35,996 bases of DNA from Desulfovibrio cuneatus DSM 11391 (GTDB taxonomy: Bacteria; Desulfobacterota; Desulfovibrionia; Desulfovibrionales; Desulfovibrionaceae), in assembly GCF_000430005.1 (NCBI RefSeq), contig NZ_AUCY01000035.1, positions 1 to 35,996 of the forward strand, given 5' to 3'. The notes under the pieces are model-generated. The model did not search any database and was not told the origin of the DNA. It saw nothing but the letters and a program-made list of their open reading frames with translations. A program made the translations under genes and the position numbers. Numbering within the stretch: position 1 is the stretch's first letter; every line of letters begins with the position of its first letter. Positions 1 to 35,996 of the stretch are shown in pieces.

Positions 1-20
1 GACGGTGCTTGCGCCGAATG

Positions 21-107
21 CCTTGCCAAACGAAAAAACTTCGTGTTTTCACCCAAGCGGAGCGGCAAACTAAAGAAGAAAAACAAGCGTACGCGGCGGC
101 ACGCCGC
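21..107. repeat. Repeat fragments (family A end and family C) at left edge
   Basis: Positions 23-50 resemble the right end of repeat family A (CTTGCCAAACGAAAAAA), without a clean terminal GCGTTTCC. Positions 51-69 (ACCCAAGCGGAGCGGCAAA) recur as the exact reverse complement at 35484-35502. The palindrome GCGGCGGCACGCCGC at 93-107 is the reverse complement of three copies near the right edge (35393, 35445, 35888). The stretch from 108 to the regulator stop at 185 shows nothing else I can name. Confidence 0.6.
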
Positions 108-184
108 ACTCACCCTTGCAACAAAGTGTTCAAAAAAGGTGTGGCGCTTGCGTCGCAAAAATATACGCAATTCCGCTCTAAAAA

Positions 185-1609
185 CTAATGGAGAATCCCC
201 CCATCTTTCATCCCCCTAAACCCACCCGGTTCCACCCCTAATCGCCGCAGGATCTTTTGCAACGAAACCCGTTCCAGCCCGGAAATACGCGCAGCTTCGG
301 AAACGTTCCCCCCGGAGCGTTCCAGCAATTCCTGCACATATTCCCGTGTAAAGGTATCCACCAGTTTACTTTTGGCTTCCTTATACGGCAAAAACTCTAT
401 TATCTCTTGCCCTGGCAGGGCACCATCTTCACTGCCAAACACAAGGTGTTCTTTTTCCAGCACTGGGCCAGGGCTAAACACCGCCATGCGGCGCACTGTG
501 TTTTGCAGTTCGCGCACGTTGCCCGGCCATTCCATGCGGCACAGGGCAGCCAGCAGTTCCGGGGAGAACCGTTTTTCTTCCGTGCGTGTTTCAGTGCACG
601 TTTTTTGCAAAAAATGGGTGGCTAGCAACGGAATATCGTCACGCCGCTCCCGCAGGGAAGGGGTACGCAAGCACAGTACGTTGAGGCGATAGTATAAATC
701 TTCCCGAAACGTGCCTGCCTTGATTTTGGCCTCAAGGTTTTGGTTGGTAACGGCAATCACGCGGGTGTCGGCCTGGAACGATTGGCTGGCCCCCACCGGG
801 CGCACCTCGCCATCTTGCAGTACCCGCAGTAATTTTGTTTGCACACTCAGAGAAATGTCCCCAATTTCATCCAGGAACAGCACCCCGCCGGAAGCTTCCA
901 GAAACAGACCTTTGCGGGTGTTCACCGCCCCGGTGAATGCCCCTTTTACGTGACCAAACAACTCACTTTCCAGCAGGTGTTCCGGAATGGCCGGGCAGTT
1001 TACCCGCACCAGGGGCTTGGCTGCCCTGTCGCTGAAGGCATGTACCGATTCTGCCACCAGCTCTTTGCCCGTGCCAGACTCCCCCCGCACCAGCACCGTG
1101 TAGCTTGCCGCTGCCACAGCCCGCAGGCTTTCCTTCAGGCGCAGCATGCTGGCAGATTCGCCAATAAGGGCATGGTGCAGGCCGGAGCGGCTCATAAGCT
1201 GTGTAAGGCGCTGGTTTTCCCCCAGCAGGCGGCTGCGCTCAAATGCCTTGGAAAGGCTGCGTATAAGGTCTTCACCGCGCACGGGCTTGGTAAGAAAATC
1301 CCAGGCCCCGCTGCGCAACGCGCTAACCGCCGTGGCTACAGTGCCGTGGCCTGTAAGAATAACCACTGAAACGTCCGGGTGCCGGGCTTTCACCTGGTGC
1401 AGTACTTCATGCCCGTCCATACCGGGCAGGCGCAAGTCCAGCAGCATAACGTGGGGGGCAAATGTTTCCAGGGCAGCCAGCCCTGCCTGGCCGGAGTGGG
1501 CCATTTCCACGCTGCATTCCGGAAAGGCTGCGGTAATTTGCCGGGCAATGCCTTTGGCAAAATCCACTTCATCATCCACAATCAAAATCCGGCTATCACA
1601 TGGGGTCAT
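185..1609 (-). CDS. NtrC-family sigma54-dependent response regulator
   Basis: This 474-residue protein has the full NtrC layout. An N-terminal receiver domain (about 7-120) carries the phosphoacceptor Asp58 in LLDLRLPG and the conserved Lys108. The central AAA+ domain (about 148-390) has Walker A GESGTGKE (176-183), the sigma54-contacting GAFTGA loop (223-228) and Walker B GGVLFLDEIG (241-250). A C-terminal Fis-type helix-turn-helix lies at about 432-457. Such proteins bind upstream palindromes and use ATP hydrolysis to open sigma54 promoters. The start overlaps the end of the upstream kinase gene by 14 bases, so the two are translationally coupled and are almost certainly a cognate pair. Likely targets are the three sigma54 promoters with paired palindromes at 4202-4390, 6781-6971 and 9485-9652; that link is inference from proximity. 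Confidence 0.93.
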   Translation of the reverse strand: MTPCDSRILIVDDEVDFAKGIARQITAAFPECSVEMAHSGQAGLAALETFAPHVMLLDLRLPGMDGHEVLHQVKARHPDVSVVILTGHGTVATAVSALRSGAWDFLTKPVRGEDLIRSLSKAFERSRLLGENQRLTQLMSRSGLHHALIGESASMLRLKESLRAVAAASYTVLVRGESGTGKELVAESVHAFSDRAAKPLVRVNCPAIPEHLLESELFGHVKGAFTGAVNTRKGLFLEASGGVLFLDEIGDISLSVQTKLLRVLQDGEVRPVGASQSFQADTRVIAVTNQNLEAKIKAGTFREDLYYRLNVLCLRTPSLRERRDDIPLLATHFLQKTCTETRTEEKRFSPELLAALCRMEWPGNVRELQNTVRRMAVFSPGPVLEKEHLVFGSEDGALPGQEIIEFLPYKEAKSKLVDTFTREYVQELLERSGGNVSEAARISGLERVSLQKILRRLGVEPGGFRGMKDGGILH

Positions 1610-4115
1610 GGCCTTGCTCCAGGGAATTCAAGGGTAAAGTAACTATAAACTCTGCACCCACGCGCACCCCCTGTTCATAACGGTTGCGCACCTCAAGTGT
1701 GCCTTTCATTTCCCGCATCATACCAAAGGCCACGGTCAACCCAAGGCCCGTGCCATGGCCTGCTGGCTTGGTGCTGAAAAACGGATCAAACAATTTGCCA
1801 AGGTTTACTTCCGGCACACCGCCGCCGTTGTCAATAACGTGAATGCTCAGGCCTGCCTGCCGGGGCAGCACTTGCGCCACAAGGCGCACCTGCCCGTGAT
1901 GCGGCGGCACTGCGTCCAGGGCGTTAAGGAGCAGGTTCACCAGCACCTGCTCCAAAAGGCCGCTGTCTGTATGCACTTGGGGCAGGTTTGGTGCGGCTTC
2001 CACCGCCAGCCCCACCTCAAGGCGCGTGGCCTTGGGCTTGAATAATTCCACCAGGGAAACAAGCAATGCCCCTACATCACATGGGCCAGCCTGGGTGACC
2101 TTGGGCCGGGAAAAATGCAGCAGGTCGCGCAGCACTGTTTGGGCACCTTCCACATGCCGTAAAATGGTTTCCACATCGGCTTTTTCCTGCCCTTCTGGCA
2201 GGGAAGCTGCCAAAAGTTCTGCATAGCAGCGGATAACCCCCAGGGGGTTGTTGATTTCATGGGCAATGCCTGCGGCAAGTTGCCCCACGGCTGCCATTTT
2301 TTCACTGCGCCGCAAGTGGCCAAGCAACTGGCGTTCTTCTGTTGTTTCCCGAATGTGCACAATGAGCCGGGTGCCAAGGCCCCTGCCTTCAATAAATGGG
2401 TATATGCCCACATCAAAGGAAAAACCGCCGGGCAGTTCCACTTCATGGGAGCTTACTTTGCCTGTTTTGGTTGCCTGCGGGGTTACCCCCATGCGCTCCA
2501 GCAATGTGGCCAAAAGGGCCTGTCTGCTTTCTTCCTGCAACACTTCAGGCCTGGCCCCTTCTTGCGGGGAAGTGTTTTGCTCCATGTGGCGCAGGCGGGC
2601 CGCAAGGTGGTGGGCTGAACTGTTGGCAAGCAATGCCCTGCCGCCAGCTTCCATAAGCAGCAAGGGGTCTGGCACCCCTTCCACCAGGGAATCCAGCAGG
2701 GTGTTCTGGTGCAGCAAGGCTTCCAGGGCTTCCAGGTTGTCCAGGGCAATGCCTATTTGGGTGCCCAAGGCCATGGCCCGTGGCACGCAGTCTTGTCCGG
2801 GCACTTCAGCGGGGGAATTCCAGAACAGGCCATACACCCCCCGGCTTTGCCCGGAAGTTTGCACAGGCAGCAGCCAGTAATTTTCTTCCAGTACAGGTTC
2901 TTCCAGGGCGCGCAAGGAAAGTTGCCCCAAATTTTCCAGGGGCGGGGCCACAGGGTTGCCCTGGGGGCGGCTTTCCGGGGGCAGGCAACCCGGCCACACC
3001 AAAGAATCCAGCCCGGCAAACCCACAGGTGTAAAATGCGGAAGATGCCCCAAAATGCCGCGCCACATGGTTTAATGAAGCACACAGCAGGTTCTTTTTCT
3101 CACCGTGCTGGTTCAGGTCGCGCAAAAGGCGAACAAACAGTTCTACGTCTGCACTACGGGCAGCCAGCACATGTTCCAGGTCTGCGGTGCGTTCCCCCAC
3201 CATGCTTTCCAGGTTTTTGGCATAGGTATTTAATTGTTCTTTGGCCGTGCCCAGGTGCGTGGCAATGGTTTCAATGCCGCGAATCATGCCTTCAATGTCT
3301 TCTTCGCGCTCTAGCGGTGCCAGCAGTTCCCCGCCGCCTTCCCGAAAGAATACGCGCTGCAAAATGCTGCCCACCCGGCGCAGGTTATGCACCACAAGGC
3401 GGTTAAAATAGCCCTGAATAACCACAAGCAGCAGTACCATGCCGGAAACAAACCATATGGCAAACATGGTGGTGGAACGAGAAGCAGGCCCGCTGGCGGT
3501 ATACAGGGGCACACTTACCAGTTCAAGCCCTGCCAGTTCTTTTTCCTGGCGGTAAAAGCCGCGCTCGCTTCCGTACATTTGCAGCAGCACTGCCGGTGCT
3601 TTTTCCGGCAGGCCATGGCAGCGCAAACAGTCGGCTGTAAAGCGCACAGGCCGGGCAATAAGCAGCCGCCCGGCATCCCCTTCATCCCTCAGTTCTTCAA
3701 TGCGGGTTAGTTTTGGGTCAACAAGAAAGCGGTTGAACAGCACTTCTTCTGCTGCTGTCACTTCAAATTCCGGGTTACGGGCATTTTTCGCCACCCGCCG
3801 AAACACGAAGGGCATGGCGTCTTCAGTAATGTTTTGCAGGACATGGCGCGTAATAAAGGAGGTAGACATGGCCTCAATAATAAAGTCGTCTGCCTCAATT
3901 CGTTTTGAAACCGCAGGGCGCAGCACTTCGCGTATATAGCGTTGAATGGCTTCGGTGTGGGCCAGCATCAGTTGGGCTTTTTCCCTGGCTTCTGCCACAA
4001 GCAATTGCTTGGTGTGGGCTTGCAGGGCCACGCCAAACAGTACGCCCATAAGCAGCAAAATAACCACAAGGCCTGCCAAGAACTTTCCTTGTAACGTCAC
4101 CGGAAAAAAACGCAT
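1596..4115 (-). CDS. Sensor histidine kinase with periplasmic c-haem-type (DUF3365/Tll0287-like) domain
   Basis: I place the start at 4115, giving 839 residues, because AAAGGAGG lies just upstream (about 4120-4127) and the next residues form a normal N-terminal anchor. A longer reading to 4268 adds 51 residues without membrane character. Order of parts: TM1 (about 12-32), a periplasmic domain (33-216) resembling DUF3365/Tll0287-like sensors with the haem-attachment motif CLRCH at 163-167, TM2 (217-236), a HAMP-like linker, a GAF-like segment (about 325-460), a PAS-like segment (about 470-590), a HisKA domain with phosphoacceptor His619 (GIAHEINNP) and a HATPase domain with N box, DNGGGV and GTGLGL. 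A covalently bound haem suggests sensing of redox state, oxygen, NO or a sulfur oxyanion; the ligand cannot be read from sequence. It overlaps its regulator and diverges from the first YeiH gene. Confidence 0.92.
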
Positions 4116-4201
4116 CAGGCCTCCTTTTGCATACCTTGGAGCGAAAATACCCTGCCAATGGTGGTACGTCGCTTGTTCCCTTGTGCCACAAGACGCACGC
4201 C

Positions 4202-4219
4202 TGCTAACTTTTGGTAGCA
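4202..4219. promoter_or_regulatory. Distal activator palindrome upstream of yeiH copy 1
   Basis: TGCTAAC-TTTT-GGTAGCA is an 18-bp inverted repeat with one mismatch to the TGCTAAC-N4-GTTAGCA consensus seen perfectly at 6781, 9485 and 9568. Its centre is 177.5 bp upstream of the -12 GC of the 4374 promoter and 103 bp from the proximal site. It also lies about 87 bp upstream of the kinase start, so autoregulation is possible. Binding by the NtrC-type regulator is inferred. Confidence 0.72.
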
Positions 4220-4304
4220 CTTTGTTGAATGCCTGAAAAATTGTTGCTGCCGTTCGTCTATAGCGCACAAATGCCGATTCTGCAACAAAAGCGTCGTGAA
4301 GGTG

Positions 4305-4322
4305 TGTTGCCGTGAGTTAGCA
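4305..4322. promoter_or_regulatory. Proximal activator site upstream of yeiH copy 1
   Basis: The right half-site GTTAGCA (4316-4322) is perfect and the left half TGTTGCC is degenerate (4 of 7 match). The centre is 74.5 bp upstream of the -12 GC, the same distance as the proximal site of copy 3 and 1 bp from that of copy 2. That spacing is the main reason to accept a degenerate site. Confidence 0.62.
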
Positions 4323-4373
4323 GTTTATTCAAAATCAAAATTATAACATGCTGATTTTACTGCAAGATAAAAA

Positions 4374-4390
4374 AGGCACAATCTTTGCTT
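4374..4390 (+). promoter_or_regulatory. Sigma54 (-24/-12) promoter of yeiH copy 1
   Basis: AGGCAC-N5-TTGCTT has GG at 4375-4376 and GC at 4387-4388, exactly 10 bp apart as sigma54 requires. The expected start is near 4400, leaving a leader of about 84 nt before the ATG at 4484. Confidence 0.82.
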
Positions 4391-4483
4391 GCAATATGAA
4401 AGATAAGGCCCTTACTGCTGCATGGGGCAAGCGCGTTTATGTTGGGGGAAAGAACTGGCTCGAACAATAGTAAAGGAGTGCAT

Positions 4484-6223
4484 ATGACGCAAACCACCAA
4501 TGATGTTGTGGTTGATAAGGCGGAATCCAAGCTTTCCGACTTGTGGACCAAGGAAGACTACTGGGCCATATGGCTTGGATTTTTCATTCTTGCCATAGCA
4601 TTCTTTGCCTTTGCAGGAGCGGACAGCAGAGAAAAGCTTGCTGCAGAAATTGCGCCGTTTCAGGCCACCATTGCCAAGGAAGCGGAAAAACCGTTCAAGT
4701 CGGTTGGCTGGTACAAGGCCACGGCAAAAAAGAATTCGTTCACAGTCAGCAGCAACGACATGGGTAAGCTCTTCAGCCATTACCTTGGCAAGCCCAAGGA
4801 CTGGTCTGACAATTTTATGGCTTCTTTTGTAAGGGATGAAGCCGCAGCAAAGGTTGCCAGCGAAAAGGCCGCCGAAAAATTTGAGGCCGCCAAAGCCAAA
4901 ACAGCCACTGCCCTGGAAGCTGCCCAGGCCGCAGAACAGGCCGCTGCCACTGGCGAATTTAAAGACGCTGCCCTGAATGAAAAGGCCGGGGCTGCTGCCA
5001 CAGCCTGGAACAAGGCAACCCAGGCAGAGGGCAAGGCCAAGTCTGCTGCCAATGCCAAGCCCTATAACCTGCTTATGACACTTCCTGTGCTCATGGTGGT
5101 GTTGGGGGCCATGTTCAGCGTTGGGGCCTTTTTCATGGGCAAAAGTGTGCCCAAATTCTTCATTGGGTTCTGTTTTGTCTTCCTTCTTGCCGTGCTTGCC
5201 CAAAGCCTTGGGGGCCAGGCCCAAATGAAGTACTGGGGCGTTGGGGCTGAAGCTTGGGCCATTATTTTGGGCATGATAATTGCCAACACGGTGGGCACCC
5301 CCAATATGTTCAAGGGTGGCTTGGAAGTAGAATATTTTATTAAAACAGGGCTCGTGCTGCTGGGTGCCGAAGTGCTCATGAGTAAAATTCTGGCCATTGG
5401 TATTCCGGGTATTTTTGTAGCCTGGGTGGTTACCCCCATTGTGCTGGTTTCCACGTATATTTTCGGTCAGAAAGTACTGAAAATGGAATCCAAAACCCTG
5501 AACATTACCATTTCGGCAGACATGAGCGTGTGCGGCACTTCCGCAGCCATTGCCACCGCTGCCGCCTGCCGTGCCAAGAAAGAAGAACTTACCCTGGCCG
5601 TGGGCCTTTCCCTCACTTTTACCGCCATTATGATGATTGCCATGCCCGCCTTTATTAAGGCCGTTGGCATGCACGACGTGCTGGGCGGTGCCTGGATTGG
5701 TGGCACCGTGGACTCCACCGGGGCTGTAACCGCAGCCGGTGCCTTTTTGGGTGAGCGGGCCATGGCCGTGGCTGCCACCATTAAAATGATTCAAAACGTG
5801 CTGATTGGCGTTACCGCTTTTTGTGTGGCTGTGTACTGGGCCACCAAGGTAGACCGTGTGGAAGGGCAAAAAGTGAGCCCCATGGAAATTTGGCACCGCT
5901 TCCCCAAGTTTGTGCTGGGCTTTCTTGGCGCATCCATCATCTTTTCGTCCCTCAGCTCTTCCCTGGGGCCAGACCTTGGCGATGCCATTGTTGACCAGGG
6001 TATTATCAAAGGCCTTTCCGGCGGCCTGCGTGGTTGGTTCTTTGTGCTGGCCTTTACTTCCATTGGCCTTGCCACCAACTTCCGCGAACTGGCAAAATAC
6101 TTTAAGGGCGGCAAACCCGTTATCTTGTATGTGTGCGGGCAAAGCTTCAACCTTCTTCTTACCCTGATCATGGCCTACATCATGTTCTACAAGGTGTTCC
6201 CGGAAATTACCGCAAGCCTGTAG
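4484..6223 (+). CDS. YeiH-family putative sulfate exporter with long N-terminal extension (copy 1)
   Basis: A multi-spanning membrane protein of the Cons_hypoth698/YeiH (PSE) family, whose members are predicted exporters of sulfate or related anions. Start chosen at 4484, preceded by AAAGGAG at 4472-4478. The permease core (about 195-579) carries the family signature [22 protein letters not shown] and [13 protein letters not shown], all shared in modified form with copies 2 and 3. At 579 residues it is over 200 longer than the other two (369 and 357). The extra part is one transmembrane helix (about 27-46) and a hydrophilic segment (47-193) whose second half (117-190) is Ala/Lys/Glu-rich and probably a long helix or coiled coil. 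It is transcribed from a sigma54 promoter and diverges from the haem kinase/regulator pair. The substrate is not established by sequence. Confidence 0.9.
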
Positions 6224-6296
6224 GGTATACTGACGCGAGAGTAAGTGTAGCTGGGCGGCCCTGCTTCCCCAGCTACACAAAAAAAGGACTTTCACA

Positions 6297-6557
6297 ATGC
6301 TTCCCACACCAGTTAACGGGCTGTGCCGCCTGGCCCTTATTGCAGTGGCGCTGTACCTGTTCTTTGGGGTAATTTCCCCCAGAATTGTAGCATTGTCCCC
6401 AGCCCTGACACACTATGGGGAAGTGCAAAGCCTGTATGGGCTGCACAGCGCTTCGGTGTACTACACAGACCAGCCTACCCTGGCCTCTACCTTAACCCAG
6501 GTACGCCGGGCTGTTACTGTGAGCAAACAGCAGCCAGAGCAGAATGCGGTGAACTAG
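6297..6557 (+). CDS. Small membrane protein downstream of yeiH copy 1
   Basis: An 86-residue protein I do not recognise. It has one clear hydrophobic helix (about 11-33, LCRLALIAVALYLFFGV onward) and a polar C-terminal half with no cysteines beyond Cys10. The start at 6297 follows a purine-rich AAAGGA about 9 bases upstream. It sits 73 bp after the permease gene, with a terminator directly at its stop codon, so it is probably cotranscribed. Small single-span proteins next to transporters often act as subunits or stability factors, but no function can be assigned here. Confidence 0.7.
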   Translation: MLPTPVNGLCRLALIAVALYLFFGVISPRIVALSPALTHYGEVQSLYGLHSASVYYTDQPTLASTLTQVRRAVTVSKQQPEQNAVN

Positions 6558-6582
6558 GAAAACCCTGTTCAAGGGTTTTTCC
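6557..6582 (+). terminator. Rho-independent terminator after yeiH copy 1 unit
   Basis: GGAAAACCCT and AGGGTTTTTCC pair around a 5-nt loop, starting inside the stop codon of the 86-residue gene. The T run lies in the descending arm. Confidence 0.7.
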
Positions 6583-6600
6583 ATGTGTATTGACCCAGTG

Positions 6601-6675
6601 AAAAGGCACATACGCCATGCATTGTAAGGGAGAGTTGCATTCTCCTGTGCAATGGATGGCGTATGTGTCTTTTTA
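6601..6675. terminator. Long three-part hairpin, bidirectional terminator-like
   Basis: An outer stem (6601-6618 with about 6657-6675, CACATACGCCAT against ATGGCGTATGTG) is flanked by A and T runs. A middle CATTG/CAATG stem and an inner GGAGA/TCTCC stem sit inside. It follows the simple terminator by only 18 bp. The 100 bases after it (6676-6780) hold no feature I can support. Confidence 0.6.
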
Positions 6676-6780
6676 AACAAGTGAATTTCGCTCGCTCGGA
6701 GCTGGAGTTGGGAAGTGCTACGGCACCTTTGTTTCCCTCGCGCCACTTTGGGCATTACGCTCCGGTCCTGTTTGTGCACC

Positions 6781-6798
6781 TGCTAACACGTGTTAGCA
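6781..6798. promoter_or_regulatory. Distal activator palindrome upstream of yeiH copy 2
   Basis: TGCTAAC-ACGT-GTTAGCA is a perfect 18-bp palindrome. Its centre is 180.5 bp upstream of the -12 GC and 105 bp from the proximal site, about ten helical turns. Confidence 0.85.
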
Positions 6799-6885
6799 CA
6801 AAGAGAAATTGCCATGTTGATTGAAATAATCATAGTAATTTATGTATGTTAACAATGCCAGCCACTGTTGCTGGGGGTAGTCTCC

Positions 6886-6903
6886 TGCCAACGCACGTTG
6901 GCA
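6886..6903. promoter_or_regulatory. Proximal activator palindrome upstream of yeiH copy 2
   Basis: TGCCAAC-GCAC-GTTGGCA is a perfect palindrome. The consensus T/A at the fourth position of each arm is changed symmetrically to C/G, so dyad symmetry is preserved. Its centre is 75.5 bp upstream of the -12 GC. Confidence 0.85.
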
Positions 6904-6955
6904 TAAAAGAGGAAGTCGATAAATTTAACAGACTGTTTTTATTGTAAATTATAAA

Positions 6956-6971
6956 TGGCACAAACTTTGCT
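6956..6971 (+). promoter_or_regulatory. Sigma54 (-24/-12) promoter of yeiH copy 2
   Basis: TGGCAC-N5-TTGCT matches the sigma54 consensus, with GG at 6957-6958 and GC at 6969-6970. The expected start near 6982 leaves a leader of about 124 nt before the ATG at 7106. Confidence 0.92.
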
Positions 6972-7105
6972 ATAATTTGGCATACTTGCAAGCCAGCGAT
7001 AATTTTGGCAGCGGGAATAGCGTGAAGGATATTCCTTCTTGGCTAACCCACTATTGCGCGCCTTATTTGCTGGCAATGCCAACACACCACGTGGAGGAGT
7101 TTGGA

Positions 7106-8215
7106 ATGGAAGAGAGAGGAACTCTGGGGAAACTTGCAGCCATTATACCCGGCCTGGCACTTATGGTGGGCACGCTTGCTGTGTTACGCCTTTATGTGGA
7201 ACCATGGATGGGGGAAGTGACGCTTTTTGGCGTAAAAGGCTGGCTTGTTAAGGTACTGAGCTTGAACTACATTTTGTTGTCCATTATTACCGGGATGTTG
7301 TTCCGCAACTTCATTTTTGGGGGAAGAATTCCCGCATGGGCGGAAGAAGGTTTCCGCACTACCCGCCTGTTCATTAAAACAGGGGTTATTATGCTGGGTT
7401 CCTTGTATACCCTGCAAACCTTGCTTAAGCTTGGTGTAAGTGCTGCCGTACTCATTTTGGGTTTCGTGTTTGGCACCGTGTTCCTGGTTATGTTCCTTGG
7501 CCGCATGATGAAGGTAGACCGTTCCGTTACTGCGGTTATGGCGGCTGCCTGTGGAGTATGCGGTGTTTCCGCCGCTGTGGCCGCTGCCCCCGGGGTGCGT
7601 GCCCGGCCTGTGGACCTTGCCCTTGCCATTGCCACCATTCTTGGCTTTGGTATTCTTACCATGTTCATCAGCCCTTTTATTGGCACTGCTCTGAACCTTT
7701 CCGATTTTCAGTATGGCGCATGGGTGGGCACGGGCATTTTGAACTCTGGCCAAGTGCTTGCCACCTGCCTTGCCTTTAACCCCAACATTGCTCCAGGCAC
7801 TGCTGTTGCCTACGGCGAAGTGTGGAACGTGGTGCGCGTTATTAGTATTCCCTTTGTGGTTTTTGCCATTACCGTGTGGTACTGGAAAGGGGAAGCAGAT
7901 GCGAAAAAGGCCAGCCTTTCCAAAATTCTTGTTTCCAAGTTCCCCGTGTTTGTTCTTGGCTTTTTCGGCATGACAGCCCTTTCTTCCCTTGGTATGCTGG
8001 GGGCTGAAGGTTCTGAAACGCTGCACCTTCTTCGCACGTTCATGGCCTGGATTTTCGGTATTGGCCTTGTGGGGCAGGGCGCTTACATTGACTTTCGCGA
8101 AATCAAGGCAGCAGGCGGCAAACCCCTGCGCATTGGCATTATTGCCGGTACAACCAAATATATACTGGCTCTTATTGTTATTCTGCTGTTCATGCCCAAG
8201 GAAGTTGGCTTTTAG
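7106..8215 (+). CDS. YeiH-family putative sulfate exporter (copy 2)
   Basis: A 369-residue polytopic membrane protein of the YeiH/PSE family. Start chosen at 7106 because GGAGGAG lies at 7093-7099; the upstream in-frame extension contains the sigma54 promoter and is not coding. Family signatures are GVCGVSAAVA, WVGTGILNSGQVLA and KFPVFVLGFFGMTALSS. Where copy 1 has GTVDSTGAV, this copy and copy 3 have GI-x-NS-x-QVLA, so these two form a subtype and may prefer a different anion. It lacks the N-terminal extension of copy 1. The unit continues into the lipoyl-fold protein (8357) and the Usp-like protein (8949). The predicted activity is anion efflux; no substrate is shown by sequence. Confidence 0.9.
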   Translation: MEERGTLGKLAAIIPGLALMVGTLAVLRLYVEPWMGEVTLFGVKGWLVKVLSLNYILLSIITGMLFRNFIFGGRIPAWAEEGFRTTRLFIKTGVIMLGSLYTLQTLLKLGVSAAVLILGFVFGTVFLVMFLGRMMKVDRSVTAVMAAACGVCGVSAAVAAAPGVRARPVDLALAIATILGFGILTMFISPFIGTALNLSDFQYGAWVGTGILNSGQVLATCLAFNPNIAPGTAVAYGEVWNVVRVISIPFVVFAITVWYWKGEADAKKASLSKILVSKFPVFVLGFFGMTALSSLGMLGAEGSETLHLLRTFMAWIFGIGLVGQGAYIDFREIKAAGGKPLRIGIIAGTTKYILALIVILLFMPKEVGF

Positions 8216-8356
8216 AGTAATAGCGTATTGCACTGGCACCTGCCATGGCAAACAGGATATTGCGCAGCATTGGGCAAAAAGCCCGGAGAAAAGAATACTC
8301 TCAGGTGCAGCGTATAAAAGCCCTCACTTATAGAATGTAAAGCGAAGGAATGCTTC

Positions 8357-8752
8357 ATGAGCGAAAAGAAACAATCCATGACCGTTTTCCGGTCTGACAG
8401 GCACGAAGACGTTGCGGCCATGATATTTGCTGGTCTTGTGGTACTGTTTGTGCTTGGGTATATGGCCTTTATTGTGCCTGAAGTACACGTAACAGCTGCC
8501 ATGGACGGCAAAGTGGCCTCTATTCTTGTGCAGTCCGGCACAGAAGTAAAAAAAGGCGACACCATTTACACCCTTGAAGTGGTGGAAAAAAAATGGGTGA
8601 ACAACGTTATGCAGGAAAATACTGTTATTAAAGACATTACGGTAAAAGCAGACGGTAAAGTGCTGGATGTGCCTGCAAAAGTTGGGGACAAAGTTAAAAA
8701 GAGCAAAAACACCATCATTGTGCTTAACCACGTTAAGGGAACGCTCCCGTAA
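8357..8752 (+). CDS. Membrane-anchored lipoyl/biotinyl-fold protein without canonical attachment motif
   Basis: A 131-residue protein with a start supported by GAAGGA 8-9 bases upstream. A single transmembrane helix (about 18-42) is followed by a barrel-sandwich (biotinyl/lipoyl-like) domain. The repeated pattern DGKVASILVQSGTEVKKGD ... ADGKVLDVPAKVGDKVKK is typical of the two halves of that fold. Biotin domains carry AMKM and lipoyl domains an E-x-DK-A turn between the halves; here the region reads LEVVEKKW, so modification is doubtful. Such domains also occur unmodified as hairpin subunits in membrane fusion proteins. It lies 141 bp after yeiH copy 2 and 196 bp before the Usp-like gene on the same strand. 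An accessory subunit role is plausible but unproven. Confidence 0.75.
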   Translation: MSEKKQSMTVFRSDRHEDVAAMIFAGLVVLFVLGYMAFIVPEVHVTAAMDGKVASILVQSGTEVKKGDTIYTLEVVEKKWVNNVMQENTVIKDITVKADGKVLDVPAKVGDKVKKSKNTIIVLNHVKGTLP

Positions 8753-8780
8753 ACCCTGTGCGCACAAGAGTTGAGTAAGG

Positions 8781-8799
8781 CCATTGCAACACTGCGTTT
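8781..8799. repeat. 19-bp sequence shared exactly with 29077-29095
   Basis: CCATTGCAACACTGCGTTT occurs here and at 29077-29095, both intergenic. Read on the minus strand, this copy begins GGGAAACGCAGT, which resembles the family A end GGGAAACGCTCAGT. Both may be decayed repeat ends. Confidence 0.5.
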
Positions 8800-8948
8800 C
8801 CCGTTATTTTCCATTGAAGACTACTTTGCACTCGTCTTGAATGCCCTGGCGCAATATGCCCCTTGAGTGCTAATGGAATAGGGTGAAACGTTGCGGTGCA
8901 TGGCCTTTTGCTTGTTTTACCAGCATCTTTCTAATCCAAAGGGCCCAC

Positions 8949-9419
8949 ATGAACACTGCCGTACATAATTCTGGCGCACCGCGCACCTTGTTGCTGGTGC
9001 TGGACGACACCCCTGGTGTTTTTGAAGAAGCCCTGCGCATTGCCAAGCAGCACAAGGCACACCTAACCGGGCTGTTTGTTCTGGATGCCACCTGGAATGG
9101 GTATGTTGCCCATGACTGGCTCTCCGGCAGCGGTTCCCGTGGAGATTTCCTTGACTATATTAATGATGAGGAAAAAAAATCTGCCCAGGAAGCCCTGCAA
9201 CGGTTTGAAGCACAGACCAAAGGCGTTGTAGAAGCCGAATTTGTGATGAGCGCAGGCCATGTGGTGGAGCAAGCCATTGCCCAAATGGAAAAAGGATACG
9301 ACCTTGTGGTTGTTCCCAACCCCCTGCGGCGTGGGCTTGAAGTGATGCGCGACGGCGTGGCGGAACTTACCCGAAAAGCCCCCTGCCGAGTACTGCTGGT
9401 GCCTGCACGGCAAGAGTAA
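8949..9419 (+). CDS. Universal stress protein (Usp)-like protein
   Basis: A 156-residue cytoplasmic alpha/beta protein of the Usp fold. It starts with a beta strand rich in hydrophobics (TLLLVLDDTPG), then the helix EEALRIAKQHKAHLTGLFVLD, and ends with DLVVVPNPLRRG and the terminal strand CRVLLVPA. The ATP-binding G-x2-G-x9-G-S/T motif of nucleotide-binding Usp proteins is not visible, so it is probably a non-ATP-binding type. Start chosen at 8949 (AAAGGG just upstream); the longer reading from 8883 adds 22 residues unlike the family. It is the last gene of the yeiH copy 2 unit, ending before a strong hairpin. A second Usp-like gene follows copy 3, suggesting a conserved functional pairing with these permeases. 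Confidence 0.8.
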   Translation: MNTAVHNSGAPRTLLLVLDDTPGVFEEALRIAKQHKAHLTGLFVLDATWNGYVAHDWLSGSGSRGDFLDYINDEEKKSAQEALQRFEAQTKGVVEAEFVMSAGHVVEQAIAQMEKGYDLVVVPNPLRRGLEVMRDGVAELTRKAPCRVLLVPARQE

Positions 9420-9470
9420 GTAACGAATGAAATAAGGTAATTGCTCTGCTTCAGAATATTACGTTTTAGT

Positions 9471-9521
9471 CCCAATTTTCGGCATGCTAACGCACGTTAG
9501 CATGCCGAAAATTGGGTTTTT
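9471..9521 (+). terminator. Terminator after the Usp gene that embeds an activator palindrome
   Basis: Positions 9471-9491 and 9496-9516 are perfect complements (21-bp arms, 4-nt GCAC loop), followed by TTTTTG. This is a strong rho-independent terminator for the copy 2 unit. The innermost 7 bp of each arm are TGCTAAC/GTTAGCA, the distal activator site of copy 3, so one palindrome may act in both RNA and DNA. Confidence 0.8.
9485..9502. promoter_or_regulatory. Distal activator palindrome upstream of yeiH copy 3
   Basis: Perfect TGCTAAC-GCAC-GTTAGCA, at the heart of the 46-bp palindrome 9471-9516. Its centre is 157.5 bp upstream of the -12 GC and 83 bp from the proximal site, about eight helical turns. 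Confidence 0.82.
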
Positions 9522-9567
9522 GTATTGTATATGTTTAATATTATTGGTTATTTGAGAAGAAAGAGCA

Positions 9568-9585
9568 TGCTAACTTACGTTAGCA
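9568..9585. promoter_or_regulatory. Proximal activator palindrome upstream of yeiH copy 3
   Basis: Perfect TGCTAAC-TTAC-GTTAGCA, centred 74.5 bp upstream of the -12 GC. The flanks add further pairing (AAGAGC before, GCTCTT after). Confidence 0.85.
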
Positions 9586-9636
9586 GGCTCTTATGGTGTG
9601 AAAAAACAACCATCTGTTTTTACTGATAATTTAAAA

Positions 9637-9652
9637 CGGCATACACCTTGCT
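9637..9652 (+). promoter_or_regulatory. Sigma54 (-24/-12) promoter of yeiH copy 3
   Basis: CGGCAT-N5-CTTGCT has GG at 9638-9639 and GC at 9650-9651 with the required 10-bp gap. The leader of about 200 nt (9663-9863) contains several short hairpins: GCCATCT/AGATGGC (about 9686-9711), CTTCCC/GGGAAG, and the palindrome TAGCCATATGGCTA. No known riboswitch was recognised in it. Confidence 0.8.
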
Positions 9653-9863
9653 ATAGGCCATGCCTGTGACCAACAGGAACAAAGCCATCTGCACACAGCG
9701 AAAGATGGCCTAAACCACCAAACGCACTCATTTTACAGGAAAATAAAGTTCCTTTATTCGTGCTTTTGGGAGTTTCTTCCCTGCGGGAAGTCGCTTTACG
9801 ATTATTGCCCAATAGCCATATGGCTACGTTTTTCATCTTTTACCGTACAAGGGGCCGTTCATT

Positions 9864-10937
9864 ATGACGCAGTCCACCCAGGCAAGCATTGCGCTCCCAA
9901 AGAAAAATTTATTTGTTGCCTCGCTTCCCGGCGTTGCGTTGTTGCTCACTGTTGCCGTTGTTGCATGGCACGTTACTCCGGTTATCAACGGCTTGCACCC
10001 TGTTATGGTTGGCCTGAACCTGAGCAACTTCATTGTTGCCATTCTGTTTGGCATGCTTATTCGCAACACCGTTGGGGTTGCCCAGGTGTTTCGCCCCGGG
10101 CTTGGCTATTCCACCATTCTTACCAAAACAGGCATTGTGGTCATGGGCTGCAAGTATTCCTTTGCCGGGCTGGTGAAAACAGGCAGTGAAGCGCTGATTA
10201 TCATTGCGGTATTTCTGTTTGTTTCCGCCCTGGTGCTAATGTGGATAAGCCGCTTGTACAAAATGCCGCCCGCCCTGGGGGCATGTTTGGCTGCCGGGCT
10301 TTCCGTGTGTGGTGTTTCCGCCTGTGTTGCCCTTGCCCCGGCTGTAAAGGCCAAGAACGAAGACATTGCCTACACCATTGCTGTGGTGCTTATGTTTGGC
10401 CTTATTGCCCTGTTCACCTTTCCCTTTATCGGGCGCTGGTTTGAGCTTTCCGCCAACCAGTTTGGGGCCTTTGCAGGGGTTGGCATTGTGAACTCGGCCC
10501 AGGTGTTGGCAGCTGGTTTTGCGTTCAGCCCGGAAGCTGGGGTTGTGGCCGGGGTTTATAACATCGGGCGCGTCATTTTTCTGCCCATTATAGTGCTTAT
10601 GCTGGCCATTATGGTGGCTACGCAAGACGACGACGTGCGCCAGCAAATGGATGGCACAAACAAGCTGCGCATCATTATTGATAAATTTCCTGTGTTTGTT
10701 CTGGGATTCTTGGTTGTGGTTATGCTGAATACGTTTGGTATGCTTACCCCTACGGAGGCTAAAAAAGCCAGCCACTTCATGGACTGGTGTTTTTTGCTGG
10801 GTTTTGCCAGCATTGGGCTTACCACACGCTTGGCAGATATTAAAGCCGCTGGCTTTTCCGGTGTGTTGCTTGGCTTTGTGGTGGCTTCCGTAAAAGCTGT
10901 GCTGGCCCTGTTTGTTGTGCTGCAATTTCTGGATTAG
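9864..10937 (+). CDS. YeiH-family putative sulfate exporter (copy 3)
   Basis: A 357-residue polytopic membrane protein of the YeiH/PSE family, the shortest of the three and close to the usual family length. The start at 9864 follows AAGGGG at about 9850. Family signatures are SVCGVSACVA, FAGVGIVNSAQVLA and KFPVFVLGFLVVV. The N-S-x-Q-V-L-A segment groups it with copy 2 rather than copy 1. It begins with a short polar N-terminus and TM helices from about residue 20. Its promoter region carries two perfect activator palindromes. A 30-residue membrane peptide and a Usp-like gene follow after 235 bp, echoing the accessory genes of copy 2. Anion export is the family prediction; the substrate is unknown. 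Confidence 0.9.
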   Translation: MTQSTQASIALPKKNLFVASLPGVALLLTVAVVAWHVTPVINGLHPVMVGLNLSNFIVAILFGMLIRNTVGVAQVFRPGLGYSTILTKTGIVVMGCKYSFAGLVKTGSEALIIIAVFLFVSALVLMWISRLYKMPPALGACLAAGLSVCGVSACVALAPAVKAKNEDIAYTIAVVLMFGLIALFTFPFIGRWFELSANQFGAFAGVGIVNSAQVLAAGFAFSPEAGVVAGVYNIGRVIFLPIIVLMLAIMVATQDDDVRQQMDGTNKLRIIIDKFPVFVLGFLVVVMLNTFGMLTPTEAKKASHFMDWCFLLGFASIGLTTRLADIKAAGFSGVLLGFVVASVKAVLALFVVLQFLD

Positions 10938-11132
10938 AGCAATTTCACTTTACAATTGCTCGGTGGCAGCGTTGCTGCCACCCGCGAAGCATGTTGTTTT
11001 ATTTTAGTAGATCACATGACTACTTTGAAAAAATCAATGCGCTGCATGATAAGCCAATGTATACTTTCAAAGGTAAAATGCTCTCATGCAGCAACGGTTG
11101 CCTTGTGCAGTGAACGCACTGCGATACAACCA
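10937..11132. other. Hairpin-rich spacer between yeiH copy 3 and the 30-residue ORF
   Basis: Four stems lie here: GAGCAATT/AATTGCTC (10937-10961), GGTGGCAGC/GCTGCCACC with a 3-nt loop (10962-10982), GCTGCATGA/TCATGCAGC (11041-11049 with 11084-11092) and GCAGTG/CACTGC (about 11117-11132). The second is followed loosely by a T-rich stretch. They could terminate or attenuate readthrough into 11173. No promoter of sigma54 type is visible before 11173. Confidence 0.5.
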
Positions 11133-11172
11133 TGACGAAATAACACATTCAAAACGCCTTCAGGAGGTACCT

Positions 11173-11265
11173 ATGTGGAACGCGATTTCTAAAAGCAGAC
11201 GGCAGGATATTATAGTCATTTGTTGCGGCATACTCCTTGTGGGTGTTGCCAAGCTGCTGGCGTAA
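11173..11265 (+). CDS. 30-residue single-span membrane peptide
   Basis: A short ORF with a very good ribosome-binding site (AGGAGG at 11162-11167, 5-base spacing) and the typical shape of a small membrane protein. It has a basic, polar N-terminus (MWNAISKSRRQD) and a hydrophobic helix (IIVICCGILLVGVAKLLA) with adjacent cysteines at 17-18. The stop at 11263 lies 8 bases before the start of the Usp-like gene, so translation is probably coupled. I do not recognise a family. Its position parallels the 86-residue membrane protein after copy 1 and the lipoyl-fold protein after copy 2: each permease has a small single-span neighbour. Confidence 0.65.
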   Translation: MWNAISKSRRQDIIVICCGILLVGVAKLLA

Positions 11266-11273
11266 GGGCAGCC

Positions 11274-11738
11274 ATGCCCACACAGTTTGCCACCCCGCCG
11301 CAACACGAGGCAACTGCACAGCAACCCATGGCCCTGGTGTGCCTTGCTGCACAGGCAACACCCCCGGTGCAGGGCACAACAGTGCTGGCCCATGCAGGCG
11401 TACATGCCGCGCACGTACTGGGGCTGTACCTGCTGGCGGTAGATTTGGCCCACTATGGGCAGGTGGACCACCTGGCCCCGGCAGGTGCCATGGGGGAGTT
11501 TACCGACTACGTGCAACAACTGGCCCGTGACGAGGCGCAAAACGCATTTGCTCCGCTACAGGCAGCCCTGGCACCGCATTCCTTGCCTGTGGAAGTGCAT
11601 GCAACCACGGCGCAGGAAGGGCTGCATGCGGTATTACGCCAACTGGCCCAGCAATATGCACAGGTAGTGCTTCTCCTTCCCCCTGGCATGCCTGCCCCCG
11701 CTGCAAAGGGGATGTGTACGGCAATCATTCAGGAATAA
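11274..11738 (+). CDS. Divergent Usp-like protein
   Basis: A 154-residue protein with a weak but visible universal-stress-protein plan: strand MALVCLAAQA, the segment VLGLYLLAVDLAHYG, the helix DYVQQLARDEAQNAFAPLQAAL, then a region like VHATTAQEGLHAVLRQLAQQYAQVVLLLPPG. The ATP-binding glycine motif is absent. Start chosen at 11274, 8 bases after the stop of the 30-residue peptide; the longer reading to 11220 would run through that gene in another frame. Composition is Ala/Gln/His-rich. Together with the Usp at 8949 it suggests that the two short YeiH permeases each travel with a Usp-like partner. The family call is tentative. Confidence 0.6.
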   Translation: MPTQFATPPQHEATAQQPMALVCLAAQATPPVQGTTVLAHAGVHAAHVLGLYLLAVDLAHYGQVDHLAPAGAMGEFTDYVQQLARDEAQNAFAPLQAALAPHSLPVEVHATTAQEGLHAVLRQLAQQYAQVVLLLPPGMPAPAAKGMCTAIIQE

Positions 11739-11741
11739 GGC

Positions 11742-11926
11742 GTTGCCCACTGGGCAACCCTGCTATTCAGACCAATAGTGTCCGGCTATCTTTTTGCTCT
11801 CTCCAAGCATTGCCTTAAAAGAGAAGACAAAAAGAGGTGATTATAAAGGCAAACGACACGCTACGCGGGACAATTTTGCGAGCAAAATTGCCCCAATTCT
11901 GTCCGGTTTTTAACCGGACAGAATTG
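11742..11926. other. Hairpins between the Usp-like gene and upp terminator
   Basis: GTTGCCC/GGGCAAC (about 11744-11760) directly follows the stop. CAATTTTGC/GCAAAATTG (11871-11890) and a 15-bp stem CAATTCTGTCCGGTT/AACCGGACAGAATTG (11894-11926) come further on. The sequence GACAATT followed by a stem resembles the inner hairpin of repeat family A, so this may be a decayed copy. Confidence 0.45.
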
Positions 11927-11938
11927 TATTCAGACGTA

Positions 11939-11977
11939 AAAATACCCCCCCGGAACATGCGCTTCCGGGGGGGTATT
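11939..11977 (-). terminator. Terminator of upp
   Basis: AATACCCCCCCGGAA (11941-11955) pairs with TTCCGGGGGGGTATT (11963-11977) around a 7-nt loop. On the minus strand the stem is followed by T residues. It lies 23 bp past the upp stop. Confidence 0.88.
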
Positions 11978-12000
11978 GTATTTGCAATAAGTAACAGGGG

Positions 12001-12627
12001 CTACTTGGTGCCGAAAATCTTATCCCCTGCATCCCCAAGGCCCGGCAGAATATAGCCATGTTCGTTGAGGCGTTCATCCACGGCAGCGGTATAAATGTCT
12101 ACATCCGGGTGGGCTTTGCGGGTGCGTTCAATGCCTTCCGGCGCAGCCACAAGGAACAGCCCCACCACTTTTTTACAGCCTGCTTTTTTCAGCAGGTCAA
12201 TGGTGGCCACCAGGGTGCCGCCTGTCGCCAGCATGGGGTCAAGAATCACCGCTGTGCGGTGTTTCATGTCTCTTGCCAGTTTTACGTAATATTGCACAGG
12301 CTCCAGGGTGTCTTCATTGCGGAACATGCCCACAACGCTTACCTTGGCACCGGGAATCATGTCCAGGAAGCCGTCCAGCATGCCCAGGCCTGCGCGCAAA
12401 ATGGGCACTGCCGTGATTTTTTTGCCTTTAATGCGGTCCACTTCCACTGGGCCAGCCCACCCCTGCACAGTGACTTTTTCGGTTTCAAGGCTTTTGGTGG
12501 CTTCATAGGTGAGCAGGCGGCACAGTTCGTTGGAAACGGAACGGAACTCCCGCACTGAAATATCGTGGCGGCGCAAAATGCCGAGCTTGTGTTTTACAAG
12601 AGGGTGTTCAACGGTATAAAGAGACAT
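12001..12627 (-). CDS. upp: Uracil phosphoribosyltransferase
   Basis: This 208-residue enzyme converts uracil and PRPP to UMP in pyrimidine salvage. The length and sequence fit the Upp family throughout: N-terminal [13 protein letters not shown], the catalytic-loop region [10 protein letters not shown], the PRPP-binding loop [10 protein letters not shown] and the C-terminal uracil-binding region [12 protein letters not shown]. Start chosen at 12627, preceded by AAGGAG (12634-12639); the ORF continues upstream but without family similarity. It stands alone between its terminator and a family A repeat. No uracil permease gene lies beside it. Confidence 0.96.
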
Positions 12628-12756
12628 AGAGAACTCCTTCCCTGAGTAGGTTGTGAGGGCAATGGCAAGGCAGGCCTGGGGTACATAAAAAGAGGGCAAT
12701 AGCCAGGCTGCGTATTTTTTTTGTTGTACCCGCCACACTTCATGGGGTCAAGCTGA

Positions 12757-13079
12757 GGAAACGCTGATTTATTTCGTTTGGCTGTGTTACTTCATTTTTT
12801 CCGCTCGGATTTCGTGGAAATGTGCGCGTGGCAAAGCCACCCGCACACGTACTCCTCGCTCCACAGCTCGCTCTACTCGCGACCGCCGTCGGCTTTAGGG
12901 TCGCAGTCGAGGACGGAAGAGTTGACTCGGCCCGTCCTGGGCCTCGGCCTTCGGCTCCCGCCCTTTGGGCGGTTCCCAATTCCGCTTTCCTGCGGAATTG
13001 TCACTCCTGCTTCAAAAAAAGCTCGTGCCTTGCCAAACGAAAAACTGAGCGTTTCCTCAATGCCATGTAATCAGTGGTT
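12757..13079. repeat. Repeat family A, full-length copy A1
   Basis: Left end GGAAACGCTGATTTATTTCG begins at 12757; right end GCCAAACGAAAAACTGAGC...GTTTCC ends at 13056, giving a 300-bp element with terminal inverted repeats of about 25 bp. The core GAAGAGTTGACTCGGCCC starts at 12917, and the hairpin AATTCCGC/GCGGAATT lies near 12980-13000. An outer arm TGCCATGTAATCAGTGGTT (13061-13079) recurs inverted at 21395-21413 next to copy A4. It sits between upp and the divergent RluD-CoaE gene. Confidence 0.85.
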
Positions 13080-13223
13080 GTCTAATGCTGTGCGGCTAAA
13101 AACTGTGAAGCATTGGACATAACCTTTTGTTGCCAAAGCTCCCACAGCCTTTTATACTTTGGGTCAATGCCTGTGCATTGTCCAAAAATTCCTTGTATCC
13201 GCACTTTCTCAAAGGCCTTATTC

Positions 13224-15017
13224 ATGCCCATCAATTCATGTCCGCAAGCCACACATACCTTTACTACGCCTGCGGGTTCCCCCCGGCAACGGCTAGACAA
13301 GCTCCTTGCCGCCCACCTTGCCCCCCTTGGCTATTCCCGCGAGCGGGTGAAAGACTGCATCAAGCAGGGGCAGGTGTTGCTTGACGGCGCAGCCTGTCTT
13401 TCCCCCAAGGAAGCGGTGCCCGGCGGCGTAACCATTGCCATTGCCCTGCCAGAGCGCGAAACCAGTTTGAAGGCAGAAGTCGGAGAGCTGTGCATTGTGT
13501 ACCAGGACGACGACATGGCCGTGGTGAATAAGCCTGCGGATTTGACCGTGCACCCCTGCCCCGGCAGGCCGGAAGGCACCCTTGCCCATATTCTGCTGCA
13601 CCATTTTCCCGACCTGCACCTTATGGAAGGTTCGCGCCCCGGCATTGTGCACCGGCTGGACAAAGACACCACAGGCCTGTTGCTGGTGGCCCTGCATGAA
13701 CGGGCCCGCCTTGCCCTGGCCGAACAGTTTGCCCAACGCGGCGTGTATAAGGAATATCTGGCCCTTGTGCATGGGGTGCCCCGCCAGCCCAGTGGGGAAA
13801 TTCATGCCCCCATTGGCCGCCACCCCACCCGCAAAACCCTTATGGCGGTCGTGCCCACAGGCAGGGAAGCCCACACGGGCTACACAACACTACATGCAGA
13901 CAAACAAGGCCGCTACGCCCTGTTGGCTGTGCGTATTTACACGGGCAGAACCCACCAGATTCGCGTGCACCTGAAGCACATTGGCCACCCCCTGCTGGGG
14001 GATTATACCTATGGGGCCCCGCAAACCACCCTGCACGCGGCCCAGCGCCCCATGCTGCATGCCTGGCGGCTGGCTGTTACCCACCCCAGTGCAGCGGAAA
14101 GTGCTGCACAACAACCCCTAGCAGAAACAAGCGCTCCCAACAAAAAAACGGCTAAAAATGCGGCCAATGCCCAGCAGGAAAAGCGCCCGCAGCGCGTTAC
14201 CCTTGCCGGGGGGACTACCTTTACCTGCCAGGACAACCGCCTTGCCTTTGCCTGCCCGCCCCCGCCCGATTTTATCGCCACTCTCACCTTGCTGGCAGGG
14301 CGTTTTTTGCCTGTGGTCATTACCGGTTCGCCGGGGTGTGGCAAGTCGCGCCTGTTGCAGCACTTTGCCGGGCAGGGTTACCCCACCCTCAGTGCTGATG
14401 CCGTGGTGGCAGAGCTCTACAAACACGGGGCTGATGGCTGGCAACTGCTGCGTGCCCGGTTTGGCACCCGCTTCATTCCGCAGGAGCAGGGCGGGGTAGA
14501 CAAAACAGCCCTTGGCGCTGCCATGATGGCAGATGAGCACCTGCGGCGGGAAGTGGAAGCCATGCTGCACCCCATGGTATTCCATGCCATTGCCACCTTC
14601 TGGAACACAGCGGCGGCGCAGGGGGCCCCCCTGGCCTTTGCCGAAATTCCCTTGTACCTGGAAACCGGTGCAACATTTTCCAACCCTGGCCTGCATATGC
14701 CGGAAGAATACCGGCTGCGTGCCCCAGCCCTGGTGGGGGTACATGCCCCCTTTGCCGTGCGCCAGCAGCGCCTTGCCGGGCTGCGCGGCTGGAGCCAGGA
14801 AGCCATTGACACCATTGAAGGCTGGCAATGGCCGGAAGAACAGAAAATGGCGGCCTGCCAGTATGTGCTGGAAAACAGCGCCCCAGACCCGGAAGGTATA
14901 GCCCTTGCTGCCAGCGCCGCCCCCCTGGAGCAGCGCCTGCTGGCGGTGGGGGAAGAAGGGTGCGCCAGCCTGTTGCGCCGGTTGGAGACCTTGTGGGCCA
15001 CGCCGCCACAAGAATGA
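13224..15017 (+). CDS. Fused RluA/RluD-family pseudouridine synthase and dephospho-CoA kinase
   Basis: A 597-residue two-domain protein. The N-terminal half (about 20-290) is a pseudouridine synthase with an S4-like RNA-binding segment (21-75) and the catalytic motif HRLDKDTTGLL, Asp146 being the nucleophile expected to act on uridine in rRNA or tRNA. After a low-complexity linker (about 290-345) comes a CoaE domain (about 363-590) with P-loop GSPGCGKS (368-375), ADAVVAELY and EIPLYLETG. CoaE phosphorylates dephospho-CoA at the 3'-hydroxyl in the last step of CoA synthesis. I chose the start at 13224 (AAAGG at 13211-13215, 8-base spacing); starts at 13167 or 13113 are possible. There is no frameshift between the halves, so this is a real fusion; I recall similar fusions in Desulfovibrio relatives. 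Confidence 0.9.
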   Translation: MPINSCPQATHTFTTPAGSPRQRLDKLLAAHLAPLGYSRERVKDCIKQGQVLLDGAACLSPKEAVPGGVTIAIALPERETSLKAEVGELCIVYQDDDMAVVNKPADLTVHPCPGRPEGTLAHILLHHFPDLHLMEGSRPGIVHRLDKDTTGLLLVALHERARLALAEQFAQRGVYKEYLALVHGVPRQPSGEIHAPIGRHPTRKTLMAVVPTGREAHTGYTTLHADKQGRYALLAVRIYTGRTHQIRVHLKHIGHPLLGDYTYGAPQTTLHAAQRPMLHAWRLAVTHPSAAESAAQQPLAETSAPNKKTAKNAANAQQEKRPQRVTLAGGTTFTCQDNRLAFACPPPPDFIATLTLLAGRFLPVVITGSPGCGKSRLLQHFAGQGYPTLSADAVVAELYKHGADGWQLLRARFGTRFIPQEQGGVDKTALGAAMMADEHLRREVEAMLHPMVFHAIATFWNTAAAQGAPLAFAEIPLYLETGATFSNPGLHMPEEYRLRAPALVGVHAPFAVRQQRLAGLRGWSQEAIDTIEGWQWPEEQKMAACQYVLENSAPDPEGIALAASAAPLEQRLLAVGEEGCASLLRRLETLWATPPQE

Positions 15018-15065
15018 AATGCCATATGATCAATGGGTTCTTTACACCACAAAAACGCTGCTGTT

Positions 15066-15090
15066 AATTTTGCACAGTATATGCTATACA
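15066..15090 (+). promoter_or_regulatory. Possible sigma70 promoter of the lipoprotein gene
   Basis: An extended -10 TGCTATACA (15082-15090) has a weak TGTTAA 17 bp upstream. It lies about 62 bp before the start codon at 15153. Confidence 0.4.
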
Positions 15091-15152
15091 GTTGCCGCAC
15101 GCGCGCCACACATGCGCTCATTACCTGACAAATTTGCCGAAAGGAGTCACCC

Positions 15153-15833
15153 ATGAACACTGCCCGCACCTCTTTCCGGGGAATTTCCCTGGTTTGCCTT
15201 AGTCTGCTTACCCTTGGTCTTGCCGCTTGCGGTGGTAAAACCACAGCCCCTAAAGTGGCCACCAACCCCCTGGAAGGGGCCAGCACCCAGCGCCTTGCCT
15301 ATGGCATCAGCTTAAAAGTGCCCCAGGGCTGGACCATTATTAACGCCACACGGGAAAACCAGCCCAGCAAGGCGGAATTGCAAAAAGCCATACAGGCCGG
15401 CCAGCGCATTGAAATGCTCAACATGCAGCGCAACAACGCCAAAGGTGAAATGATTGCCCAGGCCTATGCCTTTTTGGTGAACAGCTCCCGCGACTTTATG
15501 CCGGAAGAAGCCGCTTCCAAGGCCAACGACCAGGACTTTGTGCGCCTGGGTGATGCCATTATGCAAAACGCACGGGAAACCGCAGCCAAGGAAAAAGTGG
15601 AAAATACCATGGTGGAATGGACCGTGTCCCGCACCCAGATTGGCGGCTTCATGGCCATTGGCCAGTCTGGCCTTGGCAACCCACCCGAGGGCGGCTCCAT
15701 GCGCGTGCTGAACTACGACATTTACTTGCCCAAAAACGCAGGCTTTATGCTGAAGCTTAAAGGCCATGTGGAAGAACCCGGCGTGGAAGAAACGTTGCGG
15801 GCTATAGTGCAGAGCGTTGAATTTTCCAATTAG
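15153..15833 (+). CDS. Lipoprotein of unknown function
   Basis: A 226-residue secreted lipoprotein. The N-terminus has a basic start, a hydrophobic core and a lipobox LAAC with the lipidated Cys at about residue 26, so it is anchored to a membrane facing the periplasm. Start 15153 follows AAAGGAG at a good distance. The mature part begins with a Lys/Thr/Pro stretch. It then contains a YGISLKVPQGWTI segment typical of small periplasmic alpha/beta lipoproteins with a beta-strand repeat, and a Gln/Asn/Ala-rich helical middle. I do not recognise a family. The stop codon overlaps the first base of repeat copy A2. Confidence 0.82.
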   Translation: MNTARTSFRGISLVCLSLLTLGLAACGGKTTAPKVATNPLEGASTQRLAYGISLKVPQGWTIINATRENQPSKAELQKAIQAGQRIEMLNMQRNNAKGEMIAQAYAFLVNSSRDFMPEEAASKANDQDFVRLGDAIMQNARETAAKEKVENTMVEWTVSRTQIGGFMAIGQSGLGNPPEGGSMRVLNYDIYLPKNAGFMLKLKGHVEEPGVEETLRAIVQSVEFSN

Positions 15834-15987
15834 GAAACACTGATTTATTCCGTTTGGCGGTGTTTCTTCGCTTTTTTTGAAGCGGGGCAGGACCGAAGAG
15901 TTGACTCGGCCCGTCCTGGGCCTCGACCTTCGGTTCCCGCCCTGCGGACGGTTCCCAATTGTGCTTCCTGCACAATTGTCCTCTTGG
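15833..15987. repeat. Repeat family A, copy A2 (right end replaced)
   Basis: GGAAACACTGATTTATTCCG begins at 15833 and the core GAAGAGTTGACTCGGCCC follows at about 15896. The inner hairpin is AATTGTGC/GCACAATT instead of AATTCCGC/GCGGAATT, a paired change. No right terminal repeat is present; the element runs straight into family B. Confidence 0.78.
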
Positions 15988-16098
15988 AACCCACATCAGC
16001 GTTTGCCTTTCCGCATTGCGGAAAGGCAAACGCAAATAGGGGGTCAAGGGGCGTCACGTCCCTTGCAGGGGGCTGGGGGACAGCGCCCCCCAAGGGTG
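15985..16098. repeat. Repeat family B, copy B1
   Basis: A 16-bp-arm hairpin (15999-16014 with 16018-16033, loop ATT) is followed by GCAAATAGGGGGTCAAGGGG and CGTCACGTCCCTTGCAGGG, then a GGGGG/CCCCC stem. The segment after the hairpin is almost identical in B2 (26893-26933), while the hairpin stem differs. It ends just before hemW. Confidence 0.8.
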
Positions 16099-16134
16099 CC
16101 ATGATATAATACTTCCCTTGCATAAGAGTCCCGC

Positions 16135-17394
16135 ATGTTGGTGTACATCCACATCCCTTACTGCCGTGGCAAGTGCCGCTACTGCGCCTTTTCTTCCCAG
16201 CCTTTGGGCAGGCAGGGGGCAGCTAACCCGCATGGCCCCCTTGCCGCCTACACCAGCACCCTTGTGGCAGAAATTGCCCTGTGGCGGCAGGCCCTAGGGC
16301 CTGTGCCCGTAAGCTCCATCTTTTTTGGCGGCGGCACACCCAGCCTGCTTGCCCCGCAGCAGGTGGGGAGTATTCTGGAAGCCTTGCACGCGGCGTTCAG
16401 GGTAGCGTCAGGGGCGGAAATTTCGATAGAAGCGAACCCGGAATCTGCCCTGCAACCCGGCTGGCTGGCCGGGGTGGCGGCTGCCGGGGTGAACAGGCTT
16501 TCCTTTGGGGTGCAAAGCTTCCATGCGGAAGAGTTGCGCCTGCTGGGGCGCATACACACGGCGCAGCAGGCTATTCAAGCGGTGGAAGCGGCCCAGCGCC
16601 TGCCATTTAACAGCATCAGCCTTGACCTTATGTGGGGCCTGCCCTGTGCGGAGGAAGCATGCCCTCCGGTGGCAGCTTCTGCGGGTTCACCCAGCGCCAC
16701 GCGCGCGGCCACGGCCTTGGTCCGGCAGGCAGTTTCCCGCTGGCAAACCACCCTGGCTACGGCTATTGCCCTTGGCCCGCAACATCTTTCCTGCTACGGA
16801 CTGATGTTGGAAGAAGGCACCCCCCTGGCCCGGCAGGCAGAGGGCAACACCTTAGCCTTGCCACCAGATCGCACCCTGACAGCCCAGTACCTGCACACCG
16901 TGCATGCCTTGCGCCGCGCAGGGTTTGCCCAGTATGAAATAGCCAACTTTGCCAAGCCCGGCCACCAGTGCCAGCACAACCTTGGCTACTGGCACGGGGA
17001 AGAATACATGGGCCTTGGCCCTGCCGCCGTTGCCACAGTGGGCAGCGTGCGCCGCACAAACCCGGCGGATGTGGCCGCATGGCACAAGGCAGTTGTCCAG
17101 TGCTCCCCCGGCAAACTGCCGCAAGGGGAAGAGGAACACCTTACCCCTGCCACCCTGGAGCAGGAGCTCCTCATGCTGGCCCTGCGCACCACACAGGGCT
17201 TGCCCCTTGGCCCCTGGGCACAGCGCACCGGGCGGGCCTTTACCCGGCAGTTCTCCACACTGGTGGATTCGCTGCAACGTTCCGGCCTTGCCACCCGAAC
17301 AGCCACTCACTTTGCCCTTACCCCACGGGGCCTGCTGCTTTCCAACGCCATTATTGAGCAGTTTTTTGCTGCGCTGCCCGCGCATTCAGGCTAA
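16135..17394 (+). CDS. hemW: HemW-like radical SAM protein (coproporphyrinogen III oxidase-like family)
   Basis: A 419-residue cytoplasmic radical SAM protein. The cluster motif C-x3-C-x2-C is at Cys10, Cys14 and Cys17 within YIHIPYCRGKCRYCAF. FFGGGTPS follows, and later NLGYWHGEEYMGLGPAAVA, which is characteristic of HemW. HemW proteins bind haem and [4Fe-4S] and are thought to insert haem into target proteins; they are often misannotated as HemN. In this window a haem chaperone is of interest because the kinase at 1596-4115 carries a haem motif, though nothing links them directly. The start at 16135 has only a weak AAGAG upstream. A TATAAT-like box at 16105-16110 may be part of its promoter. 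Confidence 0.88.
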   Translation: MLVYIHIPYCRGKCRYCAFSSQPLGRQGAANPHGPLAAYTSTLVAEIALWRQALGPVPVSSIFFGGGTPSLLAPQQVGSILEALHAAFRVASGAEISIEANPESALQPGWLAGVAAAGVNRLSFGVQSFHAEELRLLGRIHTAQQAIQAVEAAQRLPFNSISLDLMWGLPCAEEACPPVAASAGSPSATRAATALVRQAVSRWQTTLATAIALGPQHLSCYGLMLEEGTPLARQAEGNTLALPPDRTLTAQYLHTVHALRRAGFAQYEIANFAKPGHQCQHNLGYWHGEEYMGLGPAAVATVGSVRRTNPADVAAWHKAVVQCSPGKLPQGEEEHLTPATLEQELLMLALRTTQGLPLGPWAQRTGRAFTRQFSTLVDSLQRSGLATRTATHFALTPRGLLLSNAIIEQFFAALPAHSG

Positions 17395-17525
17395 TACACA
17401 CTTCATTGCACTGTACCCATAATTGAGCTAGCATCGTTGCCAGTCATGCTTGGCGGAAACACGCAGCACAAAACAACCGAATGACTTGTGCTTTTGTTTC
17501 CCCCATTTTCTCATGATTCATTTTG

Positions 17526-17831
17526 GGAAACGCTCAGTTATTTCGTTTGGCAAGGCACGAGTTTTTTTTGAAGCAGGGGTGACAATTCCGCAGGAAAGCG
17601 GAATTGGGAATCGCCCGTAGGGCGGGAGCCGAAGGCCGAGGCCCAGGACGGGCCGAGTCAACTCTTCGGCCCTCGACTGTTTCAAAAAAACCTTAAAGCC
17701 GACGGCAGTCGCGAGCGTAGCGAGCCGTGGAGCGACAAGGCGGGGCGTAGGCGGCTTGGCCGCCGAAGCATGCACCCCGCCGCAGGAGCGAAAAAAGGTC
17801 ACGCCGCTAAACGGAATAAATCAGCTTTTCC
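17526..17831. repeat. Repeat family A, full-length copy A3 (core inverted)
   Basis: Left end GGAAACGCTCAGTTATTTCG begins at 17526; right end GCTAAACGGAATAAATCAGC...TTCC ends at 17831 (306 bp). The core is in the opposite orientation to A1, with CCGAGTCAACTCTTCGG at about 17652-17669 and the inner hairpin near 17583-17608. A1 and A3 share extra internal sequence (AAAGCCGACGG and a TCGCTCCAC/GCTCGCT block) missing from the short copies. It supplies the 5' flank of the SulP gene. Confidence 0.83.
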
Positions 17832-17866
17832 CCAGCGTTTTCCCACTTTCAACCCCACCCACTGCT

Positions 17867-20281
17867 ATGCCCCAACAACACGCGGCTTCCTCATATTCCC
17901 GTTTTTTCTCTTTCCTGTTTCCATTCATTGGTTGGCTTCGCACTTACAGCCTTGCCCTGTGCAAAAAAGACCTCAATGCCGGGTTCACCGTGGCGTTGGT
18001 GCTTATTCCGCAGTCCATGGCCAATGCCCAGCTTGCCGGGTTGCCCGCGTACCACGGGTTGTATGCCGCGCTGTTGCCCACTTTTATTGGCGGGTTGTGG
18101 GGCTCTAGCCGCCAAATGGTCACAGGCTCCGTTGCTGTCACCTGTCTTATGGCAGCCGCTGCCCTGCAACCGCTCGCCATTCATAACATCAGCGACTACA
18201 TTGCCTACATGGCCCTGCTCACCCTGCTGGTGGGCGGCATTCAATTGCTGTTTGGTGCGGCCCGCATGGGCTTTCTGGTGAACTTTCTTTCCCTGCCTGT
18301 TATCAGCGGGTTCACCAATGCAGCGGCCCTTATTATTGTGGCCTCCCAACTGGGCAAACTTATTGGCGTAACGGTAGATGGAGGCGGCCCCCTGTACCAA
18401 ACGGTACTTGCCACGGCTTCTTCTGCCTGGAACTACACCCACTGGCCTTCCGTGCTTATGGCCGGGCTGGCAGTGGGCACGCTGTTTCTGTGCCGCCGCT
18501 TTGCTCCCAAGGCCCCGGCAGTGCTGGCGGCCATTGCCCTGACCACCCTGTGTTCCTGGGCGTTTTCCTTTGAAGCCACCACCACCGCTCATATTACTGA
18601 CATTGCCAGCGATGAAGCCCGCATTCTGCTTGTGCGCCTTGTGCGCCAAGAACAGGAAGTGCACAGCCTGAGCGAACAAATTGCCGCCCTGCAACCTGCG
18701 GGCAATGAAGAAACTGCCGCTGAAACCCTTGAAGCAACCTACAAAGCCAAAGAACTGCAACTGGAGCAGGCCAATATTCAGGCCAACATGCGCTTGGTGC
18801 GGGAACATTTGCGCCGCATGCTGTTTGTGGCGGAAGAGAAAAAAGACGGGGCACGGGTGTTTCACGTTAAACAAAGCCCGCGTCTGGTGTTTACCCCGCC
18901 GCCCCCGGTTATTGCCACCATGGTCACCCCTGCCCCGCAGGAACCTCAGCCCCCCCTGGCGGAGACACAGGCAGGGCAGGGCGCTCCAGATATTCCTGCC
19001 GCCAATGGCACTGGGCAGGCAAACGCCACTGCGCCGCAACCCCAGGCAGGGGAAACACCCTTGTACGTGCAGGAATCTTCCTTGCCAGCGGAAACGTTTG
19101 CAGACGGCAGAACATGGCGCCTGCGCCTGGGGAATAAAATGCCCAATTTGGAAGAGTTGAACTTTTCCAGTGGCGGTGCTGTGGTGGGGGAAATGGCTTC
19201 GGGCTTGCCAGTGTTCCAAATGCCCGAATTTTCCAGCAACCGTTTTTTTGCCCTGTTGCCCACGGCACTTATTATCGCTTTTGTGGGGTTTGCTGAATCC
19301 ATTTCCATTGGCAAGGCAGCCGCCACGCAGCGCGGCTACCGCATTGACGCTAACCAGGAAATGGTGGGGCAGGGCCTTGCCAACATTGCAGGGGGCCTCA
19401 CTCTTACAAGTCCTGTTTCCGGCTCCTTTTCTAATTCTGCCGTGAACCTGGCCGCCGGGGCACGAACGGGCATGGCAGCGGTGTTTGCCAGCGCTGTCAC
19501 CTTGTTCATTTTGCTGTTCCTTTCCGGGGTGCTGCGCTACCTGCCCCAGCCTGTGCTGGCGGTGGTGGTTATTCGCGCGGCGTATACCCTGTTCCACCCC
19601 AAGGTTTTTGTTACTTCATGGAAGGCGCAGCGCATTGACGGCGTCATTGCCCTTATTACCTTTGGGGCTACCCTGTTTTTTGCCCCGCACCTGAACTACG
19701 GTATTCTGCTGGGCGTGGTGCTTTCCCTTGCCGCCTTTTTTTACCGCAGTATGCGCCCCGCTATTACTATTCTTGCCGTGGGGCAAGACCATATGCTGCA
19801 CGATGCAAAAGCCCTGAACCTGATTTCCTGCCATCGAATTGCTGTGGTGCAGTTTCAGGGGCCGCTGTTTTTTGCCAATGCCTCGGTGCTGGAAAATAAC
19901 CTGCTGGACAGGCTGGAACACAACCCGGAATTGCAACATATCCACCTTGTGTGTTCCGGCATAACTCATATGGATGCCTCCGGTGAAGACGCCCTGGAAA
20001 CCATTGTAGAGCGGGCCTACCGGGCGGGCGTTGGCTTCTCCATAAGCGGGGTGGTGGGGGCTGTGGCTGCCATGTTGGAGCGCACCGGGCTGATAGAGCT
20101 GATTGGTGCGGAGAATGTGTACTTTGCCCCGCGGGAAGCCTTGTGCGTGCTGCGCAAAGATGTGAAGCACTGCACCCGGTGTGAACACTGCCCGCTGGAC
20201 GACTTGTTCTGCGGCTTTGCCGAAGAGCACCCCTTAAGCGGCAAATGCGGTTTGACCTCCTTGCCTATGGCACCGTTGTAA
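17867..20281 (+). CDS. SulP-family anion permease with STAS domain, large loop insertion and C-terminal Cys cluster
   Basis: An 804-residue inner-membrane permease; typical SulP proteins are about 550-600. The first transmembrane block (about 40-235) contains the family segment LVLIPQSMANAQLAGLPAYHGLY (broken here only by wording) and a glycine-rich helix set. The second block (about 455-625) has FAESISIGKAAA and NQEMVGQGLANIAGG. A cytoplasmic STAS domain (about 635-760) includes the HMDASGEDAL phosphorylation-site loop. Between the blocks (about 238-438) lies an extra segment of some 200 residues: a helical, coiled-coil-like part (250-325) then a Pro/Ala/Gln-rich part. The tail has HCTRCEHC (769-776) with further Cys at 782 and 794, a possible metal or Fe-S site. 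Likely substrate is sulfate, by family only. Start 17867 lacks a clear RBS; the upstream extension is repeat A3. Confidence 0.87.
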   Translation: MPQQHAASSYSRFFSFLFPFIGWLRTYSLALCKKDLNAGFTVALVLIPQSMANAQLAGLPAYHGLYAALLPTFIGGLWGSSRQMVTGSVAVTCLMAAAALQPLAIHNISDYIAYMALLTLLVGGIQLLFGAARMGFLVNFLSLPVISGFTNAAALIIVASQLGKLIGVTVDGGGPLYQTVLATASSAWNYTHWPSVLMAGLAVGTLFLCRRFAPKAPAVLAAIALTTLCSWAFSFEATTTAHITDIASDEARILLVRLVRQEQEVHSLSEQIAALQPAGNEETAAETLEATYKAKELQLEQANIQANMRLVREHLRRMLFVAEEKKDGARVFHVKQSPRLVFTPPPPVIATMVTPAPQEPQPPLAETQAGQGAPDIPAANGTGQANATAPQPQAGETPLYVQESSLPAETFADGRTWRLRLGNKMPNLEELNFSSGGAVVGEMASGLPVFQMPEFSSNRFFALLPTALIIAFVGFAESISIGKAAATQRGYRIDANQEMVGQGLANIAGGLTLTSPVSGSFSNSAVNLAAGARTGMAAVFASAVTLFILLFLSGVLRYLPQPVLAVVVIRAAYTLFHPKVFVTSWKAQRIDGVIALITFGATLFFAPHLNYGILLGVVLSLAAFFYRSMRPAITILAVGQDHMLHDAKALNLISCHRIAVVQFQGPLFFANASVLENNLLDRLEHNPELQHIHLVCSGITHMDASGEDALETIVERAYRAGVGFSISGVVGAVAAMLERTGLIELIGAENVYFAPREALCVLRKDVKHCTRCEHCPLDDLFCGFAEEHPLSGKCGLTSLPMAPL

Positions 20282-20342
20282 CAGAGGCCTTTGCACAACG
20301 CATGGCACAAGATGACGGCGTAACGCATGCAGTATAAAAAGA

Positions 20343-20383
20343 GGGTGAGGGGCCAGCAAAGGTTTTTTTCTGGCCCCTCACCC
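20343..20383. terminator. Strong hairpin after the SulP gene
   Basis: GGGTGAGGGGCCAG (20343-20356) pairs perfectly with CTGGCCCCTCACCC (20370-20383). On the plus strand the T run is in the loop, not after the stem; on the minus strand the stem is followed by CTCTTTTTAT. It probably still ends the SulP transcript. Confidence 0.6.
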
Positions 20384-20425
20384 AGGTTTGTGCAGAGTAT
20401 TGGTTATGCCGTATGCGTATAGCGC

Positions 20426-20454
20426 TTGACACGCCTTGTTTTTCCAGATAAAAG
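20426..20454 (+). promoter_or_regulatory. Sigma70-type promoter upstream of rimP leader
   Basis: A perfect -35 TTGACA (20426-20431), a 17-bp spacer and a moderate -10 TAAAAG (20449-20454) predict a start near 20461. Confidence 0.55.
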
Positions 20455-20460
20455 CTTTGC

Positions 20461-20585
20461 ACTTGGTGGAAGACACGCCCACAGCTTTTTCTTGTTCTTC
20501 TTGTTTTTGCAGGCGTGGGGGAGTCTTTCAACATCCTGAGAGCTGAAACGGTTCATGGGGTGGCCTTGCGGCCTCCCTTTTTTTT
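20461..20585 (+). ncRNA. Candidate small RNA or attenuated leader ahead of rimP
   Basis: The stretch lies between a TTGACA promoter and an intrinsic terminator (GGG-T-GGCC-TTGC-GGCC-T-CCC at 20558-20577 followed by eight T). It would give an RNA of about 120 nt. Inside, CACGCC can pair with GGCGTG around a very pyrimidine-rich loop (about 20491-20515). It does not match the conserved cores of SRP RNA, 6S RNA, tmRNA or tRNA that I know. It could instead attenuate the rimP-nusA operon. Confidence 0.35.
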
Positions 20586-20683
20586 ATGATTCTGCCCGGC
20601 GCACACGCCCGCCAGCGCACACGCGCAGTAGGCCAGCCGCCTGGTGCCCAGTTGACGTATTCGCATCGCACACGAAGGATCGC

Positions 20684-21316
20684 ATGCCCGAAACCCCTTT
20701 ATACCAACGTATAGCTGAATTTACCGCCCCCCTGGCCCTTTCCCTTGGGCTTGATGTGTGGGGGGTTGAAGTTGCCCTTGGCCCGCGCAGCCTTGTGCGG
20801 GTGTATGTGGAAAAGCATGGGGAAGATGGGGTAGACATTGACGCCTGCGCCGAACTTTCCCGCCTTTTGGGCTTAAGCCTTGATGTGGAAGACATTTTGG
20901 AAGGGGCCTATACCCTGGAAGTGTCCTCCCCAGGCCTGGAGCGTGTGTACTTTGCTGAAGCGCAACTTGCCGCTGCGCTGGATAACCCCCTTGATGTACA
21001 GCTTAAAAGCCCCCTGCCAAGCCACCCTGGCCGCCGCCGTTTTCGCGGTGTGCTAGGGGCCTTTGCCAATGGCGAATTTACTCTGCTGGCTGAAGAAGCT
21101 TCCCTCAAACCAGAAGAAAGCAAAGAAGTGCGCTTTACCTTTGAACAGGTGAAAAAGGCGCACCTTATTCATATTTTCCCTGACAAAAGCCCGCCCGGCA
21201 AACTGCCAGCCCCCAAAAAGGCCAAGGCAAAGCCTGCGGCAACCAAAAGCCCACGCCCTGCCACTGGCAAAAGCGCCGAGGCAGACCCCAGCCCAGAGGC
21301 TGCGGTAGAAGAATAA
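20684..21316 (+). CDS. rimP: Ribosome maturation factor RimP
   Basis: A 210-residue cytoplasmic protein needed for maturation of the 30S subunit. The family body is clear: IAEFTAPLALSLGLDVWGVEV, DIDACAELSRLLGLSLD, and the signature YTLEVSSPGLER. Start chosen at 20684, with GAAGGA at 20674-20679; the upstream extension covers the terminator and is not coding. The C-terminus (about 165-210) is a Lys/Pro/Ala-rich tail that ends acidic, longer than in most RimP proteins and probably disordered. It heads the conserved rimP-nusA-ylxR-infB order, but here a 126-bp repeat (A4) separates it from nusA. Confidence 0.92.
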   Translation: MPETPLYQRIAEFTAPLALSLGLDVWGVEVALGPRSLVRVYVEKHGEDGVDIDACAELSRLLGLSLDVEDILEGAYTLEVSSPGLERVYFAEAQLAAALDNPLDVQLKSPLPSHPGRRRFRGVLGAFANGEFTLLAEEASLKPEESKEVRFTFEQVKKAHLIHIFPDKSPPGKLPAPKKAKAKPAATKSPRPATGKSAEADPSPEAAVEE

Positions 21317-21394
21317 CCTGCATCGGCAGGAAGGAACGTCCCTGCCCCGGCAGAAACGCATAACGCACCTTGTGTGCAACGATAACGCTTAACG

Positions 21395-21543
21395 AACCAC
21401 TGATTACATAGCATTTTGGAAACGCTCAGTTATTTCGTTTGGCAAGGCACGAGATTTTTTTGAAGCAGGAGTTGACTCTTTGGTCATCGACTGTTTCAAA
21501 AAAAAAGAAGTAACGCTGCCAAACGGAATACATCAGCGTTTCC
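21395..21543. repeat. Repeat family A, short copy A4 with outer arm
   Basis: GGAAACGCTCAGTTATTTCG begins at 21418 and GCCAAACGGAATACATCAGC...GTTTCC ends at 21543 (126 bp), an internally deleted form. The outer arm AACCACTGATTACATAGCA (21395-21413) matches the inverse of 13061-13079 next to A1. It lies inside the rimP-nusA operon and would form a long RNA hairpin in the transcript. Confidence 0.85.
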
Positions 21544-21595
21544 CTAGAGATTTTACCGGGCAGGCCACAACCCCCTGCCACACGCGGAGAAAACC

Positions 21596-22894
21596 ATGAG
21601 CATGGAACTGAAAAAAGCGATTGAGCAAATCAGTAAAGATAAGGGCATTGACCGCGCTTTGCTGGTGGAAACACTGGAAGAGGCAGTACGCACCTCTGTT
21701 ATCCGCAAGCTTGGCGAAGATATTGATATTGAAGTCAGCTTCAACGAGGAATCGGGCGAAATTGACGTGTTCCAGTTCAAAATTGTGGTGGACGACGTGG
21801 CTGATGAAGACGGGCAGATTGATATTGAAGACGCCCGCAAGCACGACCCCAGCGTACAACTGGACGACGAAATGGGCTTTCGCCTGCGGGTGGAAGACCT
21901 TGGCCGCATTGCTGCCCAATCTGCCAAGCAGGTTATTATTCAGCGTATGCGCGACGCCGAACAGGGCATTATTTTTGACGAATTTAAAGATCGCATCGGG
22001 GAAATTGTTTCCGGCATCATTCAGCGCCGCGACAAGGCCGGGTGGATTATCAACCTTGGCCGCACGGAAGCGCTGCTGCCTAAGGAAGAACAGATCCCGC
22101 GGGAACACTACAAACGCGGCGACCGCATGCAGGCCCTTCTTATTGAAGTGCGCAAGGAAGGCCGTGGCCCCCAAATTATTGTTTCGCGCTCCCACCGCGA
22201 CTACATGGCAGCCCTGTTCCGCCGTGAAGTACCGGAAGTGGATGATGCCATTGTGCAAATCATGGGCGTTTCCCGCGACCCGGGCAGCCGCGCCAAGGTG
22301 GCTGTGCTCAGCCGCGACCGCGACGTAGACCCTGTGGGCGCCTGTGTAGGCATTCGTGGTTCCCGTATTCAGAACATTGTGCAGGAACTGCGCGGCGAGC
22401 GCATTGACATTGTCATCTGGAGCCCGGAAATTGCTACTTATGCCCGCAATGCCTTGGCCCCGGCTGTTATTTCCCGCATTGTGGTGGACGAGGCAGACGG
22501 CCTTCTTGAAGTTATTGTACCAGACGACCAACTGACCAACGCCATTGGGCGCAAGGGCCAAAACGTAAAGCTTGCTGCAAAGCTGCTTGGCTGGAAGCTG
22601 GATATTTACACCGAAACCCGCTACAACGAAGCCAATTCCATTGGTCATGGCCTGGAACAGCTTGCCAGCGTGGCAGAAGTGCCCCTGGAACAGTTTGTGG
22701 GTGCAGGTTTTGGTAACCTTGAAGCCCTTCGTGAAGCAACGGATGAAGCCCTGATGCAAATTCCTGGCTTTACGGTTGATAAAATTGCCAACATCCGGGC
22801 TGCAATTAATTTCTTGCGTCCCGCTGAAGCCCCTGCTGCCGCTGCTACCCCCAATGAAGAGGATGCACCGCAGACCCAAGGGAATGATGAGTAA
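21596..22894 (+). CDS. nusA: Transcription termination/antitermination factor NusA
   Basis: This 432-residue protein binds RNA polymerase and nascent RNA and controls pausing, termination and antitermination. Domains in order: an N-terminal RNAP-binding domain (about 1-125), S1 (about 130-200, including GIIQRRDKAGWIINLGRTEALLP), KH1 and KH2 (about 200-345, with GACVGIRGSRIQNIVQELRG broken at the GxxG loop and NAIGRKGQNVKLAAKLLGW), and a single short C-terminal helical segment (about 350-415). The second acidic repeat of enteric NusA is missing, as in most non-enteric bacteria. The start at 21596 has GGAG at 21586-21589; an internal Met two codons later is an alternative. Its end overlaps ylxR. 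Confidence 0.96.
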   Translation: MSMELKKAIEQISKDKGIDRALLVETLEEAVRTSVIRKLGEDIDIEVSFNEESGEIDVFQFKIVVDDVADEDGQIDIEDARKHDPSVQLDDEMGFRLRVEDLGRIAAQSAKQVIIQRMRDAEQGIIFDEFKDRIGEIVSGIIQRRDKAGWIINLGRTEALLPKEEQIPREHYKRGDRMQALLIEVRKEGRGPQIIVSRSHRDYMAALFRREVPEVDDAIVQIMGVSRDPGSRAKVAVLSRDRDVDPVGACVGIRGSRIQNIVQELRGERIDIVIWSPEIATYARNALAPAVISRIVVDEADGLLEVIVPDDQLTNAIGRKGQNVKLAAKLLGWKLDIYTETRYNEANSIGHGLEQLASVAEVPLEQFVGAGFGNLEALREATDEALMQIPGFTVDKIANIRAAINFLRPAEAPAAAATPNEEDAPQTQGNDE

Positions 22895-23123
22895 CGCCGC
22901 TGTGGCGAAAAAAGAAGCCCATATCCCGGTGCGTATGTGCAGCATATGCCGGGTACGGCAGCCCAAGGCGGCGTTGTTACGGTTCAGTCTTGCTTTTGAA
23001 GGGGCAAACCCCATGCCGGATCATAAGCAACAAGCCCCTGGCAGGGGAATGTACGTGTGTCGTACAGACCAGTGCCAGGCGGCCTTTTCACGCCGCTGGC
23101 GGAAAAGGGAAGCAAAGGGGTAG
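22887..23123 (+). CDS. ylxR: YlxR-family (DUF448) RNA-binding protein
   Basis: A 78-residue basic protein of the YlxR family, whose gene lies between nusA and infB in many bacteria; it is a predicted nucleic-acid-binding protein. The signature is present: [18 protein letters not shown] near the N-terminus, then [13 protein letters not shown] and a basic tail. The start overlaps the end of nusA; two adjacent ATG codons (22884 and 22887) are possible and I prefer the second for spacing from AAGGG. Its TAG lies 5 bases before the infB start, so nusA, ylxR and infB are tightly coupled. Confidence 0.88.
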
Positions 23124-23128
23124 GAAGT

Positions 23129-26100
23129 ATGAGCGATAAAAAGAAGAAAGTAAAAGACCTTGCCACTGAACTTGGCCTGCAACCAAAAGATGTTTTGGCT
23201 GCGGCAAAAGACCTTGGCATTGTGGGCGCGAAAGCGGCAACAAGCAGCCTTACAGAAAGTGAAGCCGGCAAACTGCGTGAACAGCTTGCAGCCCCTGCCC
23301 CTGCGGACAAGCCAGAAGTAATTGTGCGGCGCAAAAAAGCCAGCAATGAACCTGTGGCCACCGCAGAACCTACCTCAGAAGCACCCGTTGCTACCCCTGC
23401 AGAGGAACCAGCCCCTGTTGCCGCCGTTGCTGCAACAGAACAGGCAAAAGAAGTTCCTGCGCCCAAGGCCGTACCTGGCAAGGGCCAAAAAGCCCAAAAG
23501 CCTGCCCCTGCCCGCGTGGTGCCCGCGCCTGAAACAGCCGCACGTATTGTACGTCCTGTTGGCACTGCGGAACCTGCCAAGGCCGTTGAACCTGTGGCTG
23601 CCCAAGCCGCAACACCTGCCCCAGCAGAAAAAGCCGCTACAGTAACAGCCCCCGCCAAGGAAGAGGCCGCCACCAAGCAGCCCCAGGTTGAAGGCGCCCA
23701 GCAGCCAGCCTTGGCTGCACAGGCCGCCGCCCCTGCTGCCAAGGCAGAGCCTGCAGAAAGTGCCCCTGCTGAAGCCCGCAAACCGCAGCCTGCCCAGGAA
23801 GCGGCAGACCCGGCCCGCGGCAATGCACGAATTATTCGCCCTGCGTCATTTTCCGCTGAGCCGGAACGCAACGCCCAGGGCCAAAGGGTTTCTTCCGCAC
23901 CTGCCATGCCCACACGTGTGGAAGGTGCTGATGGGGCCACTGCCGAGCACGCTACTGATGAAGCTTCTTCTTCGAAGGTGCGCGTTATTTCCCGCCCTGC
24001 CCCTGTGCCCCCAGGCACCCGCCCGCCGCAGCCACCCCGCCGTGAAGGTGGCTACCCCGGTGGCCCTGGTCGCGATAATGCAGGCCGCCCCCCACGTGAG
24101 GGTGGATATGCCCCTGGAGGGGCTCCTGGCGGGCAACGCCCCGGCGGCCCAGGTGGGCAACGCCCTGGTGGTCCTGGTGGCCCCGGTGGGCAACGCCCCG
24201 GTGGTCCTGGCGGCCCCGGTGGTCCTGGCGGCCCCGGTGGGCAACGCCCTGGTGGTCCTGGTGGCCCTGGCGGGCAACGCCCCGGTGGTCCTGGTGGCCC
24301 CGGTGGGCAGCGCCCCATGGGTGCACGCCCAGCCCCTGGTGGTGCCCCGGCACCCTTTGCCCCTGCTTCGCCTGATAGCGAACAGGGCCGCAAGAAGCGC
24401 AACAAAGGCCGCCGCACAGTAGAATTTGGCGCTGAATCTCATTCCGATGACGATATGATGATGAAGTCTTCCGGCCGCCGCAAGGGCCGGGGCAAGCAGC
24501 GCGAAGTGCAGCCTTCCAACACCGCCCCCATGAAAGCGGGTAAGCGTGTGGTGAAGGTTGAAGAATTTATTCGCGTGGCAGACCTTGCCCACCAAATGGG
24601 CATGAAGTCTGGCGAAATTATCAAGGTGCTGTTTGGTCTTGGCATTATGGCCACCATCAACAAAAGCCTGGACATTGACACCGCCACCCTGGTGGCAGCA
24701 GAGTTCGGCTATGAAGTGGAAAAAGTGGGCTTCTTTGAAGAAGACTACCTTGCCCAGCACCGCGAAGAAGATGTTGCAGAACAAATGACCACGCGGCCCC
24801 CGGTGGTTACCATTATGGGCCACGTTGACCACGGGAAAACTTCCCTGCTGGACGCCCTGCGCAAAAGCACAGTGGCTTCCGGTGAAGCGGGCGGCATTAC
24901 CCAGCACATTGGTGCCTACCACGTGCGCACCCCCAAGGGCGAAATTGTGTTTCTGGATACTCCAGGCCACGAAGCCTTTACCGCCATGCGTGCACGCGGC
25001 GCAGAAGTAACCGACATTGTTGTGTTGGTTGTTGCCGCAGACGATGGCGTTATGGAGCAAACCCGCGAAGCCATTAGCCACGCTAAAGCTGCCGGGGTGC
25101 CCATTATGGTGGCCGTGAACAAAATGGACAAGCCCGAAGCCAACCCGGAACGTGTAAAACGCGAACTGGCGGAACAAGGCCTTGTGGCAGAAGATTGGGG
25201 CGGCGACGTCACCTTCAGTTACGTTTCAGCCAAAACCCGTGAGGGATTGGATGAATTGTTGGAACTTTTGGCCTTGCAGGCTGAAATTCTGGAACTGAAA
25301 GCCAATGCCGAAAAGCATGCCCTTGGGCACATTGTTGAAGCCAAATTGGATAAAGGCCGTGGTGCCTTGGGTACTGTGCTTATTCGCAGCGGTACCTTGC
25401 GCCAGGGCGACGCCTTTGTGTGCGGCATCCACTCCGGCCGTGTACGTGCCATGTTCAACGACCAAGGCAAGAAAGTGAAGGAAGCCGGCCCTTCCATGCC
25501 AGTGGAAGTGCAGGGCTTTGAAGGCGTGCCTGAAGCAGGGGATGAATTCTTCTGCCTGGCAGACGACAAAATGGCCCGCCGCATTGCGGAAACCCGTGCC
25601 TTGAAGCAGCGTGAACGCGACCTTGCCAAGGAATCCAAGGTAACCCTGGAAACCTTCCTGGCCAGGAAAGCAGACGACGTGGAAGCTGTGGTGCTGAACC
25701 TGGTTATCAAGTCTGACGTGCAGGGTTCGCTGGAAGCCATTACCGATGCCATGAACAAACTGACCACCGAGAAAGTGCGTATTCATGTTATTCACGGCGG
25801 CACCGGGGCTATCTCCGAATCCGACGTGTTGCTGGCTTCTGCTTCCGGTGCCATCATTATTGGCTTTAACGTGCGGCCCACTGTTAAGGCTAAAGAACTG
25901 GCTGAAAACGAAAAAGTGGATATGCGCTTCTACGACATCATTTATAAGCTCGTGGAAGAAATCAAAAGCGCTATGGAAGGCATGCTGGCCCCGGTTTCCA
26001 GGGAAATTGCCCTTGGCACCGTGGACGTGCGCGAAATCTTCAGTGTGCCCAAAATTGGTACCATTGCAGGTTGTTACGTTACTTCCGGCAAGGTGCTGCG

Positions 26101-26299
26101 TTCCGCCCTGGTACGCCTGCTGCGCGACGGCGTAGTTATTTACAGCGGCAAAATCACCTCATTGCGCCGCTTTAAAGAAGATGCCCGCGAAGTGAACAAA
26201 GGGTACGAATGCGGTATTGGCCTTGAAAACTATAATGACCTGAAAGTGGGCGACGTCATTGAAGCCTATGAAATTATAGAAGAAGCCGCCAAATTGTAA
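23129..26299 (+). CDS. infB: Translation initiation factor IF-2
   Basis: A 1056-residue GTPase that brings initiator fMet-tRNA to the 30S subunit. A short N-terminal IF2 helix domain ([19 protein letters not shown] onward, residues 1-50) is followed by a very long low-complexity region (about 55-480). Its middle is an Ala/Pro/Glu-rich segment, and at about 327-400 there are Gly-Gly-Gln-Arg-Pro repeats. The conserved part begins at about 485. G1 is [11 protein letters not shown] (about 563), G2 [11 protein letters not shown]3 DTPGHEAF, G4 NKMDKPEA and G5 SAKTREG. Domains II, III and IV follow to the C-terminus. Start chosen at 23129, with a GGAAG/AAGGGG region just upstream; it ends at a strong terminator. 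Confidence 0.96.
24110..24325 (+). repeat. In-frame GC-rich tandem repeat inside infB
   Basis: Imperfect units of 9-27 bp coding for [11 protein letters not shown] repeat over about 215 bp. Unit number is likely to vary between strains by slippage. It is coding low-complexity sequence in the IF-2 linker, not a CRISPR or mobile element. Confidence 0.85.
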
Positions 26300-26321
26300 C
26301 GCTTGCTTACAGCTTCATACG

Positions 26322-26375
26322 GTGGTGCCACCAACCTTCCTGCCACACGGCAAGGGGTTGGTGGCACCACTTTTT
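26322..26375 (+). terminator. Terminator of the rimP-nusA-ylxR-infB operon
   Basis: GTGGTGCCACCAACC (26322-26336) pairs perfectly with GGTTGGTGGCACCAC (26356-26370), followed by TTTTT. It ends transcription 23 bp after the infB stop. Confidence 0.9.
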
Positions 26376-26396
26376 GTCCCCTGGGCAGAAAGCACC

Positions 26397-26425
26397 TTGC
26401 CGTTCAGCCAAAACACACTTACATT
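26397..26425 (+). promoter_or_regulatory. Possible sigma70 promoter of ylxP
   Basis: TTGCCG and TACATT are separated by 17 bp, right after the infB terminator. The start codon of ylxP is about 50 bp downstream. Confidence 0.5.
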
Positions 26426-26477
26426 ATTCGGGTTGCACAGGCTATGCTTGAAGTTTTTTGAAGAGGAGAGAGAAGGC

Positions 26478-26774
26478 ATGTTCATTGGCATTTTGGGCGT
26501 TGAATATATGCTGCATGGCAATGAATCGCTTAAAGACAAACGCCGGGTGGCCAACAGCCTGAAGCAGAAAGTGCGTACTAAGTTTAATGTTTCCATTGCT
26601 GAAGTGGGCACAGAAGAAAATATGGGGCGCCTTGCCCTGGCTGTTGTTTCTGTCAGCAACGACAAACGCCACCTGGAAAGCCGTCTTACCAAATGCCTTT
26701 CCATGATGGAAGCGGCGTGTGACGAAGAGATGATCTATTCTGATATTGAGATTATGGGCAGCGAAATGCCTTAG
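26478..26774 (+). CDS. DUF503 (YlxP-like) protein
   Basis: A 98-residue cytoplasmic protein of the DUF503 family, often found just after infB and linked by context to ribosome assembly. The family pattern is clear: MFIGILGVEYMLHGNESLKD, a basic KDKRRVANSLKQKVRTKFNVS helix split over this description, SIAEVGTEENMGRLALAVVSVS and the C-terminal segment. Start chosen at 26478 with GAGAGAAGG upstream. Unlike the usual operon it is separated from infB by a terminator and apparently has its own promoter. rbfA, normally next, is absent. Confidence 0.9.
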   Translation: MFIGILGVEYMLHGNESLKDKRRVANSLKQKVRTKFNVSIAEVGTEENMGRLALAVVSVSNDKRHLESRLTKCLSMMEAACDEEMIYSDIEIMGSEMP

Positions 26775-26795
26775 AAAATTTAATTGGCTTTATAT

Positions 26796-26957
26796 TGGGG
26801 AGGCTCTGCCTCCCCAATCCCCTTCGCCAAGGGCATGATGCCCTTGGAACCCCACCTCAGCGTGCAACTTTTCGCTACGCGAAAAGTTGCACGCAAATGG
26901 GGGTCAAGGGGCGTCACGTCCCTTGCAGGGGGCTTGGGGGACTGAGTCCCCCAATAA
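26796..26957. repeat. Repeat family B, copy B2
   Basis: A chain of hairpins: TTGGGGAGGC/GCCTCCCCAA (26796-26818), AAGGGC/GCCCTT (about 26829-26844), a 16-bp-arm hairpin (about 26859-26893) and GGGGGACTGAGTCCCCC near 26936-26952. The segment GGGGTCAAGGGGCGTCACGT matches B1. The central stem sequence differs from B1 yet is perfectly paired. Confidence 0.82.
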
Positions 26958-27011
26958 AAAGCCAATATGCCCCCCACCTGTAACTAGGCGCAACCGCCCA
27001 CATATATATAT

Positions 27012-28034
27012 ATGCCAACACCCATGCACACCATTGCCGCGCTTTTGGCGCAGCAGCCAGAAGCCACAGACCAGCCCCGCCGCATTGTGGTAACCACCCA
27101 CACCATGCCGGATGGCGACGCCATTGGCTCTTCTTTTGCGTTTGCCTATGTGGCCCAGCTTTTGGGGGCAGAAGTGCGCCTGTACCTGTATGATGGTGTG
27201 CCACCAGCCTTCAGGTGGCTTTGCCCGCCTTGCCCTGTGGTTACCCGCCTTGCAGAGCTGCAAGACTTTACCCCGCACCTGCTGGTTACCCTGGATTGCG
27301 GCGACGCAAAGCGCCCCGGCCCGGAGCTTGCCGCGTTTTTTCTGGAAGGCACACGGCCTTTTCCGGCCTGGGAAGACGTGTGCAGCGTGAATATTGACCA
27401 CCATGTGGGCAACCCCTGCTTTGCCACGCACAACTGGGTGGAGCCTGGCAAAGCCGCCACCAGTGAAATGGTAGGGGACCTGGCTGAATACCTGCATTTA
27501 CCCTTGCAGGGTGGCCTGGGGGAGGGCGTGTACCTTGGGCTTATGACAGATACAGGCAAATTCAGCTTTCCCAACACTACCGCCCACACCATGCACATGG
27601 CAGCCCGCATTGTGGAGCAAGGTTTGTGTGTGGCGGAATTCACTGCCCACCATGAAAACAACTGGAGCCTTGGGCGTATGCGGCTATGGGGCGAGCTTAT
27701 GCATTCCATTACCCTGCACCACAACGGACGTATTGCCAGTTGTGTTGTGCAGCAAGACCATCTGCAACGCAACCATGCCACCAAAGACGACCTGGAAGGC
27801 TTTGCCGCCCAACTGCGCTGCATTGGCGGGGTGGAAGTGGCCGCATTTATGCGTGAAGATGGCCCGAACCGCAGCAAGTTGAGTTTGCGCTCCGTAGGGC
27901 ACCGCAATATCCGCGACGTAGCCGCACACTTTGGCGGCGGCGGGCATAAAAACGCCGCTGGCGCAGAATTTACCCTACCCCCGCAGGAAGCCCTTGAACA
28001 GGTGCTGGGAAAGCTCGTGGAAACCTGGGAATAA
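27012..28034 (+). CDS. nrnA: DHH-family oligoribonuclease / pAp phosphatase (NrnA-like)
   Basis: A 340-residue cytoplasmic phosphoesterase of the DHH/DHHA1 family. NrnA degrades short RNAs and dephosphorylates 3'-phosphoadenosine 5'-phosphate, a by-product of sulfur metabolism. The metal-binding motifs are in order: PDGDAIGSS, TLDCGD, IDHHVGN and MTDTGKF, with the C-terminal DHHA1 signature HFGGGGHKNAAGAEF. The start at 27012 follows an AT repeat (TATATATA) and has no clear RBS; 27024 is an alternative. Its usual neighbours truB, rpsO and pnp do not follow: repeat A5 begins 2 bases after the stop and the next gene is convergent. Confidence 0.92.
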   Translation: MPTPMHTIAALLAQQPEATDQPRRIVVTTHTMPDGDAIGSSFAFAYVAQLLGAEVRLYLYDGVPPAFRWLCPPCPVVTRLAELQDFTPHLLVTLDCGDAKRPGPELAAFFLEGTRPFPAWEDVCSVNIDHHVGNPCFATHNWVEPGKAATSEMVGDLAEYLHLPLQGGLGEGVYLGLMTDTGKFSFPNTTAHTMHMAARIVEQGLCVAEFTAHHENNWSLGRMRLWGELMHSITLHHNGRIASCVVQQDHLQRNHATKDDLEGFAAQLRCIGGVEVAAFMREDGPNRSKLSLRSVGHRNIRDVAAHFGGGGHKNAAGAEFTLPPQEALEQVLGKLVETWE

Positions 28035-28035
28035 T

Positions 28036-28196
28036 GGAAACGCTGATTTTTCCGTTTGACGACGTTACTCGCATTTTTTACAGCAGGGCAGGAGCCAAAG
28101 GTCAAGGCCCAGGACGGGCCGAGTCAACTCTTCGGTCCTGCTCCCCTTCCCAAAAAACGATACAACGCCGCCAAACGGGAAAAGACAGCTATTTTT
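28036..28196. repeat. Repeat family A, short copy A5
   Basis: GGAAACGCTGATTTTTCCGT begins at 28036. The core is inverted, with CCGAGTCAACTCTTCGG at about 28118-28134. The right end, GCCAAACGGGAAAAGACAGC from 28170, is degraded after AGC. It fills the whole gap between the convergent nrnA and lipoprotein genes and would form a hairpin in either transcript. Confidence 0.8.
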
Positions 28197-29007
28197 AAAA
28201 TGAAGAGGATTCAGAGGAACCTTGCGCAGGCCTCGGCTGGGGCACCGGGTCACGCTGGGGGAACAAAGTGTCCTTTACGCGCTGGTCAACTTTTTGAATA
28301 CCTGTTTGTGGGGCTGGCCCGGCCATCCAGGTTTGAATAATTTTACCCATGTCGCCCGCCAGGACTTGTGTAATGGCATAAATGGGGTCGGAAGGCAGCC
28401 GGGTTTTGGTGGCAAAAAGAATGAAGTCGTTGGTTTTGCTGGCTGGCATACTGCCGCTTTGGGCCAAAGACCAAATTAACTGGCCGGAAGCCACATCATG
28501 GGCTTCAATTTGCAGGGCCACCTGGGAATCTCCCGCAGTGCCCCCGGCATAGAGGTAGGTAATAAAGCCGCCCACCACCACGTCGGCCCCACGGCCACGG
28601 GCAATTTGCAAGGCCCGGTCACGGCGGTAGGGTGTGTCGTCTGCAAAGTATTCCATGGCCGGGAACAGCTGCATGGTATTCCAGGTTTGGTACACAGTGC
28701 GTGAAATGCCGTGGCCAGCCATACCTGGGCGTTCCATTTCTTGCGTTACCCGAAAGGGCATGAACAGCACGGTGGGGGCAAAGGCGGCCCGTTCTTTAGG
28801 TTGTACATGCACATCCGGTGGGTTTCGGTTCACCCACTGGTCGCGGTAAATTTTGGGGGTATGGGTCAGGCTTACATCCACCCTGTCTTCCACGGCCTGC
28901 ATGGTGGAACAGCCCACCCCGAAGAGCCCAAGCAGCCCAAGGGCCAAAATAAAAAGCATTCGCGGTGAACACTGCGCCCGCGTTCCTGAAGAACAATTGT
29001 TGTGCAT
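28195..29007 (-). CDS. Outer-surface/periplasmic lipoprotein, CsgG/TolB-N-like
   Basis: A 270-residue lipoprotein: signal peptide MLFILALGLLGLFG and lipobox FGVGC with Cys33 as the lipidation site. Start chosen at 29007, with AAGGAG 7 bases upstream; an internal Met at residue 17 would also give a signal peptide. The mature part has VLFMPFRVTQEMERPGMAG, an RALQIARGRGADVVVGGFITYL segment (quoted in part) and QVALQIEAHDVASGQLIWS. This order of a strand, a helix with ARxxGAD and a meander of strands is seen in CsgG/TolB-N-type lipoproteins. The C-terminus is Pro/Ser-rich. The precise family is not certain and no partner genes adjoin it. Confidence 0.78.
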   Translation of the reverse strand: MHNNCSSGTRAQCSPRMLFILALGLLGLFGVGCSTMQAVEDRVDVSLTHTPKIYRDQWVNRNPPDVHVQPKERAAFAPTVLFMPFRVTQEMERPGMAGHGISRTVYQTWNTMQLFPAMEYFADDTPYRRDRALQIARGRGADVVVGGFITYLYAGGTAGDSQVALQIEAHDVASGQLIWSLAQSGSMPASKTNDFILFATKTRLPSDPIYAITQVLAGDMGKIIQTWMAGPAPQTGIQKVDQRVKDTLFPQRDPVPQPRPAQGSSESSSF

Positions 29008-29076
29008 GCTCTACTCCTTGTGGCAAGGTGTGCCCTTTGATGGTGGCAACCTTGTTGTGTCAAACGTAACTCCAAA

Positions 29077-29190
29077 CCATTGCAACACTGCGTTTTACAG
29101 CGCCTTTTTTGCTAGAATTCGTCATAACGCTATTTTTAAGAAAACATTGATTAAAAGGCATTTGGGAAACGCGCAGTTTTTTTGCCATAG
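29077..29190. repeat. Fossil repeat ends in the 29008-29421 intergenic region
   Basis: CCATTGCAACACTGCGTTT (29077-29095) matches 8781-8799 exactly. GGCATTTGGGAAACGCGCAG (from 29158) followed by TTTTTTTGCC resembles a single left end of family A with part of its outer arm. No core is present. Apart from the promoter at 29243, I see nothing else in this 414-bp gap. Confidence 0.5.
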
Positions 29191-29242
29191 CTTTAAGGAA
29201 CCACATAGCAAATTGCGTTTCCATAATTCTTTTAAAACATGT

Positions 29243-29271
29243 TTGCAAAAGTGGTGCCACCGTTATATACT
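29243..29271 (+). promoter_or_regulatory. Sigma70 promoter of the lytic transglycosylase gene
   Basis: TTGCAA (29243-29248), a 17-bp spacer and TATACT (29266-29271). It implies a leader of about 145 nt. Confidence 0.6.
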
Positions 29272-29421
29272 CATGTCATCAAGTTACTCACCCTGCGGGG
29301 CGCTTTGCGTTGCAATGGCTATACGCCTTCAAGAAAAAGCTGCTGCCCTGCCTCCCTTCATCCACTACCCCTGTCTATCGGGGTTATTTGTCAAATGGCT
29401 GACATTTTCAAAAGGTTTTTT

Positions 29422-30810
29422 ATGACGAATTTGCGCTCATCGTTTCGCTTCACAATACATACTTTTTGGGTCTTTTTTCTAGGCTGTTTTGTGCTTGCCA
29501 GTGTTTGGCTGCTTACCCGGCACAATGAACTACGCCAAAAAGATGCACTGCCAAAATTGGTACATAAAGAAAAATTGCCCGCTGCTATTGCCCACCCGTT
29601 TTTCATTACCGAACTGGGTGTGGTGCCTTTGTGCTTGCCTGCTGCCTTGCCCCCCGCCCCCCTGGCCCTGGCACAGGAAGAAGTAAGCCGCATGCTGCCC
29701 CACACACCGTATTTGGACGCCATGCAGCGTGCCGCCAGGAATGAACAGCCCCCCCTGTTGCCAGAGCAAAATGAGCAAAACGGACAGGATGGGGAAACGC
29801 CCCCGGAAGAGGCACAGCCAATCCAAAAAGGCCTAGACAAACGCTGGCTTCCCCTCATGCAGCGCCTGCAAGCGGATGGATTTACTGAAGAATATCTTCA
29901 GGAAGCGTTTGCCGCCCTTGGGGAAAATGCCTATTCCCCAGCCTTTATGGCTGCCAAGGTGACGGAGCTGCACGGGGTTTACGGTATAATGCCCACCGCG
30001 GGCCAGCGCCTTACCCCGGAAGGGTACACCCCCCCAGTGGAGCGGGTAAGCACCAGCCAGTGTGTGCAGTTTTTACGTACTCATGAGGATTTTGTCGCAA
30101 CCCTGCAAACACAGTATGGCGTGCCAGCCCATGTGATTATGGCTATTATGCTTATTGAAACCGGGTTTGGAGAAAACCTGGGGGCAGCCCCTGCCTTGCA
30201 GGCCCTGGCTTCCCTTGCCAGCACCACCACGCAGGAGGCGCTGGCCCAAGGCGGTAATGCGCGTCAGGCCCGCGCTGTACCGGAAAGGGCCCTGGAAAGA
30301 ACATTGCAGAACAAATCGGCCTGGGCCTATGCGGAAGTTAAGGCTTTGCTGGCGCATTGCCAGGAAGCTGGCATTCCCCCTGCCAGCATTCCCGGTTCCA
30401 TGTACGGGGCTGTGGGCCTGTGCCAGTTCATGCCTTCTAACATTGAACGCTACGCCGTTGATGGCGACGCCAATGGGCAGGTGAATTTGTTTGACCCCAT
30501 AGATGCCATGGCCAGCATTGCCAACTTTTTGGCAGAACATGGCTGGCGCGGGGCACGAACCGAGGATGCCAAACTGGCCGTGCTGTTGCATTATAACCAG
30601 GACACCCTGTATGCCCGGCAGGTGCTTGCTGTGGCAGGCCACATGCAGCGCGCATTGGCAGGGAAAAAGTCGCCGGAAAACCCCCTGGCGTTTGCCTTTG
30701 GCGGGGTGCCTAGTGGCGCACGCGACCCAAGCCTGCGCAGGCGTGGTCCTATTCCCCGGGCTGGCAAGGTGCAGGGGCTTGGGGACTACGGCGATCTCTT
30801 AGGCATGTAG
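29422..30810 (+). CDS. MltB-like lytic murein transglycosylase
   Basis: A 462-residue periplasmic, membrane-anchored enzyme that cleaves peptidoglycan between MurNAc and GlcNAc with formation of 1,6-anhydroMurNAc. An N-terminal anchor helix (about 10-30) precedes a Pro/Glu/Gln-rich linker (about 75-140). The catalytic domain contains AIMLIETGFGENLG with the catalytic Glu and SMYGAVGLCQFMPSNIERYA (split here at the family SY/F-x-GA-x-G-x-xQFMPS pattern), then DGDANGQVNLFDPIDAMASI and LHYNQDTLYA. I chose the start at 29422 (AAAAGG about 8 bases upstream); an earlier in-frame Met at 29395 is possible. It is a single-gene unit flanked by repeats on both sides. Confidence 0.9.
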   Translation: MTNLRSSFRFTIHTFWVFFLGCFVLASVWLLTRHNELRQKDALPKLVHKEKLPAAIAHPFFITELGVVPLCLPAALPPAPLALAQEEVSRMLPHTPYLDAMQRAARNEQPPLLPEQNEQNGQDGETPPEEAQPIQKGLDKRWLPLMQRLQADGFTEEYLQEAFAALGENAYSPAFMAAKVTELHGVYGIMPTAGQRLTPEGYTPPVERVSTSQCVQFLRTHEDFVATLQTQYGVPAHVIMAIMLIETGFGENLGAAPALQALASLASTTTQEALAQGGNARQARAVPERALERTLQNKSAWAYAEVKALLAHCQEAGIPPASIPGSMYGAVGLCQFMPSNIERYAVDGDANGQVNLFDPIDAMASIANFLAEHGWRGARTEDAKLAVLLHYNQDTLYARQVLAVAGHMQRALAGKKSPENPLAFAFGGVPSGARDPSLRRRGPIPRAGKVQGLGDYGDLLGM

Positions 30811-30813
30811 GGG

Positions 30814-30940
30814 GGAAACGCTGTCTTTTTCCGTTTGGCGGCGTTGTTTGCTTTTTTGCAAGGGGGGCAGGGCCGAAGAGCCCAGCCCGCCCTTGCAAAA
30901 AAACTTCACGCCTTGCCAAACGAAAAAAGACAGCGTTTCC
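30814..30940. repeat. Repeat family A, short copy A6a
   Basis: GGAAACGCTGTCTTTTTCCG begins at 30814 and GCCAAACGAAAAAAGACAGC...GTTTCC ends at 30940 (127 bp). It starts only 3 bases after the transglycosylase stop. Confidence 0.87.
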
Positions 30941-31120
30941 CCAATGCCCTGTTCCGGAAGCTTTTTGAGGCAGGCCGAAGAGTTGACTCGGCCCGTCCTG
31001 GGCCTCGGCCTTTGGCTCCTGCCCTGCGGGCAGTTCCTAATTCCGCTTTCCTGCGGAATTGTCAGCCCGCCCTTGCAAAAAAACTTCACGCCTTGCCAAA
31101 CGAAAAAATACAGCGTTTCC
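30941..31120. repeat. Repeat family A, adjoining partial copy A6b
   Basis: This has the core (GAAGAGTTGACTCGGCCC at about 30979), the AATTCCGC/GCGGAATT hairpin and a right end finishing at 31120, but no left terminal repeat. About 65 bp (30883-30947) recur nearly identically at 31062-31127, a direct repeat with a period of about 180 bp. Confidence 0.84.
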
Positions 31121-31285
31121 CCAATGCCTCGCTCAAGCACAGCCCCCTTGCTCATACCGTGAGCGCGCAAAGCCGCGTCCCGGTACTCGCAAGGGCTTCG
31201 CTTTTATGAGTACATGCTCACTCAGAAAGGTAGGGGTGTGCATTGTATAAGCCCACTCTTGTAATGAAATGAGTGAAGCAACATA

Positions 31286-31331
31286 AAAACCCCCTCGGCT
31301 AAGGACACAGGACCTTGGCCGAGGGGGTTTT
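31286..31331. terminator. Bidirectional terminator between repeats and purF
   Basis: AAAACCCCCTCGGCTAAGG (31286-31304) pairs with CCTTGGCCGAGGGGGTTTT (31313-31331), with one G-U, around an 8-nt loop. It lies 26 bp past the purF stop and reads as a terminator on both strands. Confidence 0.92.
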
Positions 31332-31356
31332 ATTATATGGGTGCTCTTCTGTTTCC

Positions 31357-32730
31357 CTATTCTTCGTTTACAGGAACAGCATACTTCCCATCAAAACACG
31401 CCAGGCAGTAGCCCATATCTGTTACGGAAGAAAGCATGCCTTCCAGGGAGAGGAATTCCAGGGAATCGAGCCCCAGGAATTTCTGGATGTCGGCAATGCT
31501 GTGGTTTGCTGCCACCAGTTCCCCGCGGGAGGAAAAGTCTACCCCATAGAAGCATGGGCACTTAACCGGGGGGCAGCTTATGCGGCAGTGCACTTCCGTG
31601 GCGCCCAGTTCCCGCAGTTTTTTCACACGGGTACGCATGGTGGTGCCCCGCACAATGGAGTCGTCCACAATAACAATGCGTTTGCCTTTAATCACTTCGC
31701 GCACCGGGTTCAGTTTTACCCGCACGGCAAAGTCGCGCATGTCTTGGGTGGGCTGAATAAATGTGCGCCCCACATAGTGGTTACGTATCAGGGCATGTTC
31801 ATACGGAATGCCGGATTGCTGGGCATAGCCTACGGCGCAGTAAATGCCGGAATCCGGGAAGGGCATAACAAAGTCTGCTTCCACCGGGGCTTCTTTGGCA
31901 AGCTGCATGCCCATGCGTTTGCGGGCCATGTACACGTTCTGGTCGAACACATACGAGTCTGGGCGGGCAAAATACACCAGCTCAAAAATACACCCGGCCT
32001 GTTCTGGCAGGGGCTTTTTGTTGGCCAGGGAATAGCTGCGAATGGAAGTGAGGGGAGAACCGGAAATAACCACCATTTCCCCTGCTTCCAGGGTGCGGAT
32101 GTATTCACCTTCCAGTAGGTCAAAGGCGCATGTTTCCGAAGCCAGCAACGGCGTGTTGCCAAGCCGGCCCAAGCTTAAGGGGCGAATGCCGTGGGGGTCG
32201 CGCACGCCAATGAGTTTGTCGTTGGCAAGAATAACCAGGGAATAGGCACCCTGCACCCGTTCACAGGCAGCCAGCACAGCCTCTTCCAGGCTCAGGGTAC
32301 CCAGTTCGCGCACAATCAGGTGGGCAAATATTTCGCTATCGGTATTGGTATGAAAAATAGCCCCTTGCCCTTCAAGTTCCAGGCGTAGGGCCGCTGCATT
32401 CACCAGTGCTCCGTTGTGGGCTATGGCAAGGCTTAGCCCGCCGCGCCGCACAATGAAGGGTTCTGCGTCTGTCACACTCACCTTGCCACCTGTGGCATAG
32501 CGAACATGGCCTACGGCAGTGTGCCCTTTCAGTGTTTCGGCAAGGTGTTTTTCATCAAAAATATCATGCACCAAGCCAAGGTTGCGTACATCACACAGGG
32601 TGTCACCATCCCACACGGCAATGCCTACCGCTTCCTGCCCCCGGTGTTGCTGGGCATACAGCCCAAAGTAGGTTAAACGGGCCGCATCTTTGTGCCGGAA
32701 TATGCCAAATAAGCCACAATGCTCTTTCAT
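31357..32730 (-). CDS. purF: Amidophosphoribosyltransferase
   Basis: This 457-residue enzyme makes 5-phosphoribosylamine from PRPP and glutamine, the first committed step of purine synthesis. The N-terminal nucleophile is Cys5 after a four-residue propeptide (MKEH-CGLFG), followed by YAQQHRGQEAVGIAV. The PRPP loop is VIVDDSIVRGTT. It is of the Bacillus-type iron-sulfur class: candidate cluster cysteines are in AGCIFELVYFARPDS, CPCFYG and the C-terminal YCLACF. Start at 32730 with GGGAG about 9 bases upstream. A gene of unknown function lies 74 bp upstream on the same strand, and a strong terminator follows. Confidence 0.96.
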   Translation of the reverse strand: MKEHCGLFGIFRHKDAARLTYFGLYAQQHRGQEAVGIAVWDGDTLCDVRNLGLVHDIFDEKHLAETLKGHTAVGHVRYATGGKVSVTDAEPFIVRRGGLSLAIAHNGALVNAAALRLELEGQGAIFHTNTDSEIFAHLIVRELGTLSLEEAVLAACERVQGAYSLVILANDKLIGVRDPHGIRPLSLGRLGNTPLLASETCAFDLLEGEYIRTLEAGEMVVISGSPLTSIRSYSLANKKPLPEQAGCIFELVYFARPDSYVFDQNVYMARKRMGMQLAKEAPVEADFVMPFPDSGIYCAVGYAQQSGIPYEHALIRNHYVGRTFIQPTQDMRDFAVRVKLNPVREVIKGKRIVIVDDSIVRGTTMRTRVKKLRELGATEVHCRISCPPVKCPCFYGVDFSSRGELVAANHSIADIQKFLGLDSLEFLSLEGMLSSVTDMGYCLACFDGKYAVPVNEE

Positions 32731-32756
32731 GGTTGGTAGCTCCCTATTTCCAGAAC

Positions 32757-32773
32757 GCCATGTAATCAGTGGT
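32757..32773. repeat. Isolated outer arm of repeat family A
   Basis: GCCATGTAATCAGTGGT matches 13062-13078 exactly and the inverse of 21396-21412 (one mismatch), but no family A element adjoins it. It lies between purF and the upstream gene, so it may be a footprint or an independent short repeat. Confidence 0.6.
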
Positions 32774-32804
32774 ACGGAAAAAGCTGCACCCGCGCGGGCA
32801 CAGC

Positions 32805-33095
32805 TTATGCAGAAACAGTGTGAACAATGCCTTTCTCAACCATCAGGTCCAGGAAACTGCATAGCACTTCATACGTCAGTTCCTCTCCCTTTTTGGGGGG
32901 AACGTAGTACAGGCCATCAATTTCAATGACAGGCAAGCTGTCTTCCATGCCGGAACGGGCAATAAACCCGCCGCCATAGTGACTCATGCCCGCAGCATTC
33001 ACTCGTTTGGTTGTCAATGCCCTTTCCAGGGCTGCTTCTTCGCGCAGGGCACGTTGCTGGTTATCGTCCAGAATAATAATTACCGCTCTGCGCAT
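32805..33095 (-). CDS. Conserved-looking small protein of unknown function upstream of purF
   Basis: A 96-residue soluble protein I do not recognise. It starts with a short strand MRRAVIIILDD, then a helix rich in Arg, Ala and Glu (NQQRALREEAALERALTTKR), a Gly-rich turn HYGGGFIARSG, and ends with EIDGLYYVPPKKGEELTYEV and a final helix. Start chosen at 33095 because GAAGGAG lies about 10 bases upstream; a longer reading to 33203 lacks an RBS. It has no signal peptide, membrane helix or cysteine-rich motif. Same strand as purF with a 74-bp gap holding a repeat fragment, so cotranscription is plausible. Confidence 0.65.
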   Translation of the reverse strand: MRRAVIIILDDNQQRALREEAALERALTTKRVNAAGMSHYGGGFIARSGMEDSLPVIEIDGLYYVPPKKGEELTYEVLCSFLDLMVEKGIVHTVSA

Positions 33096-33326
33096 TGCTT
33101 GGTTCTGCTCCTTCACAATTACCGGGTCGGTACCCATTTGTGGTGAGCAGCTACCATGCCAGAAACAGGCTTTGACGTCGAGAGGGAACAGCAGGCCCAG
33201 CAAAGAAAGTTTCAGCTTACCCTTGCAAATGTGTTATGCTGAAAGGTGTTGTTAAGGGCTTCATTTGTGGCTTTCTTGCCTGCCGCAGAAGATAACAAGC
33301 AGGGTGACACACCCACAGTGCAGGCA

Positions 33327-33355
33327 TTGTTCTTCGCGCCATTCCGGTTTACACT
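33327..33355 (+). promoter_or_regulatory. Possible sigma70 promoter of the AsmA-family gene
   Basis: TTGTTC (33327-33332), a 17-bp spacer and TACACT (33350-33355), about 80 bp before the start at 33437. The rest of the 341-bp divergent gap shows no other clear signal. Confidence 0.5.
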
Positions 33356-33436
33356 GCCGGTACAAAACTTGTATTTCACACACAACATACAAGGAAACAT
33401 GCTCTTGCTGTTTCCCTCAAGTATCAAGGATGCGCT

Positions 33437-35386
33437 ATGAAACGTTTTTTGGTGCGAAGCGGGTTACTTGTCCTGCTTGTTCTTCTTATTGCCATGGTGG
33501 GCATTGGCATTGCCCTGCAAATGCTCAAGCCGGAAACCTACAAAAGCCAGTTGGCAACGGCTTTTGAAAATGCCACGGGCCACAGCATTGTGTTTGATGG
33601 GGAGTTGCAGCCAACGTTCTTCCCGGTGCCTGGGCTGAAAACCGGGCGCATTCGCATTATGGCAGACCCAATTTTTGGGCCGGAACCCTTGTTGCAGGTG
33701 GAACACACCACGCTGCAACTGGACATTGCTCCATTGCTGCGTGGGCAAGTGGTTATTAGCGAACTGCGCTTTGCCAATACAAAAGCTTCCTTCCTGCAAA
33801 CCGCCCAAGGGGAACGCAACTGGCAGGAAGAAGAACGCAAAGAGGCCGTGCTGGAAATGCGGCGTGAAGAAGGGGTGCAAGCCCTTGCCCCTGTTACACC
33901 AACGCCGCAAGCGCTTACCGCTGCCAAGGAAGAAGGCGTAAAAAAGGGTAAGGTGGGTGCCACCCCGCCCCTGAACCTGCGCATTAAGCGCCTGCTGTTG
34001 ACCAATGCCACCCTCAGGTATGCAAACCAGGGCAGTAACAGCCAGTACCATGCGGAAATGGATACCATTTCCCTGGAAAATTTTGGGGCCGGGCAAACAG
34101 CCACGGCCACATTGGCAGGGTATGTGGAAAATAGCCGCACCGGGGCCGGGGCAGAATTAAGCGTGCAGGCCGAGGCCGCCTATACCCCAGGTGCCCCTGT
34201 GAATATTGCCATAACCCAATTGGCCATGCAGGCAGGCAAAGGCCTTGCCAGCGGGGCTGCCAGCCCTGGCATTGGGCTTACAGCGACCGCCCAGGTGCAG
34301 TTTGACCCGGTAAACAGCACCCTGCACCTGAAAACCCTGGCTGGCACCCTTGCGGGCGCACCCTTTGCTGCGGAAGGAATTATGCTGTTGCCAGACAACC
34401 CGGAACTGCCCCAGGGCACCAAGTTTTCCGTGCAAACAGCCCTGCGCATTGAAAGCCTGAACCTGGACGCCTTGCGCCTGGCATTTACGCCGCCGTTGCA
34501 TCAACAAATGGAAGAAACGTTTCCTGCCACATCGCCCAAGGGGCCAGACCCGCTGCCAAAGCGCGGGAAAAAGATTATTGAGGCTCCGGTAGAACCCGTG
34601 CTGCCCCCCATGGCGGGCCATGCTGTGGTGGCTGTGGGTTCCCTTGTGGCGGGGGGGCTTACGTATTCCAATATCAATGGGGTGCTGGAAATAACCCCGG
34701 AAAAAGCAACCCTTGCGCCGTTCTCCTTCCAACTGGCAGAAGGCAGCGTGGAAGGCACCCTGACCCTGGAAGGCACCGCAGAGAAACCCTTGTGGGGCCT
34801 TGCCGGAAGCTTTCAGGGCTTGCGCCTGCAAAAACTCCTTGCCCAGCACCAGGGCCCACCCCCGGTGGAAGGCAAGCTGCACGGCATGGCAGAGCTGGCA
34901 GCCACAGGGGCTCATCAGGAAGCCCTGCTGCAAACGCTGGAAGGCAAGGCCACTGTTTCCCTGCAAGGGGCCACAGTGCAGGCGGGTGCTTTGCTGCCTG
35001 CCGAACTGGTGCGCATGGGGGCGCTGCCGGGGAGTATCCCCCTGGCAAAGGCTTCTGCGGATATGACGTTGCATAAAGGCGTTGCCACCACAAAAAATAT
35101 TGAGGTGCGTTCTGGCGCAGGCTCGGTAACCGGGGCAGGCAGTTTGAACCTGCCAGCCAAAACCCTGGCCATGCAACTGGAAGTGCTGCTGCTGGAAGGC
35201 ACCTTGCGGGTGCCGGTAAGTCTTTCTGGCCCGTGGGCGGCACCTAATGTGCGCATGAACGATGCCACGGGGCTTGGGAAGCTGATTAACGATGTGGCGG
35301 GGGCTTCGCCCAAAGCGCAAAAGGTGCTGAATAAACTGCCGAGAGAGGCAGGGAGATTGCTTGAGGGGTTGGGGAGGAAAAGGTAG
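33437..35386 (+). CDS. AsmA-family protein
   Basis: A 649-residue envelope protein anchored by one N-terminal helix (about 6-30), with the rest in the periplasm. AsmA-family proteins are bridge-like repeats of beta sheets thought to move or organise phospholipids between the membranes. The N-terminal AsmA signature is present: LKPETYKSQLATAFENATGH, then a FDGELQPTFFPVPGLKTGRI segment (separately quoted), LLQVEHTTLQLDIAPLLRGQ and VVISELRFANTKASFLQ. The C-terminal AsmA_2-like part includes ASADMTLHKGVATTKNIEV and a last segment about NLPAKTLAMQLEVLL. A Lys/Glu-rich insertion (about 130-175) separates the two. Start at 33437 with AAGGA at about 33424-33428. Confidence 0.87.
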   Translation: MKRFLVRSGLLVLLVLLIAMVGIGIALQMLKPETYKSQLATAFENATGHSIVFDGELQPTFFPVPGLKTGRIRIMADPIFGPEPLLQVEHTTLQLDIAPLLRGQVVISELRFANTKASFLQTAQGERNWQEEERKEAVLEMRREEGVQALAPVTPTPQALTAAKEEGVKKGKVGATPPLNLRIKRLLLTNATLRYANQGSNSQYHAEMDTISLENFGAGQTATATLAGYVENSRTGAGAELSVQAEAAYTPGAPVNIAITQLAMQAGKGLASGAASPGIGLTATAQVQFDPVNSTLHLKTLAGTLAGAPFAAEGIMLLPDNPELPQGTKFSVQTALRIESLNLDALRLAFTPPLHQQMEETFPATSPKGPDPLPKRGKKIIEAPVEPVLPPMAGHAVVAVGSLVAGGLTYSNINGVLEITPEKATLAPFSFQLAEGSVEGTLTLEGTAEKPLWGLAGSFQGLRLQKLLAQHQGPPPVEGKLHGMAELAATGAHQEALLQTLEGKATVSLQGATVQAGALLPAELVRMGALPGSIPLAKASADMTLHKGVATTKNIEVRSGAGSVTGAGSLNLPAKTLAMQLEVLLLEGTLRVPVSLSGPWAAPNVRMNDATGLGKLINDVAGASPKAQKVLNKLPREAGRLLEGLGRKR

Positions 35387-35392
35387 TTTTGT

Positions 35393-35502
35393 GCGGCGTG
35401 CCGCCGCGCCAGCTTAATTTAAGAATAGGACTGCGTAGATTTTTGCGGCGTGCCGCCGCCCCAGCCTGTTGTTTTTTGTTTTGTTTGCCGCTCCGCTTGG
35501 GT
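35393..35502. repeat. Repeat family C: two short palindromes and an associated 19-mer
   Basis: GCGGCGTGCCGCCGC occurs at 35393-35407 and 35445-35459. TTTGCCGCTCCGCTTGGGT at 35484-35502 is the exact reverse complement of positions 51-69. The whole arrangement mirrors the left edge of the window. Confidence 0.75.
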
Positions 35503-35559
35503 TAGGGGGCCTTCGCCCGGCCCCCTAACAACCCCAGGCGCTTGGGGCTCTGCCCCAAG
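35501..35559. repeat. GC-rich double hairpin
   Basis: GTTAGGGGGCC (35501-35511) pairs with GGCCCCCTAAC (35519-35529), and CTTGGGGC/GCCCCAAG (35541-35559) follows with loop TCT. This resembles the hairpins of family B (GGGGAGGC-TCT-GCCTCCCC at 26796) and may be a third, divergent member. Confidence 0.6.
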
Positions 35560-35996
35560 ACCCCGTGGGTTCCCGGCTCGCGCTCAGTAGATTTGTTTCG
35601 CTCACTCGAAGACTCGTACGCTGCACAAATATATTCGCGCGGAAGAACACCGTGCCAAGCAAGGGCGAAGGGGCGCTTATCGGTTGCTTGCTGCAAGAAT
35701 ACACTGTGCCACAAAAGGTAAGTGATACGCAGCCGGGGAATGATGGCAAAATAATCATAGCCCGCATGAGTGGGCGGGCGCAGCAAAGCGCACGTAGGGT
35801 GGGGGGTGACGCGGAGAATTACCTGTAAGGTGCGGCGAAGACGCCGCGATATTTTTTACTATGAGTGAATGATAGCGCGTAGTTTTTGCGGCGTGCCGCC
35901 GCGGGTATTATTATAGAGATAAAGCAAATGCACATTGAGCAGACCGTGGCAAGATGCCGTCTAGGTTCTGCGGTACAATATGCATAGAGAGTGCTG
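35560..35996. other. Right-edge region without a convincing gene
   Basis: A reading frame at 35565-35828 (87 residues) has no RBS and starts within repeat-like sequence, so I do not accept it. A fourth copy of the 15-bp family C palindrome is at 35888-35902, with flank GCGTAGTTTTTGCGG nearly the same as at 35434-35448. Nothing else is supported. Confidence 0.5.

Follow-up and report, generated by a model that had tools for sequence, protein, structure and literature searches.

A probable local sigma54 regulon of three PF03601 transporter genes beside a heme-c sensor kinase and an NtrC-type regulator in Desulfovibrio cuneatus

The window analysed here is a 35,996-nucleotide stretch of Desulfovibrio cuneatus DSM 11391 (contig NZ_AUCY01000035.1). 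Near its start lie a regulator gene, a kinase gene and three transporter genes of the PF03601 superfamily (PSE):

185..1609, minus strand, NtrC-type response regulator (PF00072, PF00158, PF02954) with a Fis-type helix-turn-helix (SEAARISGLERVSLQKILRRLG)
1596..4115, minus strand, membrane sensor histidine kinase (PF11845, PF00512, PF02518), start ATG at 4115
4484..6223, plus strand, PSE-A, PF03601 transporter, 579 aa (PF03601 155.7 bits)
7106..8215, plus strand, PSE-B, PF03601 transporter, 369 aa (PF03601 159.8 bits), start ATG at 7106
8357..8752, plus strand, 131-aa protein with a biotin/lipoyl-like domain (PF13533, PF00364)
8949..9419, plus strand, universal stress protein, Usp (PF00582, 28.2 bits on the 8883 ORF)
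9864..10937, plus strand, PSE-C, PF03601 transporter, 357 aa (PF03601 201.7 bits)

The regulator has the receiver, the AAA+ domain with GAFTGA (residue 223) and the Fis helix-turn-helix that define an NtrC-type protein. Among the matches listed (25 of 108), it falls below the cut-off of every NCBIfam model and is therefore none of those named regulators. The kinase, whose open frame begins at 4268 and for which the ATG at 4115 was chosen, combines Tll0287-like (sCache_heme), HisKA and HATPase domains; PF11845 is matched at 92.7 bits and the CXXCH heme-c motif is present as CLRCH. A CXXCH motif also occurs in 79 of 79 relative kinase rows (six of them contigs fetched twice). All three transporters exceed the Pfam gathering score of 24.5. 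A sequence-only reading of this DNA had called them YeiH-family; the broader assignment holds, but their TIGR00698 (YeiH) scores of 75.3 (PSE-A), 90.6 and 131.7 bits do not reach the curated cut-off of 232.6. At 27-35% protein identity, they appear to be distantly related members of three subfamilies. PSE-B, with an open frame from 6977, is 67-76% identical to eight relatives, and relatives of the 131-aa protein adjoin PSE-B genes. Usp has no NCBIfam match, and the window contains neither a tRNA nor an Rfam family. The genome encodes one rpoN (PF04552, 207 bits).

Putative enhancer sites were compared with an 18-bp reference, TGCTAAC-N4-GTTAGCA, against which mismatches were counted, and sigma54 promoters were scored by GG-N10-GC spacing within a TGGCAC-N5-TTGC context. 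Bit scores come from a relatives-only matrix, trained without the window sites. The features upstream of the transporters are as follows:

4202..4219, plus strand, distal enhancer site of promoter A (TGCTAACTTTTGGTAGCA), 1 mismatch, rank 5 in the window, 16.5 bits
4305..4322, plus strand, proximal degenerate enhancer site of promoter A (TGTTGCCGTGAGTTAGCA), 3 mismatches, 8.0 bits
4374..4388, plus strand, sigma54 promoter A, AGGCACAATCTTTGC, score 13 of 14
6781..6798, plus strand, distal enhancer site of promoter B, TGCTAACACGTGTTAGCA, 0 mismatches
6886..6903, plus strand, proximal enhancer site of promoter B, TGCCAACGCACGTTGGCA, 2 mismatches (TGCCAAC-N4-GTTGGCA)
6956..6970, plus strand, sigma54 promoter B, TGGCACAAACTTTGC, score 14 of 14, a full match to the consensus used
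9471..9516, plus strand, 22-bp perfect stem followed by TTTTT, probable terminator of the PSE-B operon
9485..9502, plus strand, distal enhancer site of promoter C, TGCTAACGCACGTTAGCA, 0 mismatches
9568..9585, plus strand, proximal enhancer site of promoter C, TGCTAACTTACGTTAGCA, 0 mismatches
9637..9651, plus strand, sigma54 promoter C (weak), CGGCATACACCTTGC, score 12 of 14

A -24/-12 promoter with exact spacing before each transporter, as the sequence-only reading had proposed, was recovered in all three cases (scores 13, 14 and 12), each being the top plus-strand sigma54-like site of its own intergenic region. Sites scoring at least 12 number 60 in the window on both strands; promoter C is weak evidence alone, a score of 12 being common by chance. 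Between 4100 and 11000 we found 12 sigma70-like matches, against 5.6 +/- 2.5 in shuffles, and five of these lie between 6809 and 7033, so that a sigma70 promoter may be present at B besides the sigma54 promoter. IHF-like matches between enhancer and promoter were seen at A (two, with 1 mismatch each) but at neither B nor C. That the kinase operon is autoregulated from a sigma54 promoter was considered and rejected, the top minus-strand site in 4096-4420 scoring 11 and lacking the -12 GC; a kinase-operon site scoring 12-13 is present in four Nitratidesulfovibrio-type loci.

Two palindromes had been claimed for each promoter. Five are good sites and rank first to fifth in the window with the relatives-only matrix, the two at PSE-C scoring highest (25.4 and 24.3 bits). 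The sixth, at 4305, is degenerate; it ranks ninth of all window positions, below matches at 33539, 34329 and 34929, and is weak taken alone. At up to 3 mismatches the window holds seven matches where 1.73 are expected, a number reached in 0 of 100 shuffles. The seventh, at 25692 (3 mismatches), lies outside the three promoters. Recomputed from coordinates, the proximal centres lie 74.5, 75.5 and 74.5 bp from the -12 C, as had been read; the probability of three such distances within 1 bp is about 0.0009 (uniform over 60-140 bp, kinship ignored). Proximal-to-distal distances of 103, 105 and 83 bp were likewise reproduced, although their nearness to whole helical turns is weak evidence by itself. 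The spacer between enhancer and promoter is AT-rich (21-31% G+C).

The motif is also confined at the level of the genome. In the whole-genome scan that the sequence-only reading had proposed, exact TGCYAAC-N4-GTTRGCA gave four matches in 3.36 Mb, all in the window and at these promoters, and the reversed control gave none. With up to 2 mismatches there were 37 forward and 18 reversed matches. Eight of the 32 weaker matches outside the window have a sigma54-like site (score >=12) within 250 bp, no excess over the window's own rate of about one in three. Four of these eight sit 88.5-109.5 bp from the promoter, distances that fall in the spacing classes of the family, and two of the four are copies of one repeated sequence. 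A weak extra regulon member may be among these four; of the 32 inspected as further members, none was convincing.

Across 119 family genomes, 17 exact sites were found in 13 genomes, including the window's four, and the reversed pattern in none. In 16 of the 17 cases (12 of 13 when the window is set aside), a PF03601 gene or a relative of the kinase follows within 700 bp. The single exception is in G085 (locus L097), where a split-Soret cytochrome, named for other genomes (Rajeev 2011), was considered as the gene at the site, but the overlapping ORF gave no Pfam match. Upstream of 94 PSE ORFs of at least 200 bits (95 were found; the window's three are included), 16, 14 and 30 sites have 0, 1 and 2 mismatches to TGCNAAC-N4-GTTNGCA in 56,127 positions (kinship ignored), compared with 6, 8 and 40 in 1,371,636 positions over the rest of the same 101 sequences; the reversed motif gave 0, 0 and 1 in the PSE-upstream stretches.

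A promoter scoring at least 12 with a palindrome was found for 39 of 58 PSE genes whose stretch also holds a regulator relative (three are the window's) and for 3 of 36 without one (kinship ignored in both; the count is limited to sites 40-200 bp ahead of the top such promoter). Here, stretches with a regulator relative extend to 18.5 kb and most others to 7 kb, "without" means none on the stretch, and PF03601 genes lacking a nearby kinase are a sample of those found. Enhancer-promoter spacings across relatives fall into discrete classes. The two-dimer layout suggested earlier fits each window promoter but is not general: among 47 regulator-linked promoters (score >=12), 16 have at least two sites (three are the window's), 27 have one and four have none. 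A degenerate site resembling 4305, TGCTGCCGCGAGTTAGCA, occurs between the kinase and transporter genes of Nitratidesulfovibrio-type loci, where it stands 88.5 bp from the promoter of a PSE-B gene. In the nearest homologues seen of PSE-A (L127, 73%), PSE-B (L145 and L146, 84%) and PSE-C (L221-L226, 67-75%), there is neither a sigma54 score of at least 12 nor such a palindrome. A-type promoters in relatives often carry TGYAAAC, but TGCCAAC appears in L085 and L096, and a separate enhancer for each transporter subfamily was therefore rejected for A.

In a tree of 75 regulators (six contigs fetched twice and one cut regulator, L159, left out), the 185-1609 protein falls in a clade of 15 rows with support 100/97. 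It groups, on a long branch, with regulators of Nitratidesulfovibrio-type PSE-B loci in a tree built without DVU0539 itself, and 10 of the 15 rows adjoin a PSE plus a 131-aa gene (PSE-B operons). Exact sites occur at 11 of 33 loci whose regulator has the helix ERVSLQKI or ERVSVQKI versus 2 of 42 others (kinship ignored), and also with the SRVALQKI regulators of L049 and L051; another 11 of the 33 show no site even at one mismatch. Helix and motif thus covary only loosely, as a tendency.

That looseness leaves some room for the palindromes to be operators of an unrelated dimeric repressor or sites of another enhancer-binding protein of the same genome, since a palindrome alone does not identify its binder, the genome has 18 other strong PF00158 matches and sigma70-like matches lie near promoter B. 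However, the motif tracks the kinase/regulator type across genera even when unlinked: the only two exact sites of G045 are at a kinase-regulator operon (L052, no sigma54 score of at least 12 within 450 bp) and at a transporter 1.2 Mb away (L096, with a full consensus promoter 106.5 bp further on). The helix ERVSLQKI is absent from the 17 of the 18 other activators that were inspected (nearest, LERSYLYKKL), and relatives' sites lie mostly upstream of the promoter rather than over it (exceptions L048, L095, L119 and L129). TunR was considered as an alternative binder and dropped, as it occurs in none of the papers listed. We therefore regard a different binder as very unlikely, and the comparison supports the earlier proposal that the 185-1609 protein is the cognate activator.

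Site 9485..9502 forms the core of the 9471-9516 stem, just after the Usp gene, and is likely both a terminator stem and a putative enhancer site. That terminators account for some of the palindromes, with only incidental similarity, is extremely improbable even so: among the other five sites only 9568 is listed as a terminator, weakly and on the minus strand, and identical half-sites stand at promoter geometry in other genomes. As the sole explanation, intrinsic terminators fit 9485 only and were rejected. It is also unlikely that only promoter B is truly controlled, with the sites at A and C being remnants or chance. The regulator's clade does adjoin mostly PSE-B operons, the proximal site at A is degenerate and C has the weakest promoter, but C holds the two top-scoring sites and A keeps the spacing. 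Given the low identity among A, B and C, their sites did not arrive with a recent gene duplication.

Taken together, these comparisons suggest that the kinase-regulator pair very probably activates all three transporters through a shared palindrome, as a local sigma54 regulon. The membrane kinase, through its heme-c Cache sensor, would phosphorylate the regulator, which would bind the palindromes as dimers; an AAA+ ring would then assemble and contact sigma54-RNA polymerase at the three promoters across the AT-rich spacer. Transporter A, the B-131aa-Usp operon and transporter C would be switched on jointly. The parts, their geometry, the confinement of the strict motif and its conservation beside the same gene types are observed by computation; binding, phosphorylation and activation by the regulator are what we infer. 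The kinase signal would be NO, another heme ligand or a redox change, and the transporters presumably move a sulfur oxyanion such as sulfite.

On function, a role in molybdate or lactate physiology, rather than sulfur oxyanion or NO stress, has a real though lesser chance of being correct and would leave the regulon itself intact. In D. vulgaris, DVU0540 and DVU0542 are important for growth in the presence of molybdate, and the other genes of that cluster, DVU0539 excepted, are detrimental with it (PMC10102598); DVU0539 also targets the lactate operon and reduces lactate promoter background in E. coli. Against this, YeiH proper confers sulfite resistance in Salmonella (PMC12880088), although the present transporters score below the YeiH cut-off, and the sensor is a heme-c Cache domain, for which slow NO release was reported in one tested relative (PMC12889525).

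The PSE-C enhancer seems to have been captured, because PSE-C relatives either have no sigma54 promoter or, mostly together with a regulator of their own, carry a different enhancer, TGTTCCC-N4-GGGAACA. Nine PSE-C operons (L227-L235) come with a kinase and regulator that belong to them; eight of the nine have a sigma54 promoter with an upstream 7-4-7 palindrome, the recognition helix is TRKQLWLKL where read (L228, L227), and L228 has a Cache-HAMP sensor. More speculatively, and with somewhat doubtful odds, PSE-C would have come under the heme-c-sensing regulator of A and B by gaining that regulator's enhancer at a fixed promoter spacing, one copy inside a terminator stem, in a circuit for heme-gas- or redox-triggered sulfur-anion efflux. 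A set of "putative sulfate exporters" of sulfate reducers becomes a testable circuit of heme-c kinase, defined enhancer and three promoters. The many relatives provide a natural data set on how enhancer sequence, activator helix and the distance from enhancer to promoter evolve in sigma54 systems; in one case a gene has apparently moved to the enhancer type of a different activator.

The circuit is already known in kind. In D. vulgaris, the regulators DVU0539 and DVU0946 act on such genes through sigma54 promoters; among their sigma54-linked targets is a PSE operon, and each of the two activated its promoter in E. coli (PMC3333781; PMC4641369 Table 1; PMC10102598). As in the D. vulgaris Hildenborough regulons (Rajeev 2011, Kazakov 2015), where one motif is common to the two paralogous regulators and regulator and motif are reported to be conserved in environmental Desulfovibrio, an NtrC-type regulator is associated here with sigma54-linked operons. 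The published gene set (regulator, kinase, PSE, ~131-aa protein, Usp) is present in the window. The kinase adjacent to DVU0539 is divergent from Usp-PSE-133aa-Usp, as in the window arrangement, and the 131-aa gene takes the operon place of the 133-aa DVU0544. The published motif and the one found here are presumably the same. Unlike the DVU0539 cluster, the window has no first Usp of DVU0542 type before PSE-B and no lactate genes, and it groups three neighbouring transporters, each from a different subfamily, with a single regulator. What the present analysis adds is the discrete spacing classes, the heme-c motif throughout the kinase relatives checked and the apparent enhancer capture by PSE-C. 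More broadly, domain order, GAFTGA, Fis helix-turn-helix, upstream palindromes and -24/-12 promoters are shared with NtrC/AtoC/ZraR-type sigma54 regulation. In the YeiE-YeiH system of Salmonella a regulator also adjoins a PF03601 transporter, but YeiE is a LysR-type sulfite-binding regulator rather than a sigma54 two-component system, and the window transporters reach 75-132 bits of the 232.6 set for YeiH. The kinase shares PF11845 and CXXCH with sCache_heme (DUF3365/Tll0287) sensor kinases, of which the tested signalling-type protein comes from P. azotoformans (PMC12889525).

The sequence-only reading had placed three sigma54 promoters, each behind a pair of palindromes, in front of three transporter genes next to an NtrC-type regulator. 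All six palindromes, the three promoters and every quoted distance were found where that reading had located them. The elements concerned are:

185–1609, minus strand: NtrC-type response regulator with GAFTGA and a Fis helix-turn-helix
1596–4115, minus strand: membrane histidine kinase with a Tll0287-like domain, carrying CLRCH
4484–6223, plus strand: transporter A (PF03601)
7106–8215, plus strand: transporter B (PF03601)
9864–10937, plus strand: transporter C (PF03601)
4374, 6956 and 9637: sigma54 promoters of A, B and C, scoring 13, 14 and 12 of 14
4202/4305, 6781/6886 and 9485/9568: palindrome pairs of A, B and C

The palindromes had been described as TGCTAAC-N4-GTTAGCA sites, which holds for five of them (zero to two mismatches), but the sixth, at 4305, is degenerate, with three. 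The window contains 7 matches with three mismatches or fewer, versus 1.73 expected, and 0 of 100 shuffles reach 7. With a matrix derived solely from 21 proximal sites in relatives, the five good sites rank first to fifth of all window positions (25.4, 24.3, 23.1, 22.4 and 16.5 bits), and site 4305 is ninth (8.0 bits). Each promoter tops the plus-strand sigma54-like sites within its own intergenic region; a sigma70 promoter near B is also possible. Proximal palindrome centres lie 74.5, 75.5 and 74.5 bp from the −12 C, an agreement with a chance of ~0.0009 if positions were uniform over 60–140 bp, and the spacers are AT-rich (21%, 21% and 31% G+C). The transporter region as a whole (4001–12000) has a G+C of 0.48–0.52, versus 0.52–0.60 over most of the remaining window. 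Between A and B, an 86-aa ORF without a Pfam match (6297–6557) is followed by an imperfect inverted repeat of 33 nt (6601–6673; 85% complementary, arms 7 nt apart). Upstream of C, a perfect stem at 9471–9516, a probable terminator, encloses an enhancer site, and one sequence may there both end one operon and activate the next.

Confinement of the motif was assessed by the genome-wide scan that the sequence-only reading had proposed, across 3,359,127 bases in 76 contigs. The strict form TGCYAAC-N4-GTTRGCA matches exactly four times, always in the window (6781, 6886, 9485, 9568), and the reversed control pattern has no exact match in the assembly. One mismatch adds 4202 and two other hits (C15, C21), and two mismatches add 30 more, for a total of 37 forward versus 18 reversed. 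Around every one of the 32 hits outside the window, at least one of the six reading frames stays open for 100 codons or more, weakly suggesting that the hits lie in coding sequence. Within 250 bp, eight of the hits have a sigma54-like site (score at least 12), where about a third would be expected at the window's rate (60 per about 72,000 strand-positions). Because four of these eight, all two-mismatch hits (L245, L251, L261, L264), stand at 88.5, 108.5, 108.5 and 109.5 bp, within the spacing classes of the family, weak extra regulon members are possible, although none is convincing; L245 and L264 both come from a single repeated sequence close to the ends of contigs. The genome has rpoN, and the sigma54-activator domain gives 19 strong matches in it, the window's regulator included.

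Across the family, exact sites occur in 13 of 119 genomes (17 sites, four of them the window's), and the reversed pattern has no exact match in these 119. For 16 of the 17, a PF03601 gene or a relative of this kinase starts no more than 700 bp downstream, a limit that allows 200 bp for start error; the lone exception (locus L097 in genome G085, 8001–8018) is spanned by an ORF without a Pfam match. In 100 annotated stretches from family genomes, the regions upstream of transporter operons hold 16, 14 and 30 sites at zero, one and two mismatches to TGCNAAC-N4-GTTNGCA in 56,127 positions, and the remainder of the same sequences, window included, holds 6, 8 and 40 in 1,371,636. Corresponding counts for the reversed pattern are 0, 0 and 1 upstream and 0, 2 and 20 elsewhere. 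Where the stretch also carries a regulator relative, 39 of 58 transporter genes have a sigma54-like promoter scoring at least 12 with a palindrome 40–200 bp upstream; where it does not, 3 of 36 do. Two sites per promoter, the rule in the window, are not the rule in the family: of the 47 regulator-linked promoters scoring at least 12, 16 have at least two sites at or above 7 bits, 27 have one and 4 have none. PSE-B operons at two loci, L147 from Desulfobulbaceae and L155 from Desulfobacterales, have sigma54 scores of 14 and 13 and no TGCNAAC palindrome at up to two mismatches. At four Nitratidesulfovibrio-type loci (L149, L150, L167, L173) a second, minus-strand sigma54-like site 48.5 bp from the palindrome faces the kinase operon, possibly reflecting autoregulation.

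A tree of 75 regulators places the window's protein, on a long branch of its own, in a clade of 15 (100/97), 10 of which adjoin a PSE gene and a 131-aa gene; regulators at other PSE-B loci (Solidesulfovibrio, Fundidesulfovibrio and others) belong to other clades. Exact sites are present at 11 of 33 loci with the regulator helix ERVSLQKI or ERVSVQKI versus 2 of 42 others, and sites with at most one mismatch to TGCNAAC-N4-GTTNGCA at 22 of 33 versus 15 of 42. Helix and motif therefore tend to covary, if loosely; among the exceptions are L049 and L051, which carry SRVALQKI yet have exact sites. The window regulator's helix is absent from all 17 of the other own-genome activators read (of 18). That this regulator type reads the motif is indicated most strongly, among single observations, by genome G045, whose only two exact sites (L052 and L096) are 1.2 Mb apart: one precedes the kinase–regulator operon, with no sigma54 score of at least 12 within 450 bp, and the other precedes a transporter with a TGGCAC-N5-TTGC promoter 106.5 bp on. 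Together, the family genomes and the G045 pair lend comparative support to the assignment of the palindromes to the 185–1609 regulator, and to the reading of the window as a local sigma54 regulon.

Enhancer position was compared for 52 sites upstream of promoters scoring at least 12, five of them from the window (4305, with its three mismatches, falls outside the set). Centre to −12 C distances form classes at 74.5–75.5 (3 sites), 83.5–88.5 (19), 105.5–110.5 (21), 129.5–132.5 (4) and 157.5–190.5 bp (5), and none of the 52 lies between 89 and 105 or between 111 and 129. Both large classes contain A-type and B-type transporters. After exclusion of the window and of repeated promoter sequences, 37 sites at 60–140 bp remain; their mean resultant length over periods of 10–11.5 bp peaks at 0.74, a value that none of 5000 uniform draws reaches. 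Shared ancestry inflates this figure, and the periodicity therefore suggests, rather than proves, a face-of-the-helix constraint.

C-type homologues (E 1e-70 or better) occur in 15 other genomes of the 288 in the family, and all 15 loci were read. Nine (L227–L235) have a kinase and regulator downstream, the L230 regulator being cut by the stretch end. Eight of the nine (L227–L234) combine a sigma54 score of 13–14 with an upstream palindrome TGTTCCC-N4-GGGAACA (zero or one mismatch); L235 has neither upstream. The regulator helix is TRKQLWLKL at L228 and L227 and SRKVLWKKM at L235; the sensor of the L228 kinase is of the plain Cache-HAMP type. The six closest homologues (67–75%) lack both a regulator on the stretch and a TGTTCCC palindrome with up to three mismatches, and their sigma54 scores do not exceed 11. 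Since none of the 15 loci has a TGCNAAC palindrome at up to two mismatches, the window's C gene, with its two high-scoring TGCTAAC sites, is the exception among C-type genes as judged from these sequences, which is most simply explained by a switch of enhancer or by a gain. Of the homologues seen, those closest to A (73%) and B (84%) lack a strong sigma54 promoter as well; gain in this lineage and loss in others cannot be told apart for these two, and enhancer capture is apparent for C only.

The Tll0287-like domain of the kinase is a heme-c Cache sensor according to the available text of a 2026 preprint (PMC12889525), in which a signalling-type protein with this domain showed NO-sensor properties. 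Of 79 kinase rows above 440 bits (six from contigs fetched twice), 78 have CXXCH within the ORF's first 350 residues; in the 79th, whose ORF is over-long, the motif comes at residue 353. A search of the 14 other genomes of the genus (65–95% complete) gave no hit for the kinase at E 1e-60. In the proposed mechanism, the kinase would sense a heme ligand or redox change; the phosphorylated regulator would bind the palindromes, form an ATPase ring and open the sigma54 promoters of the three transporters through a loop in the AT-rich spacer, B being switched on with a biotin/lipoyl-like protein and a Usp. The circuit probably drives export of an anion. The foremost candidate is sulfite, by analogy with YeiH of Salmonella (PMC12880088, as far as available), a guess weakened because A, B and C, which share 27–35% identity, all score under the NCBI cut-off for YeiH and because molybdate phenotypes are described for D. 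vulgaris in the accessible part of PMC10102598. A SulP-type sulfate permease with a STAS domain (17756–20281) lies about 7 kb from the regulon, and a single open frame at 13113–15017 contains apparently fused pseudouridine synthase and dephospho-CoA kinase (CoaE) domains.

Circuits of this kind are already known. In the portions available of PMC3333781, PMC4641369 and PMC10102598, the D. vulgaris response regulators DVU0539 and DVU0946 are paralogues that share a motif and target DVU0542-0545 (Usp, PSE, 133-aa protein, Usp), DVU0943-0946 and DVU2133-2132, with the lactate operon as a further target of DVU0539; in E. coli, each of the two activated the promoter of DVU0542, and motif and regulator are reported to be conserved in environmental Desulfovibrio. 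From gene content and conservation we infer that the window motif probably matches the DVU0539/DVU0946 motif. The texts retrieved in part by our literature search contained nothing on a heme sensor of these kinases, on spacing classes or on a PSE enhancer change. The window circuit is a relative of the DVU0539/DVU0946 circuit; of particular interest beyond it are the heme-sensing kinase, the way enhancer distances fall into discrete classes, and what appears to be the capture of transporter C.
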